Source: Robertkochia sediminum (lineage in GTDB: Bacteria > Bacteroidota > Bacteroidia > Flavobacteriales > Flavobacteriaceae). Taken from it: a DNA stretch of 64,000 nt. Position 1 is the stretch's first letter; every line of letters begins with the position of its first letter. This document shows positions 1-64,000 of the stretch, in pieces. The stretch covers positions 62,001 through 126,000 of the forward strand of contig NZ_JADMKT010000062.1 of assembly GCF_016786255.1 (NCBI RefSeq). The letters run 5' to 3'. The translations under genes and the position numbers were made by a program. The notes under the pieces are model-generated. The model saw only the letters and a list, made by a program, of their open reading frames with translations, had not been told where the DNA came from and did no database searches.

Positions 1-974
1 GTATCATTAAGTTGAAATCTACCTATGCCCAATCCGTAATCGCCATCACCACACATCTCCTCCAGGGTTGCGGGATTCCTGAACAACTTCCCGCTGAACA
101 GGCCTTGCATAAAAAGCGACAAGTCGTTAGTCGTAGAGACCAATCCGCCTCCGGCCCAATCAAAAGAAGTGTTGATCAAAGCTGTAGCATCGATATCTCC
201 CACAAAGGCATGCACCTGTGGATTCACTCCCGGATTGGCCTCATAATATTCAAAATAGGTTTGCTTCATCTCCAACGGGTCCAGTATCTTATCGCGAAAA
301 ACCTCCGGAAGCGAACGCCCCGTTTTGGCCTCAACGAGCAATCCCAAAAGAAAATAACCGGTATCGCTATAAGCATATCCTTCTCCCGGCGCAAATTTTG
401 CCGCCTTAGGTAACTGCATCCTGTAGTAAAGGGTAAAGAGATCTTCCACAGACCACTGGTATTGTGGATCATCCATGATAACCTCAAAGAATTCTGCTTC
501 CTTATCGGTAAACAAATCTGCGAGTCCGCTGCGATGTCCTAATAGCTCGCGTACCGTGATCTCCTTTCCAAACGACCTTCCATTAAATTGGTGAAGCGAA
601 TCGATCTTAACGAATTCAAGATCTTCCAGGTATCCGGCAATGGGTTCATCGAGGTCGACAACTCCCTTTTCCGCAAGTTGGAGCACCGCTACCGCAGTGA
701 ACATTTTCGTGATACTGGCGGTCTTAAAGGTATGGCTTGTTGTGGCAGGAAGGCCATATGCCAGATCAACATAGCCAAAGGCACCCTGGTATTCGAATCC
801 GCTTTTCATATCGCTAAGATCACATAAAATATTTACCACAGGAGCTGCCCCCGTTGTGTCTATTAGCTGTTGTAATCGAAGTTCGATCGAATCGGATATT
901 TTTGAAAATGGTTCTTGCGCTTTGAGAGAAATCTGAAAAAAAAGCATCCAAGCGATCACATAATATCTGTACAT
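1..974 (-). CDS. Serine hydrolase, beta-lactamase/PBP4-like family (3' end cut by window)
   Basis: Reading the minus strand from the ATG at 974 gives an open frame to the window edge (about 324 codons), so the C-terminus is missing. The N-terminus is hydrophobic (MYRYYVIAWMLFFQISLKAQ), consistent with a signal peptide. A Ser-x-x-Lys motif occurs in TASITKMF (start of this Met codon at 704), and a Tyr-Ser-Asp triad in GYAYSDTGYFLLG stands where class C beta-lactamases and related esterases have Tyr-x-Asn. Family members are periplasmic or exported peptidases or esterases using the SxxK serine; the substrate cannot be read from sequence. It lies 52 bp behind the Crp/Fnr gene on the same strand and could be the third gene of that unit. 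Confidence 0.85.
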   Translation of the reverse strand, partial: MYRYYVIAWMLFFQISLKAQEPFSKISDSIELRLQQLIDTTGAAPVVNILCDLSDMKSGFEYQGAFGYVDLAYGLPATTSHTFKTASITKMFTAVAVLQLAEKGVVDLDEPIAGYLEDLEFVKIDSLHQFNGRSFGKEITVRELLGHRSGLADLFTDKEAEFFEVIMDDPQYQWSVEDLFTLYYRMQLPKAAKFAPGEGYAYSDTGYFLLGLLVEAKTGRSLPEVFRDKILDPLEMKQTYFEYYEANPGVNPQVHAFVGDIDATALINTSFDWAGGGLVSTTNDLSLFMQGLFSGKLFRNPATLEEMCGDGDYGLGIGRFQLND

Positions 975-1026
975 GGTCCTAAAATTTTATTCAAAAATAA
1001 GAGGCTCCGGCCATGGACCTTTTGAC

Positions 1027-1608
1027 CTAGATCAAATCGGGATGTTTTTTTCTGATTCGACTGAGCCGTTCCCGGGAAATTCCAAGGTAAGATGCCAGAT
1101 CCTGGACCGGAATACTTCGGCCTTCAACCGGTTGTCTTTTCAGTAATTCGAGGTAACGGCTTTCTGCAGTTTCCGCCTTAAACTCAACAAAGCGCTGTGC
1201 CAGGGTCTCTGCATAGGTACTAAGCAAATGGATCATAAAATCTTTAAATCCGGGAAAGGTTTGAGCCAGGGTCTCAAAATGATCCCGGTGTACCCTGATC
1301 ACCTTGCTCCTGCTAATAGCCTGTATCGTATCTTTACCCGGCAGACCATACAGGAAGGAGTGCGGACAGGTATCCAGGTCACCCTTAAAGGTAAACCCAA
1401 GGATAACTTCCTTTTCATTGACGAAACGAAGTGTACGGAACATCCCGCTTTCAACGTAAAAGATGAACTCACAGGTATGTCCTTCAGTGAGGATATTATC
1501 GCCGGCCTCTACCTCCATGGAAACTCCTCTTTTAAGCAATTCTTCGACAGATGCCTGATACTGGGAAAAATCATCTCCATGAAGCTTCATGTTCGGATTT
1601 ATGTACAT
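1027..1608 (-). CDS. Crp/Fnr-family transcriptional regulator
   Basis: A 193-residue protein with an N-terminal cyclic-nucleotide-binding-type beta-roll (about residues 20-115, with EAGDNILTEGHTCEFIFYVESG) and a C-terminal winged helix in which RSIPVQDLASYLGISRERLS supplies the recognition helix. It has no N-terminal cysteine cluster, so it is not an oxygen-sensing Fnr of iron-sulphur type. Single-domain Crp-like regulators of this length are common in Bacteroidota and usually have unknown ligands. It starts 11 bp after the fucosidase stop on the same strand, so co-transcription with that gene is likely. Its target is unknown; local control of fucose-glycan use is an inference from position only. 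Confidence 0.88.
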   Translation of the reverse strand: MYINPNMKLHGDDFSQYQASVEELLKRGVSMEVEAGDNILTEGHTCEFIFYVESGMFRTLRFVNEKEVILGFTFKGDLDTCPHSFLYGLPGKDTIQAISRSKVIRVHRDHFETLAQTFPGFKDFMIHLLSTYAETLAQRFVEFKAETAESRYLELLKRQPVEGRSIPVQDLASYLGISRERLSRIRKKHPDLI

Positions 1609-1619
1609 ATCTGCTTTCT

Positions 1620-2969
1620 TTAATTACTCTCTACAGCCCCGGTTTCTTCCTTGAACAAACTGATCTCTCCATCGAGGACGAGACCGATCACAGTATATTC
1701 CTCGTCGATCTCCGATTCGGGAATATCGATATAGGTCACTCCGGGATACTTATTCCAATACACCTTATAAAAGGTTTTTTGGGTAAGCAGCGTTCCGCGC
1801 CCCACAACATAGGCCCGATGGATCTTATTATTGATCCCCTTCAGGAAAATTTTACCGTCTTTGGGAACATCACGTACAAAGACATAGAGGGTGCGATTAT
1901 CAGGAGATAAGGTGGTAGGGCCCATAAAATGCTCAAAAGGGATGCCCGATTTACTTCCGTAGATCGCTTCCTTATGTTTTGAAGTCCACCGACCAAGATC
2001 TTTCAGTATTTCCTGCTGGGCTTCCGGGATGCTGCCATCGGCTTTTGGCCCGATATCGAGAAGAAGGTTTCCTCCCTTGTGCAGGCAATCCACAAAAAGG
2101 TCGATGATCTGTTGGGACGATTTGTAATTCCGGTCGTTCTGTTGATACCCCCAGGAATCGTTCATGGTCACACACAATTCCCAAAAATCGGCTTGAGGCT
2201 TATATACCGGAACTCCGATCTCCGGCGTTTCGTAATCGCCCTGTCCGTTAAGCCTCGAATTGAGGATCACATCGGGACGATCCTTAAACAACAGTTCCCT
2301 GATCCCTGCAACATCCCATTCTTCTGCCGTATGCTCCCAATCGCCATCAAACCACCACAGGTCCGGGTCAAACGCCTTCTTAAGTTCCACCAATTGTGCG
2401 TTCATATACTTTTGAAAGGCCTTCCACCGCTTGGGTTCCTCCTCAATAGCATAGCGCTTCTGGATTCGGGTAAAGTCAGTATAATCCTCAAAAGACCAGT
2501 CGGGCAAGGAATAATACAGGCCTACTTTCAGATCTTCCTCCCGCAAAGCTTCCACAAAGGGGGTGAGCAGATCACGACCGGCAGGACTATGTCTTTTCGC
2601 ATTAAACACCTTATCCTTACTATCCCATAGTGCAAATCCGTCGTGATGTTTGGAGGTGATCACCGCATATTGGGCGCCACTCTCCCGGATCAATGCAGCC
2701 CAATCCTGCGGACGGTAATTTTTGGCCGTAAAGGCATCGGCCTGTTTCAGGTAATCTTCATGAGATATGGTCTCATTGAAAAAAGACCAGGACTCAGGGA
2801 TCCCATTCACCGCATAAATACCCCAATGTATAAAGATCCCCAGTTTGGCATTGGCAAACCATTCCATTTTCGCGGAATTGTCGGTACTTGACGGTTCGGC
2901 ATTCTGAGCAGGAAGCTGTAAAAACAGGAAGCACAGACACAAAAGAAGGATACGATCTTTACGCAGCAT
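1620..2969 (-). CDS. Alpha-L-fucosidase, glycoside hydrolase family 29
   Basis: GH29 enzymes remove alpha-linked L-fucose from glycans by a retaining mechanism. This 449-residue protein has a signal peptide (LLLCLCFLFLQLPAQ) followed by the family's opening block KLGIFIHWGIYAVNG, then KHHDGFALWDS and DLWWFDGDWEHTAEEW; the Asp in WWFDGDW is at the nucleophile position of the family. The ATG at 2969 is preferred over a TTG 30 bp upstream because it places the signal peptide at the N-terminus. The C-terminal 80 residues look like the usual beta-sandwich. It is probably periplasmic or surface-exposed. No SusC/SusD pair is present nearby, so this is not a complete polysaccharide utilization locus within the window. 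It is the first gene of the minus-strand group with the Crp/Fnr gene. Confidence 0.92.
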   Translation of the reverse strand: MLRKDRILLLCLCFLFLQLPAQNAEPSSTDNSAKMEWFANAKLGIFIHWGIYAVNGIPESWSFFNETISHEDYLKQADAFTAKNYRPQDWAALIRESGAQYAVITSKHHDGFALWDSKDKVFNAKRHSPAGRDLLTPFVEALREEDLKVGLYYSLPDWSFEDYTDFTRIQKRYAIEEEPKRWKAFQKYMNAQLVELKKAFDPDLWWFDGDWEHTAEEWDVAGIRELLFKDRPDVILNSRLNGQGDYETPEIGVPVYKPQADFWELCVTMNDSWGYQQNDRNYKSSQQIIDLFVDCLHKGGNLLLDIGPKADGSIPEAQQEILKDLGRWTSKHKEAIYGSKSGIPFEHFMGPTTLSPDNRTLYVFVRDVPKDGKIFLKGINNKIHRAYVVGRGTLLTQKTFYKVYWNKYPGVTYIDIPESEIDEEYTVIGLVLDGEISLFKEETGAVESN

Positions 2970-3220
2970 GATCACAAGATTAAGTATTGGTGGTTTCAAA
3001 GTGGAAGTTAGGAATTTTCTTTCTTTTACAGCCCAACCTCACACCAGGTGTTTTCATATTTAACCGGCCATACGCAAGCACCTCGGGAATTCAAAACACC
3101 CTTCCCATACACAAGGCGTTGTGACTCATTGCCCTACATACCAAAATTCTGTTAAAAGTAGGGGCATCATTTTGCCAGAGGCGGCCATACCCCTAATTTG
3201 GAGTTTTAGAAACGAAGCTT

Positions 3221-4006
3221 TTGAAACACCTTTACCTTTTCATATTTCTGATATGCACTGTACCCGCAGGGGCCCAGGTATCTGTGTTTCGCGGAAAGGT
3301 TACCGATGGGGCTCAACCGCTCGAATCGGCTCATATCCTCAACCTGAGCAAGCAGCTGCAAACCATAAGTGATGCCGAAGGAAACTTTACACTCCGGGCA
3401 TCGGTGGCCGACACCCTGGTGGTGACCTTTCTGGGATACCGGGACCTCAGCTTTCGCGTCACTCAGGAGCAACTCGAAAAAGACATGACCGAGCTCGTCA
3501 TGACGGGGAGCGGTATTCCCCTGGACGAAGTTACGGTAGAGCAAAACCGCGGTCTCGATCCCGTAGCGCTGGGACTCATAAGTAAGCGCCCGAAAAAGCT
3601 GCGTACCAATGAGCGTAAACTCAAGGAGGCCGGCGATTTTAAGGCAGTGCAGTTATTGGGGATCGTAGGTGGAGGGGTACCGCTGATCCCCCTGCTGAAT
3701 AAGATCACGGGAAGAACCAAACGCCTCAAGAAAAGGGTGGCTATGGAGAATGAGAACCTGCTTCAGGAATACCTTTCCTACCACTACAGCGACTATATCA
3801 ACAAGCAATTCGGACTCGAAGAAGAGTGGATCGACCGGTTTCTGTACTACGCCGTGATCCATCATCAATGGGATGATCTCTATCCCAACGGGAACAAAGA
3901 GCAGTTTCATTTTCGCCTTATTCAGGTGTACCAGGATTTTACCAAGGCATTAGAAGAGGCTGTCAAGGCACAGCAAGCTCCCTCCAACACCACCACCGGT
4001 GGATAA
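3221..4006 (+). CDS. Secreted CarboxypepD_reg-like domain protein
   Basis: A 261-residue protein starting at a TTG; no ATG or GTG lies in frame before the signal peptide (MKHLYLFIFLICTVPAGAQ). Residues 22-105 form a CarboxypepD_reg-like beta-sandwich (VFRGKVTDGAQPLESAHILN, then ISDAEGNFTL and VTFLGYRDL), the domain that caps many Bacteroidota outer-membrane proteins. The rest is basic and helical (KRPKKLRTNERKLKEAGDF, then TKRLKKRVAMENENLLQEYL) and matches no enzyme I recognise. Proteins of this build are abundant and functionally unassigned in Flavobacteriaceae. It sits 60 bp before the VPS10 gene on the same strand. A possible weak promoter is TTTG at 3172-3175 with TAATTTGG at 3195-3202. 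Confidence 0.82.
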   Translation: MKHLYLFIFLICTVPAGAQVSVFRGKVTDGAQPLESAHILNLSKQLQTISDAEGNFTLRASVADTLVVTFLGYRDLSFRVTQEQLEKDMTELVMTGSGIPLDEVTVEQNRGLDPVALGLISKRPKKLRTNERKLKEAGDFKAVQLLGIVGGGVPLIPLLNKITGRTKRLKKRVAMENENLLQEYLSYHYSDYINKQFGLEEEWIDRFLYYAVIHHQWDDLYPNGNKEQFHFRLIQVYQDFTKALEEAVKAQQAPSNTTTGG

Positions 4007-4065
4007 ACCTTTTTTAGCTTTTCCCATCATTTTTACCTTAAATTTACAGGAACTAACCATTTTCT

Positions 4066-7000
4066 ATGAGAACTGTACTTTCACTTTTCCTCGTCCTCCT
4101 CTGTATAACATCAGGTATGGCCCAGGAGTTGGACACCTATCTCCAGGCTGCTAAATTTCGTAATATCGGTCCCTTCAGAGGAGGCCGCGCCAATGGTGGC
4201 AGCGGGGTTGTTGGCGACCCTTCCACCTATTATATGGGAACCACAGGAGGTGGCGTCTGGAAAACCGACGACGCCGGAAACACGTGGAACAATATATCAG
4301 ATGGCTATTTCAATACCGGCTCGGTAGGTGCCGTAAGTGTGTCTGAAAGCCATCCAAATGTAGTCTATGTAGGCATGGGAGAACACGCTCCCCGTGGGGT
4401 AATGACGTCCTATGGTGATGGCGTCTATAAAAGTACCGATGCAGGGAAAACATGGACTCACCTCGGACTAAAGGAGACCCGCCATATCTCGCGTATCGTT
4501 ATTCACCCAAACAAGCCCGATATCGTATGGGTAGCTGCTCAGGGAGCGCTCCACGGACCCAATAAGGAAAGAGGGATTTATAAAACCACCGATGGAGGAG
4601 AAACCTGGAAGCAAGTCCTGTTTGTCAATGAGCTTACAGGCTGCAGCGAACTGTCTGTAGATATTTCAAATCCGCAGGTACTCTACGCGGCCATGTGGGA
4701 GCATATTCGCAAACCCTGGCAGGTGGTGAGTGGAGGGGAAGGCAGCGGACTCTATAAATCGACCGATGGAGGCGAAACATGGTTTAAGATCGAAAACGGG
4801 ATCCCGGAAGAAAAAGGGAAAATGGCCATCGCTGTTTCGCGAGCCAATCCCGATCGTGTTTACGCCCTGGTAGAAAGTGACAGTAAGGCTGAAAAAGGCG
4901 GACTCTTTGTTTCTGATAATGCAGGGGAAAGCTGGTCACGAGTTAGCGATGATCATCGCCTTATACAAAGAGCGTGGTACTATATCGAAGTATTCCCCGA
5001 TACCAAAGATGAAAATACACTTTATGTGCTCAGCGCTTCTTTCTACAAATCGATAGACGGCGGAAAGACCTGGGAAGAGATCAACACCCATCATGGCGAT
5101 TACCACGATCTGTGGATCAATCCTGACAACCCAAAGAACATGATGGTTACCGATGACGGAGGATCTACCATCACCCTGAATGGAGGCCGATCCTGGTCTT
5201 CCCAACAAAATATGCCCACCGCACAGATCTATCGTGTGGCCACAGATAACCTGTTCCCATACAATCTCTATGGCGGTCAACAGGACAATACTTCAGTAAA
5301 AATTGCAAGTATCGGACTCGGAGACGGTAGTATTGGTACAGACGATTGGTCCCCTTCAGCAGGAGGCGAAAGTGCCTTCCTCGCCTTCGACCCCGATAAT
5401 CCGACCAAGGTCATGGGCGGAAGCTACCTGGGAACCATAGAGCTGCTGAATACCGAAGCGAAAGCCAGCACTAATGTGATGATCGAACCCAATCTCTACC
5501 TCGGTTTACCGGCGAGAGATATGAAATACCTCTACAACTGGAATGCCCCGATCATCAAGTCGGTCCATGAGCCCGACGCCTGGTACCACTGTGCCCAATA
5601 TGTGCTTAGAAGCAGGGATGAAGGCAAAAGCTGGGAAGTGATCTCCCCCGACCTCACGACCAACGACGATAGCAAACAAGGAAACGGAGGAGGTCCGTAT
5701 ACCAATGAGGCTGTGGGGGCAGAGAATTACGGGACCATAAGTTATATCATCGAGTCGCCTCATGAGAAAGGGGTATTCTATACCGGAAGTGACGATGGGA
5801 TGGTATATGTTACCAAAGACAACGGGGAAACCTGGAACAATATAACCCCTAAAAAATTACCGGAGACCCTGGTGAATGCGATCGAAGTATCACCCCACGA
5901 TCCGGCTACCGTATATATCGCCACCACCCGATACAAGTTTAACGACCATACTCCCGGATTGTGGAAGAGCACGAATTACGGAAAAACATGGACCAACATC
6001 TCTGAAGGGATCCCGGTTGGCGCCTATACCCGTGTAGTACGTGAAGACCCCGTTCGTAAAGGGCTGCTCGTAGCCGGAACAGAACTTGGACTCTATATTT
6101 CCTTTAACGGAGGAGCTACCTGGGAGCCTTTTAAAAATAACCTGCCGGTAGTTCCGGTAACCGACCTCTTGCTGGAGCACGACGACCTGATCGTAGCCAC
6201 CCAGGGACGTTCGTTCTGGATCTTTGACGACCTGCACCTGTTGAGAGCTTACGAGGCGGGAAGCAAAGGATTAAACCTGTACACGCCGGAACCGGCCATT
6301 TTAGCCAATTGGTACAGCGGTATGAACAGTAATGATGCCAGCGGAACAGGGACCTATGAGGGAGTAAATCCGGCAAGCGGTATGCCGATCTATTACCATC
6401 TTCCGCAGGCTTCAGAAGACACTCCGGTAATCCTGGAGATCAGAAATGAGGCCGGAAAATTGGTAAGAACGATCTCCTCAGAGGCCGATGAGAACTACAG
6501 ATCTTATGAAGGGGCTCCTTCGCCTAAGCCTGTATTACCAAAGAGCAGCGGACTCAACAGATTTGTATGGGATATGCGCCATGAGATGCTCCCCGGAGCT
6601 CCGGAGGTGTATATCGAAGGAAGCTTCAGAGGCCATAAAGCCATTCCCGGCAACTATACCATTACCCTCAGAGCAGGAGATGCTGCGGTAGAAACCAAGG
6701 CAGTGATCAAGAACAATCCGTTGTTCCCAACTACGGCGGAAGATTATAAGGAATACGAAGAATTCATGAGCAAGGCGGAAGCCACCTATACAGAGATGAC
6801 CAACATCACCAACAGGAACTACGACATGCTTGAGCAGCTCAGAGGATTCATGAAGCGGGTAGACAAAAAGAAACACGCAGAGGCCTATACCAAGGCAGAA
6901 GCGCTGGCGGCAAAAATGGACGCCTTTGACAAGCTTATGGTGCAACGTTTATCCAAGGCCTATGACGATGTGGAGAATTATGTTAATGGATTCACAGCCC

Positions 7001-7182
7001 ACTACCTCACAGCGATCAACCAGACCGATAGCCAGATCCCGAGGGTGAATAAAGGTAACAAGGATCGTATAGCAGAACTCAATGCCCAATGGCAGGAGCA
7101 CAAGAAGTTGCTTGATGAGATCAGCGCATCCTCGGAGGAGGTCATGAAGACCATATTTGCACTTTCGCTGGCGGGATACTAA
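4066..7182 (+). CDS. Secreted VPS10/sortilin-like BNR-repeat beta-propeller protein
   Basis: A 1038-residue protein with a signal peptide ([20 protein letters not shown]). At least eleven Asp-box (BNR) signatures are visible, among them [72 protein letters not shown] and SFNGGATW, spread over residues 65-690; they predict one or two sortilin-type propellers. A beta-rich linker and a C-terminal helical segment (about 880-1035, rich in K/E/A) follow. Such proteins are annotated as VPS10 domain-containing or glycosyl hydrolase in Bacteroidota, but no catalytic residues of a known glycosidase are evident, so the enzymatic label should not be trusted. It is likely exported. A TAAATTTA element about 20 bp before the ATG resembles the -7 consensus. 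Confidence 0.88.
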
Positions 7183-7199
7183 TTGATGATAGATTATAA

Positions 7200-7231
7200 A
7201 TGGTGAATGGTGAATGGTGAATGGTGAATGG
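7200..7231. repeat. Tandem heptamer ATGGTGA
   Basis: Four or more head-to-tail copies of ATGGTGA start about 18 bp after a stop codon. The period is 7, so it is not a coding repeat. Compare the runs at 12834, 27000 and 38464. Confidence 0.85.
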
Positions 7232-7441
7232 TGAAATTTAAGGCATTCACGATATAAAGTAAAGGGCAGGATCGAATATGGTCTTGCCTTTTTCTTTTAA
7301 ATCAGCGGCCTTCCCCTTTCCCCACTTCCCTACTTCCCTATTCACCCCTTTCCCGGTTTACCCAGTTTTCTGAAAAAACTACACTATTTAGCAGATCGCC
7401 ACGGTTTACTCCGTAAACCTCGCGAAGACGATACTTTTGTT

Positions 7442-7560
7442 TTTCCCGTTTCCCTATTTCCCTACCCCCCCTTTCCCTATTTCCCTACTTCCCTACTTCC
7501 CTACTTCCCTACTTCCCTACTTCCCTACTTCCCTACATACCCGTCTACCCGTCTACCCGT
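7442..7560. repeat. Tandem octamer CTTCCCTA tract
   Basis: Multiple near-perfect copies of CTTCCCTA (best at about 7487-7534) are flanked by variants TTTCCCTA and, at the end, three CCCGTCTA units. The same octamer array recurs at 24162-24250, about 17 kb away, which marks it as a dispersed family. Confidence 0.88.
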
Positions 7561-7596
7561 CAAAATGTAAACCAAACACGAATTTTTGTAAACTAC

Positions 7597-7635
7597 ACTT
7601 GACATTTAAAAAATTTGTATATCTTTGTGTCAAGT
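7597..7635 (+). promoter_or_regulatory. Promoter with overlapping inverted-repeat operator
   Basis: The -7 element TATCTTTG (7620-7627) matches the Bacteroidota consensus TAnnTTTG exactly, and TTG at 7599-7601 is correctly placed as the -33 element. The promoter is bracketed by a perfect 8-bp inverted repeat, ACTTGACA (7597-7604) and TGTCAAGT (7628-7635). The arms are 31 bp apart, about three helical turns; one covers the -33 box and the other begins right after the -7 box. This is the arrangement expected for repression, most simply by the HTH protein encoded as the second gene of the operon. Confidence 0.78.
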
Positions 7636-7667
7636 AAACATTACAATTCATCAAACACCATTTACAA

Positions 7668-8081
7668 ATGAAAACGAACAGTAACGACTTCAAGTCACAA
7701 ACCTTAAAGAATACCCGTAAGCTGGGTCTATGGACCGCAGCCTGGGTAATCACCATGGCATTAGCCTCTTTCGGACCCAAATTTTTATGGGACAACAACC
7801 CCGTATTAAGCAGTGCAGCCATTATCCTTAACCTCATCTTAGGGGTATTTATGATCATGGCCAACCGCACCTACATTAACGGACTCGATGAGTTGCAGCG
7901 CAAGATCCACCTCGATGCCATGGCCATTAGCCTGGGAGCCGGAGTGGTGGGCGGACTCTCCTACTCCCTGCTCGATACTACCAATGTGATACCGTGGGAT
8001 GCCGAGATCTCCTTTGTGGTGATCCTCATGTCGCTGGTCTATTTAGTAACCGTTGCCATCAACCAAAAGCGCTACCTATGA
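7668..8081 (+). CDS. Small four-helix integral membrane protein
   Basis: A 137-residue protein with about four hydrophobic segments: LGLWTAAWVITMALASFG, LSSAAIILNLILGVFMIM, MAISLGAGVVGGLSYSLL and ISFVVILMSLVYLVTVAI. The second and third are joined by a polar loop containing NGLDELQRKIHLDAMA. That loop motif is typical of small membrane proteins paired with YozG-like HTH regulators in Bacteroidota. The function is unknown. It is the first gene of a two-gene operon: its TGA stop overlaps the ATG of the regulator, so the two are translationally coupled. Confidence 0.82.
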   Translation: MKTNSNDFKSQTLKNTRKLGLWTAAWVITMALASFGPKFLWDNNPVLSSAAIILNLILGVFMIMANRTYINGLDELQRKIHLDAMAISLGAGVVGGLSYSLLDTTNVIPWDAEISFVVILMSLVYLVTVAINQKRYL

Positions 8082-8281
8082 AGAATCGGTTAAAAGTATT
8101 ACGCGCAGAGAAAGACCTCACCCAGGGCGATCTGGCCGATGCGCTGGGCGTATCGAGGCAAACGGTCAATGCCATCGAAAAAGGAAAATTCGATCCCAGT
8201 TTACCGCTGGCGTTCAAGATCTCGAGGCTATTCGAACAGCCTATTGAAAACATCTTTCAATTTGAAATGGAAGAATCATGA
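8078..8281 (+). CDS. Small XRE/Cro-type HTH transcriptional regulator
   Basis: A 67-residue protein that is almost only a helix-turn-helix: KNRLKVLRAEKDLTQGDLAD, then ALGVSRQTVNAIEKGKFDPS, then LAFKISRLFEQPIENIF. It matches the compact YgzD/YozG-like class of about 65-70 residues. The start is the ATG at 8078, inside an ATGA overlap with the membrane protein stop; a longer in-frame extension would run back through the membrane gene and is unlikely. Such regulators normally bind as dimers and repress their own operon, and the inverted repeat at 7597-7635 is the obvious candidate target. Confidence 0.9.
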   Translation: MKNRLKVLRAEKDLTQGDLADALGVSRQTVNAIEKGKFDPSLPLAFKISRLFEQPIENIFQFEMEES

Positions 8282-8348
8282 TCTATATCCTGATATGTAT
8301 ACTGCGATGCATCATTCATATCGCATTACAGCTTTTTTAAACACCAAC

Positions 8349-8390
8349 AGCCTCTCTGAAGTATCGTCATGGTAAAGCAGGGAGGCTTTT
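8349..8390 (+). terminator. Probable weak terminator hairpin
   Basis: AGCCTCTCT (8349-8357) pairs with AGGGAGGCT (8379-8387), nine pairs with one G-U, a 21-nt loop and a short T run. It lies 68 bp after the HTH gene. Confidence 0.5.
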
Positions 8391-8486
8391 ACCATAAGGC
8401 CTTCGAACAACTTGGTCATATGAGAATTATCATATGCGATACGGGCTTTTTATATGTAAATTCACGCAGATAAAAAATTGAGTCCT

Positions 8487-9767
8487 ATGAAGATGATGTC
8501 TGCCTCGGAGGCCGTTACCCATATCCGATCGAATACCCGTGTATTTATGCAAGGGGCTGCCATGACCCCGAACATTCTTATTAACGCCCTATGCGAACGT
8601 TATAAAGAATTAAAGAACGTGGAGCTCATACAGATCCACACAGAAGGGAAGGCCTTATACACCCAGCCGCCTTACAGCGCTGCCTTTCGCGTGAACAGTC
8701 TCTTCGTGGCAGGAAACGTCAGGGATTCCATCACCTTTGAAAATGCCGATTACACCCCTATTTTCCTCAGTGAGATCCACCTGCTCTTCCGCAGGAACAT
8801 CCTGCCTCTGGACGTAGCACTTATTCAGGTGAGTCCGCCCGACCGTCACGGATTCTGCTCCCTGGGTACCTCCATAGATGTTACCCTTCCCGCCATACAG
8901 AAAGCCAAAATGGTGATCGCCGAGGTGAATCCGCAAGTACCCCGAACCCATGGCGACGGGATCATCCACATAGATCATATCAATATCGGGGTAGAAACCG
9001 ATCAGCCTATTTATGTTAAACAGGCTACCACTCCCACGGAAACCGATCGCAAGATCGGCGCCCATGTAGCCGGCCTCATTGAAGATGGTGCCACCCTGCA
9101 AATGGGTATCGGAAACATTCCCAATGCCGTTCTCGAGAACCTAACGAATCATAAGCGCCTGGGTATACATACCGAGATGTTCACAGACGGTGTGCTTCCC
9201 CTTATTGAGCAAGGCGTAGTAACCGGAGAAGACAAAGAGGTGAAAACCGGTAAGGTGGTGACCTGCTTTGCCATGGGATCACAAAAACTCTACGACTTCG
9301 TAGATGATAATCCGCTAATCCACTTCAAAGAAGCCGCCTATACCAACGATACGGCCATCATCAGAAGAAATCCGAAGGTTACAGCCATTAACTCGGCTAT
9401 AGAGATCGACCTCACGGGACAGGTATGTGCCGATACCATCGGAAAAATGCAGTATTCGGGCGTGGGCGGACAAATGGATTTTATACGGGGGGCTGCGCTG
9501 TCTGAAGGCGGCAAACCTATTATTGCCATGCCTTCCATCACCAACAAGGGCTTCACCAAGATCGTACCCTACCTGCAGGAAGGTGCCGGAGTAACCACCA
9601 CCAGGGCCCACGTGCATTATATCGTAACCGAGTACGGGGTAGCCTATCTCTTCGGTAAAAACCTAATGGAAAGAGCCAAAGCGCTTATTAACATTGCGCA
9701 TCCGGACCATCGGGAAGAACTCGAAAAAGCAGCCTGGGAACGATTTGCAAAGAAGAGCATAGGTTAA
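8487..9767 (+). CDS. Acetyl-CoA hydrolase/transferase (4-hydroxybutyrate CoA-transferase-like)
   Basis: A 426-residue cytoplasmic enzyme of the family that moves CoA between acyl-CoA and acetate or related acids. Family blocks visible include ALIQVSPPDRHGFCSLGTSI, LQMGIGNIPNAVL, HTEMFTDGVLPLIEQG and, near the C-terminus, VTEYGVAYLFGKNLMERA; the Glu in TEMFTDG corresponds to the region of the CoA-thioester-forming glutamate. The ATG at 8487 is preferred over an in-frame TTG at 8478. It is a single gene 205 bp after the HTH gene, with its own presumed promoter. The exact acyl substrate (butyrate, 4-hydroxybutyrate, propionate or simple acetyl-CoA hydrolysis) cannot be decided. Confidence 0.9.
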   Translation: MKMMSASEAVTHIRSNTRVFMQGAAMTPNILINALCERYKELKNVELIQIHTEGKALYTQPPYSAAFRVNSLFVAGNVRDSITFENADYTPIFLSEIHLLFRRNILPLDVALIQVSPPDRHGFCSLGTSIDVTLPAIQKAKMVIAEVNPQVPRTHGDGIIHIDHINIGVETDQPIYVKQATTPTETDRKIGAHVAGLIEDGATLQMGIGNIPNAVLENLTNHKRLGIHTEMFTDGVLPLIEQGVVTGEDKEVKTGKVVTCFAMGSQKLYDFVDDNPLIHFKEAAYTNDTAIIRRNPKVTAINSAIEIDLTGQVCADTIGKMQYSGVGGQMDFIRGAALSEGGKPIIAMPSITNKGFTKIVPYLQEGAGVTTTRAHVHYIVTEYGVAYLFGKNLMERAKALINIAHPDHREELEKAAWERFAKKSIG

Positions 9768-9836
9768 AAGAAGTACTTTAGATACGAAAAAGGCTACTTT
9801 ACTCGTTATCTGTTGTAAACCAAAATAGCAAATCCG

Positions 9837-10334
9837 ATGATACCAAATTTAAAGAACCTTCGATTTAAACTACTCATTACGATGCTGGTGCTCCCTGCAT
9901 TTATGCTATTAACCGCCTGCAGCGATGATGATGAAGATACAGAAACCAATGCCGATATCGCCATCGAACAGATCTACGACAGGGTGACTACAGGTACCTG
10001 GCGTATTACCCTTTACAATGATTCGGGTGTGGATGAGACCAATGATTACGCCAACTACTCCTTCTCCTTTGAGCCCGACGGAAAACTGGTGGCCGATAAT
10101 GGGGTGGAACAGTATGCCGGAATTTGGTCCATGACTAAAGATGATGACAGCAGTGACGACAGCAGCAATGATGACAATGATATCGACTTCAACATTTCCT
10201 TCAGCTCTCCTGAAGTACTCGTGGAGCTTACTGACGATTGGGATGTGAGCAGCTGGTCAAATACCCGTCTGGAACTTTATGACGTGAGCGGAGGTGACGG
10301 CACCACCGACCTTTTAACTTTTGAAAAGAACTGA
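9837..10334 (+). CDS. Small acidic lipoprotein (lipocalin-like domain possible)
   Basis: A 165-residue protein with a lipoprotein signal (LVLPAFMLLTAC) followed by an acidic stretch (SDDDEDTE). Residues 45-160 are beta-rich (TGTWRITLYNDSGVDETNDY, then YSFSFEPDGKLVA) and resemble the start of the lipocalin-like domains common in flavobacterial lipoproteins, interrupted by a low-complexity Asp/Ser run (DDDSSDDSSNDDND). Acidic residues right after the lipid-modified Cys favour surface export in Bacteroidota. Function is unknown. No operon partner is evident: 69 bp separate it from the preceding gene and 67 bp from the following one. Confidence 0.78.
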   Translation: MIPNLKNLRFKLLITMLVLPAFMLLTACSDDDEDTETNADIAIEQIYDRVTTGTWRITLYNDSGVDETNDYANYSFSFEPDGKLVADNGVEQYAGIWSMTKDDDSSDDSSNDDNDIDFNISFSSPEVLVELTDDWDVSSWSNTRLELYDVSGGDGTTDLLTFEKN

Positions 10335-10401
10335 ACCCTGCGGTTTCGTTATTCCTGAACCATCACTACCAGGATTCGCGAGATCATAACATGCTATTAC
10401 T

Positions 10402-10797
10402 GTGAAACAGCCACCGGTTAAAGAGATCCAAAACAGGAACGACATCGCCCAACTGGTGGCTGCTTTTTATGCCAGGGTCAGGGAACACGAACACCTCGGA
10501 CCTATCTTCAATAAGGTGATCACCGACTGGCCCGCACACCTGGAGATCCTGACCACCTTCTGGGAATCTCAACTCTTTCTCAACCGCAGCTACATGGGGA
10601 ATCCCATTAAAAAACACCAGGATACCGACAAGGCCGTAAACCACAGCATAACTATGGAACACTTTGGGCAGTGGCTGGAACTGTGGATCGCCACCATTGA
10701 TGAGCACTTTACCGGAGAGCGCGCCTGGATCGCACAGAATCGTGCGAGAAAAATGGCAACCATGTTCTTTCTAGAGATCTACAAGGCTCGCCAATAG
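10402..10797 (+). CDS. Group III truncated haemoglobin
   Basis: A 131-residue globin. The pattern FYARVREHEHLGPIFN, the WP dipeptide, then FWESQLFLNRSYMGNP, HITMEHF-type helix F (HSITMEHFGQWLELW) and a final ARKMATMFF helix fits the trHb3 subgroup, with the His of MEHF in the proximal (F8) position. Members bind oxygen or NO and are linked to redox or NO defence. The start is GTG at 10402; an upstream ATG at 10391 runs immediately into a stop. Despite the likely link to oxygen physiology I see no Fnr-type palindrome in its upstream region. Confidence 0.9.
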   Translation: MKQPPVKEIQNRNDIAQLVAAFYARVREHEHLGPIFNKVITDWPAHLEILTTFWESQLFLNRSYMGNPIKKHQDTDKAVNHSITMEHFGQWLELWIATIDEHFTGERAWIAQNRARKMATMFFLEIYKARQ

Positions 10798-10895
10798 TTT
10801 CACGATCATCTTAATCCAACCGACTCATTTTCAATTAACTACTTCGCATTCAGGGTGTTTTTATACGTAACTTTATGATTATCAACCATTAACCA

Positions 10896-11675
10896 ATGAT
10901 CATGAAAACGATTCTCCCAACCCTGTTCGCCCTTGTCTTCACCCTTTCTTCCTATGCACAGGTAGCGTATTTGCAATACCGAAAGGTTCCGGCCGACAAA
11001 ACGGAGGAGTTTGTAGAAAAGGAAACACAATACTGGTCAAAAGTGGCCAAAGCCGCCATTAAGGAAGGTAAGATGAGTGGATGGTCCCTGTGGCGAAAGA
11101 TCGGAGTGACCCATGAAGATGCACCCAACTTCGTTTTTGTAAATACCTTCGAGAATCCAGCAGCCATGTATGCCGATGATGTTTGGGCTAACCTTGAGGC
11201 CATCGAAGAGATCCTGGGGGTAAACCCTGCCACCGTAGAAACCAACTCCTTTACTACGGTGACCTTTGATTATGTGATGCAACTCGAAGCCATGGTTCCC
11301 GGGGACTATAAATACGCCTTGGTGAATTATGCCATGCCCGAAGACAGGAATGCCTTTATCCAGGAAAATATCAATCTATGGCGCCCTTTCCACAAAGCCA
11401 ATATCGATAAGGGTGAGATGGGTATGACCTGCTGGGGAATGATGTCTGTTATGTATCCTACAGGGAACAAAGCCCGATTCTCGGTGATGACCTGGGACGG
11501 ATTTAACCTGTTGAAAGACGTGATGAATTACCTCCGTTACCAACCGCAAAGCGAGATCACCCCGGAATGGGAAGCCATTATGAGCAAAACTAAAATGGGT
11601 GATATTCTTCCCAACGGATTTGAATGGAGCATCGTATACGAACTGGTCATGAGCATTGGCCCCGATAACGAATAA
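10896..11675 (+). CDS. Secreted protein with two tandem ferredoxin-fold-like domains, function unknown
   Basis: A 259-residue protein with a signal peptide (TILPTLFALVFTLSSYAQ). The mature part looks duplicated: the first half has YLQYRKVPADKTEEFVEKET, then KEGKMSGWSLWRK and FVFVNTFENPAAM; the second has YALVNYAMPEDRNAFIQENI, then DKGEMGMTCWGMM and RFSVMTWDGFNLL. The shared beta-alpha-(Gly-x-Met)-beta pattern suggests two dimeric alpha-beta-barrel-like modules (the fold of antibiotic biosynthesis monooxygenases) fused in one chain. No cofactor or catalytic residues can be assigned. The start is ATG at 10896 or at 10902. A TAACTTTA element lies shortly upstream. Confidence 0.78.
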   Translation: MIMKTILPTLFALVFTLSSYAQVAYLQYRKVPADKTEEFVEKETQYWSKVAKAAIKEGKMSGWSLWRKIGVTHEDAPNFVFVNTFENPAAMYADDVWANLEAIEEILGVNPATVETNSFTTVTFDYVMQLEAMVPGDYKYALVNYAMPEDRNAFIQENINLWRPFHKANIDKGEMGMTCWGMMSVMYPTGNKARFSVMTWDGFNLLKDVMNYLRYQPQSEITPEWEAIMSKTKMGDILPNGFEWSIVYELVMSIGPDNE

Positions 11676-11933
11676 GACTTTTCTTGTTATAAAATAACCA
11701 CCTTATTCCTTCATTTGTTCGATTCAAAACAGCAGATAATCGTTAACCAGCTGATTTATTGCGTCTTATGTGTATTTTGATTTAACGTTTCGGGGTATGA
11801 AGACCAACCCCGGGTAAGTATTGGTCGTTTTTGTCGACGAACAGCATGAATGGTCTTAAATTATTCATAAACTATATCAATTCTAAATAATTGAGCGTTA
11901 GATTATTTATAATTGAACACAAAACACTAAAAA

Positions 11934-12152
11934 ATGGATTTAATTAGCGAAGCAATGGAGTTCGAACAAAACGAACCCAAGCCTAAAACGACCAGTGAAC
12001 GCATCAGGTTTTCGCGAAAAGCTAAAGACCTTATTCTTAGCATCAATGAGATCTATAAAAAGAATAAGGACGAAAAGCTTATGAACCTGATGAAAAAGCT
12101 CACCGTTCGTAAACAACAAGCGGAAAAAAGGCTGAAAGGCCGTCCCGTATAG
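11934..12152 (+). CDS. Small basic helical protein, unknown
   Basis: A 72-residue, highly charged, helical protein (FSRKAKDLILSINEIYKKNK, then KLMNLMKKLTVRKQQAEKRL). No domain is recognised. The preceding 258 bp is A+T-rich and probably holds its promoter, and a strong terminator follows 31 bp after the stop. The isolated, well-delimited transcription unit argues for a real gene. Small Lys-rich proteins of this size occur throughout Flavobacteriaceae without assigned function. Confidence 0.72.
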   Translation: MDLISEAMEFEQNEPKPKTTSERIRFSRKAKDLILSINEIYKKNKDEKLMNLMKKLTVRKQQAEKRLKGRPV

Positions 12153-12183
12153 TGAAAGCTTAAGAATTTTCACCAAAGCTAAG

Positions 12184-12218
12184 ACCGGACCTCTCATAAT
12201 GGGAAGTCCGGTTTTTTT
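12184..12218 (+). terminator. Rho-independent terminator
   Basis: ACCGGAC (12184-12190) pairs with GTCCGGT (12206-12212), followed by a T7 run. It closes the small basic protein gene. Confidence 0.88.
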
Positions 12219-12332
12219 ATGGGACATATCCAACACGCGTTGAGCGAGGCAATAACACTGCTTATCAATTGTATTAATACGTTTTTTCTTAAAAAATGCT
12301 ATACTTGTGCTTCAAACCCAAAAACACTTACA

Positions 12333-12833
12333 ATGAAAAAACTATTCATCACAACACTGATCACCCTATTATCGGGAGTGGCTTTACAAGCCCAGTACAC
12401 CGGATGGAGTATTGCTGCCAACGGAGGAATTGCCACCGGTGAGTTCAGCGAGATCACCTCTGCCAATGTTGGTGCCGATTTCAATTTCCTTACCGCAGTT
12501 ACCCCTAATCTCGACCTCGGTGGTACCGTAGGTTACGGACGCTTCCTCGGAAAAGACATAGAGACCGATTTCGGAACTGCCGAAGTTGAAGACTACTCTT
12601 ATATCCCGGTTGCAGCTGCAGCCCGTGTTTATGCTACAGATAAACTATTTGCCGGACTTCAGGGTGGTTACGCCTTTGGAGTAGAAGAAGGTAGTGAAGG
12701 CGGATTCCTTTACCGTGTAAAAGGTGGTTACAAGGTCACCGAAAAGATCGATCTTTTTGCCATGTACCAGGGCATCAGCAACGATGGCGACAACCTCGGC
12801 GCTGTAGGTGCCGGGATCGCGTTTCTTTTGTAG
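12333..12833 (+). CDS. Outer-membrane beta-barrel protein (OmpA/porin-family-like, eight-stranded)
   Basis: A 166-residue protein with a signal peptide (MKKLFITTLITLLSGVALQA) and alternating aromatic/polar strands ending in an aromatic-containing final strand (LGAVGAGIAFLL). The size fits an eight-stranded barrel of the OMP_b-brl family. The ATG at 12333 is chosen; an in-frame upstream start at 12219 would add a non-signal extension overlapping the previous terminator. The role is unknown. The stop codon lies within the start of a 9-bp tandem repeat. Confidence 0.85.
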   Translation: MKKLFITTLITLLSGVALQAQYTGWSIAANGGIATGEFSEITSANVGADFNFLTAVTPNLDLGGTVGYGRFLGKDIETDFGTAEVEDYSYIPVAAAARVYATDKLFAGLQGGYAFGVEEGSEGGFLYRVKGGYKVTEKIDLFAMYQGISNDGDNLGAVGAGIAFLL

Positions 12834-12866
12834 TTATACAGTTACGCAGTTACGCAGTTACGAGGA
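12834..12866. repeat. Tandem nonamer CAGTTACGC
   Basis: Three to four head-to-tail copies of CAGTTACGC (first unit degenerate) begin directly after a stop codon. A similar nonamer run (CAGTTATG-type) occurs at 27000-27034. Confidence 0.85.
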
Positions 12867-12901
12867 TATCAGGTCTGAAGCAGAGCTGCAAAGTAAATAC
12901 C

Positions 12902-12932
12902 AAAAAAGCCGGGATAGTTTCCCGGCTTTTTT
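12902..12932. terminator. Bidirectional Rho-independent terminator
   Basis: AAAAAAGCCGGGA (12902-12914) and TCCCGGCTTTTTT (12920-12932) form a perfect 13-bp stem with a 5-nt loop. It lies between the convergent barrel gene and curli operon and can terminate both. Confidence 0.92.
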
Positions 12933-12944
12933 ATATCCTAAGGA

Positions 12945-12984
12945 CCCTTGTCAAGGGGAAGGTGGCTTCAGCAAAGCTGAAGCC
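12945..12984. repeat. Compound palindromic element
   Basis: Two adjacent palindromes: CCCTTG-T-CAAGGG (12945-12957) and GGCTTCAGC-AAA-GCTGAAGCC (12964-12984), joined by GGAAGGT. It lies in the 3' untranslated region of the curli operon. The AAGGGGAAGG core recurs in the element at 20264-20304. Confidence 0.75.
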
Positions 12985-12992
12985 GGAAGGGG

Positions 12993-14510
12993 TTACTCCC
13001 AATCCGGCATAAAGGCATTCTCAAAGATGAGTTCGCGGTTGAGTTCGGCATCAAAGGTGACCTTGTAAATATTTCTCTGTGAGATCCCATCATTCGAGGT
13101 ATTCACAAAAATGATGGAGCCGTCGTCCGGGGAGTACCGCGGATTCAGATCCAGGGTTCCGGAAGCCTTATCCACATTGAGACGGGTGGTCACGTTGGTC
13201 TGCATATTGTATTCGAAAATATAGGTGTCCAACTGTCGGTATTGGGCATTCTCAGATCCGCTGATATCACGGGTATACAGCACGCGGGTTCCCCCGATCG
13301 AAAAATCGAGTCCGCCAAGAGCTCCCTGTTTTCCTGATTCTACCACTTCCAGGGTGGTATCTGTATTCGGGTCGATCACGAGGATCTCGGCCCCATATCC
13401 ATCACTGTCGTTCACCTGAATGGCTACCTGCTCATTCACGGCATTCACGGCTACCTTGGTGATGAACTTTCCTGTTGGTACGGTATATGCCAATTCTACC
13501 CCCGTACCATTGGCATTGATGGCGTAGAGCTTATCAAAGTTCGGATAGTAGAGCTGTGCCCCGTTATTGAACCAGGCAAAGTCGATCTCTTCCAGGTTGA
13601 ATCCGGCCACCGGGATATCGCGGGTGACCTGCATCACATCACTTCCATCGCTGTTCATGGTGAACAGGTGTGTTTCTGCACCAACGGTACGTAAAAAGGC
13701 GACCTTTCCGGAGTTCGGGTCACGCCTTGGCCTGAAGCTGTTCTTATCGGTAGCGGTAACCGCATAAGCCTCTTCCGAACTCACATCGGTTTCGGTGTCG
13801 GCTGCTCCATAGATCACATTATTACCGTCTACCTCTCGGGTAAAATACACCCTGAAATTCCTGAAATCGGGGGTTACCGTACTAAATCCGGCAATGGCGC
13901 TGCTCACCTCCTCATTGATGCCGTCATTGGCGGTAACCTGCCAGAAGTAGTTCACACCCATTTCGAGATCGGTAACGGTGTAGGTGGTATCGGTAAGGGC
14001 TTCAAAAACCTCCACGGCGTTGGTCTTCCCATTACGCAACTGCAGGTCATAGAGCACTTCATCCTTATCATTATCAGAGGCATTCCACACCAGGGTCACC
14101 TCGGTAGGCACCCCCTCCTCCCCATCGGCCGGGCTTACTAAGACAGGCGTCTTAGGAGCGATGTTCTTTGAAGAAACAGAATCCATTTCAAAGACCACGT
14201 TCACCGTTTGTCCATCGATGATATTGGCGGGTTCAAAAGCGGTGACAAAATCGTCGAGTTCGGCCTGTACCGAATATTCTCCGACTTCGAGGTTATCGAT
14301 CATAAAATTCCCTTCGGCATCGGTAAAAATGGTAGTCGATACCGGGGTAGTTGAGATCTTGACATTTTCCAGGGGTTCATTTCCCACTGCGGTGACCACC
14401 TTTCCGGTGAGTGTTCCTTCGCCCGAAACGTCGATGGTATCTTCGCTACAGGCAGTGATCCCTGAGAAAACCAGGGTGAACAGACATATATTCTTGAGTA
14501 GTGTTTTCAT
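12993..14510 (-). CDS. Curli-operon lipoprotein: CarboxypepD_reg, Fn3-like and TolB-like propeller domains
   Basis: A 505-residue lipoprotein (lipobox FSGITAC). In order: a carboxypeptidase regulatory-like sandwich (about 30-110; GTLTGKVVTAVGNEPLENVK, DAEGNFMIDNLEVGEYSV), an Fn3-like domain (about 120-215; PVLVSPADGEEGVPTEVTLV, then NYFWQVTANDG), and a WD40-like/TolB-type propeller (about 220-505; HLFTMNSDGSDVMQVTRD, LYAINANGTGVELAY, LNPRYSPDDGSIIFVNTSND). It starts 14 bp after csgG and is the last gene of the curli operon. It has no enterobacterial counterpart, so an accessory role in fibre anchoring or assembly at the outer membrane is inferred from position. Its end faces a bidirectional terminator. 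Confidence 0.88.
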   Translation of the reverse strand: MKTLLKNICLFTLVFSGITACSEDTIDVSGEGTLTGKVVTAVGNEPLENVKISTTPVSTTIFTDAEGNFMIDNLEVGEYSVQAELDDFVTAFEPANIIDGQTVNVVFEMDSVSSKNIAPKTPVLVSPADGEEGVPTEVTLVWNASDNDKDEVLYDLQLRNGKTNAVEVFEALTDTTYTVTDLEMGVNYFWQVTANDGINEEVSSAIAGFSTVTPDFRNFRVYFTREVDGNNVIYGAADTETDVSSEEAYAVTATDKNSFRPRRDPNSGKVAFLRTVGAETHLFTMNSDGSDVMQVTRDIPVAGFNLEEIDFAWFNNGAQLYYPNFDKLYAINANGTGVELAYTVPTGKFITKVAVNAVNEQVAIQVNDSDGYGAEILVIDPNTDTTLEVVESGKQGALGGLDFSIGGTRVLYTRDISGSENAQYRQLDTYIFEYNMQTNVTTRLNVDKASGTLDLNPRYSPDDGSIIFVNTSNDGISQRNIYKVTFDAELNRELIFENAFMPDWE

Positions 14511-14524
14511 AATTTGGTGGCTGT

Positions 14525-15904
14525 TTAACGTAATCCGAATTTATAGTGAAGTCGTAGTCCGAAGTTGTAGTAAAAATCATCCCGCTTTCCGTTAACCACC
14601 CCTTCCAGGGCATCGGTAAAGCTAAAGTTGTTCTCGGCGTAAAGGGCCAGGTCCCAGCGGTTGGATAAACGAACATTGAGTCCGCCCCCAAATTGCACCT
14701 TGGCATAAAGTGCACTTCGCAGGTCATCATCGGCAATATCCTCCAGCTCATAGATCAGGCCAGGACCCCCATAGATAAATGGAGAGACCTTATCCTTAGG
14801 CAGGAACATAAGTTCGAGATTCAGGTCGTAATCCAGGAAGGTTCGTCGCCAGCTTTCGCCTCCTTCGAGCTGATTGTAATCGGCTTGGAGGCCAAGTCCC
14901 AGCATTTTTGAAAGTTTACGGTGGTAACCAAAAGACCCGTTAAATCCCGGACGTTTTTTGGTGTAGTCCCCATCAAATAGCGTCACTCCCCCACCAAAAC
15001 TAAAGCTGTTCTTATAGGTGGTATCAAACTGCTCACGGTCATAAAGCAGGGTTGACTGTTCTGCCGCTTTTTCCTTGTTGTAGTTTTCCACCAACCAGGC
15101 GTCCTTATCGCGACCGTCGGCCGTAGACCAAAGTCCGGATTCGATCCCTTCAATGATGAGGGACTCCACCGCCTTTTCGATGGCATCTTTCATAGCCAGC
15201 TGTACGGGTTCGTTCTTGGTGATCCCGGTTTCTACTTCTAGGAGACGCTGGAAGTTCACGTAGCGAAAGAGACTCGCATCGATAGCCTGTGAAAGGATGG
15301 TCTTGGAAACGTATACCGTTTTGAGGATCTTCCCGTTGGAAGTCGATACGGCACGCAGGTAGATGGTAAGTCGGTCTTCCCTGTACTGGGTAGATCCACC
15401 CACCCCGAAGTACCGCGCTCCGAGTCCGCCGGTCACGATATTGGTATCGTAACTCACCACGCCTCCTTCGAGGAGGATCCCGGCAAACAGTAATGGCGGC
15501 AGGTTGGGTTTGTTCTGTGGTTGTCCGCTATACTCACTTCGGGTAGAGCGTATGATGTTTCGTTCATTGAGGAGGTTCGAAAGGTTCTCCCTTTCGATAG
15601 GGGTAAACCAACGGGAATCTTCCAGGGCTTTGACCAGCATGGTGGTACCTCCCTGGGATACGGCGGTAGAGAAGGTACTTCCGTTCTCCACGGCTTTGTA
15701 CTGTCCGGTCTGGTCTTTGAAATTATAAACACCCACCACCACCGGTTCTTTGGGCAGGGGGAGGTTGGCAAGGGCACTGGTATGGGAGGTCACTTCTCCC
15801 GTGCGTGCCTGTTGCTGACTCAGGGGCTGACTGAAATATGTGCCACAAGAAGACAGAAGCAGGACAGCGGCCGTAGCCGTTATGCGTTTCAGGGCTATTC
15901 TCAT
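14525..15904 (-). CDS. csgG: CsgG-type curli secretion channel with C-terminal beta-barrel domain
   Basis: CsgG forms the nonameric outer-membrane lipoprotein pore that exports curlin subunits. This protein has a lipoprotein signal (AAVLLLSSCGTYF) and the CsgG core (about 50-275): VVVGVYNFKDQTGQYK, ENLSNLLNERNIIRST, PPLLFAGILLEGGVVSYDTN and KDAIEKAVESLIIEGIESGL. At 459 residues it is about 180 longer than E. coli CsgG. The extra C-terminal part (about 285-459; FSFGGGVTLFDGDYTKKRPG, LGLGLQADYNQLEGG, FIYGGPGLIYELEDI, LRLHYKFGLR) reads as a second small outer-membrane barrel. csgF precedes it by 11 bp in transcription order. Confidence 0.93.
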   Translation of the reverse strand: MRIALKRITATAAVLLLSSCGTYFSQPLSQQQARTGEVTSHTSALANLPLPKEPVVVGVYNFKDQTGQYKAVENGSTFSTAVSQGGTTMLVKALEDSRWFTPIERENLSNLLNERNIIRSTRSEYSGQPQNKPNLPPLLFAGILLEGGVVSYDTNIVTGGLGARYFGVGGSTQYREDRLTIYLRAVSTSNGKILKTVYVSKTILSQAIDASLFRYVNFQRLLEVETGITKNEPVQLAMKDAIEKAVESLIIEGIESGLWSTADGRDKDAWLVENYNKEKAAEQSTLLYDREQFDTTYKNSFSFGGGVTLFDGDYTKKRPGFNGSFGYHRKLSKMLGLGLQADYNQLEGGESWRRTFLDYDLNLELMFLPKDKVSPFIYGGPGLIYELEDIADDDLRSALYAKVQFGGGLNVRLSNRWDLALYAENNFSFTDALEGVVNGKRDDFYYNFGLRLHYKFGLR

Positions 15905-15915
15905 CTGTTTTAGGT

Positions 15916-16314
15916 TTAGTTAGGGACGATCACCTGGGTTTGTTCTCCGGTGGTCTTATCGAGGATGTTGATCACGAGGCCTTCTTCGGTCTCGAAGACT
16001 TCGAAGAGGAAACTCCCGGCATCAAAGCTACCTTCCTGCAGTTCCGGCCCGGTTTGGGCGGCCAGGATGGCGCGGTTGAGCTGACTCAATAGCTGACGAT
16101 CGATGCTTTCCTTAAAGCTGTCCAGGCGGGATTGCTCTTCCCGGGAAGAACCTTTGGCGGTAAAGCTGTTCTGGGCATTGGCCGAGCTGAGCAGCCATTG
16201 GTAGTTAAAGGTATTACCCCCGAAGTTCGGATTCTTGGGGGTGTATCGGAGCTCTTGTGCCGAAAGCTGAAAGGCACCAAGAAAGCATACGAATGCGAAT
16301 AAGGTCTTATACAT
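15916..16314 (-). CDS. csgF: CsgF, curli assembly factor
   Basis: A 132-residue protein, close to E. coli CsgF in length, with a signal peptide (LFAFVCFLGAFQLSAQ). The mature N-terminus ELRYTPKNPNFGGNTFNYQW is the hallmark segment that in CsgF plugs into the CsgG channel (family pattern P-x-NPxFGG). The remainder (RQLLSQLNRAILAA and a C-terminal beta region LFEVFETEEGLVINIL) also fits. CsgF couples the nucleator to the pore on the cell surface. It is separated from csgE by 2 bp. Confidence 0.95.
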   Translation of the reverse strand: MYKTLFAFVCFLGAFQLSAQELRYTPKNPNFGGNTFNYQWLLSSANAQNSFTAKGSSREEQSRLDSFKESIDRQLLSQLNRAILAAQTGPELQEGSFDAGSFLFEVFETEEGLVINILDKTTGEQTQVIVPN

Positions 16315-16316
16315 GG

Positions 16317-17126
16317 TTAATAACGTTTTTGGAGGGTCTTATTTTTTCTTAGGTTTCTGAAATACTGGTTGGTACGCATGATCGCCTGGCCGGCCATCTG
16401 CTCGATATAGGTGGCTCGCGGATTCACAAAGAATTCCATGATCACATTTTGATCGATGATCACCTTGATCTTGGTATTACTCCCCATGCCCAGGTCTTCT
16501 TTGATGGTCACGATCTGTTCGCCGTTGATGTTATTGGCGAGGTATTGGGCGTAATACTCCTTGTAGAAATCACTCCCGGGTTTGGTCTTGGTATCTTCCA
16601 CCACCATGCCACGCAGGGTGATCCCATCGCTGTTGCTTTGGTCTACATCCTGAATATTGCGTTGTGCTTCCTTTTGTTGTTGTTGCAGGGCCTCTTTAGA
16701 GATCACCACCGGTTGCTGGGCATCGTTGCCATTGCGGCCATTGATCACTACGCGGTCTTTACCAACCACTTTATCGTCCTGGTAGAGGATCAGGAAGGCT
16801 ATGGTACGCTGGTCTTGAGCGATCACCATGGTCTGCTCGCTTAATACTTTTTTGATCCCGGAGGGCAATACCTGAAAGCCTGATTGCTCCAAACGGTTCT
16901 GATTTCCACCCTCCGCAGCAGGCTGCACTACGACAAATTCGTAGCGGATGCTTTTATTGATCTCGGTGGTATTATAAGCAGTGGCCAGGAACTTGGTAAA
17001 GGTTCCCTGGGATTGCATATCGATCTTGGCTTGAAGATCACCGGTAACCTCATCCTGACTGAAGAGAGAAATTGAAAGCAGTAGGAAAAGGGACAGGAAA
17101 AGATATGGGCGCATTTTTCCGTTCAT
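16317..17126 (-). CDS. csgE: CsgE-family curli chaperone with extra N-terminal domain
   Basis: CsgE is the periplasmic cap and specificity factor of the CsgG pore. Residues about 165-269 carry the CsgE domain (GMVVEDTKTKPGSDFYKEYY, NINGEQIVTIKEDLG, TKIKVIIDQNVIMEFFVNPR, QMAGQAIMRTNQYFRN). E. coli CsgE is about 129 residues; this protein has 269. The additional N-terminal part (about 27-125; KIDMQSQGTFTKFLATAYN, IRYEFVVVQPAAEGGNQNR, SGFQVLPSGIKKVLS, AFLILYQDDKVVGKDRVV) has the beta-strand order and Gly-x-Ser/Gln pattern of the CsgC/CsgH immunoglobulin-like curli inhibitors; this resemblance is by eye. A Gln-rich linker joins the two parts. Its ATG follows the preceding stop directly (TAAATG). 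Confidence 0.9.
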   Translation of the reverse strand: MNGKMRPYLFLSLFLLLSISLFSQDEVTGDLQAKIDMQSQGTFTKFLATAYNTTEINKSIRYEFVVVQPAAEGGNQNRLEQSGFQVLPSGIKKVLSEQTMVIAQDQRTIAFLILYQDDKVVGKDRVVINGRNGNDAQQPVVISKEALQQQQKEAQRNIQDVDQSNSDGITLRGMVVEDTKTKPGSDFYKEYYAQYLANNINGEQIVTIKEDLGMGSNTKIKVIIDQNVIMEFFVNPRATYIEQMAGQAIMRTNQYFRNLRKNKTLQKRY

Positions 17127-17639
17127 TTACTGAAAGTTACGAATAATTAACGATTGTGCTTCACCTTCCATGGTGATCTTGAGTTTATCCATAATACTAT
17201 TCTTGCCATGTACCACGAGGTCACAATTATTCCCGGTTTGGGTCACGTTGTGATCTACCACTTCGGAAAGTCCGGGCGCAAAGGCTGCATAGAAGTTGTG
17301 ATTCCCCGTTTGGGTGAGGTTGTATTTCACCTGGTCGGCTATGAGAAAGAGACCGGCGGTGTTATGATCGCCGTTCTGCGTCACAGAAACATCCTGATTA
17401 CGGGCCTTTACAAAGAGTTTAGTGGTGTTATAATCACCCACCTGCTGAATGAATACGCCGTTGTTATCGATCTCCGGAAGATCCCGTGTGTTGTTGGTTT
17501 GGTTACTGATATAATTGAGGGAAGCCTCCTTTTGGAGGAATAATTCGTTAATGTCTGAGGGAAGGGTATTGTCTACTATCTGAGCAAAGCCAGTGATGGA
17601 AAAGCATAAGGTTATAAGTGTTATAAATATGTGTCTCAT
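17127..17639 (-). CDS. Minor curlin subunit, CsgB-like nucleator
   Basis: A 170-residue protein with a signal peptide (LITLCFSITGFAQ) and about four curlin-type repeats: VFIQQVGDYNTTKLFVKARN, VSVTQNGDHNTAGLFLIADQ, YNLTQTGNHNFYAAF and HNVTQTGNNCDLVVHGKNS. The repeat core Q-x-G-x-x-N matches curlin. The small size, degenerate final repeat and basic C-terminus resemble CsgB, which seeds polymerisation at the surface; that assignment is inference. It lies between the giant curlin gene and csgE. Confidence 0.87.
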   Translation of the reverse strand: MRHIFITLITLCFSITGFAQIVDNTLPSDINELFLQKEASLNYISNQTNNTRDLPEIDNNGVFIQQVGDYNTTKLFVKARNQDVSVTQNGDHNTAGLFLIADQVKYNLTQTGNHNFYAAFAPGLSEVVDHNVTQTGNNCDLVVHGKNSIMDKLKITMEGEAQSLIIRNFQ

Positions 17640-17663
17640 ATGCTATTGCTTTTACGTAAGAAA

Positions 17664-17690
17664 GAGAACAGGGAATGGTTCCCTGTTCTC
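17664..17690 (-). terminator. Intercistronic hairpin between major and minor curlin genes
   Basis: GAGAACAGGGAA (17664-17675) and TTCCCTGTTCTC (17679-17690) form a perfect 12-bp stem with a 3-nt loop. On the transcribed strand it is followed only by a short T-rich stretch (TTTCTT), so partial termination or mRNA 3'-end protection is more likely than full termination. That would raise the level of the upstream curlin message over the assembly genes. Confidence 0.7.
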
Positions 17691-17723
17691 ATGATTCCAA
17701 AAAATGGTTAAATATTACACCTA

Positions 17724-19787
17724 TTAATTCTCAGGATAGGTTGCTTGCCCACTTTGAGTAACATTAATTGTGTTACCTTTACCATATTGTTGAGCATTGA
17801 ATATATTATGATTACCTGTCTGATAAAGTGTGTTCGTGTTTGATGCTCCATTTTGAATTAAGAATGCATTGTTTGCGTTACCCTCTTCTTGCGTCATAGT
17901 ATTCACATTACGACCTTCACCGTCATATACCGTATCCAACTGCTCAACCTCAGCAAAGTTATTCTCTCCCATATACTGATAAATAGTACTAGTTTGTTCC
18001 ATACCTTTTTGTGAGACCCAAGCAGTATTAGAATATCCTTGTGTTCCTTGATTAATAGTACTTGTGTTCCCACTATCCTCCTGATACACCCAAGCACTGT
18101 TATTATCACCGTCAATTTGGTTAATAGTACTTGTGTTAGAACCAGATTGTTCTACATAGGCATAATTTCCATACCCTCCAGTCTGAGTTACGGTACTGGT
18201 GTTCGAACCAACTTGATTGACATCTGCCTTATTACCTTTTAAAACTTGATTTTCATCCTCATCTAAGCTACCATCCTTTTGAGTAATCGTGCTTGTATTT
18301 GAACCACTTTGAGTCACCTCAGCTGAATTACCTAAAGCTCCTTCAATTTGATCAATTGTATTGATATTAGTCCCTGTTTGTTCTACAGTCGCTGAATTTT
18401 GCTGACCGTTTTGAGTAATAACACTAGTATCATCAAAATTTTGACGGACCTCTATAAAGTTGCTTGTACCAGTTTGAGTAGTGGTACTCTCATTAGAAAA
18501 TTCATTATCGCCTGAAGAATCAGTAAGAAGTGCAGGATCTTGATCTACAGCAAGAGTGTAATCCTGGTAAATATTTACTGTGTTATCATTTCCCATTTGA
18601 TCAGCATCGGCCCAATTGTTAGATCCAGTTTGCTCGACATATGCATCATTACCCATATCATCAGCACTACCTTTTTGTTCAATATCACTCATATTGTATT
18701 CTCCAACTTGCTTCACCACAGCTGCGTTATCAAAGTCCAGCTGCAGAATATTGCTAGTATTATCATCACCGTATTGAATCGCTCCTGCATAATTCCCTTC
18801 AGCAGCTTCTGGACCTAAATAAACATTATTATCATACGATAGTCCATCTGGACTAAATTCGGCTCCTTGTTGAATAGTACTGTTATTATTTGCACCTCTA
18901 TACAATTTAGTCGCATCACCCTGTGATGTTTCTTGGCCTGCTTGATATGACCAAGCTGTATTGGAATCACCACCTTGCAAAATAGTTGAAGAAGAATAAT
19001 CTCCTCCAATTTTCACATTGGCTTGATTGTTATCTCCTTCCTGAGTCAAAAAGGCATCATTTTCACTTCCTGAAATATCCACATGATCAGAAAAACCAAG
19101 AGTGTTTCTAAAACCATCGCTTTGAGGGTCATTATTGTCTCTGAAAAAAGCACCATCAATATCTGCATCTTCACCAGATTCAGGTATCCAAGCACTCTCA
19201 TCATCCTCTATATTCACAGAGCCATCCTTTAATTTAGACTCATATGTATTGTTACCAGCTCCCTTTTGTCTTACATCAACATTATGATCTCTACCTGAAA
19301 GATCCACGGTAATAACATTACCACCTTCATTTGAATCTGGATTATCGTATTGAGTTATCTCGACTGTATTATCAGAAGCTGGATGAGCTCCTTCAGCATG
19401 AAATGTTGCAGGTTTACCAACAACTTCTATCAAAGCTACACTTCCTGTAGATTGAACGGCAGTATTTCCTTGTGTAACATCGACATTATTTCTAACTCCA
19501 CCTTGATAAACACTCGTGAAATTTCCAGTTCCATCCTGGTTCACGGTAGCATCGTTACCATCTTCAACATTCACATTATCACGTCTATCATCTGCCTTAT
19601 AAGCATCTTGGTTAATAAAAACCTCATTAGTGCCATTGGTGGCAGTAGTTCCTTTAACGTAAGGCTGAACGCCCACTTCGCCTTCACCAGGATAGGGCAC
19701 CCTTCTTGCATCATTTTGCTGCTTCTCTTGGGCAGACAATGCAAATGTCATTAATAGCGCCGTGGCACCTAAAATCACTTTTTTCAT
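17724..19787 (-). CDS. Giant major curlin (CsgA-like amyloid subunit)
   Basis: A 687-residue secreted protein with a signal peptide (MKKVILGATALLMTFALSAQ) and curlin repeats along nearly the whole length, roughly twenty or more Q-x-G-x-x-N units, for example TVNQDGTGNFTSVYQ, LTQEGDNNQANVKI, VEQTGSNNWADADQMG, VTQSGSNTSTITQ, VEQSGSNTSTINQIDG and LYQTGNHNIFNAQQYG. E. coli CsgA has five repeats in 151 residues. The sequence is strongly acidic (many DD, ED and DG inserts), which could bind cations in seawater. Residues about 435-620 are the most regular; there the DNA units also look alike, pointing to recent duplication. Base composition is visibly more A+T-rich than the neighbouring genes. It is first in the curli operon and would form the fibre body. 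Confidence 0.9.
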   Translation of the reverse strand: MKKVILGATALLMTFALSAQEKQQNDARRVPYPGEGEVGVQPYVKGTTATNGTNEVFINQDAYKADDRRDNVNVEDGNDATVNQDGTGNFTSVYQGGVRNNVDVTQGNTAVQSTGSVALIEVVGKPATFHAEGAHPASDNTVEITQYDNPDSNEGGNVITVDLSGRDHNVDVRQKGAGNNTYESKLKDGSVNIEDDESAWIPESGEDADIDGAFFRDNNDPQSDGFRNTLGFSDHVDISGSENDAFLTQEGDNNQANVKIGGDYSSSTILQGGDSNTAWSYQAGQETSQGDATKLYRGANNNSTIQQGAEFSPDGLSYDNNVYLGPEAAEGNYAGAIQYGDDNTSNILQLDFDNAAVVKQVGEYNMSDIEQKGSADDMGNDAYVEQTGSNNWADADQMGNDNTVNIYQDYTLAVDQDPALLTDSSGDNEFSNESTTTQTGTSNFIEVRQNFDDTSVITQNGQQNSATVEQTGTNINTIDQIEGALGNSAEVTQSGSNTSTITQKDGSLDEDENQVLKGNKADVNQVGSNTSTVTQTGGYGNYAYVEQSGSNTSTINQIDGDNNSAWVYQEDSGNTSTINQGTQGYSNTAWVSQKGMEQTSTIYQYMGENNFAEVEQLDTVYDGEGRNVNTMTQEEGNANNAFLIQNGASNTNTLYQTGNHNIFNAQQYGKGNTINVTQSGQATYPEN

Positions 19788-19879
19788 AAAGCTTACTTAA
19801 TTTAAAGATTAGTACTAGTTATTAAATTCTCTTTTTGGCGCTATCGATCAATTCAATCCAAGGGGTTGGACTGCTGGCT

Positions 19880-19959
19880 GGGGGATCACATAGACGCCAT
19901 GCCGGATGCTAAAGCCGACAGACTAACAACTAATGGTGGGGGATATACCATAAAGGGGG
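19880..19959. promoter_or_regulatory. Candidate regulator sites upstream of the major curlin gene (G5 tracts)
   Basis: Three direct copies of GGGGGA followed by T or G lie 93-172 bp before the curlin start: GGGGGATC (from 19880), GGGGGATA (from 19938) and GGGGGAGT (from 19955). The last two are 17 bp apart. G5 tracts are rare elsewhere in this intergenic region. No TAnnTTTG promoter was found on the minus strand here, which would fit a promoter needing an activator. This is a suggestion only. Confidence 0.3.
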
Positions 19960-20263
19960 AGTGTAAGCATTAAAAAAGCTCAACGTAAGATTGGGTGGGC
20001 GCCCTTCATAATTCGCTACAGCTCTGTGTGGTAGCCTCCTTATTTCAGGCTTCCCGAATATAGAATCGAATAGACGATATTCCATAAGAAATAGATGAAA
20101 TGTCAATTTTATCTTTCTTTCGATGAACTGCATATTGCATTTCTTTTCTTACAAAATGAAATTGTGGATACCCGTAACGTTTTTGGATATGAAAAGGCGT
20201 AACAAAGTCCAACTGAAGGTTATTCTTTTGGACAAAATATACGTTTTAAACAACCCCATCCGT

Positions 20264-20304
20264 CCTTGCCTTCCGCAAGGACACCTTCCCCTCGAAGGGG
20301 AAGG
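20264..20304. repeat. Compound palindromic element, second copy
   Basis: CCTTGC...GCAAGG (20264-20280) is followed by CCTTCCCCT-CGA-AGGGGAAGG (20284-20304, perfect 9-bp arms). It shares the AAGGGGAAGG core and two-hairpin layout with 12945-12984. Confidence 0.75.
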
Positions 20305-20642
20305 AGATCGTTGTTTGATCGAACGTTGTACTTAGTAAATGGTCGAACCATTAAGCGTAGTGACCCTCCTTCACTGAAGCTACAGAGGACGAAGAGGTGA
20401 ATAGGCGAAACTGCAAAATCGCTGAATTGCTGAATTGCCGAGTCGCGAAGAGGTGAATAAAGGCTATAGTAGGCGCAAGACTAAATGATATGAGAAAGCG
20501 AAATCGCCCACAGAGTACGCAGGTCAGGATCCACTGGACGAAGTTGCCGCATGGAGCCAAGTGCTGTTTGAGGCAAGCTTAGCTTGACGAGTTCAGCTGG
20601 CTTAGACTACAAGGCGTAAGTGGATGACCGAGAGCTCAGTGC

Positions 20643-20690
20643 TAGACTTTTTTGTTACTTTTTGTGGCAATGACAAAAAGTAAAAGTCTA
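20643..20690 (-). terminator. Terminator of pyruvate kinase, long interrupted stem
   Basis: TTACTTTTTGT (20655-20665) pairs with ACAAAAAGTAA (20673-20683), extended outside by TAGACTT (20643-20649) and AAGTCTA (20684-20690) after a 5-nt bulge. The stem includes the stop codon of the pyruvate kinase gene. Confidence 0.75.
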
Positions 20691-22496
20691 CTCTATTCTT
20701 GGCAACATCCGTTCTTTCTTGCTTCGGAACTTCTCGGTTTCTTTCAGGATAGAATCCAAAAGTTTGATGGCATCTATAATATAAGGTCCCTTATTCAGCA
20801 TCACGCATTCCGCTTGCAGGGAGTTGGTGGCATCGGTGATCTCCGACCGCGAAGGCAATCCTTTTTTGGCGAGGTTTTCCAATACCTGGGTGGCCCAGGT
20901 TACGGGCACATGGGCAGCCCCACAGAGCGCGAGAATCTCTTCCTGAATGAGCCCCATATGCTGCCATCCGGTTTCCACCGCCAGGTCACCCCGGGCGATC
21001 ATCACCCCGATCTTTTTCTTACGCATGGCCCTGGCTAGGATCTCATAAAGGTGGTCGTAAGCCTTTCCCGTTTCGATCTTCAGGATCACTCCTATAGATT
21101 GTAAAACATCCAACTGCTCCAGTTCATACAGGAGGTCTTCCACATCCTTTGCGGAATTCACAAAAGAGAAATTCACAACATCGGCGTGTTGGGCGATAAA
21201 CTTCAGGTCTTCCCGGTCTTTATCGGTGAGTCCGCGTACCTTAAGATCTGAATCCGGAAAATTGATGCCCTTTTCCGACTTGAGCCAGGAACCGTTTTCT
21301 CTGGTACGGGTAATCTCTGCCGTAAATCCGTCTTCTTCTACTTCCCTGATCACCCCTTCGATCTTACCGTCGTCGAACAAAACGCGTTCGCCTGCTCTCA
21401 GACTCTTAAACACCTCAGGCATCTGGCAGGGCACCAGGGCGGGTTGGGTAAGGGTGCCGTCCCAGGCCTTAACCGCATTGCGTCCCACTTGATCGGGACC
21501 GGTGACTTTGAGCATTTGTCCCGTTTTCAGGAGTAATGGCCGTTCGGCTCTTGGTAATTCTCCCACATCACTTACGAGTCCGTCCTTTTTATGCAGGGCC
21601 GTTCCCGTGCGTATGTATGATGTTTTATAGAGGTAGGCCTTCACCATTCCCGGGGTGACCTCTGCCACCTCCAATTGCCTTTTCTTACCGCGCTCATCTT
21701 TAAAAGACACCTTATCGCCCACCGCCAGGTTTTCAAGTAGGTGAACACTTACCGGCAGGACGTTCGAAGGGGAATTTTCCTGTAGCTTTCTTTTGAGCAA
21801 TACCGTTGCCGGTTTTACAACGTGTCCGCCCTCATCTTTTTTGGGAGAGAACTTACGCACCCGCATTCCGGCCTCTAAGACCCCGGTACGGATCTTAGGT
21901 CCCGATAGGTCCATAGCAATACGAACGGTCTTGCCCATTTTCCGGGCTTCCTCCCGCACGTTATTGATGATCTTTAGCCATACCTCGGGATTGTCGTGGG
22001 CACAGTTTACCCGGGCACAATCCATTCCCGCCTCCAGCATTTGCCGCACCAGTTCGGGGTGATAGGCCGACTCGGTGGGTTGGGTAACCATGATGCTTAC
22101 CCTTCGTCCCTCGACAACATCCCCCAAAAGGTCGCGACTGTGTTGCTCCATAAGCGCTTTCGACCTATCGGCAGAGGTAACTCCATCGACCTCAAAGGTC
22201 GTAACCTGCCCGAGTAAACTTTCGAGGAGGCGTTTGCTGTGAAGGAGGGAACTCATCACGTGCCCTTCGGCATGTGAAAATCCGGTGATCCCCAGGTCAC
22301 GCAGAATGCGCTGAAGGTTTGTTAGATTAAATTTGCGAAAGGTGGTATAGTGAATGAGGTTTACCGCACTTTCCCGATAGCTGCTATCGACCTTTTCCAA
22401 ACCTTCATGGCGGTCGTTAACAGCTTTTTCCAGGCGGGCGATGATCTCCTCCAGTCGGGCAATAGCCCCTTTAATTATTTTCTTATCAATTTCCAT
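20688..22496 (-). CDS. Atypical pyruvate kinase with N-terminal extension
   Basis: Pyruvate kinase converts phosphoenolpyruvate and ADP to pyruvate and ATP. The catalytic barrel is recognisable from about residue 130 (VSIMVTQPTESAYHPELVRQ, ARVNCAHDNPEVW, MDLSGPKIRTGV, EKGINFPDSDL, IGVILKIETGKAYDHL, IGVMIARGDLAVETGW, PSRSEITDATNS). Departures from the usual enzyme: a 130-residue helical N-terminal domain, a long insertion in the B-domain region, PVTWATQVLENL in place of the normal PVIxATQMLES block, and no allosteric C-terminal domain. The ADP/PEP-site Lys of the GVILKIET strand and the metal-binding Glu are kept, so activity is plausible. Regulation would differ from fructose-bisphosphate-activated forms. 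It is a single gene. Confidence 0.88.
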   Translation of the reverse strand: MEIDKKIIKGAIARLEEIIARLEKAVNDRHEGLEKVDSSYRESAVNLIHYTTFRKFNLTNLQRILRDLGITGFSHAEGHVMSSLLHSKRLLESLLGQVTTFEVDGVTSADRSKALMEQHSRDLLGDVVEGRRVSIMVTQPTESAYHPELVRQMLEAGMDCARVNCAHDNPEVWLKIINNVREEARKMGKTVRIAMDLSGPKIRTGVLEAGMRVRKFSPKKDEGGHVVKPATVLLKRKLQENSPSNVLPVSVHLLENLAVGDKVSFKDERGKKRQLEVAEVTPGMVKAYLYKTSYIRTGTALHKKDGLVSDVGELPRAERPLLLKTGQMLKVTGPDQVGRNAVKAWDGTLTQPALVPCQMPEVFKSLRAGERVLFDDGKIEGVIREVEEDGFTAEITRTRENGSWLKSEKGINFPDSDLKVRGLTDKDREDLKFIAQHADVVNFSFVNSAKDVEDLLYELEQLDVLQSIGVILKIETGKAYDHLYEILARAMRKKKIGVMIARGDLAVETGWQHMGLIQEEILALCGAAHVPVTWATQVLENLAKKGLPSRSEITDATNSLQAECVMLNKGPYIIDAIKLLDSILKETEKFRSKKERMLPRIE

Positions 22497-22651
22497 AATA
22501 CGATGTTTGGAAGGTAATGATAAGGGGTCCTATAAAGGTACCAACTTCCCCGGCAATGGCGAAAATTCCTATATTAAATTTTGGTGCACTATGGTGTGAT
22601 CCAACCCATAGCACTATGATGTAGAAGAATAAGGAAGGTAGGTCTGCGAGA

Positions 22652-23227
22652 TCAGGATCCTCTCCCGGTAAACGAGGTGGCCAGCCCTTCAAGTGTTTCC
22701 ACCGGAAAGTCGGTTGTTGTTCGTGCACCTCTGAGTGCCAGTTCCGGATGTTCAAGCAATCGGGCTTCTTTGATATGTATCTTCGACCATTTTGTGGACC
22801 CGGGCAGGGGCGGACTCACCCTCCACCCCCATAGGCGGCCATGGGTAGCCTGAAAGGTGATGGTATGTTCGTCATGCTTCAGTTGAAAGCGTATTTCGGC
22901 CAGGGCACAGTCTTCAGGAAAATCATACAGGGTATCTTCGGCCAGTGGCATATCACGCTCTTCACACAATTCGACACCATTGCTCTCTTCCCCCTCAAAC
23001 CGCCAATATTTTCCGTGGTTCATAAAATACCTGACCTGTGCATCGAGCTTATTGGCCATCTCCGATTCGAGGAGTCCGCCAAGAATGCGAAGTAATCGCA
23101 TTTCCGACTTCCGGAAAGTACCGCGATGAAAGGTAGGAAGGGTATTGCGCATACTCTCGTATAGGGCGAGTCCGCAAAAGAGCACGATCAGGCCGAGAAT
23201 AAGGGGTATAAGGAAAAGTAGTCCCAT
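22652..23227 (-). CDS. Membrane-anchored protein of unknown function
   Basis: A 191-residue protein with one N-terminal membrane segment (LLFLIPLILGLIVLFCGLAL) and a soluble domain (about 40-190) rich in charged residues (RKSEMRLLRILGGLLESEMA, then RFEGEESNGVELCEERDM and IRFQLKHDEHTITFQATHG). No family is recognised. It lies 155 bp upstream of pyruvate kinase on the same strand, so linkage is possible but not implied. Confidence 0.7.
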   Translation of the reverse strand: MGLLFLIPLILGLIVLFCGLALYESMRNTLPTFHRGTFRKSEMRLLRILGGLLESEMANKLDAQVRYFMNHGKYWRFEGEESNGVELCEERDMPLAEDTLYDFPEDCALAEIRFQLKHDEHTITFQATHGRLWGWRVSPPLPGSTKWSKIHIKEARLLEHPELALRGARTTTDFPVETLEGLATSFTGRGS

Positions 23228-23459
23228 GGTTTCTAAAACTTACGCCAACTTACACACCTGCAATTCAGCGTATTAATTGGGTAATGCATCGATTAAAAAT
23301 ACAGAAAATTCCTCTAAAAAAACAAATCTGTAAGGATTAACCGAGTGGTTTAGTTAAGAGCCCCATAGCTTACTTATGCCTACAAAATTCAGAATATAGT
23401 GCATTTTTATTCGTATCTTGTTGGTAATTAACTTTTTACGAACCAATAAACAAAACACT

Positions 23460-23621
23460 ATGTTACGCTGGACCATTATTTTTGTGATCCTGGCCATTGT
23501 GGCCGCGATCTTCGGATTTGGAGGCATCGCTGAAGGTGCTGCCGGTATCGCTAAGATCCTGTTCTTTATTTTCCTGGTACTTTTTATTATCTCTATTGTC
23601 ACCGGAAAAAGAAGGGTATAA
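23460..23621 (+). CDS. DUF1328 (YtjA/UPF0391) small membrane protein
   Basis: A 53-residue protein with two membrane helices: [20 protein letters not shown] and [20 protein letters not shown], joined by [12 protein letters not shown], the hallmark Gly-rich turn of this family. The ATG at 23460 is chosen because it matches the family N-terminus; an upstream in-frame start adds a non-conserved leader. These proteins are stress-induced in proteobacteria but have no defined function. A terminator follows 43 bp after the stop. Confidence 0.88.
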
Positions 23622-23663
23622 TCTTCAACATCATTTGGCATGGATAGGAGCCAAAAAAATGAG

Positions 23664-23700
23664 TGGTGGCCGCTGCGGGTGTGCCACCATTTTCTTTTTT
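23664..23700 (+). terminator. Rho-independent terminator of the DUF1328 gene
   Basis: TGGTGGC (23664-23670) pairs with GCCACCA (23683-23689), followed by TTTTCTTTTTT. Confidence 0.8.
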
Positions 23701-23745
23701 ATTATTCTGTATTGGCTGCTGGGGTACGTATTTGAGATGTTTTAA

Positions 23746-24342
23746 TGAGAGTCAAGAGGCAAGAACAAAGAGCAAACAGGCAAGAACAAAGAGCAAAGAG
23801 GCAAGATTAAAGACAGTTTTGAGGTAATCTATGGGCCACACGGTCCTATTGCTTCGCTATCACCCCAAGGGACAGTGTCGCCTTTTCACCTTCAGACGCC
23901 CTTTCTCGGGAAAACCATCCCGCCCTAACGGGAGTTCTTTCGGTAGGCAGAGCCTCCTTGAGAAGGAAGGAAGAAATTACGACTGCTAAAGGATGTAATA
24001 ATAACTTTGCCGACGTTTAAAGCGTTGACGAAAGGGGTTATTTCCCGTCTGCCCATATACACATTTCCTTACCTTTCAAAGATTGCCACGTCGGAGTTTT
24101 GCTCCCCCTCGCAAAGACATCAACTCCCTATTGCATCGACCGAAGCTTTAGCGAAGGTTGACTTCCCTACCTCCCTACTTCCCTACTTCCCTACTTCCCT
24201 ACTTCCCTACTTCCCTACTTCCCTACTTCCCTACTTCCCTACTTCCCTACCTCCCCACCTCCCCGCCTACCCTCCAACTTCCTCACAACCACCTGGCATT
24301 CAGCACCCCACCAAAAAAAATATCACCTTAAATCCCACCTAC
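23746..24342. other. Intergenic region of simple repeats before hemN
   Basis: No gene is seen. 23753-23815 is a purine-rich tandem (GCAAGAACAAAGAGCAAA words, two to three degenerate copies). 23860-23990 holds short inverted repeats resembling the palindromic elements at 12945 and 20264 in degenerate form. 24162-24250 is the CTTCCCTA array. Confidence 0.75.
24162..24250. repeat. Tandem octamer CTTCCCTA array
   Basis: About eleven head-to-tail copies of CTTCCCTA, mostly perfect, with CTCCCTAC variants at the edges. The same unit as at 7442-7560. Confidence 0.92.
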
Positions 24343-24387
24343 ATGACATATGTCATAGGATGCGGGCGCCTTGCGGTGGTAATTTTA
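24343..24387 (+). promoter_or_regulatory. Fnr-type site and promoter of hemN
   Basis: ATGACATATGTCAT (24343-24356) is a perfect 14-bp palindrome. A -7-like element TAATTTTA (24380-24387) starts 30.5 bp from its centre, which puts the site near -42 relative to the expected start of transcription, the class II activator position. Three sites with the same half-site and spacing occur at 32247, 34688 and 35712. Confidence 0.78.
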
Positions 24388-24403
24388 CCCCAAATTGCCA
24401 ATC

Positions 24404-25768
24404 ATGAGTATCCGTTTAATTGACAAGTACAATGTGCCGGGGCCCAGGTATACCAGTTACCCAACGGTACCTTACTGGGATGGCTCTGGCTTTAATGAAG
24501 ACCTTTGGAAAACACTTTCCAAGCAAACCTTCAAAGCAACCAATGCTTTAGAAGGGATCAGTCTGTATATCCACTTACCGTATTGCGAAAGCATGTGTAC
24601 GTTTTGCGGTTGCCACAAGCGCATTACCACAAGACACGATGTGGAGTCTCCTTATATTGAAGCCGTACTTAAAGAATGGAAGCTTTACGTTGACCTTTTT
24701 GGCGAAACCCCGGTGATCAAAGAGATCCACCTGGGCGGAGGTACCCCCACCTTTTTTTCTGCTAAGAACCTGACGAGACTTATTGAAGGGATCTTTGAGC
24801 ACGCCACCCGTGCCGAAGACTATGAATTTAGCTTCGAAGGCCACCCTAACAACACCACCTACGAGCACCTCAAGGCGCTTCGCGAGGTTGGATTTACGCG
24901 GGTGAGCTTTGGGGTTCAGGACTACTCTCCAGTGGTTCAAAAGGCCATTAACCGTATTCAGCCTTACAACAAGGTGAAAAAGGTTACCGTATTGGCGAGA
25001 GATCTCGGGTACGAGTCTATAAGTCACGACTTGGTTTTTGGATTACCCTTCCAGCACCTGGGTGATATCGTAGACACCATCAACAAGACCATTCCACTCA
25101 TGCCGGACCGCATTGCTTTTTACAGCTATGCCCATGTACCATGGGTAAAAGGGAACGGCCAGCGCGGATTCGATGAGGCCGATATTCCTTCAGGAGAAAT
25201 GAAGCGACAGCTTTACGAAACAGGGAAAGCCCTGTTAAAGGAACTGGGGTATGTAGAGATCGGTATGGACCACTTTGCGCTACCTTCAGACGGCATGTAT
25301 AAGGCCATGGAGAACAACACCCTCCACAGGAATTTTATGGGCTACACCGCCTCCAAGACCTCTCTAATGATAGGACTGGGCGCTTCTAGTATAAGTGATA
25401 GCTGGACGGCATTCGCACAAAATGAAAAGAATATAGAGAAGTACATGACCAAGGTAGACCAGGGCAAGATCCCGGTGTACCGCGGCCATATTCTCAACGA
25501 GGAAGATCTCAAAATTCGCAAACACATTCTCAACCTGATGTGCCGTATGGAGACTTCCTGGAAAGATGAAAATCAGTATTTTGATTTACTTCCGGAAACC
25601 CTGTTGAAACTTGCTCCAATGGAGGAAGATGGCCTTATAGCCATAGGTAAGGATAACCTCAGGATAACGGAAGCCGGAAGGCCTTTTGTACGCAATGTGT
25701 GTATGGCCTTCGATCTGCGTTTACAACGCAATAACCCCGATACCAAGGTGTTCTCAATGACCATCTAA
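24404..25768 (+). CDS. hemN: Oxygen-independent coproporphyrinogen III oxidase (radical SAM)
   Basis: HemN decarboxylates coproporphyrinogen III to protoporphyrinogen IX without oxygen in haem synthesis. This 454-residue protein starts at ATG 24404 (MSIRLIDKYNVPGPRYTSYP, the family's N-terminal block). It has the radical SAM cluster motif YCESMCTFCGCHK, the LGGGTPTFF block, RVSFGVQDYSPVVQKAINRI, and GMDHFALP typical of true HemN rather than HemW. An Fnr-type palindrome lies directly upstream, matching the expected use at low oxygen, and the next genes in the convergent direction encode the haem-containing cbb3 oxidase. Confidence 0.95.
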   Translation: MSIRLIDKYNVPGPRYTSYPTVPYWDGSGFNEDLWKTLSKQTFKATNALEGISLYIHLPYCESMCTFCGCHKRITTRHDVESPYIEAVLKEWKLYVDLFGETPVIKEIHLGGGTPTFFSAKNLTRLIEGIFEHATRAEDYEFSFEGHPNNTTYEHLKALREVGFTRVSFGVQDYSPVVQKAINRIQPYNKVKKVTVLARDLGYESISHDLVFGLPFQHLGDIVDTINKTIPLMPDRIAFYSYAHVPWVKGNGQRGFDEADIPSGEMKRQLYETGKALLKELGYVEIGMDHFALPSDGMYKAMENNTLHRNFMGYTASKTSLMIGLGASSISDSWTAFAQNEKNIEKYMTKVDQGKIPVYRGHILNEEDLKIRKHILNLMCRMETSWKDENQYFDLLPETLLKLAPMEEDGLIAIGKDNLRITEAGRPFVRNVCMAFDLRLQRNNPDTKVFSMTI

Positions 25769-25797
25769 GTATCACGCAAGATCTCATCAATGGTTGG

Positions 25798-25834
25798 CTC
25801 CCCGCTCGGATTTTTTTTCGTCGGGGAGTTTTTT
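25798..25834 (+). terminator. Rho-independent terminator of hemN
   Basis: CTCCCCG (25798-25804) pairs with CGGGGAG (25822-25828), followed by six T. The loop itself contains a T8 run. Confidence 0.85.
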
Positions 25835-26543
25835 ATGGCACCACACAATCCGGGGCCGATTTCACCATTAAGTTCATATCAGAAGGTGAGACATAGGGTA
25901 TACCAAGGCCTAAGCCGCGAAGAATGAACAATACCCCGATAAGGATCACGAAAATGGGAATAAGCCTGCTGAGTTGCGTGCGCAATTTTACCGACAACAC
26001 ATTACCGCTATAGGCAGCTACGCTCATCAGCGGAATGGTACCAAGGCCAAACAAGGCCATATAGAGTCCGCCGCTTAGCACATCGCCCAGGGCGACGGCA
26101 CCGAACAGCGCCATATAAACGAGTCCGCAAGGTAGGAATCCGTTTAAAAACCCGATGGTATACAGGGTACCTGCAGTACGCTTTTTCAAGCGTTCTCCCA
26201 GGGCATTCTTTACCTGACCCACGAGGGTGTAGAAGGGTCGCATGAGGGTTGCAGCGCCTGTTTTCCCGAAATAAGGAACAACAGCGGCCAGGACCATGAT
26301 CACGCCGAGTACTAATGAAAGACGTTGTTGCATGCCCGCGATAAAGAGTCCGCGGCCAATACTACCAAAAAGGAGTCCGATAAGCGCATAGGTCGTTAAA
26401 CGCCCGAGGTGATACCCCATGAGCTGCAGAAATCTTTTAACCGGATTCCCGCGGTCAAGGGGTAACACAAAGGCGATGGGACCACACATACCGAGGCAGT
26501 GTAAACTCCCGAAAAAACCAAGTATAACGGCACTCAGTAACAC
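25833..26543 (-). CDS. TauE/SafE-family (DsbD-TM-like) membrane protein of the cbb3 cluster
   Basis: A 236-residue integral membrane protein with about six helices. It opens with FFGSLHCLGMCGPIAFVLP, whose His and paired Cys are characteristic of the branch of the sulfite exporter TauE/SafE family found beside cbb3 oxidase genes in Bacteroidota, and it contains GFLNGFLPCGLVYMAL in the middle. Members of this branch are suspected in copper handling for oxidase maturation; here that rests on context. The start is GTG at 26543, overlapping the ccoH stop by one base (TAGTG). It is the last gene of the oxidase operon. Confidence 0.85.
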   Translation of the reverse strand: MLLSAVILGFFGSLHCLGMCGPIAFVLPLDRGNPVKRFLQLMGYHLGRLTTYALIGLLFGSIGRGLFIAGMQQRLSLVLGVIMVLAAVVPYFGKTGAATLMRPFYTLVGQVKNALGERLKKRTAGTLYTIGFLNGFLPCGLVYMALFGAVALGDVLSGGLYMALFGLGTIPLMSVAAYSGNVLSVKLRTQLSRLIPIFVILIGVLFILRGLGLGIPYVSPSDMNLMVKSAPDCVVP

Positions 26544-26989
26544 TAATAATTAATGGCTTTCTTTACCAAATAAGACTTCCCTTCGCAGGTCCATCTTATT
26601 TCAATGTTCCAGCGGCCATCCAATAAACGGTCCTTAGGTATGAGCAAATGTGGATCAGACAATGAAATAGCAACCTCAAAGTCTAAATGTTTATTAGATG
26701 GCCTGTAAAGGAACACTTTTCCTTTTATGTCTTCAGGAAGCTGATCTTCCGGAAATACCAGTTCCAGCCCCTCAGCGGTCGGGGTAACGGCCACATCGAC
26801 CCCGGCGTCTTTGGTGAACTTTTCGGTATCTATTTCCTTCTGAAAGTTCAGTTCCTTCTTATAATAATCTTTTGTCACCAATTCGTGCTCCAGACTTTCG
26901 TCGGTCAGGCTACTCACCACGAAGTACATGATGAAGCTGATAAACAGCACGAAGGCGATCACAATTCCGGTTCCCCAATTTATTTTCAT
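26543..26989 (-). CDS. ccoH: CcoH/FixH-family oxidase assembly protein
   Basis: A 148-residue protein with one N-terminal membrane helix (GIVIAFVLFISFIMYFVVSS) followed by a periplasmic beta domain (about 60-145; LELVFPEDQLPEDIKGKVFL, ending in DGRWNIEIRWTCEGKSYLVK). This is the FixH layout; the protein stabilises the assembling cbb3 complex in the inner membrane. The ATG at 26989 is preferred to a TTG at 26998. It is separated from ccoG by 187 bp of repetitive DNA, so it may have a weaker link to the upstream transcript. Confidence 0.88.
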   Translation of the reverse strand: MKINWGTGIVIAFVLFISFIMYFVVSSLTDESLEHELVTKDYYKKELNFQKEIDTEKFTKDAGVDVAVTPTAEGLELVFPEDQLPEDIKGKVFLYRPSNKHLDFEVAISLSDPHLLIPKDRLLDGRWNIEIRWTCEGKSYLVKKAINY

Positions 26990-26999
26990 AGCGCTCAAT

Positions 27000-27176
27000 G
27001 GTTATGCGGTTATGCAGTTATGCAGTTATGCAGTGAAATGACACTCCCAACTAACTACTCCCTCTAACCGTCTTTTCTCTTTACTCTTGACTCTTTATTC
27101 TTTATTCTCCACCCATGAGATTGCCACGCTCACTGCGTTCACTCTTCACTCATATCTCATCTCACATCTCTTCACC
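27000..27176. repeat. Tandem nonamer and simple repeats between ccoG and ccoH
   Basis: 27000-27034 is a run of GCAGTTATG nonamers. It is followed by ACTCTTGACTCTTTATTCTT words (27074-27110) and TCTCATCTCACATCTC words (27150-27176). The repeats interrupt an otherwise compact operon. Confidence 0.82.
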
Positions 27177-28598
27177 CTACCTGTAGCTATGCGGCCCCAG
27201 GAAAGACGTTGTCGTGGTTTCAATAAGTTCGTCTCCACTGTATACGCCCAGGCGAATCTTCATGCGGTCGTCGTCTAACAGGGCCCTGTCGATCTCAACG
27301 AAAAGGGTTCCTTCTGCGAGGCCTTGTTCAGGGATGGTGATCCGGCTTCCGGACACCAATTGCACCTCCCCCTTTAATCCTATAAGCTTGATCTCCACAT
27401 CATCGATCTCCTCGATGGTCTTATTAACGATCTTATAGGTATACACATTAGAGATCATATACTCCCCTTTCATTTCATAGAGTTGCCCCGGCAAACGCAA
27501 TACGGTAGCTTCCACATCATTTCTCAGGAATAGCATCCCAATAAGGACGGCGGTAAGGATCCCTAATACGGCGGTATAGCCTTTCATTCGGGCAGTGAAC
27601 TTAAAGGGCGCCTTTTTCTCTATATTGTCTTCACTGGCATAGCGAATGAGCCCCTTAGGCAGATTCACCGATTCCATGATATGATCACAGGCATCGATAC
27701 AAGCGGTACAATTCACACACTCCAGCTGGGTGCCGTTTCGAATATCGATCCCGGTAGGGCACACATGCACACATTGGAAACAATCGATACAATCCCCATG
27801 ACCCAATGCGTTGCGGTCTTCCCCCTTACGGATCTTTTTCCTTCCGTTCTCTCCTTCCCCTCGAACGTGGTCATAGGCCACTACGATAGATTTATTATCG
27901 AGCAGTACCCCCTGCAAGCGTCCGTACGGACAAGCAATGATGCATACCTGCTCGCGGAACCAGGCAAATACGAAGTAGAACACTGCCGTAAAAATAAGCA
28001 GGGCAATAAGCGTATTTGTATGCGCCATCGGGCCATCGGTAATATAAGTAATGAGCTTGTCGCTACCTATAAGATAGGCCAGGAACACATTGGCAATAAG
28101 AAAGGAAAACACAAAAAAGATAAACCACTTAAAAGTCCGCTTTCTGATCTTCTCGGCATTCCACGCCTGTTTGTCCAGGCGTATCTGCGCCCCACGGTCG
28201 CCTTCGATCCAGTATTCAATACGGCGAAAGACCATTTCCATAAAGATGGTCTGCGGACAGATCCATCCGCAAAATATCCTTCCGAACACTACGGTAAAAA
28301 GGATCACGAATACCACCCCGATGATCATCGAGATCACGAACAGGTGGAAATCCTGCGGCCAGAAAGGAAACCCGAAAATATTAAACCTGCGTTCCAGCAC
28401 ATTGAACATGAGGAACTGGTTGCCATTGATCTTCACGAAAGGAGCCAGTACCAGGATGACGAGTAAAAAATAACTCACATACTTACGGTAATCGTAGAAC
28501 TTTCCGCTGGGCTTTTTCGGATAGATCCAGCTTCGCTTTCCTTCTTCGTTTACCGTTCCTATGGAATCCCTGAATACCTCTTTTCCCTGATCAGTCAT
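27177..28598 (-). CDS. ccoG: CcoG/FixG-type cytochrome oxidase accessory protein
   Basis: A 473-residue membrane iron-sulphur protein needed for cbb3 oxidase maturation; CcoG reduces copper during delivery. Visible motifs are FGRIFCGWICPQTIFMEMVF, REQVCIIACPYGRLQGVLLD, and a ferredoxin-like pair CIDCFQCVHVCPTG and CVNCTACIDACD for two [4Fe-4S] clusters. There are about five to six membrane helices and a C-terminal Ig-like FixG domain (about 380-473). Its ATG lies 35 bp after the ccoP stop in the operon. Confidence 0.95.
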   Translation of the reverse strand: MTDQGKEVFRDSIGTVNEEGKRSWIYPKKPSGKFYDYRKYVSYFLLVILVLAPFVKINGNQFLMFNVLERRFNIFGFPFWPQDFHLFVISMIIGVVFVILFTVVFGRIFCGWICPQTIFMEMVFRRIEYWIEGDRGAQIRLDKQAWNAEKIRKRTFKWFIFFVFSFLIANVFLAYLIGSDKLITYITDGPMAHTNTLIALLIFTAVFYFVFAWFREQVCIIACPYGRLQGVLLDNKSIVVAYDHVRGEGENGRKKIRKGEDRNALGHGDCIDCFQCVHVCPTGIDIRNGTQLECVNCTACIDACDHIMESVNLPKGLIRYASEDNIEKKAPFKFTARMKGYTAVLGILTAVLIGMLFLRNDVEATVLRLPGQLYEMKGEYMISNVYTYKIVNKTIEEIDDVEIKLIGLKGEVQLVSGSRITIPEQGLAEGTLFVEIDRALLDDDRMKIRLGVYSGDELIETTTTSFLGPHSYR

Positions 28599-28633
28599 GG
28601 CGTTCGGGTTTATTGACTATTTATGGTTTCCGT

Positions 28634-29605
28634 TTACTCTTCCTCAACCCCGGCTTCGGCTTCTACAGCCTCTGCCTCAGGTTGCTCAACAGCTACAGAA
28701 TCGGTCACTGCTTCAGCAGGAGCTTCTTCTGTCGCCTCATTGGTCCAGATCTCTTCTCCTTCCGGAGCTTTCGGATTGGCCGGTGTGGTTCCCTGAAGGG
28801 TCAACACATAGCTGGCCACCTGGGCCATTTCCACCGGCTTAAGCACCGAACTCCAGGCGATCATCCCTTTTCCGGAACGCCCACCTTCGGAGATGGTTCT
28901 GAACACATTCTTAATACCACCACCCAGGATCCAGTTGGCATCGGTAAGGTTTGGTCCGATACCCCCACCTCCATCGGCCATGTGACAAGCCACACAGTTG
29001 GTCTGGAAAATGGTTTTTCCTTTGCTGATGTCAGAAGCGTCGGTCAATACCTCAACCGTATTCACATCGATCAGGTCCTTAGCGGTCTTTTTATACTCTT
29101 CGATAGCGATTCGCGCCTCGGTCATTTCCTGCTGGTATTCTGTAGCCTGGTCAGGAGCTCCGATGATATGGAAACGCACCAGGTAGATGGCAGCAAATAC
29201 GATAGACACGTAAAATCCGTACAACCACCAAGGCGGAAGGCTGTTATCCAGTTCCTGGATCCCGTCGTAGTTGTGATCGAGGATGATCTCACCCTCTTCT
29301 TCAATGGGTTTACTCTTGGTGAGTGCCTTATATAATTTTCTGTACCAGGCATTTTCTCTAGCAGCGATCTTTCTGGCCTCCAGCGCTTGTTTCTGCTCCT
29401 CGGTCATCATGGCCTGAGAGATATTGTGCATCGCAGCCAGCATCACCTCGATCCCGATCAGGGTAATGGTAAAGAGTACCAAAAAGAGCGATACTTCCGG
29501 ATATTCTATAAAGGCAGGCTTATCAGAATCGATCATCCACTCGGCCCCAAGAAAGACCAGGGTGACGATTACTATAACTCTTAAATATGATGCAAAGTCT
29601 TTCAT
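28634..29605 (-). CDS. ccoP: cbb3 oxidase subunit III, single-haem CcoP
   Basis: A 323-residue subunit with two N-terminal membrane segments (VIVIVTLVFLGAEWMI and LFLVLFTITLIGIEVMLA), a third at WWLYGFYVSIVFAAIYL, and one cytochrome c domain (about 205-275) with the haem motif NCVACH and axial Met in KGMIAW. Proteobacterial CcoP has two c-type haems; only one CxxCH is present here. The family's segment DGIQELDNSLPPWWLYGFY is preserved. The C-terminal 50 residues are a Glu/Ala tail (EATEEAPAEAVTDS) of unknown use. It abuts ccoQ with 3 bp between. Confidence 0.95.
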   Translation of the reverse strand: MKDFASYLRVIVIVTLVFLGAEWMIDSDKPAFIEYPEVSLFLVLFTITLIGIEVMLAAMHNISQAMMTEEQKQALEARKIAARENAWYRKLYKALTKSKPIEEEGEIILDHNYDGIQELDNSLPPWWLYGFYVSIVFAAIYLVRFHIIGAPDQATEYQQEMTEARIAIEEYKKTAKDLIDVNTVEVLTDASDISKGKTIFQTNCVACHMADGGGGIGPNLTDANWILGGGIKNVFRTISEGGRSGKGMIAWSSVLKPVEMAQVASYVLTLQGTTPANPKAPEGEEIWTNEATEEAPAEAVTDSVAVEQPEAEAVEAEAGVEEE

Positions 29606-29608
29606 TGT

Positions 29609-29788
29609 TTATTCATTTTCTTGGTTGTCTAATGGAAAACGGCTCACCTTGTTGATATAGTCTTTCTTGGCAGAGAACACCCACCAGAAAAGTCCTATAA
29701 AGAACACGAAGAATATCGAGAGGGATATGATCGGATAGATCTCGATCCCGTCTATGGTAGCCATATGGTCTTTTACAAATTTCAACAT
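29609..29788 (-). CDS. ccoQ: Small CcoQ-like oxidase subunit
   Basis: Reading the minus strand from ATG 29788 gives a 59-residue peptide, MLKFVKDHMATIDGIEIYPI followed by one membrane helix ISLSIFFVFFIGLFWWVF and the basic segment SAKKDYINKVS. Size, single helix and position between ccoNO and ccoP fit CcoQ/FixQ, which stabilises the cbb3 complex. It starts 3 bp after ccoNO and ends 3 bp before ccoP. Confidence 0.9.
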   Translation of the reverse strand: MLKFVKDHMATIDGIEIYPIISLSIFFVFFIGLFWWVFSAKKDYINKVSRFPLDNQENE

Positions 29789-29791
29789 GGT

Positions 29792-31996
29792 CTATTCGTT
29801 TTTAGCGGTGAGTTCTTCATTCCCATCTTTCACCTTGATATCGGTTCCCAGGCGCTGTAAGTAAGCGATAAGGGCCGTGATCTCGCGATCTTTCATCTCG
29901 ATGAACGCCTCCCCGCGCGTCTCTGCTGCGCGTTTATCTTCCTCGTAATTCGTCACGAATTCAGGATCACTGTAGAGGTTTTGCTGGATCTGTGCAGCCT
30001 GGGCCTCCATAGACGCCTGGGCATTGGCAATATCCTCATCGGTATACGGCACACCAAGAGTGACCATGGTCTCCATTTTCGCTTCGGTCTGAGAGCGGTC
30101 AAGCGCCCTTCTGAACAACCATTTATAGGCCGGCATGATACTTCCTGCAGAAGTGGTTTGCGGATCGTACATATGGTTCAGGTGCCAGTTGTCAGAGTAT
30201 TTCCCTCCAACCCTCAGCAGGTCGGGACCGGTACGTTTACTACCCCATAAGAACGGGTGGTCGTAAACATATTCCCCGGCTTTGGAATACTCTCCATAGC
30301 GCTCGGTCTCACTTCGGAACGGACGAACCATCTGGGAGTGACATCCCACACAACCTTCGCGGATGTAAATATCACGACCCTCCAGTTCCAGCGGTGTATA
30401 AGGCTTCACACTGGTAATGGTCGGAATGTTCGATTTCACCAATAAGGTCGGTACGATCTGAATTACCCCTCCGATTAGAATAGCAACGGTAGCCAGTACA
30501 GTAAGCTGTACCGGACGTCTTTCTAACCAGGTGTGGAATGGCTCACCGGCAAGACGACCCTTACGCACTTTGGTAAGCGCAGGAGCTTCTGCCAGCTCAT
30601 CTTCAACCTTTGTACCCTGACGGATGGTCATGATCGCGTTATAGATACCAATAAGCACACCGATCAGGTAAAGAGAACCACCAATGGCACGCATCCAGTA
30701 CATCGGAATGATCTGGGTAACGGTTTCCAGGAAGTTACCGTAAATAAGCGACCCATCAGGATTGAACTGCTTCCACATAGACGCCTGGGTAAACCCGGCA
30801 ACGTACATAGGCAGTGCATATATGATAATACCAAGGGTACCGATCCAGAAGTGGAAATTAGCCAGTCCCTTAGAGAATAATTGTGTTTTGAACATCTTCG
30901 GCACCAGGTAGTACATCATACCAAAGGTGAGGAATCCGTTCCATGCCAAAGCACCAACGTGAACGTGAGCGATCACCCAGTCTGTAAAGTGCGCAATAGC
31001 ATTAAAGGTTTTAAGTGAGAGCATCGGCCCTTCGAAAGTAGCCATACCATAACCGGTAATAGCCACTACCATGAATTTAAGAACAGGATCGGTACGCACC
31101 TTATCCCATGCTCCTCTCAGGGTAAGAAGACCGTTGATCATACCACCCCATGACGGAGCGATAAGCATAATTGAGAAGACTACTCCCAGGTTCTGCGCCC
31201 AGTCGGGAAGTGCAGAATATAATAAGTGGTGCGGTCCTGCCCAGATATAGATAAAGATGAGCGACCAGAAGTGCACGATAGAAAGTCGGTATGAGTATAC
31301 CGGCCTGTTGGCAGCCTTAGGCACGAAATAGTACATAAGACCCAGAAAAGGCGTGGTCAGGAAGAAGGCCACGGCGTTATGACCGTACCACCATTGCACC
31401 AGTGCATCCTGTACCCCGGCGTAAGCCGAATAGCTTTTAAGTGCCGATACGGGAAGTTCCAGCGAGTTAAAAATATGTAATACCGCAACAGTAATAAAGG
31501 TTGCCAGATAGAACCATACCGCCACATAAAGGTGACGCTGTCTTCTCTTGAGAATGGTTCCGATCATGTTTACCCCGAATGCTACCCAAACCAGGGCAAT
31601 AGCAATATCGATAGGCCATTCAAGCTCGGCGTATTCTTTTGAGGTCGTATACCCCAGTGGCAGCGTGATCGCGGCCGATACGATGATGGCTTGCCAGCCC
31701 CAGAAATTAAAGTTTGAAAGGGCATCGCTAAACATACGCGCTTTGAGCAAACGCTGTAACGAATAATACACCCCTGCAAAAAGCGCATTACCTACAAAGG
31801 CAAAGATCACCGCATTGGTGTGCAACGGACGAAGACGGCCAAAACTCAGCCAGGAAATTCCGTCGGTAAGGTTAGGGAACACGAACATAAAGGCCAGTAA
31901 AAGCCCAACTAGCATCCCTACAGCTCCCCACAACATTGTCGCGTAGAGAAACTTTTTAACGATCTTATTATCGTAATAAAATTGCTGTACTTCCAT
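29792..31996 (-). CDS. ccoN: cbb3 oxidase fused subunits I and II (CcoN-CcoO)
   Basis: A 734-residue fusion of the haem-copper catalytic subunit and the mono-haem subunit. Residues 1-480 are CcoN with about twelve helices; ligand motifs include QWWYGHNAVAFFL and IWAGPHHLLYSALPD (Cu-B histidines) and DWVIAHVHVGALAWNG (haem histidines). Residues 500-734 are CcoO: one helix (LTVLATVAILIGGVIQIV) and REGCVGCHSQMVRPF (c-haem), with later KWLF as in CcoO. CcoN and CcoO are separate in Proteobacteria, and the fusion is usual in Bacteroidota. The complex reduces oxygen at very low concentration and pumps protons. Confidence 0.96.
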   Translation of the reverse strand: MEVQQFYYDNKIVKKFLYATMLWGAVGMLVGLLLAFMFVFPNLTDGISWLSFGRLRPLHTNAVIFAFVGNALFAGVYYSLQRLLKARMFSDALSNFNFWGWQAIIVSAAITLPLGYTTSKEYAELEWPIDIAIALVWVAFGVNMIGTILKRRQRHLYVAVWFYLATFITVAVLHIFNSLELPVSALKSYSAYAGVQDALVQWWYGHNAVAFFLTTPFLGLMYYFVPKAANRPVYSYRLSIVHFWSLIFIYIWAGPHHLLYSALPDWAQNLGVVFSIMLIAPSWGGMINGLLTLRGAWDKVRTDPVLKFMVVAITGYGMATFEGPMLSLKTFNAIAHFTDWVIAHVHVGALAWNGFLTFGMMYYLVPKMFKTQLFSKGLANFHFWIGTLGIIIYALPMYVAGFTQASMWKQFNPDGSLIYGNFLETVTQIIPMYWMRAIGGSLYLIGVLIGIYNAIMTIRQGTKVEDELAEAPALTKVRKGRLAGEPFHTWLERRPVQLTVLATVAILIGGVIQIVPTLLVKSNIPTITSVKPYTPLELEGRDIYIREGCVGCHSQMVRPFRSETERYGEYSKAGEYVYDHPFLWGSKRTGPDLLRVGGKYSDNWHLNHMYDPQTTSAGSIMPAYKWLFRRALDRSQTEAKMETMVTLGVPYTDEDIANAQASMEAQAAQIQQNLYSDPEFVTNYEEDKRAAETRGEAFIEMKDREITALIAYLQRLGTDIKVKDGNEELTAKNE

Positions 31997-32001
31997 AGTG
32001 T

Positions 32002-32196
32002 TTATTGATTATTATTGCTTGGATCCGATTGTTTAGTGTCGCGTTCATCGGGTATGAGCTCATCTTCAAAAAGCATACGGACGCCAGGCGTATAACTATC
32101 GTCATACTGCCCGCCTCTGACTGCCATTACAAAAGCGACAAAAAAGATCACCGCCACGATAAGGCTTACCGTGATAAGAATATAGATAACACTCAT
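32002..32196 (-). CDS. ccoS: CcoS oxidase maturation protein
   Basis: A 64-residue single-helix protein (MSVIYILITVSLIVAVIFFV, then FVMAVRGGQYDDSYTPGVRM LFED). The segment GQYDDxYTPxxRML is the family signature. The ATG at 32196 is chosen; a longer in-frame start at 32253 would overlap the Fnr-type palindrome. CcoS is needed to insert cofactors into the oxidase. It is the first gene of the ccoS-NO-Q-P-G-H transcript. Confidence 0.93.
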   Translation of the reverse strand: MSVIYILITVSLIVAVIFFVAFVMAVRGGQYDDSYTPGVRMLFEDELIPDERDTKQSDPSNNNQ

Positions 32197-32216
32197 ACCT
32201 ATTAAGAATGCTTTAA

Positions 32217-32260
32217 CAAAATTATTTTTTCTCACCGCCAAAAAACATGACAATTGTCAT
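32217..32260 (-). promoter_or_regulatory. Fnr-type site and promoter of the ccoS-NO-Q-P operon
   Basis: ATGACAATTGTCAT (32247-32260) is a perfect 14-bp palindrome. On the minus strand a consensus -7 element TAATTTTG (32224 to 32217) starts 29.5 bp from its centre, giving a class II activator geometry at about -41.5. The transcript would begin about 16 bp before the ccoS ATG. The site lies between the ccoI stop and ccoS, so the two are separate units. Confidence 0.85.
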
Positions 32261-32267
32261 GACGCGG

Positions 32268-34637
32268 TCATTTTAGCTTTTTTCCCACCCAGGATGTAGC
32301 CAATGTCGTAAAGGCTACCACACTTAAGGAACTAACAGGCATAAGGATAGCGGCTACCACCGGAGACAGGGCTCCTGTAACAGCAAAATACAATCCGACG
32401 ATGTTGTAGAGGAAAGAGAGTATAAAACTCACCTTGATAATGGTCACCGCACTACGTGCAGCCCCGAGGTAGCTGTGTAAATGTTCCAGCTTAGCGGCGT
32501 CGAGTATGGCATCACAGGCCGGGGAGAACACGTTCACGTTCTCGGCGATAGCCACTCCCACATCACTTTGTTGCAGCGCCCCCGCATCATTGAGTCCGTC
32601 GCCCACCATCATGATCTTAGCCCCTTCTTTTTGATGAAAGGAGATATACTCCAGCTTGTCATTGGGCTTCTGGTTGAAGAACATTTGGGTTCCGGACGGA
32701 AGTAATTTTTCGAGGTTGACTCTTTCGCTGTCGTTATCACCGGAAAGCAGAGCCAGGTCGTAATGCTTTTTAAGTTTTCTGAAAAGCTGCGCCATCCCGG
32801 ACCGGTACTTATTGTAGAAGGTATAAGCCCCCTTATACATTTTATTCACCCGGATATGTACGGCAGTTTTTGCGGTAGTGGTTGCCGGCTTTGACCCGAC
32901 AAAATCGGGAGACCCCGCCTTTACCGAGGTATCGCCATACACCCCTTCGACCCCTTTTCCCGTATATTCATTAAAACGATCTAAGGGAAGAACATCAAAA
33001 GGCTCGAGCATCTCATAGAGCTGACGGCTCAAAGGGTGGTTCGAATTTCTCAGGGTTGAGCGCAGTAAACTTTCTTCTTTAGGATCAAGCGCCTCACCCT
33101 CATAACTGATCTCATTGCTGTTTCCGGCAGTAATGGTCCCCGTTTTATCGAATACCACCGTACCCACAGCTGCCATACGCTCGATCACCTGGGCATCTTT
33201 AAGATAGAATTGTTTACGACCGAAAATGCGCAGCATATTCCCTAGGGTGAAAGGGGCGGAGAGCGCCAGGGCACAAGGACAAGCCACAATAAGAATGGCC
33301 GATATCACAGGAATGGCCTTTGATGCATCGATAACATACCAGGTTATCCCTGAAACCAGGGCAATGAGCAAGATCACGATGGTAAAGTACTTACTAATGG
33401 TATTGGTAAGGTCGCGAAAGCGCGTTTTCTTATCGGTTTGAAACACCTCGTTACTCCACAATTGTGTGAGGTAACTCTGAGAAACATCCTTCACCACCTC
33501 AACTTCTATAGCAGCACCCATCTGCTTACCTCCCGCAAAGAGTTGCTCCCCCGAAACCTTTTTTACCGGGTCCGATTCCCCGGTCACAAAGCTGTAGTCT
33601 ACGCGGGCCTCTCCCCGAATGAGGATCGCATCGGCAGGAATAAGCTCTTCATTACGGATCAGGAGTCGGTCGCCTTCCTTTACTTTATAGATATCTACAG
33701 GCTCTTCTTTAGCACCTGCTCCGATACGGGTAACCCCGATCGGGAAATAACTTTTATAGTCTCTTTCGAACGAAAGGTAATCGTAGGTGCGTTGCTGAAA
33801 ATAGCGCCCTAAAAGCAGGAAGAACACCAGCCCGGTAAGACTGTCAAAGAAACCCTGCCCGGTATGGGTAAAGATCTCCCAGGAGCTGCGCAGGAACAAT
33901 ACCGCGATACCCAGGGCAATGGGCACATCGATGTTCAGGATACCGGCGCGAAGGCCTTTCCAGGCCGAAGTAAAATAGGAGGATGCTGCGTAGAACACCA
34001 CCGGCAATGACATACAGAACATGATCGCCCTGAAGAAAGGCTTATACTGATTAAGCCAGAATTCGTCGATCTCAAAATACTCGGGAAAGGAAAGCAACAT
34101 CACGTTGCCAAAGGCAAATCCGGCAACCCCCAGCTTATAGATCAGGCTGCGGTCGGCCTTACCCTTATTCTCTTCGCGATCATCCAGGCTTATATGAGGT
34201 TCGTAACCTATTGTAGAAAGCAGTATGACTAAAGCCTTTAGCCCCAGTTCGTTCTGAAAGGTGATACGGGCCGTTTTCTTCGGAAAGTTCACCTGAGCGC
34301 TACGCACCCGGTGATCCAGCTTATGCAAATTTTCGAGCACCCATATACAGGAACTGCAGTGCATTTGAGGTATATACAGGTTGACGATACTTAATTGTCC
34401 GTCGTCAAAATCAAGAAGTTTTTGCTGAAGGTCGGGATTGTCGAGAAAGTTAAACTTATCGGCTCTGATATCCGGACTGATGCCGGGATTGCGCTCCAGA
34501 TCGTAATATCCGGAGAGTCCGTTGCCTGAAAGGATCTCGTAAACGGTCTTACAGCCGTTACAACAAAACTCCTTATCCTCAAAAATTACCCGATCGTTTC
34601 CGCATTCTACCCCACAGTGATAGCACGAATGATCCAT
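32268..34637 (-). CDS. ccoI: CcoI/FixI-type copper-transporting P-type ATPase
   Basis: A 789-residue P1B ATPase that supplies copper to the cbb3 oxidase. Order of elements: a Cys-rich N-terminus (CYHCGVECGN, then FCCNGCKTVYEIL), a heavy-metal domain with CSSCIWVLENL (about residue 95-105), eight helices, the actuator motif TGESDPV, the ion-path motif CPCALALSAPF, the phosphorylation motif VVFDKTGTITAG and the hinge GDGLNDAGAL. The ATG at 34637 is preferred over 34682, since the DHSCYHCG start is typical and the upstream stretch contains promoter sequence. An Fnr-type site and a -7-like element precede it on the minus strand. Confidence 0.95.
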   Translation of the reverse strand: MDHSCYHCGVECGNDRVIFEDKEFCCNGCKTVYEILSGNGLSGYYDLERNPGISPDIRADKFNFLDNPDLQQKLLDFDDGQLSIVNLYIPQMHCSSCIWVLENLHKLDHRVRSAQVNFPKKTARITFQNELGLKALVILLSTIGYEPHISLDDREENKGKADRSLIYKLGVAGFAFGNVMLLSFPEYFEIDEFWLNQYKPFFRAIMFCMSLPVVFYAASSYFTSAWKGLRAGILNIDVPIALGIAVLFLRSSWEIFTHTGQGFFDSLTGLVFFLLLGRYFQQRTYDYLSFERDYKSYFPIGVTRIGAGAKEEPVDIYKVKEGDRLLIRNEELIPADAILIRGEARVDYSFVTGESDPVKKVSGEQLFAGGKQMGAAIEVEVVKDVSQSYLTQLWSNEVFQTDKKTRFRDLTNTISKYFTIVILLIALVSGITWYVIDASKAIPVISAILIVACPCALALSAPFTLGNMLRIFGRKQFYLKDAQVIERMAAVGTVVFDKTGTITAGNSNEISYEGEALDPKEESLLRSTLRNSNHPLSRQLYEMLEPFDVLPLDRFNEYTGKGVEGVYGDTSVKAGSPDFVGSKPATTTAKTAVHIRVNKMYKGAYTFYNKYRSGMAQLFRKLKKHYDLALLSGDNDSERVNLEKLLPSGTQMFFNQKPNDKLEYISFHQKEGAKIMMVGDGLNDAGALQQSDVGVAIAENVNVFSPACDAILDAAKLEHLHSYLGAARSAVTIIKVSFILSFLYNIVGLYFAVTGALSPVVAAILMPVSSLSVVAFTTLATSWVGKKLK

Positions 34638-34657
34638 AGTTTGCTCAATTACCGAAA

Positions 34658-34701
34658 CAAAAATGAGACTCTCAAATTGCAATTTATATGATTTTTGTCA
34701 T
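34658..34701 (-). promoter_or_regulatory. Fnr-type site and promoter of ccoI
   Basis: On the minus strand the site reads ATGACAAAAATCAT (34701 to 34688), with one perfect and one weaker half. The -7-like element CATTTTTG (34665 to 34658) starts 29.5 bp from the centre, the same spacing as at ccoS. The site lies between ccoI and the divergent fnr gene; on the plus strand the nearest -7-like element (TACCTTAG, 34710-34717) is only 15.5 bp from the centre, so there it would block rather than activate. Confidence 0.72.
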
Positions 34702-34747
34702 GATATTTGTACCTTAGAATTGCAAAACGAACACTTTAGGTATTATC

Positions 34748-35434
34748 ATGAGTAAATGTGAACAGTGTATTATAAGACAGTTCAGCTCACTTAACGCCCT
34801 TAACAAATCAGAACTCATCCGCATTTCCGAGTGCAAGGAGACCGTCACCATTAAGAAAGGTGAAGAGATCTTTCGCGAAGGACAACATCTGGATGGGGTC
34901 TATTGTATCAAATCTGGTATATGCAAACTTACCAAGTTAAGTGACAATGGCCGACAGCAGATCATCAAGTTTGTAAAAACCGGCGACCTCCTCGGGCAAC
35001 GCACGGTTGTTTCAAACGACACCGTTAATCTTTCTGCCATCGCCGTTCAGGACATGGAGGTATGTTTTATTCCCAAACAAGAGATCAATCAGGCTTTTCA
35101 GGAAAATCAGAAGTTTTCCGGAGAGGTGATCAAAGTATTGTGCAATGACCTCAGGGAGGCCGACAACACTATTGTGAGTATGGCCCAAAAACCGGTAAAA
35201 GAAAGGTTGGCTTATTTCCTGCTGCACTTTAATGACGATTTCGGAGTAGACGATGAAGGGTTTCTGGCCGTACAGCTTTCTCGTGAGGAGATCGCCGGAA
35301 TGGTGGGTACTGCAACCGAATCACTGATACGTATGCTTTCTGAATTTGGAAAAAAAGGACTTATCCAAACCAAAGGCAAGCGCATTAAGATCGTAGACAA
35401 TGCCGAACTGGAACGTCTGGCCGAAGGCTTCTAA
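34748..35434 (+). CDS. Fnr-family regulator of microaerobic genes
   Basis: A 228-residue Crp/Fnr protein. The N-terminus has MSKCEQCIIRQFSSLN and further Cys at ISECKETV, VYCIKSGIC and LCNDL, so a redox-sensitive iron-sulphur cluster is possible, although the spacing differs from E. coli Fnr. The nucleotide-binding-like beta-roll covers about 25-145, and the winged helix about 165-225 (LSREEIAGMVGTATESLIRM). The recognition helix keeps Glu and Arg at the Fnr/Crp contact positions (TESLIR), compatible with a TGA core as in the palindromes found here. It lies divergent from ccoI and within 11 kb of all four candidate sites, which makes it the best candidate for the regulator that binds them. 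Confidence 0.9.
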   Translation: MSKCEQCIIRQFSSLNALNKSELIRISECKETVTIKKGEEIFREGQHLDGVYCIKSGICKLTKLSDNGRQQIIKFVKTGDLLGQRTVVSNDTVNLSAIAVQDMEVCFIPKQEINQAFQENQKFSGEVIKVLCNDLREADNTIVSMAQKPVKERLAYFLLHFNDDFGVDDEGFLAVQLSREEIAGMVGTATESLIRMLSEFGKKGLIQTKGKRIKIVDNAELERLAEGF

Positions 35435-35711
35435 ACACAAATTATCCTATATAAACAAACCGGGAGGAAGGTGTAAAATCACCCTCCTCACGCTTGGTTA
35501 TTTTACACTACACCCAAAATTTCTCACTGTTCTCCCCCCGAATCCCGATTGGGAAATTCTCAAAATCATCCCATTATTCACTCCTGAATTTGTTAAAATC
35601 TACTTTTTTTAGAGTTTTTTCTGCATTAATCGAAAGCGTTTGCGACATCGCTTAACCCACCTAATCACTAGGGTTTTAGGCATTTTGCAGGGTCTTCCGT
35701 ACAATACCTGC
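35435..35711. other. Intergenic region after fnr
   Basis: No gene is seen. An imperfect hairpin (GGAGG..GGTG with CACC..CTCC, about 35461-35490) follows the fnr stop without a clear T run. The rest is A+T-rich. Confidence 0.6.
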
Positions 35712-35755
35712 ATGACAAAAGTCATATTTTAACTATAACTGTGTTTTCATCTTTG
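35712..35755 (+). promoter_or_regulatory. Fnr-type site and promoter of the YceI-porin unit
   Basis: ATGACAAAAGTCAT (35712-35725) is a near-perfect palindrome. A -7-like element CATCTTTG (35748-35755) starts 29.5 bp from its centre, identical in spacing to the ccoS and ccoI promoters. The expected transcript starts about 25 bp before the ATG at 35785. Confidence 0.82.
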
Positions 35756-35784
35756 TGTAACAATAGTCACAAAACCATTTGATT

Positions 35785-36372
35785 ATGAAACACACAGAAA
35801 CACCCCGATTTGCCTTTTTGGCCGCCTTAATGACCATGTTGTTCGTTGGGACCTCTGTATTTGGTCAAACCTACACCTTAGATAATACGAAATCGGAACT
35901 CACGATTTTCGGAACTTCTAATATTCACGATTGGGAGATCACCGTAGAACAGCAGGAAGGGAAGATCACCTTCAATGCCGGAGAAACACCAACAGTTACC
36001 GGAATGGAGATCAGCATTCCTGTGGAGAGCCTGAAAAGTGGTAAGTCCGGTATGGACAAGAACACCTACAAGGCGATGGATACCAAAAAACACAAGCTGG
36101 TAACCTTCACCCAAACAGGCGATGCGACCTTAACCGCTGCAGGGGAAAACACCTGGAAGGTTAAAGCCAAGGGCGACCTGACCATTTCCGGCGTTACCAA
36201 AGCATCTGAACTCGAGTTTACCTTAAAGGTTGCTAACGGTAGCCTTATGCTTAACGGTGAGAAGTCGATCGACATGACCGCCTTCAATGTAGAGCCACCA
36301 ACGGCGCTACTGGGCACGATCACCACAGGGAAAGACGTAACCCTGAAATTCAACACTGTACTTTCAAAGTAA
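35785..36372 (+). CDS. YceI-family periplasmic lipid/quinone-binding protein
   Basis: A 195-residue secreted protein (signal FLAALMTMLFVGTSVFGQ) with the YceI lipocalin-like barrel: YTLDNTKSELTIFGTSNIHDW, then MEISIPVESLKSGKSGMDKN, KVKAKGDLTISGVTK and a final VTLKFNTVLSK. YceI proteins bind long isoprenoid lipids such as quinones, but their physiological roles are mostly open. The ATG at 35785 is preferred to TTG 35779. It is preceded by an Fnr-type site in activator position and followed by a porin gene after 46 bp without a visible terminator, so the two are probably co-transcribed. Confidence 0.92.
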   Translation: MKHTETPRFAFLAALMTMLFVGTSVFGQTYTLDNTKSELTIFGTSNIHDWEITVEQQEGKITFNAGETPTVTGMEISIPVESLKSGKSGMDKNTYKAMDTKKHKLVTFTQTGDATLTAAGENTWKVKAKGDLTISGVTKASELEFTLKVANGSLMLNGEKSIDMTAFNVEPPTALLGTITTGKDVTLKFNTVLSK

Positions 36373-36418
36373 TTTTTCACAAATATCTAACTAGAATACA
36401 CTATTTAATACAACAACC

Positions 36419-37759
36419 ATGAGAACACTTTTATCTAAAATTCTTGTAGTTACTCTGTCCCTGACCGGACTGAGCATGTTCGCACAACAACGCGATCTAT
36501 CTAATTTCCGTGCTCCTGACCAACGTGGTCTGCACGTATTCGAAGCTCCTAAAGACTCTGTTCAGGAATTCGATGGCGTAAAAGTTCGTGTAGGTGGTTC
36601 ATCTACCCTGCAATTCCAAGGACTTAGCCATGAGAATGCCTGGGAAAATGCACAAGTAGGAGACGCCGGAATTCCTGATCAGGATGCACTTGATCAATTA
36701 CAGTTGATCGGTATCGAAAGCAACTTCAACCTGGCTACAGCTAACCTCGACCTCGATGTGCAGCTGGCTAAAGGTTTAAGAATGCACTTGAGAACATACC
36801 TTTCTTCTCGTCACCACCCGGAACCATATGTAAAAGGTGGGTACTTCCTGATCGACGATCTTGGATTCATCAGCGAAGGTTTCATGGAAAACCTGATGAA
36901 GTACGTAACCATTAAGATCGGTCACATGGAGAACAACTACGGTGATGCGCACTTCAGAAGATCAGACAACTCTGCTGCCATCTACAACCCATTCGTAGGT
37001 AACCTCATCATGGATGCCTTTACTACTGAAGTAGGTGCAGAAGTATACTACAGAAGAGGCGGATTCATCGGAATGCTCGGAGTATCTAACGGTAAACTGA
37101 ACCAGTCTGTTGTTGAGTCTGACACTAAGCCTTCTTTCCTTGCGAAGTTAGGATATGACAACTACGCTACAGGAGACGATTTCAGATTCCGTTTAACAGG
37201 TTCTGTTTACACTACTTCTGAGTCTTCAAGAACATACCTTTACGCTGCAGACCGTGCAGGTTCAAGATACTACCTGGTGCTGGAGTCTGTGAAAACTAAC
37301 GGAAGAGGAGGATTAGCCGGAACTAACCCAACCAATCAGTTCAGATCAGGACGTTTTGATCCGGGATTCAGCAACGAGCTTACTTCCTTCATGTTCAACC
37401 CATTCCTGAAAAAAGGCGGACTTGAGTTTTTCGGTACTGTAGAACTATCAAGCGGTAAGAGCAACAGAGAATCAGCAACCCGTAACGCTACTCAGTTAGC
37501 CGGTGAGCTTATCTACAGATTCGGAACTAACGACGACATCTACGTAGGTACCCGTTACAACACAGTAAACGCTGAGCTCGGTTCAGGAGATGTAGATATC
37601 AACAGATTCAACCTTTCTGCAGGATACTTCTTCACTAAGAACATCCTTGCAAAACTGGAGTACGTGAGCCAAAACCACGACGGTGACGGATATGCCGGAA
37701 CTAAATATCAGGATGGTTCTTTCAACGGAATCATGATGGAAGCCGTTATTAGCTTCTAA
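36419..37759 (+). CDS. Outer-membrane porin-like beta-barrel protein
   Basis: A 446-residue protein with a signal peptide (ILVVTLSLTGLSMFAQ) and many amphipathic strands (for example FNLATANLDLDVQLAKGLRM, VGAEVYYRRGGFIGMLGVSN, RFRLTGSVYTTSE, YVGTRYNTVNAELG), ending in MMEAVISF with a C-terminal Phe, the usual outer-membrane insertion signal. Motifs such as IKIGHMENNYGDAHFRRSDN resemble the phosphate-selective/OprO-type porin group, but the substrate is unknown. Codon choice looks restricted and uniform, as in highly expressed genes. It lies between two YceI genes and has a strong terminator 45 bp downstream. Confidence 0.85.
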   Translation: MRTLLSKILVVTLSLTGLSMFAQQRDLSNFRAPDQRGLHVFEAPKDSVQEFDGVKVRVGGSSTLQFQGLSHENAWENAQVGDAGIPDQDALDQLQLIGIESNFNLATANLDLDVQLAKGLRMHLRTYLSSRHHPEPYVKGGYFLIDDLGFISEGFMENLMKYVTIKIGHMENNYGDAHFRRSDNSAAIYNPFVGNLIMDAFTTEVGAEVYYRRGGFIGMLGVSNGKLNQSVVESDTKPSFLAKLGYDNYATGDDFRFRLTGSVYTTSESSRTYLYAADRAGSRYYLVLESVKTNGRGGLAGTNPTNQFRSGRFDPGFSNELTSFMFNPFLKKGGLEFFGTVELSSGKSNRESATRNATQLAGELIYRFGTNDDIYVGTRYNTVNAELGSGDVDINRFNLSAGYFFTKNILAKLEYVSQNHDGDGYAGTKYQDGSFNGIMMEAVISF

Positions 37760-37804
37760 ACCATAAAGACAACTAGTTTTTGATTTGGATTTTTTTAAAA
37801 AAAG

Positions 37805-37837
37805 CAAGCCCCTTAACTATTTAAGGGGCTTGTTTTT
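37805..37837 (+). terminator. Rho-independent terminator of the YceI-porin unit
   Basis: CAAGCCCCTTAA (37805-37816) and TTAAGGGGCTTG (37821-37832) form a perfect 12-bp stem with a CTAT loop and T5. Confidence 0.95.
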
Positions 37838-37860
37838 ATAACTGTATTTCATTAATTTTG
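37830..37860 (+). promoter_or_regulatory. Promoter of the second YceI gene
   Basis: The -7 element TAATTTTG (37853-37860) matches the consensus exactly, and TTG (37830-37832) 20 bp upstream serves as -33. The -33 element lies within the 3' arm of the preceding terminator. Confidence 0.75.
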
Positions 37861-37879
37861 CGCAATTAACCTATTGTCT

Positions 37880-38467
37880 ATGAGAGCTTTATATCTTTTG
37901 TTTCTGGCAGGGATCCTTCTCTCCTTTTCCGCATCGGTCCCTGAGGTTGCAGACACCGCTATTCGGATTAAAGACAGCAGTTCGCTGAATATCATTGGGA
38001 AGACCAATGTGCATACGTTTACATGTAAATACGATGTTGCAGAACTCACCGAACCTGTAAAAGTGGACTACACTGCTACAGGAGACGCCATGGTATTTGG
38101 ATCGGCCGTATTGCGTCTGCGCAATGAGAACTTTGACTGCGGGGGGCGTGGCATCAATAACGACTTTAACAAACTTTTGAAAACCCCGGTATATCCGGAG
38201 GTGATCCTCGGCCTGCAAAAGATCGTTGCCCATCCGCATATCGACGACAATTACATTGCTTCGGTAGCCTTAAGCATCGCGGGCACTACCCGACACTATG
38301 ACCTTTTTCTCAAAGTTACCGGGCAGGACAACATGGAGATCAAAGGCGTCATGGAGATCAAACTACCTGATTTCGGTCTGGAACCACCTCAGCGAGCCTT
38401 AGGAATGATCAAGGTACAAGAGAACCTGGTGATCGAATTCCTCCTGGACATGGAAGAGGTGGGGTAG
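37880..38467 (+). CDS. Second YceI-like secreted protein
   Basis: A 195-residue secreted protein (signal ALYLLFLAGILLSFSAS) with a divergent YceI-type barrel: IKDSSSLNIIGKTNVHTFTC, CGGRGINNDFNKLLKTPVYP, YDLFLKVTGQDNMEIKGVME, and LPDFGLEPPQRALGMIKVQE. The ATG at 37880 is preferred to TTG 37874. It has its own consensus promoter and no Fnr-type site, so unlike the first YceI gene it is probably not under the same control. Its TAG stop is the first part of a 7-bp tandem repeat. Confidence 0.83.
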   Translation: MRALYLLFLAGILLSFSASVPEVADTAIRIKDSSSLNIIGKTNVHTFTCKYDVAELTEPVKVDYTATGDAMVFGSAVLRLRNENFDCGGRGINNDFNKLLKTPVYPEVILGLQKIVAHPHIDDNYIASVALSIAGTTRHYDLFLKVTGQDNMEIKGVMEIKLPDFGLEPPQRALGMIKVQENLVIEFLLDMEEVG

Positions 38468-38498
38468 TTAGTAGTTAGTAGTTAGTAGTTAGTAGGGA
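38464..38498. repeat. Tandem heptamer TAGTTAG starting at a stop codon
   Basis: About four and a half copies of TAGTTAG begin with the TAG stop of the second YceI gene itself. Confidence 0.9.
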
Positions 38499-38920
38499 GG
38501 AAAGGCGAAATTGCTGAAGGGCGAAATTGCAAAACTGCGAAATCGCGAAACTGTAAAATTGCTGAAGGGAACAATTGAGAAATCGCAAAACAGCCACTGG
38601 AAAACTCAAACTATCACATTCTCATCTCCCATCTCACCATCCTCTATTCTCTATTATCTTTTCTCTACTCTCCACTTCTTACCGGTAATCCGGCAGGTAT
38701 GTGGGTTTTGTGGGTATCGTGGGTATATGGGAAAATATAAATTCCTTTTGTCTTTATTCTTTGTTCTTTACTCTTCAATCAACTCTCTATTCTCCACACT
38801 CCTCCCCGTCATCTATAATCCTCCTTACCCTTTCATCCCCGTATTCATGCCCTTCGTTTAATCGTTTAGGCACTGATATTCAAAACCTATACCTTAGGAG
38901 TTCCGATTAAACAGTTTACT
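38499..38920. other. Intergenic low-complexity region
   Basis: No gene is seen. 38500-38595 consists of degenerate GCGAAATTGC/GCTGAAGG words. 38610-38690 and 38745-38860 are pyrimidine-rich TCTCATCTCCCATCTC and TTTATTCTTTGTTCTT words. The bestrophin promoter is likely at TACCTTAG (about 38890). Confidence 0.75.
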
Positions 38921-39829
38921 ATGCTACTCAATAAGAAACTTCCGGTTCGTTTTCTTCTGGGCCTGGTTAAATACGAGCTTGTTCTGCTTATCATATACGC
39001 TACCGTGATCGGTGCCCTGAGTGACCAAATGCGCACCAACGGATTGTTTATTCCAGTGGGTATTCCGGCACTCCTCGGCACAGCGATCTCCCTGATCCTC
39101 GGTTTTAAGATCAACCAATCCTATGACCGCTGGTGGGAAGCCCGCAAGATCTGGGGCGCTATTGTGAATGACTCTCGCACCCTGATGCGTCAGAGCCTTT
39201 ACTACATCGGTAATGACAATGATCCGGAGGGTGTAAAACAATTACAGGAAGATATTAAATCCCTTCAGCAAGCCTGGTGCTTCGCCCTTGCGCGATCACT
39301 TCGAGGCGAGGAGCAGAAGGAACTGCCACGATTGCTTTCAGCAGACTTACTGAAAAGAACAGGGCATTTCGACAATATCCCAAATCACTTGCTAAAACAC
39401 CATACACAACTGCTACAGGAAGCACGAAAACAGGGATGGATCAACGATTTCAACGCCACCCTCATCGACCAGACACATACCCGGCTTTGCAACTCCATGG
39501 GGATGGCAGAGCGCATAAAAAACACCGTATTCCCGAGGACCTATGGCCTCGTTGTACGATTCTTCATCTATCTTTTTGTCCTTCTGCTTCCCTACGGACT
39601 CATAGAATATTTCACCATTCTGGAAGCTCCCCTGATCGTGCTTATCTGCATTCCCTTCTTCTCCCTGGAAAAATCGGCCGTCCTCCTGCAAGACCCCTTT
39701 GGAGGATACCCTACAGATACTCCGGTGCTCACCATCGCCTCCACCATAGAGAATAACTTGAATACCATGGTGAACGAACACAGCGAGCTCAGACCGCTCC
39801 CTCCAAATCGCGGTTATTATATTATTTGA
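38921..39829 (+). CDS. Bestrophin-family membrane protein (UPF0187)
   Basis: A 302-residue protein of the bacterial bestrophin group, pentameric ion channels in characterised members. The family segments GTAISLILGFKINQSYDRWW EARKIWG (Ser-Tyr-Asp-Arg-Trp-Trp is the signature), SLQQAWCFALARSLRG, and the C-terminal PYGLIEYFTILEAPLIVLIC helices with PFGGYPTDTPVLTIASTIE are all present. There are about four membrane helices near the two ends. It is a single gene followed by repeat DNA. Confidence 0.92.
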   Translation: MLLNKKLPVRFLLGLVKYELVLLIIYATVIGALSDQMRTNGLFIPVGIPALLGTAISLILGFKINQSYDRWWEARKIWGAIVNDSRTLMRQSLYYIGNDNDPEGVKQLQEDIKSLQQAWCFALARSLRGEEQKELPRLLSADLLKRTGHFDNIPNHLLKHHTQLLQEARKQGWINDFNATLIDQTHTRLCNSMGMAERIKNTVFPRTYGLVVRFFIYLFVLLLPYGLIEYFTILEAPLIVLICIPFFSLEKSAVLLQDPFGGYPTDTPVLTIASTIENNLNTMVNEHSELRPLPPNRGYYII

Positions 39830-39952
39830 GAAGACCATATAAGGAGGTGGAGATGTGATCCCGAAGTTTTGCTGAATTGCTGAAGGGCAAAACTGCAAGA
39901 TCGCCCTTTTTACCCGATACACTTTACTTCTTTACCCCTTTACCCTCTATAC

Positions 39953-39978
39953 AAAAAAAGCGGCCCTAAAGCCGCTTT
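39953..39978 (-). terminator. Rho-independent terminator of the superoxide dismutase gene
   Basis: AAAGCGGC (39957-39964) pairs with GCCGCTTT (39971-39978). On the minus strand the stem is followed by T7. Confidence 0.9.
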
Positions 39979-40002
39979 CAAGTTCATTATCGTGTGAACA
40001 GT

Positions 40003-40611
40003 TTATTTGTTCGCTGCGTAAAGTTCTGCTACCTTATCCCAGTTGATCACGTTAAAGAAGTTCGTGATATAATCCGGTCTGCGGTTCTGATAGTTAAGGT
40101 AGTAAGCATGCTCCCAAACATCGAGTCCAAGGATCGGGAATCCTCCGCATCCGATACCCGGCATTAGCGGATTGTCCTGGTTGGCAGAGCTACATACTTC
40201 TACCTTTCCTCCCTTATGAACACAAAGCCATGCCCATCCTGAACCGAATTGTCCGGCTGCAGCAGCAGAGAATTTATCTTTAAAAGCCTCGAAAGAACCG
40301 TAAGCCGCATTGATCGCGCCTGCAAGTTCTCCTTGTGGCTCACCACCTCCGTTCGGAGACATTACCTCCCAGAAAAGACAGTGGTTGTAGAATCCACCCC
40401 CATTATTTCTAACAGCCGCGTTAGACATATCCATTCCGGTAAGGATGTCTTCGATAGACTTTCCTTCCAGATCGGTACCTTCAATTGCGCCGTTAAGCTT
40501 GGTGGTGTATCCGTTATGATGCTTAGTATGGTGGATCTCCATAGTTCTTGCATCTATGTTTGGCTCTAATGCATCGTATGCATAAGGCAGTTTTGGTAAT
40601 TCAAATGCCAT
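40003..40611 (-). CDS. Superoxide dismutase, Fe/Mn type
   Basis: A 202-residue cytoplasmic enzyme converting superoxide to oxygen and peroxide. The four metal ligands are readable: His in [12 protein letters not shown], His in [12 protein letters not shown], and Asp and His in [36 protein letters not shown] is also characteristic. The length is typical, with no signal peptide. Metal choice (Fe, Mn or cambialistic) cannot be settled from sequence. It has its own promoter and terminator and diverges from the AddA-like gene. Confidence 0.96.
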
Positions 40612-40647
40612 AGTTTCAACAATTTAATTATTAGTGTTTTTGTTGAA

Positions 40648-40655
40648 CAAATTTA
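40648..40655 (-). promoter_or_regulatory. -7 element of the superoxide dismutase promoter
   Basis: On the minus strand TAAATTTG (40655 to 40648) matches TAnnTTTG, 37 bp before the ATG. A -33 element at the usual distance is not obvious. Confidence 0.55.
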
Positions 40656-40738
40656 ACGAAAACTAACACAATTTAGCATAACAAATTGTTAAGAACTCCA
40701 CGCCGATTTTCTTAATTTGCAACAAAAGCCAAAAACAC

Positions 40739-43700
40739 GTGAAGGAGACCACATTTCAGATCTACAATGCTTCTGCAGGATCGGGAAAAACGTTCACCCT
40801 GGTAAGGGAATACCTCAGCATACTTTTAGGGACCTCGAACAAAGACCGTTTTAAGCAGGTTCTCGCCATCACCTTTACCAATAAGGCGGTGAACGAAATG
40901 AAAGAACGGGTATTGAAAAGCCTGGAAGAATTCTCTGATCCGGAAAATCTAAGCAACCCTTCACCCCTCTTCCTCGCGGTTCGCGAACGCCTTAACCTGC
41001 CGGCCGAACAGCTGCAGCAACGCGCCGGAAAGCTATTGCATTACATCCTTCACAATTACGCCTTCTTCGATATCGTAACCATCGATAAGTTCACCCACCG
41101 TCTTATTCGCACCTTTGCCAAGGACCTGGAGCTTCCGCAGAATTTTGAGGTGGTCATGGACACCGAAAGTTTACTGCGTGAAGCTATAGACGACCTGCTA
41201 TACCAGGCGGGAGAAGAAAAAACGCTCACCAAAGCCCTCATTCAATTTGCGATCGAAAAGGCCGATAACGATAAACACTGGGACCTGAGTCGCGACCTCT
41301 TCAACACCAGCCGCCTCCTGCTTCGCGAAAACGACAGGCCCTACCTGGAAGCACTGCGCGATAAGAGCATGACCGACCTCCTGGCCATTCTCGACGACAT
41401 ACGCAAAAAGAGTGAGATCCTCAAAACACAGCTTAGCGAACTGGCCGCGTCAAAATTGCAACAGATTGCCGAGGCGGGTCTCGAACACGGCGATTTTTCC
41501 CGCAGCAGCCTGCCCAATTTCCTGGTACAGATCAGCGAAGGTAATACCGCTGTAAAAACAAACGCTAAATGGTTCGGCAAGGTCGATACAGCCCCTTTAT
41601 ATTCTAAAAACACCAAAGGGTGCAAGGCTACCATGGATGCCCTGCAACCTGAACTCAGTGAAGCCATTAAAACAATATTGACAGGATTAAACCGCCATCG
41701 ATTGCTTATGGAGGTGTATAAGAACCTGGTACCCATGTCACTTATCAATGCTGTAAATGGCGAAATGGAGCGCATCGAAAAAGAACAGCAACTTCTACCT
41801 ATCTCCAAGTTCAACAACATGATCTCTGAAGCTATCAGAGAACAGCCTGCGCCGTTTATCTACGAGCGACTCGGAGAGCGTTATAAAAACTATTTCATAG
41901 ACGAATTTCAGGACACCTCGGCCCTGCAATGGAACAACCTTATCCCTCTGATCGCTAACGCCCTGTCGGGAGAATCGCTTAGCGGACAACGCGGAAGCCT
42001 CATGATCGTAGGTGATGCCAAACAATCGATCTACCGCTGGAGAGGCGGTAAGGCCGAACAATTCATCGAACTATACGGCGATGAGGAGCACAATCCGTTT
42101 CAAACCTCCAAAGAGGTCACCAACCTACCGGTAAATTACCGAAGCTTTGACGAGGTGATCACCTTCAACAATGACTTCTTTAAATTTATTTCACGATTCC
42201 TGAGTCATCCCGATTACCGGGCCTTATTCGAAGCATACAGCAGTCAGGAGGTCAATGGCCGTCCCGGAGGTTATATCGAATTTAATTTTGTGTCCCAGGA
42301 TGCAGACGACAGCGATTCAGAGCAGCTTCAGCTTTGCCTGAGGACCATCGAAGATCTCAAGGCCCGGGGCTACAACCTGGGAGATATCGCCATTCTCAAC
42401 CGCAGCAACAAAAGCGCTCTTAAAATTGCCCAGCACCTTACCGATAACGGGATCGCTGTGATCTCTTCAGAATCGCTTTTACTCAAGAACGATCCGAAGG
42501 TGCAATTTCTCGCCAGCATGATCAAATATGCCTACCGGGAAGAAGACCGCGAAAACCTTGCAGAACTGCTTTGGAACCTGGCAGATATGAGAAACGAAAG
42601 TGACACCCATGCTTTTTTATCGGCAAACCTCAACACCCCGGAACCGCTCTTTGACGAATATGATTTCAGTATCGACCGGTTTTGCGAAATGCCCTTTTAC
42701 AACGCCCTGGAATACACCCTGGAGTGCTTTGACCTTTGCCGGGGAGACGAAGCCTACATGCAGGCCTTCCTGGACACCGTCCTCGACTTCACACAAAAAG
42801 AATCGGGCAGCATAGGCGATTTTATCGAATACTGGGACAGTAAGAAGGGTAAGCTGAGCCTGTCGGCTCCCGAGCAGGCCGATGCAGTACAGATCCTCAC
42901 CATTCACAAATCTAAAGGCCTGGAATTTCCGGTGGTGATCTATCCGTTTGCCGATGCCAGTATTTACCACGAGGTAGACCCCAAACTGTGGATACCCCTG
43001 GACAATGACTCCTGGCAACTGCCCTATGCCCTGCTCAACAAGAACGAAGAGCTCAAGAACTTCGGTGACGAAGCCGCAAGCGCCCTCGAAACCTACAAAC
43101 AACAACAGGAACTGGACACCTTTAACGTGCTCTATGTAGCCTTTACCCGGGCCGTGGAACGTTTATATGTGATCTGCGAGGAGAAAATGAACAAAGACGG
43201 AGAAAAACTCGATACCCTTCCCGGCGTTTTCACCAACTACCTCAAAGAAAAAGGCGTTTGGGAGGCAGACAAGGCAACTTACAGCTTTGGAGATCCCGAA
43301 AAACACACCGTGAAAAAAACCTCGCGAACAAGCGAAGACCCCGGCATTCCATTTATTGCCAATAAAGGACTCCTCGACACCTACACCATCGTAACCCGCT
43401 CCGGAAACCTCTGGGGCACCGATGCCGAGGCCTCTATCGCAAAAGGATACCTGTATCACGACATCCTTTCCCGCATGCGCTACAGCGAAGAGCTGGATGA
43501 TATCCTTGAAGAAGCCCTGCTTAGGGGCGACCTCACCCGGAACCAGGAAGCCGACACCCGCCGCTACCTGCAAAACATACTCGAACACCCCGAACTTGCT
43601 GCATTCTTTGGACGTGACTACGACATTTACAACGAAAAGGAATTGATGACCGCAACAGGAGAGATCCTGCGCCCCGACCGGTTCATGACCCGCAACGGAA

Positions 43701-43858
43701 AGGCGTGGATCATAGACTACAAGACCGGGGAGCCCCACCCGAAATACGAGCAACAGCTAGAAGGGTATGCACAAGCGTTACGAGAGATAGGTTACGAGGT
43801 AGTCGACAAGCTACTGGTATACATAGATGAAGAGATACGGGTAGAACACTACGCTTAG
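40739..43858 (+). CDS. AddA/RecB-like UvrD helicase-nuclease
   Basis: A 1039-residue protein starting at GTG. It has Walker A in NASAGSGKTFTLVREYL (residues 9-25), motif Ia FTNKAVNEMKERV, the DEAD-like motif YFIDEFQDTSALQW (about 390), IVGDAKQSIYRWRGG, ILTIHKSKGLEFPVVIYPF, NVLYVAFTRAVERLYV, and a C-terminal PD-(D/E)XK nuclease with WIIDYKTGEPHPKYEQQL. This is the AddA layout of the helicase-nuclease that processes double-strand breaks for recombination. The probable partner subunit is encoded at 46640, after two unrelated genes. Confidence 0.92.
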   Translation: MKETTFQIYNASAGSGKTFTLVREYLSILLGTSNKDRFKQVLAITFTNKAVNEMKERVLKSLEEFSDPENLSNPSPLFLAVRERLNLPAEQLQQRAGKLLHYILHNYAFFDIVTIDKFTHRLIRTFAKDLELPQNFEVVMDTESLLREAIDDLLYQAGEEKTLTKALIQFAIEKADNDKHWDLSRDLFNTSRLLLRENDRPYLEALRDKSMTDLLAILDDIRKKSEILKTQLSELAASKLQQIAEAGLEHGDFSRSSLPNFLVQISEGNTAVKTNAKWFGKVDTAPLYSKNTKGCKATMDALQPELSEAIKTILTGLNRHRLLMEVYKNLVPMSLINAVNGEMERIEKEQQLLPISKFNNMISEAIREQPAPFIYERLGERYKNYFIDEFQDTSALQWNNLIPLIANALSGESLSGQRGSLMIVGDAKQSIYRWRGGKAEQFIELYGDEEHNPFQTSKEVTNLPVNYRSFDEVITFNNDFFKFISRFLSHPDYRALFEAYSSQEVNGRPGGYIEFNFVSQDADDSDSEQLQLCLRTIEDLKARGYNLGDIAILNRSNKSALKIAQHLTDNGIAVISSESLLLKNDPKVQFLASMIKYAYREEDRENLAELLWNLADMRNESDTHAFLSANLNTPEPLFDEYDFSIDRFCEMPFYNALEYTLECFDLCRGDEAYMQAFLDTVLDFTQKESGSIGDFIEYWDSKKGKLSLSAPEQADAVQILTIHKSKGLEFPVVIYPFADASIYHEVDPKLWIPLDNDSWQLPYALLNKNEELKNFGDEAASALETYKQQQELDTFNVLYVAFTRAVERLYVICEEKMNKDGEKLDTLPGVFTNYLKEKGVWEADKATYSFGDPEKHTVKKTSRTSEDPGIPFIANKGLLDTYTIVTRSGNLWGTDAEASIAKGYLYHDILSRMRYSEELDDILEEALLRGDLTRNQEADTRRYLQNILEHPELAAFFGRDYDIYNEKELMTATGEILRPDRFMTRNGKAWIIDYKTGEPHPKYEQQLEGYAQALREIGYEVVDKLLVYIDEEIRVEHYA

Positions 43859-43869
43859 ATCAGGTTTTA

Positions 43870-43877
43870 TAACTTTG
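43870..43877 (+). promoter_or_regulatory. -7 element of the kbl promoter
   Basis: TAACTTTG matches TAnnTTTG exactly, 13 bp before the ATG at 43891. Confidence 0.6.
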
Positions 43878-43890
43878 TAAAAAAAATAAT

Positions 43891-45084
43891 ATGTACGGTA
43901 AGATCAAGGAGCACCTGCAACAGGAGCTCAAATCCATTGAAGAGGCAGGACTCTATAAAAAAGAACGCATTATTACCTCTGCACAAGGAGCAGAGATCAC
44001 CATTTCTACCGGTGAAACAGTGATCAATTTTTGCGCCAACAACTACCTGGGGCTATCCAACCATCCCGAAGTAGTGCAAGCGGCCAAAGACACCCTTGAC
44101 TCTCACGGATTCGGAATGTCGTCTGTTCGCTTTATCTGCGGAACACAGGATATACATAAGGAACTCGAAGAAAAGATCGCTTCGTTCTACGGCACCGAAG
44201 ACACCATTCTTTACGCCGCGGCCTTTGACGCCAACGGAGGAGTATTCGAGCCCCTGTTAGGTCCGGAAGACGCCATTATCTCAGACTCCCTTAATCACGC
44301 CTCTATTATCGACGGGGTACGACTGTGTAAGGCTGCCAGATACCGCTATCAAAACAACGACATGGCCGACCTCGAGGAAAAGCTCAAGGAAGCCAATGCC
44401 AACGGGGCCCGCTTTAAGGTGATCGTCACCGACGGAGTGTTCTCTATGGACGGACTCGTAGCCCCACTAGACAAGATCTGTGACCTGGCCGACAAGTACG
44501 ACGCAATGGTCATGATCGACGAATGTCACGCTGCTGGTTTCATTGGAGAAACAGGAAGGGGAACCCTCGAAGAGAAAAATGTGATGGGACGCATCGACAT
44601 TATCACGGGTACCCTCGGTAAAGCGCTCGGAGGAGCCATGGGTGGTTATACCACCGGGAAGAAAGAGATCATCGAGATCCTGCGCCAACGTTCGCGTCCG
44701 TATCTCTTCTCCAATTCCCTTGCGCCGAACATTGTAGGAGCCTCTATCAAGGTGTTCGACATGCTCGCCACCGATACCGAATTGAGAGACCGACTCGAAG
44801 CCAACACCAACTACTTTAAAAAAGGGATGAAAGAAGCCGGCTTCGATATTATAGACGGGGATTCGGCCATAGTACCTGTTATGCTTTATGACGCCAAACT
44901 CTCACAAGAAATGGCAGATAAATTGCTCGAAAAAGGAATTTATGTTATAGGATTTTTCTACCCGGTCGTGCCTAAGGAGAAGGCCAGGATCCGGGTTCAA
45001 TTATCGGCCGCACACACCAAAGAGCACCTCGACAAGGCTATAACTGCCTTTGTAACAGTAGGTAAGGAGTTAGGTGTAATTTAA
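43891..45084 (+). CDS. kbl: Glycine C-acetyltransferase (2-amino-3-ketobutyrate CoA ligase)
   Basis: A 397-residue PLP enzyme of the alpha-oxoamine synthase family that interconverts 2-amino-3-ketobutyrate plus CoA and glycine plus acetyl-CoA in threonine breakdown. Features: [49 protein letters not shown], and [20 protein letters not shown] containing the PLP lysine. The length is typical. No threonine dehydrogenase gene is adjacent, so the pathway partner is elsewhere or the enzyme serves glycine metabolism alone. Confidence 0.95.
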
Positions 45085-45125
45085 CCGATATTTATTAGGA
45101 ATATTCCAAAAAATTATATATTCGC

Positions 45126-45156
45126 TTTGTTAAGTAGTTGTAACGACTTACATTTG
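45126..45156 (+). promoter_or_regulatory. Promoter of the ompA gene
   Basis: The -33 element TTTG (45126-45129) and -7 element TACATTTG (45149-45156) match the Bacteroidota consensus with a 19-bp spacer. They lie 36 bp before the ATG. Confidence 0.82.
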
Positions 45157-45191
45157 TTAGAGAATTAACACTTAAAATTAAATAATTGAAC

Positions 45192-46547
45192 ATGAAAAAT
45201 CTTGGCAAAATCTTAGTTGCTTTTCTCCTGATCGCAGGATTAAGTAGCGTACATGCTCAAGACCACAACAACCCGTGGCAGGTGAGTTTTGGTATAAACG
45301 CGATTGACGTTTACCCTACCAATTCTGACAAGCCTTATGCTGGTGGATGGTTTGATGAGTATTTCAACGTTGAGGATCACTGGAACATACTTCCTTCAAT
45401 TTCTACAATTTCTGTGTCCCGTTATGTAGGAGATGGATTCTCTGTAGGAGTTCGCGGATCCCTCAACAGAATCGATAAACTTGGTGATGTTGAAACTGAC
45501 GATCTTTCTCACTACGCTATCGATGGTACGATCAAGTACAATCTGGTTAAGGAAGCCTTTATTCAGCCTTACCTTGAGATCGGTGGTGGATATACCTGGA
45601 TCGACGATATCGGAGCAGGTACTCTTAACGGAGGTCTTGGACTTAATTTCTGGTTCACCGAAAACATTGGTATGAACTTACAGTCTACCTATAAGCACGT
45701 TTTCGAAGACTATGGAGTTGAGCACTTCCAGCACCTGCTTGGATTAAACATCAAATTTGGTGGAACCGACACCGACGGTGACGGAATCTACGACAAAGAT
45801 GATGCTTGCCCTGAAGTTGCCGGATTGCCACAATTCAACGGATGTCCTGACAGCGACGGGGACGGAATCGAAGACTCTAAAGATGCTTGTCCTAACGAAG
45901 CAGGTTCACTTGACATGAATGGTTGTCCTGATACAGACGGTGACGGAATCGCCGATAACGTAGACGAATGTCCTGAGGTTGCCGGATTGGCAGAATTCAA
46001 CGGATGTCCTGATACCGACGGTGACGGAGTGCCGGATAACAAAGATGAGTGTCCCAACGAGGCAGGTCCTGCTGAGAACAACGGATGTCCATGGCCAGAT
46101 GCAGACGGTGACGGAGTGCCGGATAAAGATGACCTTTGTCCTGAGGTAGCCGGTACTGTTGCCAACCAAGGTTGTCCTGAGGTAACTGAAGAAGTTCAGG
46201 CTGCGCTTAACAGCTATGCTAAGACTATCTTGTTCGATACCGGTAAGTCGTCGATCAAATCTGAGTCTGAGCAAGTTCTTGCAGACATCATCGGAATCCT
46301 GAACCAATATCCGGCTTCTAAGTTCATGATCGAAGGTCACACTGACTCTACAGGTAGTGAATCTCTAAACCTGAGACTATCTAAGGAAAGAGCTGCTGCA
46401 GTAGAGGCTTACCTCGAAAATGCAGGTATCGCTTCAGACAGACTTACTTCTGAAGGATACGGTGAGAGCAACCCGATCGCTTCTAACAGAACCAGAGATG
46501 GTAGACGTCAGAACAGAAGGGTAGAGATCAACCTGATCAAAGAATAA
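45192..46547 (+). CDS. OmpA-family outer-membrane protein with thrombospondin type 3 repeats
   Basis: A 451-residue protein. Order: signal peptide ([17 protein letters not shown]), an N-terminal eight-stranded barrel (about 25-195), five calcium-binding thrombospondin type 3 repeats ([95 protein letters not shown]), and a C-terminal peptidoglycan-binding OmpA domain ([26 protein letters not shown]). It anchors the outer membrane to the wall. The ATG at 45192 is preferred to TTG 45186. A consensus promoter and a strong terminator make it a single, probably abundant unit. Confidence 0.95.
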
Positions 46548-46570
46548 GGAATAACATTCCCTTAAATACT

Positions 46571-46606
46571 AAAAAACGCTCCGGCATTCCGGGGCGTTTT
46601 TTTTAT
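46571..46606 (+). terminator. Rho-independent terminator of ompA
   Basis: AAAAAACGCTCCGG (46571-46584) pairs with CCGGGGCGTTTTTT (46589-46602) with one T-G pair, followed by more T. Confidence 0.93.
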
Positions 46607-46639
46607 TTTTATGCCTCATCATATTCTCAAGAACCGGCT

Positions 46640-49417
46640 ATGAAAAGTTTCCTGTCTGCCATCATCACAGAACTCTATTCCCGCCATGCCAACGAAATGC
46701 ACAAACTGGTATTGGTACTCCCTAGTAAACGTGCAGGCGCGTTTTTAAGGAAAGAATTGCGGACTGTGATCACCAGGACCACCTTCATGCCAGAGATCTA
46801 CAGCATCGAAGATTTTGTGCAGGAGATCTCCAGTCTGGAACAGGCCTCAGGACTCCACCTCCTTTTCGAGTTCTACAAAACCTACGAGCAATGCACCCCC
46901 GAAGAAAAAAGAGAACCCCTTAATGAGTTTACCTCCTGGGCCCAAACCGCCATTCAGGATTTTAACGAGATCGATCGTTACCTCATAGATCCCGACCGCA
47001 TCTTTGACCACCTGTTCAGCATTAAGGAGCTGGACCACTGGACCCAAACAGAACCGCAAACCGAGATCCAGAAGAACTATCTCGATTTTTGGAGGCAACT
47101 CAAACAACTCTATCACACCTTTCGCGAAAACCTCAGCGCCAAAAACCTGGGATACCAGGGCATGATCTATCGCGAAGCCAGTGAACAGGTTGAATATTAC
47201 CTCCAGGCCCATCCCGACAGGCCTCATTATTTTTTAGGCTTTAACGCCCTTAACAGCGCCGAAAGCACCATTATTCAGGAAATTCTGGCCAACTCCCCGG
47301 GAGAGGTCTATTGGGATACAGACCGCCACTTTATGGATGATCCCGATCACGATGCCTCCCTGTTCTTAAGACGCATCAAAGAGGAATGGCCGCACATCCA
47401 AAAGAACGGATTTAAATATATCGGTGATCATTATAGTGCCCCCAAGAACATCGAGCTTATCGGTGTTCCCGGAAATATTCAGCAGGCCAAATACATGGGA
47501 AACCTCATCGACAAGCTCAAAGAACAGCCCGGTCTGCTCGAAAGAACGGCCGTTGTACTCGGACAAGAAGCGCTCCTTCCTGCCTTGCTCAACGCTATCC
47601 CCGAAGGTGTGGAACACATCAATATCACCAGCGGATTCCCCCTGCAATACACCCCTTTCGCCAGCTTCTTCGAGACCCTGATCCACAGCTGGTCCCGCAG
47701 TGGCAGCAACAAATGGTACTACCGCGATATAGACCGTATCTTATCGCATCCTGCCTGCCGTGGCCTGTTTTCCCCCCAAGGAATCGACACGCTGCTCAAG
47801 ACTATGGGATCACAAAACCTGATCTACCTGGAAGCCGAACAACTCTATGCGTTAATGCAGGAGGAACACGAACGAGAAACCCTCAAAAAACTTTTCCCAA
47901 AGAACCTCCACCATACAGGAGCGCTCATTGAATACTGCGTATCGCTATTACTTCAGCTTCGCGATCATTACGCCACACAAGAGCACAGAAATCCGGTATT
48001 CCTGCAATACCTCTACCGTTTTTACCAGTTATTTAATCAGCTGCAACATATACAAGGCACCTACCGGTCACTAAATAATATAAAGGCCCTGCTCCAGGTA
48101 TACCGCGACCTTTTGGTAAAAGAGACCGTTGATTTCAAAGGAGAACCGCTATCCGGCCTACAGGTCATGGGAATGCTCGAAAGCCGAAACCTCGATTTCG
48201 AGACCGTGATCATAAGTTCGGTCAACGAAGGGGTGCTACCCGGAGGAAAGCAGCATAATTCCTTTATTCCTTTTGACCTCAAACTGCAATACGGCCTGCC
48301 TACTTATAAAGAAAAAGATGCAGTGTACACCTATCACTTCTACCGCCTGCTGCAACGCGCGAAGAACGTTTATATCATTTACAATACCGCTACAGACTCC
48401 CTGGACGGAGGAGAAAAGAGCCGCTTCGTACAACAACTCCTGCTGGAACGGCTGCCAGGACATCAAATCAAAGAAGTACTTGCCAGTCCGCAGATCGACA
48501 GTCCGCAGATCCTTCCGGCCAGCATTTCCAAATCGCCATCACTCAACGAACGCCTCAGGCAAGTGGCCGCAGAAGGCTTTTCCCCTTCATCGCTCACCAA
48601 TTTCATCAGGAATCCTATAGACTTCTATAAGCAGCGCGTGCTGGGCATCAGGGAACTCGACCTGGTAGAAGAGACCGTGGCGGCAAATACCATGGGAACC
48701 ATTGTTCACGACAGCCTCGAAGCCCTGTATATTCCCTTCATCGGGAAATACCTGACCTCAGACGACCTGAAAGCGATCAGAAAAAGAATGAAGGAAGTGG
48801 TCACCGAAAAGTTCAGTGAGTATTATTCAGATCCGGCAACCGTGCGCGGACAAAACCTCATTAGCTACCATATTGCCGAGAAATACGTGGAGAAATACCT
48901 CGACCACGAACAAAAACGACTGGATAAAGGCACCTCGGTGCGTATTATCGCCCTCGAAGAGAAAGCGCCCTGCGACCTTCAAATTCCCGGCCTCGACTTT
49001 AAGGTACGTATCAAAGGAATGGTAGACCGCATAGAGGAAGTCGATGGGGTATGGACCGTAGTCGATTACAAGACCGGAGCCGTACAACCATCTGAACTCA
49101 AGGTTTACGACTGGGATCTGATGCTGGAAGATTACAAATACAGCAAGGCCTTCCAAGTGCTCTGCTATGTGTATATGATGCGTCACAAGATCCCCGCCAA
49201 CGCCAGGGTACAGGCAGGTATCGTATCTTTGAAGACCATCAGGAACGGATTCATGCCTTTTGCCCAAACAGAAAAGCCCGGAGCGAGAAGCGCTGACCCG
49301 GAGATCACTCCCGAGGTGCTGGAAACCTTTGAAGAGAAACTCTTCGAACTTATTCGCACGATCTGTGACCCTGCTCAACCCTTTGTAGAAAAAGAAATAA
49401 AGACCTATGATCACTAA
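46640..49417 (+). CDS. AddB-like PD-(D/E)XK nuclease subunit
   Basis: A 925-residue protein with the AddB layout: an N-terminal region akin to an inactive UvrD helicase (LVLVLPSKRAGAFLRKELRT, VVLGQEALLPALLNAIPEG, VMGMLESRNLDFETVIISSV NEGVLPGG) and a C-terminal nuclease (GTIVHDSLEALY, then VRIKGMVDRIEEVDGVWTVV and VDYKTGAVQPSEL). The Cys set that binds an iron-sulphur cluster in Bacillus AddB is not seen after the nuclease motif. It would act with the AddA-like protein at 40739. Its stop overlaps the next start by 11 bp, so translation is coupled to the hydrolase gene. Confidence 0.88.
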   Translation: MKSFLSAIITELYSRHANEMHKLVLVLPSKRAGAFLRKELRTVITRTTFMPEIYSIEDFVQEISSLEQASGLHLLFEFYKTYEQCTPEEKREPLNEFTSWAQTAIQDFNEIDRYLIDPDRIFDHLFSIKELDHWTQTEPQTEIQKNYLDFWRQLKQLYHTFRENLSAKNLGYQGMIYREASEQVEYYLQAHPDRPHYFLGFNALNSAESTIIQEILANSPGEVYWDTDRHFMDDPDHDASLFLRRIKEEWPHIQKNGFKYIGDHYSAPKNIELIGVPGNIQQAKYMGNLIDKLKEQPGLLERTAVVLGQEALLPALLNAIPEGVEHINITSGFPLQYTPFASFFETLIHSWSRSGSNKWYYRDIDRILSHPACRGLFSPQGIDTLLKTMGSQNLIYLEAEQLYALMQEEHERETLKKLFPKNLHHTGALIEYCVSLLLQLRDHYATQEHRNPVFLQYLYRFYQLFNQLQHIQGTYRSLNNIKALLQVYRDLLVKETVDFKGEPLSGLQVMGMLESRNLDFETVIISSVNEGVLPGGKQHNSFIPFDLKLQYGLPTYKEKDAVYTYHFYRLLQRAKNVYIIYNTATDSLDGGEKSRFVQQLLLERLPGHQIKEVLASPQIDSPQILPASISKSPSLNERLRQVAAEGFSPSSLTNFIRNPIDFYKQRVLGIRELDLVEETVAANTMGTIVHDSLEALYIPFIGKYLTSDDLKAIRKRMKEVVTEKFSEYYSDPATVRGQNLISYHIAEKYVEKYLDHEQKRLDKGTSVRIIALEEKAPCDLQIPGLDFKVRIKGMVDRIEEVDGVWTVVDYKTGAVQPSELKVYDWDLMLEDYKYSKAFQVLCYVYMMRHKIPANARVQAGIVSLKTIRNGFMPFAQTEKPGARSADPEITPEVLETFEEKLFELIRTICDPAQPFVEKEIKTYDH

Positions 49418-50243
49418 GACTCCGCATATTATTGACGGCCGCCATGAGCGCCCTATCCTTATGGACCTTCACCAACCGAAAAATCCTAATGGCCACCTCG
49501 TGATCTTTAGCCACGGATATAAAGGTTTTAAAGACTGGGGCTTTTGGGATCATGTGGCCCGAAAATTTGCCGATAAGGGGTTCCAGTTCCTGAAGTTTAA
49601 TTTTTCGCACAATGGTGGTACCATCGAACAGCCTGTAGACTTTCCCGACCTGGAAGCTTTCGCCCTCAATAATTTCACCAAAGAAATGGACGACCTCCAA
49701 ACGGTGATCGACTGGAGCACAAATGACGGCAGTAAGAAAGGGGTTGTAAATTTTGATCAAATACACCTGATTGGCCACTCCCGTGGTGGCGGTATCGTTA
49801 CCCTGAAAAGCGCCGAAGAACCCCGGATCAACTCCGTTACCAGCTGGGCCGGGGTAAGTGATTTCAAGGCCCGGTTCGCCGATGCCAAAACACGGGAATA
49901 CTGGAAAGCAAAAGGCGTGATCCATATCGAGAATACCCGTACCAAACAACAACTCCCCCATTATTACCAGTTCTACGAAGACTTTATCGCTAATGAGGAC
50001 CGCTTTACGATTAAAAGGGCTGCACAGGCATTAGAGATTCCCCACCTTATTGTTCACGGCACCCAGGATCCTACCGTAGACCAGAAAGAAGCACAGGCAT
50101 TGAAATCCTGGAATCCCAAGGCTCAACTGGAGATCATAGAAGGAGCAGATCATGTATTCGGGGGCGGACATCCATGGGCACAACAAAACCTGCCTCCACA
50201 TATGGAGAGAGTGGTACAGGCTACCCTGAACTTTTTGTCCTGA
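49407..50243 (+). CDS. Alpha/beta-hydrolase, dienelactone hydrolase/BAAT-like
   Basis: A 278-residue cytoplasmic alpha/beta-hydrolase. The nucleophile elbow is HLIGHSRGGGIVTL (Ser of GHSRGG), the acid is probably Asp in LIVHGTQDPTVD, and the His lies in EGADHVFGGGHPW. VIFSHGYKGFKDWGFWDHV forms the oxyanion-hole strand. The substrate is unknown. The start lies inside the end of the AddB gene. Confidence 0.9.
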   Translation: MITKTPHIIDGRHERPILMDLHQPKNPNGHLVIFSHGYKGFKDWGFWDHVARKFADKGFQFLKFNFSHNGGTIEQPVDFPDLEAFALNNFTKEMDDLQTVIDWSTNDGSKKGVVNFDQIHLIGHSRGGGIVTLKSAEEPRINSVTSWAGVSDFKARFADAKTREYWKAKGVIHIENTRTKQQLPHYYQFYEDFIANEDRFTIKRAAQALEIPHLIVHGTQDPTVDQKEAQALKSWNPKAQLEIIEGADHVFGGGHPWAQQNLPPHMERVVQATLNFLS

Positions 50244-50386
50244 GAGAACAGGCCGGAGAACGTAGCAAACAGGCAAGATCGATCTTGTTAACGCATAAAC
50301 AATTGATTTTTCATTACTTACAGCTATTTTTTGCAGTGAGCGAACACATTTTTGTATAGCTTCGTGTGGATTAAAGCAGTATCGTT

Positions 50387-51382
50387 ATGAAATACACGAA
50401 AATATCTTCCGATAAGCATTTTGACCTGGCAAAATTCCCGAAGGGTGAGATCTCAAAATTCTGGCTACACATTATCAACAACGGCTTGGGAGAACCGATC
50501 AGGGTGCCTATCCTGGTGGCACGCGGACAAAAAGAGGGGCCCGTACTCGGACTAAATGCCGCACTCCACGGGAACGAGCTCAACGGGATCAATGTGATCC
50601 AGCGCGTCTTTGACCGGCTCGACAGTAGTGATATTGTATTAAAAGGGACCGTTATCGGCATCCTGGTAGCCAATGTGCCAGGAGTACTTTTGGGGCAACG
50701 CCGGTTTAATGACGATTTTGACCTGAACCGACAGGCACCGGGTTCAGAGAACGGTATTGCCAGCAGCGTATACATTCACCGTCTTATCGACAGGGTTATC
50801 AAACACTTCGATTACTTTCTGGACCTGCATACCACGGGATACGGAAAACAGAATTGCTGGCATATCAGGGCCGACCTATCCGATAAGGAAACCAAGAACC
50901 TGGCCCTGCTGCAAAATCCGGAAGCCATTCTTCACAGTACGCCCGATGAAAAGACCCTGAGGGGATACGCCTCTTCCCTGGGTATTAAATCCCTTACCCT
51001 GGAGCTTAAAGACCCATTTATCTTTCAACCTGAGGTAGTCAACGAATCGGCAGTAGCCATATGGAATGTGATGAACTACCTGGACATGGTACCGAATCCG
51101 CGATCCAATCCCTTTGAAGATACCTGGCTGGTAGAGAAATCGCGATGGATGCGCTCCAATGCAGGAGGGATCCTCACCGTGTTTCCCGAAATCCTGAGTA
51201 GTGTTGAAGAAGGCGAAAAGATCGCAGAGGTACGCAATATTTTCGGGGAACTCAATATGGAATTCTTTGCCCCCAACAGTGGGATCGTGATCGCAAAAAA
51301 CGTGAATCCTATAGCACAAACAGGGTCGGCCATCCTCAACCTGGCCCATAAAATAGAAAGGGTGCCCTGCCATATTACATAA
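50387..51382 (+). CDS. Succinylglutamate desuccinylase/aspartoacylase-family zinc hydrolase
   Basis: A 331-residue M14-like zinc amidohydrolase. Zinc ligands lie in ALHGNELNGINV (His, Glu) and FLDLHTTGYGKQNC (His), the guanidino-binding Arg in RRFNDDFDLNRQAPG, and the catalytic Glu probably in LTLELKDP. A C-terminal beta domain (about 250-331, FEDTWLVEKSRWMRSNAGGI, then MEFFAPNSGIVIAKNVNPIA) is typical. The true substrate may be an N-acyl amino acid; no arginine-degradation genes are nearby to support AstE. Confidence 0.9.
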   Translation: MKYTKISSDKHFDLAKFPKGEISKFWLHIINNGLGEPIRVPILVARGQKEGPVLGLNAALHGNELNGINVIQRVFDRLDSSDIVLKGTVIGILVANVPGVLLGQRRFNDDFDLNRQAPGSENGIASSVYIHRLIDRVIKHFDYFLDLHTTGYGKQNCWHIRADLSDKETKNLALLQNPEAILHSTPDEKTLRGYASSLGIKSLTLELKDPFIFQPEVVNESAVAIWNVMNYLDMVPNPRSNPFEDTWLVEKSRWMRSNAGGILTVFPEILSSVEEGEKIAEVRNIFGELNMEFFAPNSGIVIAKNVNPIAQTGSAILNLAHKIERVPCHIT

Positions 51383-51421
51383 CAGACCACCCTGAACTAT
51401 TGTATTCCTTTCGATATGAGA

Positions 51422-52138
51422 TCACTTCTTATCAGGCCTTGAAGGTCGCACCTCCACCTTGCTTGGCAGGGTTCGGGGATGCATCTTTAAGAGGTCCAGC
51501 ACAAGCTCACCCAGATCTTCAGGCTGTATCTTCCAGGCATCGGCCTCGGCATCCGGCGTATGGTCATTGAAATGAGACGCCACCGATCCGGGCATGATGG
51601 TGGTTACTTTGATATCGTATTTTCTAAGGTCCAGCATAGCCGCCTGGGTAAATCCTACCACTCCGAACTTAGATGCGTTGTACCCGGCACCATTGGCAAA
51701 GAAATTGGTTCCGGCGAGACTCGCCAGGGTCATATAATATCCCTTTGAAGCCTTTAATGCCGCTACGGTAGCCTTGAGCGTAAAGAAGGCTCCGGTGAGG
51801 TTGGTGTCGATCATGGACTTCCAGTGTTCGGGATCCAGCTCATCGACGGGAGCAAAATGCCCCAATCCCGCATTGGCCAGCACCAGATCGATCTGTCCGA
51901 ACTTCTTTGTGATCGCTTCCACCGCCTTTTGTTCAGACGCCAGGTCGCGCACATCAGATCCCACTCCAATAATACGATCGGGATCGGTGCATAAAGCTGC
52001 CGCTGCTTTTTCGGCATCGCTCTGGTCACGACCACTTATGGCCACCCGCATTCCCGCGTCGAGGAGGGTTTTGGCAATTCCATATCCTATTCCTTTGGTT
52101 CCGCCTGTGATATAGGCCACTTTATTCTTTACATCCAT
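51422..52138 (-). CDS. Short-chain dehydrogenase/reductase
   Basis: A 238-residue NAD(P)-dependent oxidoreductase of the classical SDR family: cofactor motif AYITGGTKGIGYGIAKTL, the NAG motif VLANAGLGHF, and catalytic Ser in MTLASLAG with YNASKFGVVG (Tyr-x-x-x-Lys). Residue Arg at AISGRDQSD suggests NADP preference. It resembles 3-ketoacyl-ACP reductases and sepiapterin-reductase-like enzymes, with substrate unknown. It converges with the zinc hydrolase gene (39 bp gap). Confidence 0.92.
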   Translation of the reverse strand: MDVKNKVAYITGGTKGIGYGIAKTLLDAGMRVAISGRDQSDAEKAAAALCTDPDRIIGVGSDVRDLASEQKAVEAITKKFGQIDLVLANAGLGHFAPVDELDPEHWKSMIDTNLTGAFFTLKATVAALKASKGYYMTLASLAGTNFFANGAGYNASKFGVVGFTQAAMLDLRKYDIKVTTIMPGSVASHFNDHTPDAEADAWKIQPEDLGELVLDLLKMHPRTLPSKVEVRPSRPDKK

Positions 52139-52243
52139 AAATATGCTTTTTCCTTAAAGATAAGGCTGCAAAAAGGAAGTACAAAAAACAAGGAGTAGTT
52201 ATTGGTTAACAGAGCGTAACCGGAAATACCCTGATGTATTTCT

Positions 52244-53731
52244 TCATCGCTTCACTTCCTTCCCATATTCCCGGATCTCCTGTATGGGCGCAATGATATT
52301 ATACCCCTCCCAGATGGCAGGGTCGTAGCGTTCGATCTCCAGGGGAATAAAATTTTCCGGTTCTTCGAACGCTGCAAAGGCTTCAGCAGTTATCGCATTG
52401 CTTTCTGCAATATAGATCTCTGAGGTCGAAAGATTGTCGATCTCAAAGGTAAAATCCAGTTTAAACACCTGCCGGCTTTCAGAGCGATCTTCCTTGTTCT
52501 TGATAAACTTCATTGGCCTGCTAATGTAGGCATAGGTACCCGAGGTCTTCCTTCCGAATTTCAGGTAGTACTTTCCTTCTGCGTTCTTTCGGTACTCGGA
52601 GGTAACCCTGATGCGGTCTTCGCGAAATTTCAATCCCAACAACAATTTGAGATTAACACCCTGTAACTTCTCTCCTTCCAGCATCTCGTATTCCAGGCGC
52701 ATCATCCCGTAGTCAAAAACATTGATGTACATCTTACCACGGAAAGAGGCACTGCTACGATCGGGTTCGAAAGCAATAACATAGACCGACTCTCCCGCTA
52801 TGTTGGCATAACCTTCGAGGGAATATGTGTACCGCTTTAACTTCTGTAAGAAATCCAGGTTCTCTTCGTTGTAAAAGGCATTATGCGAACGCAACCTCCA
52901 CTGCAGACTGTTCTTCACGAACTTGGTCTTGCCCTTTACTGAATCAATATCTTCTTCAAAGAATTCATCGGTAGTCAGCGAGTCTTCAATTTTTATGATC
53001 CCGGTCTTCACCTTATAACTGGCCCCTTTGTCCAGGTAGGGTCGAACGGTATTTACCAGTTTCTTCGTGATCTCCTCAGCAGAGATATCCCGATCCTTAT
53101 CCTTCAGGATCACGGCCTTCTCTACATTCAACTTCGCCGAATCGCCCATGACCAGGCGCTCCCCGTAATACTCGGTAAAGAACCTGAATTTACTCCCGGT
53201 AATATTCTTTGAAAGGGTTTCGATCTCTTTGTTGATCGTTTTCAGATCAGACCTTGAGGTTTTACTGGCCTTATCGATCTCAAAGGTAAAGTCTAACAAC
53301 TTCTGGTCGTCGCGATTACGCATAAAGAACGTCTGAGAACGATCATTGAGCACATGCAGGTCGGGAGCTGCAGCCATCATCTTTTCGACGATCTCCTGCG
53401 CACCTAATTGCTTGTTGGTCACCAAAACCTCATCGAGTTCGGTCACCTCTTCCTTAAGCACATACACTTGCTTAGTAAGATCCGTCAAAGGGATCTCCAG
53501 GGTGGCATACCCCAAATAGGAGATGGTCACAGGATCGGTTATGCCTTCCGGAAGGGTGAGGGTGAACTCCCCTTCGGTATTGGTCACTACCCCGGTATGA
53601 TCGCCCAACTGAACGGTAGCATAGGGTATTGGTTGCTGCTGTTCGTCGACCACCTTGCCCGAAACAGTTTGTCCGAAAGCATAAAAACAGGAAAAAATAA
53701 AAAATATAAAGGTGAAGGATAACTTGTTCAA
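52244..53731 (-). CDS. Secreted CarboxypepD_reg-like protein, DUF5686-related
   Basis: A 495-residue secreted protein starting at TTG (no other start lies in frame before the signal FTFIFFIFSCFYAFGQ). Residues 22-105 are a CarboxypepD_reg-like sandwich (VSGKVVDEQQQPIPYATVQL, NTEGEFTLTLPEG, ISYLGYATLEIPL). The remaining 390 residues (IVEKMMAAAPDLHVLNDRSQ, FFMRNRDDQKLLDFTFEID, YYLKFGRKTSGTYAYISRP) resemble the DUF5686-type proteins of Bacteroidota outer membranes, though the usual full-length barrel is shorter here. Function is unknown. Confidence 0.8.
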   Translation of the reverse strand: MNKLSFTFIFFIFSCFYAFGQTVSGKVVDEQQQPIPYATVQLGDHTGVVTNTEGEFTLTLPEGITDPVTISYLGYATLEIPLTDLTKQVYVLKEEVTELDEVLVTNKQLGAQEIVEKMMAAAPDLHVLNDRSQTFFMRNRDDQKLLDFTFEIDKASKTSRSDLKTINKEIETLSKNITGSKFRFFTEYYGERLVMGDSAKLNVEKAVILKDKDRDISAEEITKKLVNTVRPYLDKGASYKVKTGIIKIEDSLTTDEFFEEDIDSVKGKTKFVKNSLQWRLRSHNAFYNEENLDFLQKLKRYTYSLEGYANIAGESVYVIAFEPDRSSASFRGKMYINVFDYGMMRLEYEMLEGEKLQGVNLKLLLGLKFREDRIRVTSEYRKNAEGKYYLKFGRKTSGTYAYISRPMKFIKNKEDRSESRQVFKLDFTFEIDNLSTSEIYIAESNAITAEAFAAFEEPENFIPLEIERYDPAIWEGYNIIAPIQEIREYGKEVKR

Positions 53732-54020
53732 AGTCGTGATTTTGATTGATTTGTGTAAATATACTCCTACTTATACCAATGTCCGGGTTAAGTATTTGTG
53801 AAAATTTCAGGATTCGAAGGGGTAAACAAGAAAGAGTGAGTTGTTATAATAATAAGAGGCACTCATGAATAATCATGATAGCGTCCAAAATAAGCAATGA
53901 GTGAACTTAGTCAAGCTGTGGACTTGTTCACCACCGACCACGAAACTCAAGTGGTTTTTTCCTTGTTAAAGGGGAATAGTTACATGTTGATCGTCCTTTC
54001 ATCTTACCCATGGAGGACAT
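53732..54020. other. Intergenic region possibly encoding a small RNA
   Basis: No convincing protein gene is seen; the longest plus-strand frames are under 30 codons. A stable hairpin is visible at about 53902-53932 (GTGAAC pairs with GTTCAC, inner AGTC with GACT). The region ends in a strong plus-strand terminator at 54021-54054, although no plus-strand gene precedes it. Confidence 0.45.
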
Positions 54021-54054
54021 AAACCGCAGGCCGGACACCTGCGGTTTTTTTTTT
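54021..54054 (+). terminator. Orphan Rho-independent terminator
   Basis: AAACCGCAGG (54021-54030) pairs perfectly with CCTGCGGTTT (54038-54047), followed by a long T run. It has no upstream plus-strand gene nearer than the zinc hydrolase at 51382. Confidence 0.88.
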
Positions 54055-54061
54055 GCGCGCT

Positions 54062-54297
54062 CTTTGCGTTTCGCGCAACAGGGCTCAAAAAGCAAAAAAG
54101 GTCGCCTACGGATTGCTTGCTACGCAAGCCTTCCGATGCAACCCCAACCTGAAAATACAGCACCGACTCCTTCAACACAACAACTCAGAAACAAAAAAGG
54201 TCGCCTACGGATTGCTTGCTACGCAAGCCTTCCGATGCAACCCCAACCTGAAAATACAGCACGCCCCCTTTGCGCTCCGCGCAAGAGGGCTCAAAAA
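54062..54297. repeat. Nested direct repeats beside the tRNA gene
   Basis: An inner pair of perfect 71-bp direct repeats (54093-54163 and 54192-54262, period 99) is enclosed by an outer pair of 30-bp repeats (54062-54091 and 54268-54297) that match at 27 of 30 positions. Each inner copy contains the small inverted repeat GCTTGC-TAC-GCAAGC. Confidence 0.93.
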
Positions 54298-54332
54298 CAA
54301 AAAAGTCCTTTCAAGTAAACTTGAAGGACTTT
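54293..54332 (-). terminator. Terminator of the tRNA-Ala transcript
   Basis: AAAGTCCTTTCAAG (54302-54315) pairs with CTTGAAGGACTTT (54320-54332) with one bulged T. On the minus strand it is followed by a T-rich tract. It lies 50 bp beyond the 3' end of the tRNA. Confidence 0.85.
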
Positions 54333-54381
54333 CTTTTTGTTTTTTCGCACCGGCTACGCCGTGGCGCGCTTTACTTATGTG

Positions 54382-54455
54382 TGGAGAAGATCGGATTCGA
54401 ACCGACGACCTCTTGACTGCCAGTCAAGCGCTCTAGCCAACTGAGCTACATCCCC
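54382..54455 (-). tRNA. tRNA-Ala(GGC)
   Basis: The minus strand folds into a 74-nt cloverleaf: acceptor GGGGATG with CTTCTCC, D-arm GCTC/GAGC, anticodon stem CTTGA/TCAAG with loop CTGGCAG (anticodon GGC), and T-arm GTCGG-TTCGAAT-CCGAT, with discriminator A. The acceptor stem has the G3-U70 pair that identifies alanine tRNAs and one U-U mismatch at 6-67. CCA is not encoded. It begins 22 bp after the uspA stop on the same strand. Confidence 0.93.
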
Positions 54456-54477
54456 ATGATTTCGGCAGCGAATATAA

Positions 54478-55272
54478 TTATTTTTTTTGACTTAAAACCA
54501 ATAAAGGAATCGAACATCTGAATTCCTGCTTCAAAATAATATCTTTTTCCCAAAGCTTCTTAAAGAATCCGCGTTTCCTTCTGAATACCACAAGCAGATC
54601 AGGGTTATTTTTCTGGAAATGTTCCAGCACCCCCTCAAAGGTGGTCGAGTTCACCGTGCGCTGCACATCATCACCCAACGCATCAAGAGCAGGGTCGATC
54701 ACCCCATCAGGCTCTGTGAACATCGGCGTCTTTACGAACAACAGGGACAGCTTGGTCTTGAATTTCTCCTTGAACAAGGCCAGGGTATCTAAAAGTGAGT
54801 TATCTTCTACGATCCCCGACTTAAAAGCTACGAGTCCGCTCTCATACGGACTAAACGTATTGCCTTCCGGAACGATGAGCGCAGGGATATGCGATTTTTT
54901 AACGATACGCCCTGAGGTATTACCCAGGAAAACCTCTTCCCTGATATCGGTACTCTTAGGTTCGAGAACGATCAGATCGATACCGTATTCCTTATCGATC
55001 GCATTCACCCCTTCTTCAACAGTCCCCTTATAGGTCGCCACCCGTACCTGCACCCCTTTCGTATCAACCTTTTTGATAAGGTCTTTCAGAGACGACATAC
55101 TACTTTGAGCTACCTTACCCTCGACATTCCCAAAAGAGCCTGCCCGCGAAATAAGTGTATACGCCTGCATCAGGTAGATATCGCTGCCAAAGACATCGGC
55201 AAGGTCGATAGCATACTGCAGGGTATTCACGGCATTCGGGTTGATTCCAATAGGTACAAGGATATTTTTCAT
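54478..55272 (-). CDS. Universal stress protein, tandem UspA domains
   Basis: A 264-residue protein with two UspA-like domains. The first (1-140) has MKNILVPIGINPNAVNTLQY, IDLIVLEPKSTDIREEVFLG NTSGRIVKKSHIPALIVPEG; the nucleotide-binding pattern G-x2-G-x9-G is partly kept as FLGNTSGRIVKKS. The second (150-264) is more divergent (PDLLVVFRRKRGFFKKLWEK, SIPLLVLSQ). Such proteins respond to energy or oxygen stress in many bacteria. No Fnr-type palindrome is present upstream. The tRNA-Ala gene follows closely on the same strand. Confidence 0.88.
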   Translation of the reverse strand: MKNILVPIGINPNAVNTLQYAIDLADVFGSDIYLMQAYTLISRAGSFGNVEGKVAQSSMSSLKDLIKKVDTKGVQVRVATYKGTVEEGVNAIDKEYGIDLIVLEPKSTDIREEVFLGNTSGRIVKKSHIPALIVPEGNTFSPYESGLVAFKSGIVEDNSLLDTLALFKEKFKTKLSLLFVKTPMFTEPDGVIDPALDALGDDVQRTVNSTTFEGVLEHFQKNNPDLLVVFRRKRGFFKKLWEKDIILKQEFRCSIPLLVLSQKK

Positions 55273-55325
55273 AACTTCCGGCTTCAGATTTAAACCTTAA
55301 AAATACAGAAAAAGACTAATTAAAC

Positions 55326-55835
55326 GTGAAGATCAGGCTGGCAGTTTCTAATGACATTCCCGAAATACTGAAGATCACCCGCGCATGCGCTCAGAAAATG
55401 CGCCTACAGGGTATCTATCAATGGAACGGATATTACCCATCTAAAGAGGCCTTCGAGCAAGACCTCGCCAGGGAAGAACTCTACGTATTGCAACAGGGAC
55501 GCTCCCTTAACGGATGCATCGCGATCTCTACGCATTACGACGATTTTTACAAAGAAGTATCCTGGCTCACCCCGGACGGGGAGCACTTTTTTATTCATCG
55601 CCTTGCCGTTCATCCGAATCACCAGGGCAAGGGCTACGCCCAAAAGCTGATGGATTTTGCCGAAAATATGGCCCGGGAGCGCAAGCTCACCTCCATCCGC
55701 CTGGACACCTTCAGCAAGAACGAACGCAATCAGCGGTTCTATGAAGCCCGCGGATACCAACGACTGGGAGAGGTGTTTTTCCCCCGTCAGAGCAAGTTCC
55801 CGTTTTACTGCTATGAACTACCTTTGCAGCCCTAA
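55326..55835 (+). CDS. GNAT-family N-acetyltransferase
   Basis: A 169-residue acetyltransferase starting at GTG. It has the GNAT core: FIHRLAVHPNHQGKGYAQKL (acetyl-CoA pyrophosphate-binding loop Q-x-x-G-x-G/A), then TSIRLDTFSKNERNQRFYEA and RGYQRLGEVFFPR. The substrate is unknown. It lies 12 bp before the MATE gene and is probably co-transcribed with it. Confidence 0.93.
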   Translation: MKIRLAVSNDIPEILKITRACAQKMRLQGIYQWNGYYPSKEAFEQDLAREELYVLQQGRSLNGCIAISTHYDDFYKEVSWLTPDGEHFFIHRLAVHPNHQGKGYAQKLMDFAENMARERKLTSIRLDTFSKNERNQRFYEARGYQRLGEVFFPRQSKFPFYCYELPLQP

Positions 55836-55847
55836 TTCCAACTGTCT

Positions 55848-57173
55848 ATGTCAAGGGTAAGCTTTAAAGAGATCAATCGCCTGGCCATTCCGGCCATCGT
55901 CGCCGGGATCGCTGAACCCCTGATCTCCCTTACCGATATTGCCGTGATCGGAAATGTAGACGAAAATCCGGTGGAAGCCCTCGCTGCTGCCGGGATCGTA
56001 GGCTCCTTTCTGTCGGCCATCATCTGGATCGTGGCCCAGACCAAGACGGCTATTTCTGCTATAGTATCCCGTCACCTCGGCGCCAACAGGCTTACTGCCG
56101 TAAAGACCCTGGTGCCCCAGGCCCTGGCCTTTAACTTTGTCTTTAGCCTGGTGATCTATTTCACCACGGCCTTTGCGGCCGAAGCTATTTTCAAGCTCTA
56201 CAACGCCGACGGACTCATCCTGAACTACACGGCGTCTTATTATAGGATTCGCGCCTTAGGCTACCCGCTCACCCTGGTAACCTTTGCTATTTTCGGGGTC
56301 TTCCGGGGCATGCAAAATACCGTCTGGGCTATGAAATGCAGCCTTACCGGCGCGGCCATTAACGTGGTGCTCGACTACCTTTTGGTGTACGGCTGGGGCG
56401 ATGTGATCCCTCCCTTTCACCTGGAAGGGGCCGGCTGGGCCAGTGTGATCGCCCAATTGGTCATGTTGCTCATGGCTTTCTGGTTCTACTTTAAGAAAAC
56501 CCCTTTCGGCCTTAAAATAAGCACGAATATCAATCCGCGAATGAGAGAACTCCTCCTCATGAGCGCCAACCTTTTCGTGCGTACTGCCGCCCTGAATTTT
56601 GCGATCTACCTCGCCAATGCTTATGCTACCGACTACGGAAAGAACTATATCGCCGCCCAGAGTATCCTGATGAACATCTGGCTGTTCTTCTCCTTTTTTA
56701 TCGACGGTTACGCCAGTGCCGGAAATGCCATTTCAGGAAAGCTACTGGGAGCCAGAGACTATACCCGTCTATGGAATCTCAGCAAGGATATTAGCAAATA
56801 CGCCATAATCGTAGCCCTCATCCTGATGGGCGTTTGTGCCCTTTTCTACGACCGTATAGGATGGATTTTCAATAAAGATCCGGAAGTACTGGCCCTTTTC
56901 GGCACCGTATTCTGGATCGTTTTGATCATGCAACCCGTAAATGCCATCGCCTTCATGTTCGACGGTATCTTCAAGGGACTGGGCGAAGCGGCATACCTGC
57001 GTAATGTACTGCTGGCCGCCACCTTCCTTGGCTTCACCCCGGCACTATTACTTGGCGATGCGGGCGGATTAAAACTCCACGCGATCTGGATCGCCTTCTT
57101 TATCTGGATGCTCATCCGGTCTTCTGCCCTGGTCATCAGGTTCCGCCAAAAGTACCTTCAGGGGAAGGGATAG
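55848..57173 (+). CDS. MATE-family multidrug efflux transporter
   Basis: A 441-residue inner-membrane protein with about twelve helices in two six-helix halves. It opens with INRLAIPAIVAGIAEPLISL TDIAVIG, the DinF-type MATE signature, followed by TKTAISAIVSRHLGANR and, in the second half, LFFSFFIDGYASAGNAISGK LLGARD. It exchanges cationic compounds for sodium or protons. DinF-like subgroup membership is the best guess. Confidence 0.93.
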   Translation: MSRVSFKEINRLAIPAIVAGIAEPLISLTDIAVIGNVDENPVEALAAAGIVGSFLSAIIWIVAQTKTAISAIVSRHLGANRLTAVKTLVPQALAFNFVFSLVIYFTTAFAAEAIFKLYNADGLILNYTASYYRIRALGYPLTLVTFAIFGVFRGMQNTVWAMKCSLTGAAINVVLDYLLVYGWGDVIPPFHLEGAGWASVIAQLVMLLMAFWFYFKKTPFGLKISTNINPRMRELLLMSANLFVRTAALNFAIYLANAYATDYGKNYIAAQSILMNIWLFFSFFIDGYASAGNAISGKLLGARDYTRLWNLSKDISKYAIIVALILMGVCALFYDRIGWIFNKDPEVLALFGTVFWIVLIMQPVNAIAFMFDGIFKGLGEAAYLRNVLLAATFLGFTPALLLGDAGGLKLHAIWIAFFIWMLIRSSALVIRFRQKYLQGKG

Positions 57174-57179
57174 AATACG

Positions 57180-57187
57180 TACATTTG
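57180..57187 (+). promoter_or_regulatory. -7 element before the enoyl-CoA hydratase gene
   Basis: TACATTTG matches TAnnTTTG exactly, 17 bp before the ATG at 57205. Confidence 0.65.
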
Positions 57188-57204
57188 AATAAAACTACCG
57201 AGTT

Positions 57205-57975
57205 ATGACCACAGACAGAGCAGACGGAAGCCTATACACCCATGTACAAAACGGGGTCGCCACCATAGAATTTGGCCATCCGGCGAGCAATTCCTTTCCG
57301 GGAGTACTCCTGGAAAGACTTTGCAAAGCCCTCGACGAATGTTCTGAAAACCCTGAGGCCAGGATAGTGATCTTAAAGAGTGAAGGGGAAAAGGCCTTTT
57401 GTGCCGGGGCTTCTTTTGATGAGCTGCTCGCAGTAACCGATGCTGAAAGCGGCAAAGCCTTTTTTAGCGGATTCGCCAATGTGCTTTTAGCCATGCGCCG
57501 TTGTAAAAAACCCATTGTAGGGCGCGTTCAGGGAAAAACCGTCGGTGGTGGCGTAGGGATCATTGCGGCCTGCGATTACGCGCTCGCTACTGAAGCGGCC
57601 AGCGTAAAGCTGTCGGAACTAAGCATTGGGATAGGTCCCTTTGTGATCGCCCCGGCAATTGAACGCAAAGCGGGGGTTGGCGCCCTTGCCGAGATGAGCC
57701 TGGCACCCACCGAATGGAAAACCGCCTACTGGGCACAGGAGAAAGGACTCTTCGCCAAGGTACTGCCCAATATTGCCGAACTGGATAAGGAAATGGAACT
57801 TTTTACCGAAAAACTAGCCTCCTGTAATCCGGAAGCCCTGGTAGAAATGAAAAAAGCTCTATGGGAAGGCACTCCCAATTGGGATCCTTTGGTATATGAC
57901 CGCGCCGCAGTATCCGGAAGGCTCGTCCTCTCCGATTTTACCAAAAACGCCCTGGAGAAGTTACGCAATAAATAG
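57205..57975 (+). CDS. Enoyl-CoA hydratase/isomerase-family protein
   Basis: A 256-residue crotonase-fold enzyme: VATIEFGHPASNSFPGVLLE, ILKSEGEKAFCAGASFDELL (oxyanion-hole strand), and VGRVQGKTVGGGVGIIAACD (second oxyanion residue). KLSELSIGIGPFVIAPAIER follows, where a hydratase would have one of its catalytic Glu residues (LSELSIG). The reaction is not certain: hydratase, isomerase or methylglutaconyl-CoA hydratase are all possible. It converges with the oxygenase gene, the stops being 1 bp apart. Confidence 0.9.
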   Translation: MTTDRADGSLYTHVQNGVATIEFGHPASNSFPGVLLERLCKALDECSENPEARIVILKSEGEKAFCAGASFDELLAVTDAESGKAFFSGFANVLLAMRRCKKPIVGRVQGKTVGGGVGIIAACDYALATEAASVKLSELSIGIGPFVIAPAIERKAGVGALAEMSLAPTEWKTAYWAQEKGLFAKVLPNIAELDKEMELFTEKLASCNPEALVEMKKALWEGTPNWDPLVYDRAAVSGRLVLSDFTKNALEKLRNK

Positions 57976-57976
57976 C

Positions 57977-58627
57977 CTATCGTGTTTTTAACCACCCGGT
58001 AATACTATAGCGTTCACCGGCCTTTACAGGTTTCACCTCATGTTCGAGAACCTGGCTTTCAAAGATAACCACCCGACCCGGAAGCGGATAAATATCCATT
58101 GCGACCTCCCCATCTTCTCCCGGTAAGTACAGGGTTAATTCCCCTCCGTTAGCAGGATCCCAGGAGTCGTCGTTCAGGTAACAAACGATCGAAAGCTTCC
58201 TTCGGTCATCATTGCGAAAGGTATCGAGGTGACGCAGATAAAAAGTACCCTTAGGGTAAACGGCATAGTGAAATTCCCGTTCCAGGATCCCCATAAAACA
58301 GGTGCGGTTCAGATAGGTGATCAACTCCCCTATGCGGTCAAAAAAGATTTGCTCTGCAGGCCCGGCCTGGCCTTCCGGTATCCAGTGAATAAAATCGCCC
58401 CTTACCGATTTGATCACCTGTTCGTTGAAATGGTCGCCAATAGCCGACTTACGAAACTTATCGTCTTCGTATTTTTCAAGCAAGGAATCCCGTAGTAAGG
58501 TTACCGCCTGGTCGTTAAAAAAATGATCTGAAATACTGTATCGTTGAACACTAAGGTCTTCGATGATCCTCTCGAACAGCGGCTCCTCCCGAAACCCACT
58601 CTGTTCCAACACCTTACCGGATAACAT
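57977..58627 (-). CDS. 2-oxoglutarate-Fe(II) dioxygenase, prolyl-hydroxylase-like
   Basis: A 216-residue protein with a P4H-type double-stranded beta-helix: iron ligands in YLRHLDTFRNDDRRKLSIVC (His-x-Asp) and SQVLEHEVKPVKAGERYSIT (distal His), with Arg in GERYSITGW for 2-oxoglutarate. It likely hydroxylates a protein; ribosomal or elongation-factor prolyl hydroxylation is known for related bacterial enzymes, but the target here is unknown. The ATG at 58627 is preferred to TTG 58651. Confidence 0.9.
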   Translation of the reverse strand: MLSGKVLEQSGFREEPLFERIIEDLSVQRYSISDHFFNDQAVTLLRDSLLEKYEDDKFRKSAIGDHFNEQVIKSVRGDFIHWIPEGQAGPAEQIFFDRIGELITYLNRTCFMGILEREFHYAVYPKGTFYLRHLDTFRNDDRRKLSIVCYLNDDSWDPANGGELTLYLPGEDGEVAMDIYPLPGRVVIFESQVLEHEVKPVKAGERYSITGWLKTR

Positions 58628-58705
58628 CTCGCTGAGAATAAGTGGCCCCAAGATAGTTCAAAAACTCACGTGCAGGCGAAAAAAATACAAACCGGTGAAA
58701 TAGCG

Positions 58706-58713
58706 TATCTTTG
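58706..58713 (+). promoter_or_regulatory. -7 element of the queD promoter
   Basis: TATCTTTG matches TAnnTTTG exactly, 19 bp before the ATG at 58733. No clear -33 element is seen. Confidence 0.65.
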
Positions 58714-58732
58714 CCAAAAATTATCACAAACC

Positions 58733-59188
58733 ATGTCGAAGATCCGTATCACCAAGATGTTCAATTTCGAAACCGGTCATGCCCTTTATGGCTACGACGG
58801 AAAATGCCGTAATGTACACGGGCATAGTTATAAGCTTTCGGTTACCGTGATTGGGGAGCCCATTCAGGACAAGAGCCATGTAAAGTACGGGATGGTGATC
58901 GATTTTGGCGACTTGAAAAAGATCGTAAAAGAAGAGATCGTCGACGTTTTTGACCACGCTACGGTCTTTAACCGCAACACGCCTCATATCGAGCTCGCCA
59001 GGGAACTGGAAGAACGCGGTCACAATATCATCCTCGTCGATTACCAGCCTACGAGCGAGGAAATGATCATGGACTTCGCCCAAAAGATCAAAGTACGCCT
59101 CCCTGAAAATATCGCGCTGTTCTCCCTGAAGCTCCAGGAAACAGAAAGCTCTTTTGCCGAATGGCATGCTGCCGACCAGCAAGCATAG
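58733..59188 (+). CDS. queD: 6-carboxytetrahydropterin synthase (6-pyruvoyltetrahydropterin synthase family)
   Basis: A 151-residue enzyme making 6-carboxy-tetrahydropterin from dihydroneopterin triphosphate, an early step to queuosine. The zinc histidines lie in NFETGHALYGYDGKCRNVHG and HSYKLSVTV (His-x-His-Ser), with Cys in GKCRNVHGH as the catalytic residue, and later DFGDLKKIVKEEIVDVFDHA and QPTSEEMIMDFAQ. The ATG at 58733 is chosen; longer frames add a non-family leader across the promoter. Confidence 0.93.
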   Translation: MSKIRITKMFNFETGHALYGYDGKCRNVHGHSYKLSVTVIGEPIQDKSHVKYGMVIDFGDLKKIVKEEIVDVFDHATVFNRNTPHIELARELEERGHNIILVDYQPTSEEMIMDFAQKIKVRLPENIALFSLKLQETESSFAEWHAADQQA

Positions 59189-59233
59189 GGCGCACCGCTA
59201 TTAATTTTCTATATTTATACTTCAATCTAACCT

Positions 59234-60010
59234 ATGGAAGTACCTCACGGAAAGAAGGTATATTTTGCCTCCGACAATCACCTGGGAGCTCCGACCACGG
59301 CCGAAAGTGCCGGGCGTGAACGCAAATTCGTGACCTGGCTGGATCAGGTCAAAGACGATGCTGCTGCTATTTTCCTTTTAGGTGATCTTTTCGATTTCTG
59401 GTTCGAATACAAAACGGTAGTCCCCAAGGGATTTACACGTACCCTGGGAAAACTCGCTGAGATCACCGATGCGGGCATTCCGGTATATTTCTTTGTGGGC
59501 AACCACGACCTTTGGATGGATGGCTATTTTGAAGAAGAACTGAACATTCCGGTATACCACGAACCGCAGGAATTCGAATTCAACGGCAAGAAGTTCTTTA
59601 TTGGTCATGGTGACGGATTAGGCCCCGGGGACAAGGGCTATAAGCGCATGAAAAAGGTATTTACCAATCCGTTTTCCAAATGGCTATTCCGATGGCTACA
59701 CCCCGATCTGGGGGTACGCCTTGCGCAATACCTGTCGGTAAAGAACAAGCTTATTTCCGGAGATGACGACGTGCATTTTCTGGGAGAAGACAACGAATGG
59801 CTGGTACAGTATTGCAAGCGCAAGCTCGAACAGGAACACCGAGATTATTTTGTCTTTGGCCACCGCCACCTGCCTATGGAGATCGACCTGGGATCGGGAT
59901 CCCAATACATCAACCTGGGCGACTGGATAGGGTATTACACCTACGGCGAATTCGATGGCCAACAGTTAGAATTAAAAAAATACACCCCCGAAAAAGAAAA
60001 AGAGGCTTAA
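59234..60010 (+). CDS. lpxH: UDP-2,3-diacylglucosamine diphosphatase
   Basis: A 258-residue calcineurin-like phosphoesterase that forms lipid X in lipid A synthesis. Metal-binding motifs are FASDNHLGAP, IFLLGDLFDFWFEYKTVVP, FFVGNHDLWMDGYF, FIGHGDGLGPGDKGYK and VFGHRHLPMEIDL, in the LpxH order; GDLFDFWFE is characteristic. It lies 45 bp after queD on the same strand. The stop codon is in the loop of its terminator. Confidence 0.93.
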   Translation: MEVPHGKKVYFASDNHLGAPTTAESAGRERKFVTWLDQVKDDAAAIFLLGDLFDFWFEYKTVVPKGFTRTLGKLAEITDAGIPVYFFVGNHDLWMDGYFEEELNIPVYHEPQEFEFNGKKFFIGHGDGLGPGDKGYKRMKKVFTNPFSKWLFRWLHPDLGVRLAQYLSVKNKLISGDDDVHFLGEDNEWLVQYCKRKLEQEHRDYFVFGHRHLPMEIDLGSGSQYINLGDWIGYYTYGEFDGQQLELKKYTPEKEKEA

Positions 60011-60025
60011 AAAGCCTCTTTCTTC
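59999..60025 (+). terminator. Terminator overlapping the lpxH stop
   Basis: AAAGAGGCTT (59999-60008) pairs with AAGCCTCTTT (60012-60021) and is followed by a T/C-rich tract. The lpxH stop codon lies at the top of the hairpin. Confidence 0.82.
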
Positions 60026-60106
60026 TTTACTGCCGGTTTCAACCGGTATACATTGCCTTGCATTGAAGTCTGCCACACTTGACAGCGCGCATTTTTCAGA
60101 TCGCGC

Positions 60107-62242
60107 TTATTTCTTTATGATGCTTATCGCAGCTCCGCCTCCGGGTGCGAGTTTAAGCGACAGCATGGTTTCACTGTTCACCTCCTCTATTCGTATCTCG
60201 TAAGCTTCCGGATTCATATCCCAATGCGCATCGCGGGCATCGGCATAGATCGTTGCCTCATAGGTAGCACCGGGTTCCAGGAAGTCGAGGGTAATATTCA
60301 TAGCCCTGCTCTCCTCATCGGTGATACTCCCCACGAACCAATTTCCGGTTTCTCTTTCCTGGCGGGCGATGGTCACAAAATCTCCGGGTTCCCCGTTGAG
60401 CACTTCGGTACGCTGCCAGTCTACCCCAACATCGCGAATAAACTGCATGGCGGGTTTCCCTTCATAATATTCCGGCAGATCGGCTGCCATTTGTATCGGA
60501 CTATAGATCACTACGTATAGCGCCAGCTGGTGTGCGAGGGTCGTATTCACCTGGTTGTTCTCCTTCCAGGGTTTCAGTTTAATATTAAAGATTCCCGGGG
60601 TATAGTCAATAGGCCCTGAAAGCATACGGGTAAAGGCCACCAGTGGCAGGTGTTCCGGCGGATTCCCTCCGTCTGAAGCCCAGGCATTAAATTCTTGTCC
60701 GCGAAGCCCTTCCCTGGCGATCATATTCGGATATGTTCTGCGCAACCCGGTGGCTTTAATAGGCTCATGAGCATTCACCGCTACCTCGTATTCGGCCGCC
60801 TTGATCACAGCATTGTTATAATGGTTCACCATCCATTGTCCGTGGTGGTATTCCCCTTTCGGGATCAATCGGCCAACATAACCCGATTTTACCGAATGGA
60901 TCCCCAGCGATTTCATCAGGGCATAGGCGGTATCCATTTGCTGGTCGTAGGTACGGGGTGCCGCAGAGGTTTCGTGGTGCATGATGATCTCCACACCTTT
61001 TTCCTTTCCGTAGCGCACCACCTCTTTTAGGTCGTAATCGGGATAGGGCGTCACGAAATCAAACACCCCTTCACGATCTTCAAAGCCGATCCAATGCTCC
61101 CAACCTGTATTCCAACCTTCCACCAATACACCTCCAATATTGTTCTTAGCAGAAAAATCAATGAACGCCTTGGTGTTTTTTGTGGTTGCCCCATGGGTAC
61201 CTTTGGCATCTTCGAGGGTTAGGGTTTCCCCGCCCTTTTGGGTATTGGCAAAATCCCATGACGATTTCCCCAGATGCATCTCCCACCAGATACCGGTGTA
61301 TTTCATAGGCTTGAACCAGGACACATCACCAATGGCATTAGGCTCGTTAAGATTCAGAATGAGTTTTGAAGCGATAAGCTCCTTAGCCTCATCGGCGATC
61401 TGAATGGTGCGCCATGGTGTCGTAAATGGCAATGTGCGTTTCACTTTATGATCGGTGTTATCACTACCAACGAGTCCGCTGGTCAGCTTAAGCGAGGTAG
61501 TATCTACCCTCAGGGTCATTCCGGCGTAATCTACGAGAGCGGCCTCATGAAAACTAAGGTAGTATTTTACATCCCCTTCGGCCCTCATGGTCACCGGGGT
61601 ATTCACCGAATTCTCCGGAATATAGGTAGCCGCAAGGTTGGGGTGGTTTTGTTTTTCCAATGCATTGATCTCAGAGACCTTACTGGTATTGTACAGGTGT
61701 TCATAGATATCCCAATCTCCGGGGATCCACCAGGTGGTATGGTCACCGGTAAGCTGAAATTCGGTAAGCTCATCGGCAATAAGGGCTTCTTTCATACCTT
61801 CCTGCTCCGGAAACTCATACCGAAATCCGAGTCCGTCGTCATACATCCTGAATCGCAACACCAGGGTTCTTGTCGGAGCCTCCTTTTCTTTAAGCACGAC
61901 TTCCAGCTCATTGTAATGGTTGCGCACTTCCAGTTGTTCACCCCAAGGCATAGGCCAGGTCTCATCGAAGGTGCTTTCATTCACAGACATGATCTCCATC
62001 CCCGTTTTCAGGGGCGGCATATCGACAAATTCAAATCCGAAGCCCGAAGTATCGATCACGACTGTTCCGCTATGTACTGCGGTATAGGCGGGTTGCCCAT
62101 CGGGTAACAAGAAAAAATTCAGGGTATTTTCTCCCGAAGGTGAATTCACCACAGCCTGCTGTGGTGTCGTTTCCTCCGTAGCACATGACCCTGCCAGCAC
62201 TCCGGCGATCAAGGCAATGGCTACAAATAAGATACGTTTCAT
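60107..62242 (-). CDS. Glycoside hydrolase family 97 alpha-glucosidase-like lipoprotein
   Basis: A 711-residue lipoprotein (ALIAGVLAGSC). GH97 enzymes cleave alpha-glucosides or galactosides in Bacteroidota. N-terminal beta-sandwich: about 30-290; TIM barrel: about 300-590 with GDVSWFKPMKYTGIWWEMHL, GVLVEGWNTGWEHWIGFED, HHETSAAPRTYDQQM and VNAHEPIKATGLRRTYPNMI AREGLRGQEF. Glutamates in the last two blocks match the positions used by the inverting (SusB-like) subgroup. C-terminal sandwich: about 600-711. It follows recJ by 16 bp on the same strand. There are no SusC/D genes in the window. Confidence 0.93.
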   Translation of the reverse strand: MKRILFVAIALIAGVLAGSCATEETTPQQAVVNSPSGENTLNFFLLPDGQPAYTAVHSGTVVIDTSGFGFEFVDMPPLKTGMEIMSVNESTFDETWPMPWGEQLEVRNHYNELEVVLKEKEAPTRTLVLRFRMYDDGLGFRYEFPEQEGMKEALIADELTEFQLTGDHTTWWIPGDWDIYEHLYNTSKVSEINALEKQNHPNLAATYIPENSVNTPVTMRAEGDVKYYLSFHEAALVDYAGMTLRVDTTSLKLTSGLVGSDNTDHKVKRTLPFTTPWRTIQIADEAKELIASKLILNLNEPNAIGDVSWFKPMKYTGIWWEMHLGKSSWDFANTQKGGETLTLEDAKGTHGATTKNTKAFIDFSAKNNIGGVLVEGWNTGWEHWIGFEDREGVFDFVTPYPDYDLKEVVRYGKEKGVEIIMHHETSAAPRTYDQQMDTAYALMKSLGIHSVKSGYVGRLIPKGEYHHGQWMVNHYNNAVIKAAEYEVAVNAHEPIKATGLRRTYPNMIAREGLRGQEFNAWASDGGNPPEHLPLVAFTRMLSGPIDYTPGIFNIKLKPWKENNQVNTTLAHQLALYVVIYSPIQMAADLPEYYEGKPAMQFIRDVGVDWQRTEVLNGEPGDFVTIARQERETGNWFVGSITDEESRAMNITLDFLEPGATYEATIYADARDAHWDMNPEAYEIRIEEVNSETMLSLKLAPGGGAAISIIKK

Positions 62243-62258
62243 ATGTTCTGGTTTTTGG

Positions 62259-63953
62259 TTATTCTGTTTTCGATCTGACGTCCTTTACTTTGAGTTGCAG
62301 GGACACATTGCCCTGCCATTCATTCTCATCGATAGCAAAGACGGCGTCAAATTCTTTTGCTGTTTTAATGTCGTCAAGTTTATGCCCCAGGGAGAATCCG
62401 ATCCCGTCGATCCGCTTCCCTCCGTTTTGGGAAACGCTGAATTTAAGGTGTTTGTTCTTTTCGCCCACTGCACGGGAGCCGGCATCTTTAAGTCCTTCAG
62501 CCATAAACACCGGCGACAGGTTACCGGGACCAAAGGGCGCGAATTGCTTGAGTATGCGGTAGAGTTTAGGGGTAATATCTTTAAGGGCAATACGGGCATC
62601 GACGGCGATCTCCGGGGTAAGCATTTGCGGATCGATGGTCTGAGCCACCACCGCTTCGAACTTACGCTTAAAATCTTCATACTGCTCCTCCAGCAGGGTG
62701 AGTCCCGCTGCGTATTTATGGCCTCCGAACTGCTCAATATGATCCTTACAGGCTTCCAGGGCATTATAGACATCGAACCCCTTCACCGAACGGGCAGAGG
62801 CCGCGAGCTTCTCCCCGCTTTTGGTAAACACCAGGGTAGGCCTGTAGTAGGTCTCGGTAAGTCGTGATGCTACGATCCCAATAACTCCCTTATGCCATAC
62901 CTCATCGTATACTACGGTGGTAAAGCGCTCTTCTTCTCTATTGAGACGGATCTGCTCAAGGGCACATTCGGTGATCTCCTCGTCCAGCTGACGGCGATCG
63001 CTGTTGTAGGCTTCAATATCTTCAGCCAGCTGGGCGGCGATATTAATATCGTCAGAAGTAAGCAGGTTCACCGCATGCTGGCCGTGCTTCATGCGTCCGG
63101 CCGCATTGATACGGGGAGCAATGGTAAAAACTGCATCGGTAAGGGTGAGCTTTCCTTTCTTACGCGCCGCCAGGGCACGCAGTCCCGGTCGTGGAGCGCT
63201 GTTGAGCACTTTCATGCCGTGAAAGGCGAGAATGCGGTTCTCCCCGGTAACGGGAACAATATCGGCACCGATGGCTACGGCCACCAGGTCGAGATAGGGC
63301 TTAAAGTGCGTAAGTCCTTGCCCCTTTCGCGACCCCAGGGCCTGAATAAGTTTAAATCCGACGCCGCATCCGCACAGTTCTTTATACGGATAGGCGCAAT
63401 CCTCTTGTTTGGCATCGAGTACGGCCACTGCATCGGGCACCGTATCGCCGGGGCGGTGGTGATCGCAGATCACAAAATCGATCCCCTTTTCTTTGGCATA
63501 AGCCACCTTTTCGATAGCCTTGATCCCACAGTCCAGCGCAATGATCAGGGTCATATCGTTATCGGCAGCAAAATCGATCCCCTGGTAAGACACCCCGTAT
63601 CCTTCGGCATAACGATCCGGGATATAGGTCGCCACCTGATCGTAATCTTCCATCAGGTAAGACGACACCAGGGATACTGCAGTGGTCCCGTCAACATCGT
63701 AATCGCCATATACCAGGATATTCTCCCCATTGGCTATAGCTTTTTCGATGCGCTCCACTGCCGGCTTCATATCTTTCATAAGCCACGGATCGTGAAGTTC
63801 ATCCAGGGAAGGTCGAAAAAAGCGCCTGGCCTCCTCAAAGGTCGTCACCCCGCGCTGCACTAAAAGCCCGGCAATAATAGGGTCTACCCCCAGGGCTTCA
63901 GCAAGCGGAATTACCAAATGTTCTTCAGGTTCCTGTTTCAGGGTCCAGCGCAT
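62259..63953 (-). CDS. recJ: Single-stranded-DNA-specific exonuclease RecJ
   Basis: A 564-residue DHH-family 5'-3' exonuclease used in recombination and mismatch repair. Motifs: ILVYGDYDVDGTTAVSLVSS, LIIALDCGIKA, DFVICDHHRPGDTVPDAVAV (DHH), CGCGVGFKLIQAL, PRINAAGRMKHGQHAVNLL, and in the DHHA1 domain FGGHKYAAGLTLLEEQYEDF. The C-terminal OB-fold ends with WQGNVSLQLKVKDVR. The length is typical. No neighbour is seen in the 47 bp to the window edge. Confidence 0.96.
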   Translation of the reverse strand: MRWTLKQEPEEHLVIPLAEALGVDPIIAGLLVQRGVTTFEEARRFFRPSLDELHDPWLMKDMKPAVERIEKAIANGENILVYGDYDVDGTTAVSLVSSYLMEDYDQVATYIPDRYAEGYGVSYQGIDFAADNDMTLIIALDCGIKAIEKVAYAKEKGIDFVICDHHRPGDTVPDAVAVLDAKQEDCAYPYKELCGCGVGFKLIQALGSRKGQGLTHFKPYLDLVAVAIGADIVPVTGENRILAFHGMKVLNSAPRPGLRALAARKKGKLTLTDAVFTIAPRINAAGRMKHGQHAVNLLTSDDINIAAQLAEDIEAYNSDRRQLDEEITECALEQIRLNREEERFTTVVYDEVWHKGVIGIVASRLTETYYRPTLVFTKSGEKLAASARSVKGFDVYNALEACKDHIEQFGGHKYAAGLTLLEEQYEDFKRKFEAVVAQTIDPQMLTPEIAVDARIALKDITPKLYRILKQFAPFGPGNLSPVFMAEGLKDAGSRAVGEKNKHLKFSVSQNGGKRIDGIGFSLGHKLDDIKTAKEFDAVFAIDENEWQGNVSLQLKVKDVRSKTE

Positions 63954-64000
63954 AGAAAACTAATTTATGATTCAGGTTCGTTGTGTGATCAGGCAGGTGT

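Follow-up and report, generated by a model that had tools for sequence, protein, structure and literature searches.

An Fnr-like protein encoded at 34748-35434 (plus strand) of the window analysed here, a stretch of 64,000 nucleotides from the marine flavobacterium Robertkochia sediminum, probably binds four palindromes within 11.4 kb (positions 24343-35755) and activates genes of low-oxygen respiration. All four palindromes and their -7-like promoter boxes were found by sequence inspection exactly as originally given, and the recomputed spacings, counted from the centre of each palindrome to the first letter of its box, are 29.5 bp for ccoS, ccoI and yceI, and 30.5 bp for hemN. We propose that these genes together form a regulon for low-oxygen respiration in a Robertkochia-like flavobacterium. 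When oxygen is low, the Fnr-like protein would become active, bind palindromes of the form ATGAY-N4-RTCAT and, as a dimer centred near -41.5 at ccoS-NO-Q-P-G-H, ccoI and yceI and near -42.5 at hemN, contact RNA polymerase at TAnnTTTG promoters.

The genes concerned were named from profile matches, position and conserved order. On the plus strand lie hemN, for the oxygen-independent coproporphyrinogen III oxidase (24404-25768; TIGR00538 over cut-off), the regulator gene, and a gene for a yceI-domain protein (35785-36372; PF04264). The cbb3 oxidase cluster occupies the minus strand. It begins with ccoS (32002-32196), assigned, like the ccoQ-like gene for a small protein of 59 aa (29609-29788), by position and conserved order, and continues with ccoNO, encoding fused cbb3 subunits I/II (29792-31996; NF011053 and TIGR00780 over cut-off), ccoP (28634-29605; PF14715 and PF13442, with TIGR00782 under its cut-off), ccoG (27177-28598; TIGR02745 over cut-off), ccoH/fixH (26543-26998; PF05751) and, as the final gene, one for a DsbD_2 (CcdA-like) membrane protein (25833-26543; PF13386 and conserved order). 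A ccoI-type P-type metal ATPase is encoded on the same strand (32268-34637; PF12156, PF00122, PF00702), its likely ATG being at 34637. The label 'porin' first given to the ORF at 36419-37759 is unverified, as this ORF has no Pfam or NCBIfam match.

Three of the four sites match ATGACN4GTCAT exactly and that of ccoI has one mismatch. The predicted operators are ATGACATATGTCAT for hemN (24343-24356, plus strand), ATGACAATTGTCAT for ccoS (32247-32260, minus), ATGACAAAAATCAT for ccoI, shared with fnr (34688-34701, minus), and ATGACAAAAGTCAT for yceI (35712-35725, plus), and the inner cores found in the window are ATAT, AATT, AAAA and AAAA. The corresponding boxes are TAATTTTA (24380-24387, plus; last base A), TAATTTTG (32217-32224, minus; backed by relatives' promoters), CATTTTTG (34658-34665, minus; first T missing) and CATCTTTG (35748-35755, plus). 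Palindromes with at most one mismatch number seven in the window, compared with 1.90 +/- 1.24 in 100 dinucleotide-shuffled sequences, all of which had fewer than seven. TAnnTTTG spans -12 to -5 in F. psychrophilum, a flavobacterium with mapped promoters, according to the excerpted text of PMC9723704. In this borrowed register a spacing of 29.5 bp puts the site centre near -41.5, the class II position, and a dimer bound there would act as a class II activator.

This arrangement is conserved in relatives. A box of the form nAnnTTTG lies at exactly 29.5 bp in 90 of 103 ccoI promoters, 73 of 75 ccoS promoters and 12 of 24 hemN promoters; the hemN operator is kept in many relatives, and in 7 of the 24 hemN promoters no combination of site and box was convincing. 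Between the divergent genes fnr and ccoI, the site is retained in 100 of 103 distinct loci. Conserved sites thus precede the cbb3 genes, hemN and the gene of the regulator itself, as in FNR-like regulons. At the genome scale, the original prediction expected a spacing peak about 30 bp from TAnnTTTG, and this peak was found: of 99 site-plus-box matches in 37 genomes, 61 fell at 29.5 among 31 allowed spacings, with 10 at 30.5 and at most four at every other spacing, and the reversed control gave 36 matches in total. The nominal binomial value (1e-64) is descriptive, as it ignores relatedness and most loci are from Flavobacterium. Matches at 29.5 made up 55 of 81 in 26 genomes counted as carrying the four-cysteine Fnr, and 1 of 9 in nine genomes with neither Fnr nor cbb3; the strict pattern at 29.5 had no match in G037, G039, G042 and G049, all counted as Fnr-bearing. 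With looser scoring, 20 further ccoS/ccoN promoters, 8 from the same family and 12 from other families of the order, yielded 13 with a site at 29.5 (seven) or 30.5 (six), where shuffles predict about 0.4; the other seven had no such site within the 200 bp scanned. In those six of the 13 that come from other families, a further site lies 22 bp upstream, and in such tandem pairs the upstream member outscores the -41.5 site and hides it when only the best palindrome per promoter is ranked.

Could the palindromes simply be chance matches near promoters? The half-site is short, and the reversed pattern also occurs in the 3.53 Mb genome, three times against seven exact palindromes. However, one exact spacing recurs in about a hundred loci and dominates the genome-scale distribution, and we regard the idea as vanishingly improbable, already refuted by this conservation. 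The class II position, for its part, has the support of conservation, the spacing peak and the published -12 to -5 register (PMC9723704, in excerpt).

The shared ccoI operator has a second side, which was missed in the earlier reading. On the other strand its centre lies 15.5 bp from a probable -7 box of fnr, TACCTTAG (34710-34717, plus), and a second box of equal score lies at 7.5 in the window; in relatives the best TAnnTTTG on the fnr side is at 15.5 or 16.5 in 75 of 101. Because of this location autorepression is predicted: the occupied operator would overlap the -33 region of the divergent fnr promoter and cap fnr expression.

Two of the four boxes begin with C instead of T, and this had been taken as a mark of dependence on an activator. 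The argument does not generalise, since ccoS has the same site and its box begins with T in 74 of 74 cases (one of these, L098, has no real site), whereas the first T is present in 2 of 99 ccoI boxes and missing in 97. We therefore rejected the missing T as a general trait of activated promoters; it is promoter-specific. Otherwise alike, the ccoS promoters with their T at -12 and the ccoI promoters, which nearly always lack it, offer a natural experiment on position -12 with an activator at -41.5.

The most likely regulator of the four sites is the adjacent Fnr-like protein. The shared site in 100 of 103 loci and the co-occurrence with cbb3 strengthen this original assignment; the plain term 'Fnr-type' should be qualified, as both cysteines and site are non-canonical. 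A four-cysteine Fnr is present in 37 of 44 genomes with cbb3 (G037 being judged by similarity only) and in 2 of 16 without (Fisher 6e-7, a descriptive value uncorrected for relatedness). The protein belongs to the CRP/FNR superfamily (PF00027 and PF13545 over cut-off), and its AlphaFold2 model (mean pLDDT 74.7, residues 1-24 under 50) matches CRP/FNR structures with Z scores of 20-25. With rows within Z 1 treated as tied, the top match is P. gingivalis Crp/Fnr 2gau (Z 25.2, rmsd 2.7, 216 residues), which has a residue other than cysteine opposite C53 and whose entry title states no function. The NCBIfam Fnr model gives 102.6 bits, below its cut-off of 228.

Canonical FNR has cysteines C20, C23, C29 and C122, dimerises under the control of an oxygen-labile [4Fe-4S] cluster and recognises TTGAT-N4-ATCAA with a helix of the form E-x-x-S-R. 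The protein studied here shares with FNR and FnrL the CRP/FNR fold, the N-terminal CxxC plus a distal cysteine, and a 14-bp palindrome with a 4-bp core, and its predicted sites hold the class II position known for E. coli FNR. It differs in lacking the full CX2CX5C motif, as the third canonical cysteine aligns to Ser13 and C53 is invariant instead; in the A at half-site position 1; in its helix, TATESxIR; and in the Bacteroidota TAnnTTTG box of its promoters. The helix reads E-S-x-I-R where A. fischeri FNR aligns with E-T-I-S-R, and E191, I194 and R195 are kept in 106 of 106 close homologues. Cysteines C4, C7, C53 and C106 are invariant in these 106 and in 27 of 27 more distant homologues, down to 36% identity; the distant set comprises the 27 new proteins read among 45 matches, including 13 from the same family, and 158 of the 198 genomes searched had no match at 1e-30. 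We infer that activity needs an oxygen-labile Fe-S cluster on these four residues, and we read the protein as a sensor of FNR-like type in which one ligand of the cluster has changed place.

It is possible, but unlikely, that the protein binds and activates in the manner of FixK, with no oxygen-labile cluster and no oxygen sensing of its own, the cysteines serving zinc or a disulphide, or control acting through its amount. One canonical ligand is missing (Ser13), and proteins of the mixed FNR-FixK group that lack one or more of the four canonical cysteines were assigned to FixK in the excerpted text of PMC2908626. Homologues in G040 and G053, which belong to one family, have none of the four cysteines, yet keep the helix and lie about 3 kb from a ccoN. 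On the other hand, all four cysteines are gone at once in these two genomes, and in the 106 close and 27 more distant homologues read the set is invariant, with one member at a different place. Moreover, C53 and a cysteine in the loop (+8/+9) appear mutually exclusive: none of 173 proteins has both, and the loop cysteine is absent from all 143 with CxxC, C53 and C106 (the 40 Crp/Fnr paralogues compared were hand-picked, not random). Since the alternative fourth cysteine is invariant, the FixK cysteine rule may misclassify this regulator; if the alternative set is true, the usual four-cysteine rule wrongly labels the group as blind to oxygen.

The genome has five Crp/Fnr matches, and among the four read only the 34748-35434 protein has CxxC, C53 and C106. 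Another paralogue, also missed earlier, may bind similar sites. Elsewhere in the genome, at locus L299, a PAS histidine kinase (4848-6188 of that locus) is encoded beside a response regulator with REC, cNMP and HTH_Crp domains (6185-7231 of the locus), a pair that resembles the FixL/FixJ/FixK pathway folded into two proteins and that forms the main rival regulator. That the phosphorylated REC-CRP protein binds the sites mainly, or also, seems to us a rather remote prospect. Its helix, E-S/T-L/F-I-R, resembles that of Fnr, and four cbb3-positive genomes that lack a close Fnr (G011, G026, G031 and G035) keep the ccoS site at 29.5, which implies another regulator able to use it. The kinase/REC-CRP pair occurs in G011 and REC-CRP in G026, while paralogues with a helix of this type are candidates in G031 and G035. 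In favour of this reading, PMC2908626 proposes that FixK has displaced FNR in Caulobacter. However, three of these four Fnr-less genomes have G or C among the inner four bases of the ccoS site, as against 1 of 74 Fnr loci (L098 again, not a real site), and the conserved divergent site adjoins fnr, whereas the REC-CRP gene of this genome is on another contig (C68). The adjacent Fnr-like protein remains our preferred regulator here.

Low oxygen induces the cbb3 oxidase, yet no paper among those listed in our literature searches names an oxygen regulator for it in Flavobacteriaceae, and the papers listed for the FNR/FixK helix and for REC-CRP in flavobacteria held nothing relevant. F. psychrophilum under oxygen limitation strongly raises cbb3 oxidase and also haem-synthesis enzymes, from a genome with TAnnTTTG promoters, as described in excerpts of PMC9723704; the word 'fnr' is absent from its main text. 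The targets of R. sphaeroides FnrL, as excerpted from PMC2908626 and PMC4634722, are similar to those here: ccoNOQP, hemN, uspA and fnrL itself. In R. capsulatus, hemN is not among the direct FnrL targets listed in the excerpts of PMC4634722. One table of that source lists Rhodobacter fnrL as activated by FnrL, which runs counter to the autorepression predicted here. FixK systems, in which FixK is expressed under the control of FixJ, likewise control low-oxygen genes from FNR-like sites, and their closer analogue in this genome is the REC-CRP paralogue. Overall, we lean slightly towards the view that Bacteroidota have their own FNR-type sensor lineage, in which one Fe-S ligand, once in the N-terminal loop, would now lie in the beta-roll and DNA specificity would have shifted to match (A1 half-site, E-S-x-I-R), which would switch on cbb3 from -41.5 sites, limit itself through the ccoI operator and, in some lineages, have passed its operators to the PAS-kinase/REC-CRP pair.

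Finally, the regulon had been described as local, and this was rejected. Three of the seven exact genomic palindromes do fall within the 11.4 kb (binomial 1.2e-6), and none of the other four has a perfect TAnnTTTG at 29.5, two having TAnnTTAG at 29.5 and one TATGTTTG at 30.5. However, the 44-base site-plus-box pattern with at most two mismatches has 30 matches in the genome, some palindromes being scored on both strands, against three for the reversed pattern. Its four congeners show a far smaller excess (14 vs 11, 11 vs 7, 25 vs 10 and 24 vs 16). We inspected 16 sites in 15 stretches elsewhere in the genome, 15 from the mismatch-tolerant list and one before moeA at spacing 30.5; most have two mismatches, some lie over short ORFs and two are without a downstream ORF in reach. 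Ten downstream genes could be named from Pfam and are candidate regulon members only: moeA and genes for a rhodanese, a sulphur transporter, Usp, CBS, flavodoxin_5, a ribosome-hibernation factor, PPDK, a YgaP-like and a FadL-like protein. The yceI operator is also present in three congeneric genomes, those in which yceI was found beside fnr.

The four palindromes and their -7-like boxes stand upstream of hemN, ccoS, ccoI and yceI (24343-35755) as the original prediction had described them. In F. psychrophilum, where starts were mapped genome-wide, TAnnTTTG occupies -12 to -5 (PMC9723704). A palindrome centre 29.5 bp from the first base of the box thus falls at -41.5, and that of hemN, at 30.5, at -42.5. 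In E. coli, -41.5 is where CRP and FNR bind at class II promoters.

This spacing is widely kept in relatives. The window and 109 fetched fnr loci were compared over the stretch between fnr and ccoI and, in loci that include ccoS, over the DNA upstream of that gene. The fetched loci are nearly all from Flavobacteriaceae, with a few species represented twice and one locus (L037) from another family, and any match at 8 or more of the 10 positions was counted as a site. A site was present in 100 of 103 distinct ccoI promoters, 74 of 75 ccoS promoters and 18 of 24 hemN promoters (a close hemN occurs in 24 of 40 genomes), and nAnnTTTG lay at exactly 29.5 in 90, 73 and 12 of these, respectively, several of the misses being off by one base or having an imperfect box. 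The yceI gene adjoins fnr in three genomes besides this one, each from the genus and each with the site at 29.5. Under looser scoring, 20 further ccoS or ccoN promoters (8 from within the family, 12 from elsewhere in the order) gave a site at 29.5 (7) or 30.5 (6) in 13 cases, where base shuffles expect about 0.4; in L241 the site lies upstream of the reach of that scan. The six of these 13 that come from other families (L248, L250-L253 and L258; genomes G048, G059, G039, G049, G055 and G042) carry a second operator before ccoS, exactly 22 bp farther upstream (about -63.5).

The draft genome (3.53 Mb in 82 contigs) has seven exact ATGACN4GTCAT palindromes: three fall within the 11.4 kb locus, and the other four lack a perfect box at 29.5. 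Across 37 genomes, ATGACN4RTCAT followed by AnnTTTG within 8-38 bases matched 99 times, 61 at 29.5, 10 at 30.5 and at most 4 at any other spacing, while the reversed-pattern control gave 36 matches in all. The share at 29.5 was 55/81 in the 26 genomes counted as having a four-cysteine Fnr (G037 by similarity only), 1/9 in the nine genomes that lack both Fnr and cbb3, and 5/9 in the two remaining genomes; among the 37, the strict pattern had no match at 29.5 in G037, G039, G042 and G049. Elsewhere in this genome (L284-L298), candidate sites lie at 29.5 before rhodanese, Usp, CBS, flavodoxin_5, ribosome-hibernation, PPDK and FadL-like genes, and at 30.5 before moeA.

Fnr may not act alone. Another locus of this genome (L299:4848-7231, contig C68) encodes a PAS histidine kinase and, after it, a response regulator that combines receiver, cNMP-type and Crp HTH domains (REC-CRP); this protein may conceivably share control of the window sites with Fnr. 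Four genomes with cbb3 and without a close Fnr still have the site at 29.5, and they encode a similar kinase/REC-CRP pair (G011), a similar REC-CRP regulator (G026) or paralogues whose helix is of the same kind (G031 and G035). However, their ccoS cores differ, with G or C in 3 of 4, against 1 of 74 in the Fnr loci, which favours Fnr as the putative regulator binding the window sites.

Structure comparison confirmed the CRP/FNR fold of the window regulator. Aligned to A. fischeri FNR, C4 and C7 form the CxxC, C106 is the distal cysteine, Ser13 stands at the third cysteine and C53 lies opposite an alanine. C4, C7, C53 and C106 never vary, either among the 106 distinct close sequences or among the 27 further homologues read, which are 36-58% identical (13 from the same family, 14 from outside it, in other families or classes or in the wider phylum). 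In the 106 close sequences the helix residues E191, I194 and R195 do not vary either. Among 173 proteins, 143 combine CxxC, C53 and C106 and always lack a cysteine at loop position +8 or +9; another 7 carry that loop cysteine together with CxxC and C106 but lack C53, and the others have CxxC and C106 only (3), C106 only (4) or none of the four (16). This complementary distribution of C53 and the loop cysteine suggests that, in this lineage, C53 serves as the fourth ligand, although the 143 proteins represent one lineage and hence few independent events. Two Fnr homologues that lack all four cysteines (L209 and L211, from G040 and G053) keep the recognition helix and lie about 3 kb from ccoN.

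The ccoS and ccoI sites, at the same position, are presumably served by the same activator, and almost every box of both retains A2 and TTTG. The first T is present in 74 of 74 ccoS boxes (L098 among them has no real site) and in 2 of 99 ccoI boxes, being absent from 97 (window box, 34658-34665); we infer that ccoI is tuned to be weaker or more activator-dependent than ccoS. The ccoI operator also faces fnr (34748-35434) on the opposite strand. Sought from 7.5 to 31.5 bp from the operator centre in 101 loci, the best fnr-side TAnnTTTG lay at 15.5 bp in 48 and 16.5 bp in 27, and was perfect in 76; the window box is TACCTTAG at 15.5, with boxes at 7.5 and 20.5 scoring equally. Bound to the ccoI operator, a dimer would span roughly -34 to -21 of the fnr promoter, which predicts autorepression of fnr through the shared operator.

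FnrL targets in R. sphaeroides include ccoNOQP, hemN, uspA and fnrL itself (PMC2908626, PMC4634722), so the gene content here corresponds to a known core. In contrast, the cysteine set, the site and the promoter type all differ from those of canonical FNR, and we therefore do not file the window protein as such, although by what could be tested it works like FNR. It is 84-86% identical to the Fnr of Robertkochia congeners. Family searches confirm hemN, ccoG, ccoNO, ccoP, ccoH, a DsbD-like protein, the ccoI-type ATPase, the Crp/Fnr protein and the YceI protein, and ccoS and ccoQ were named by size and conserved order. The ccoS operator is overlapped at 32247-32271 by another near-palindrome, whose core has 3 bases (ATGACGCGGTCAT, plus strand); this is probably chance, as the flanking bases differ in R. 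marina. Finally, about 13 tandem copies of ACTTCCCT occupy 24161-24263, some 80 bp upstream of the hemN operator.
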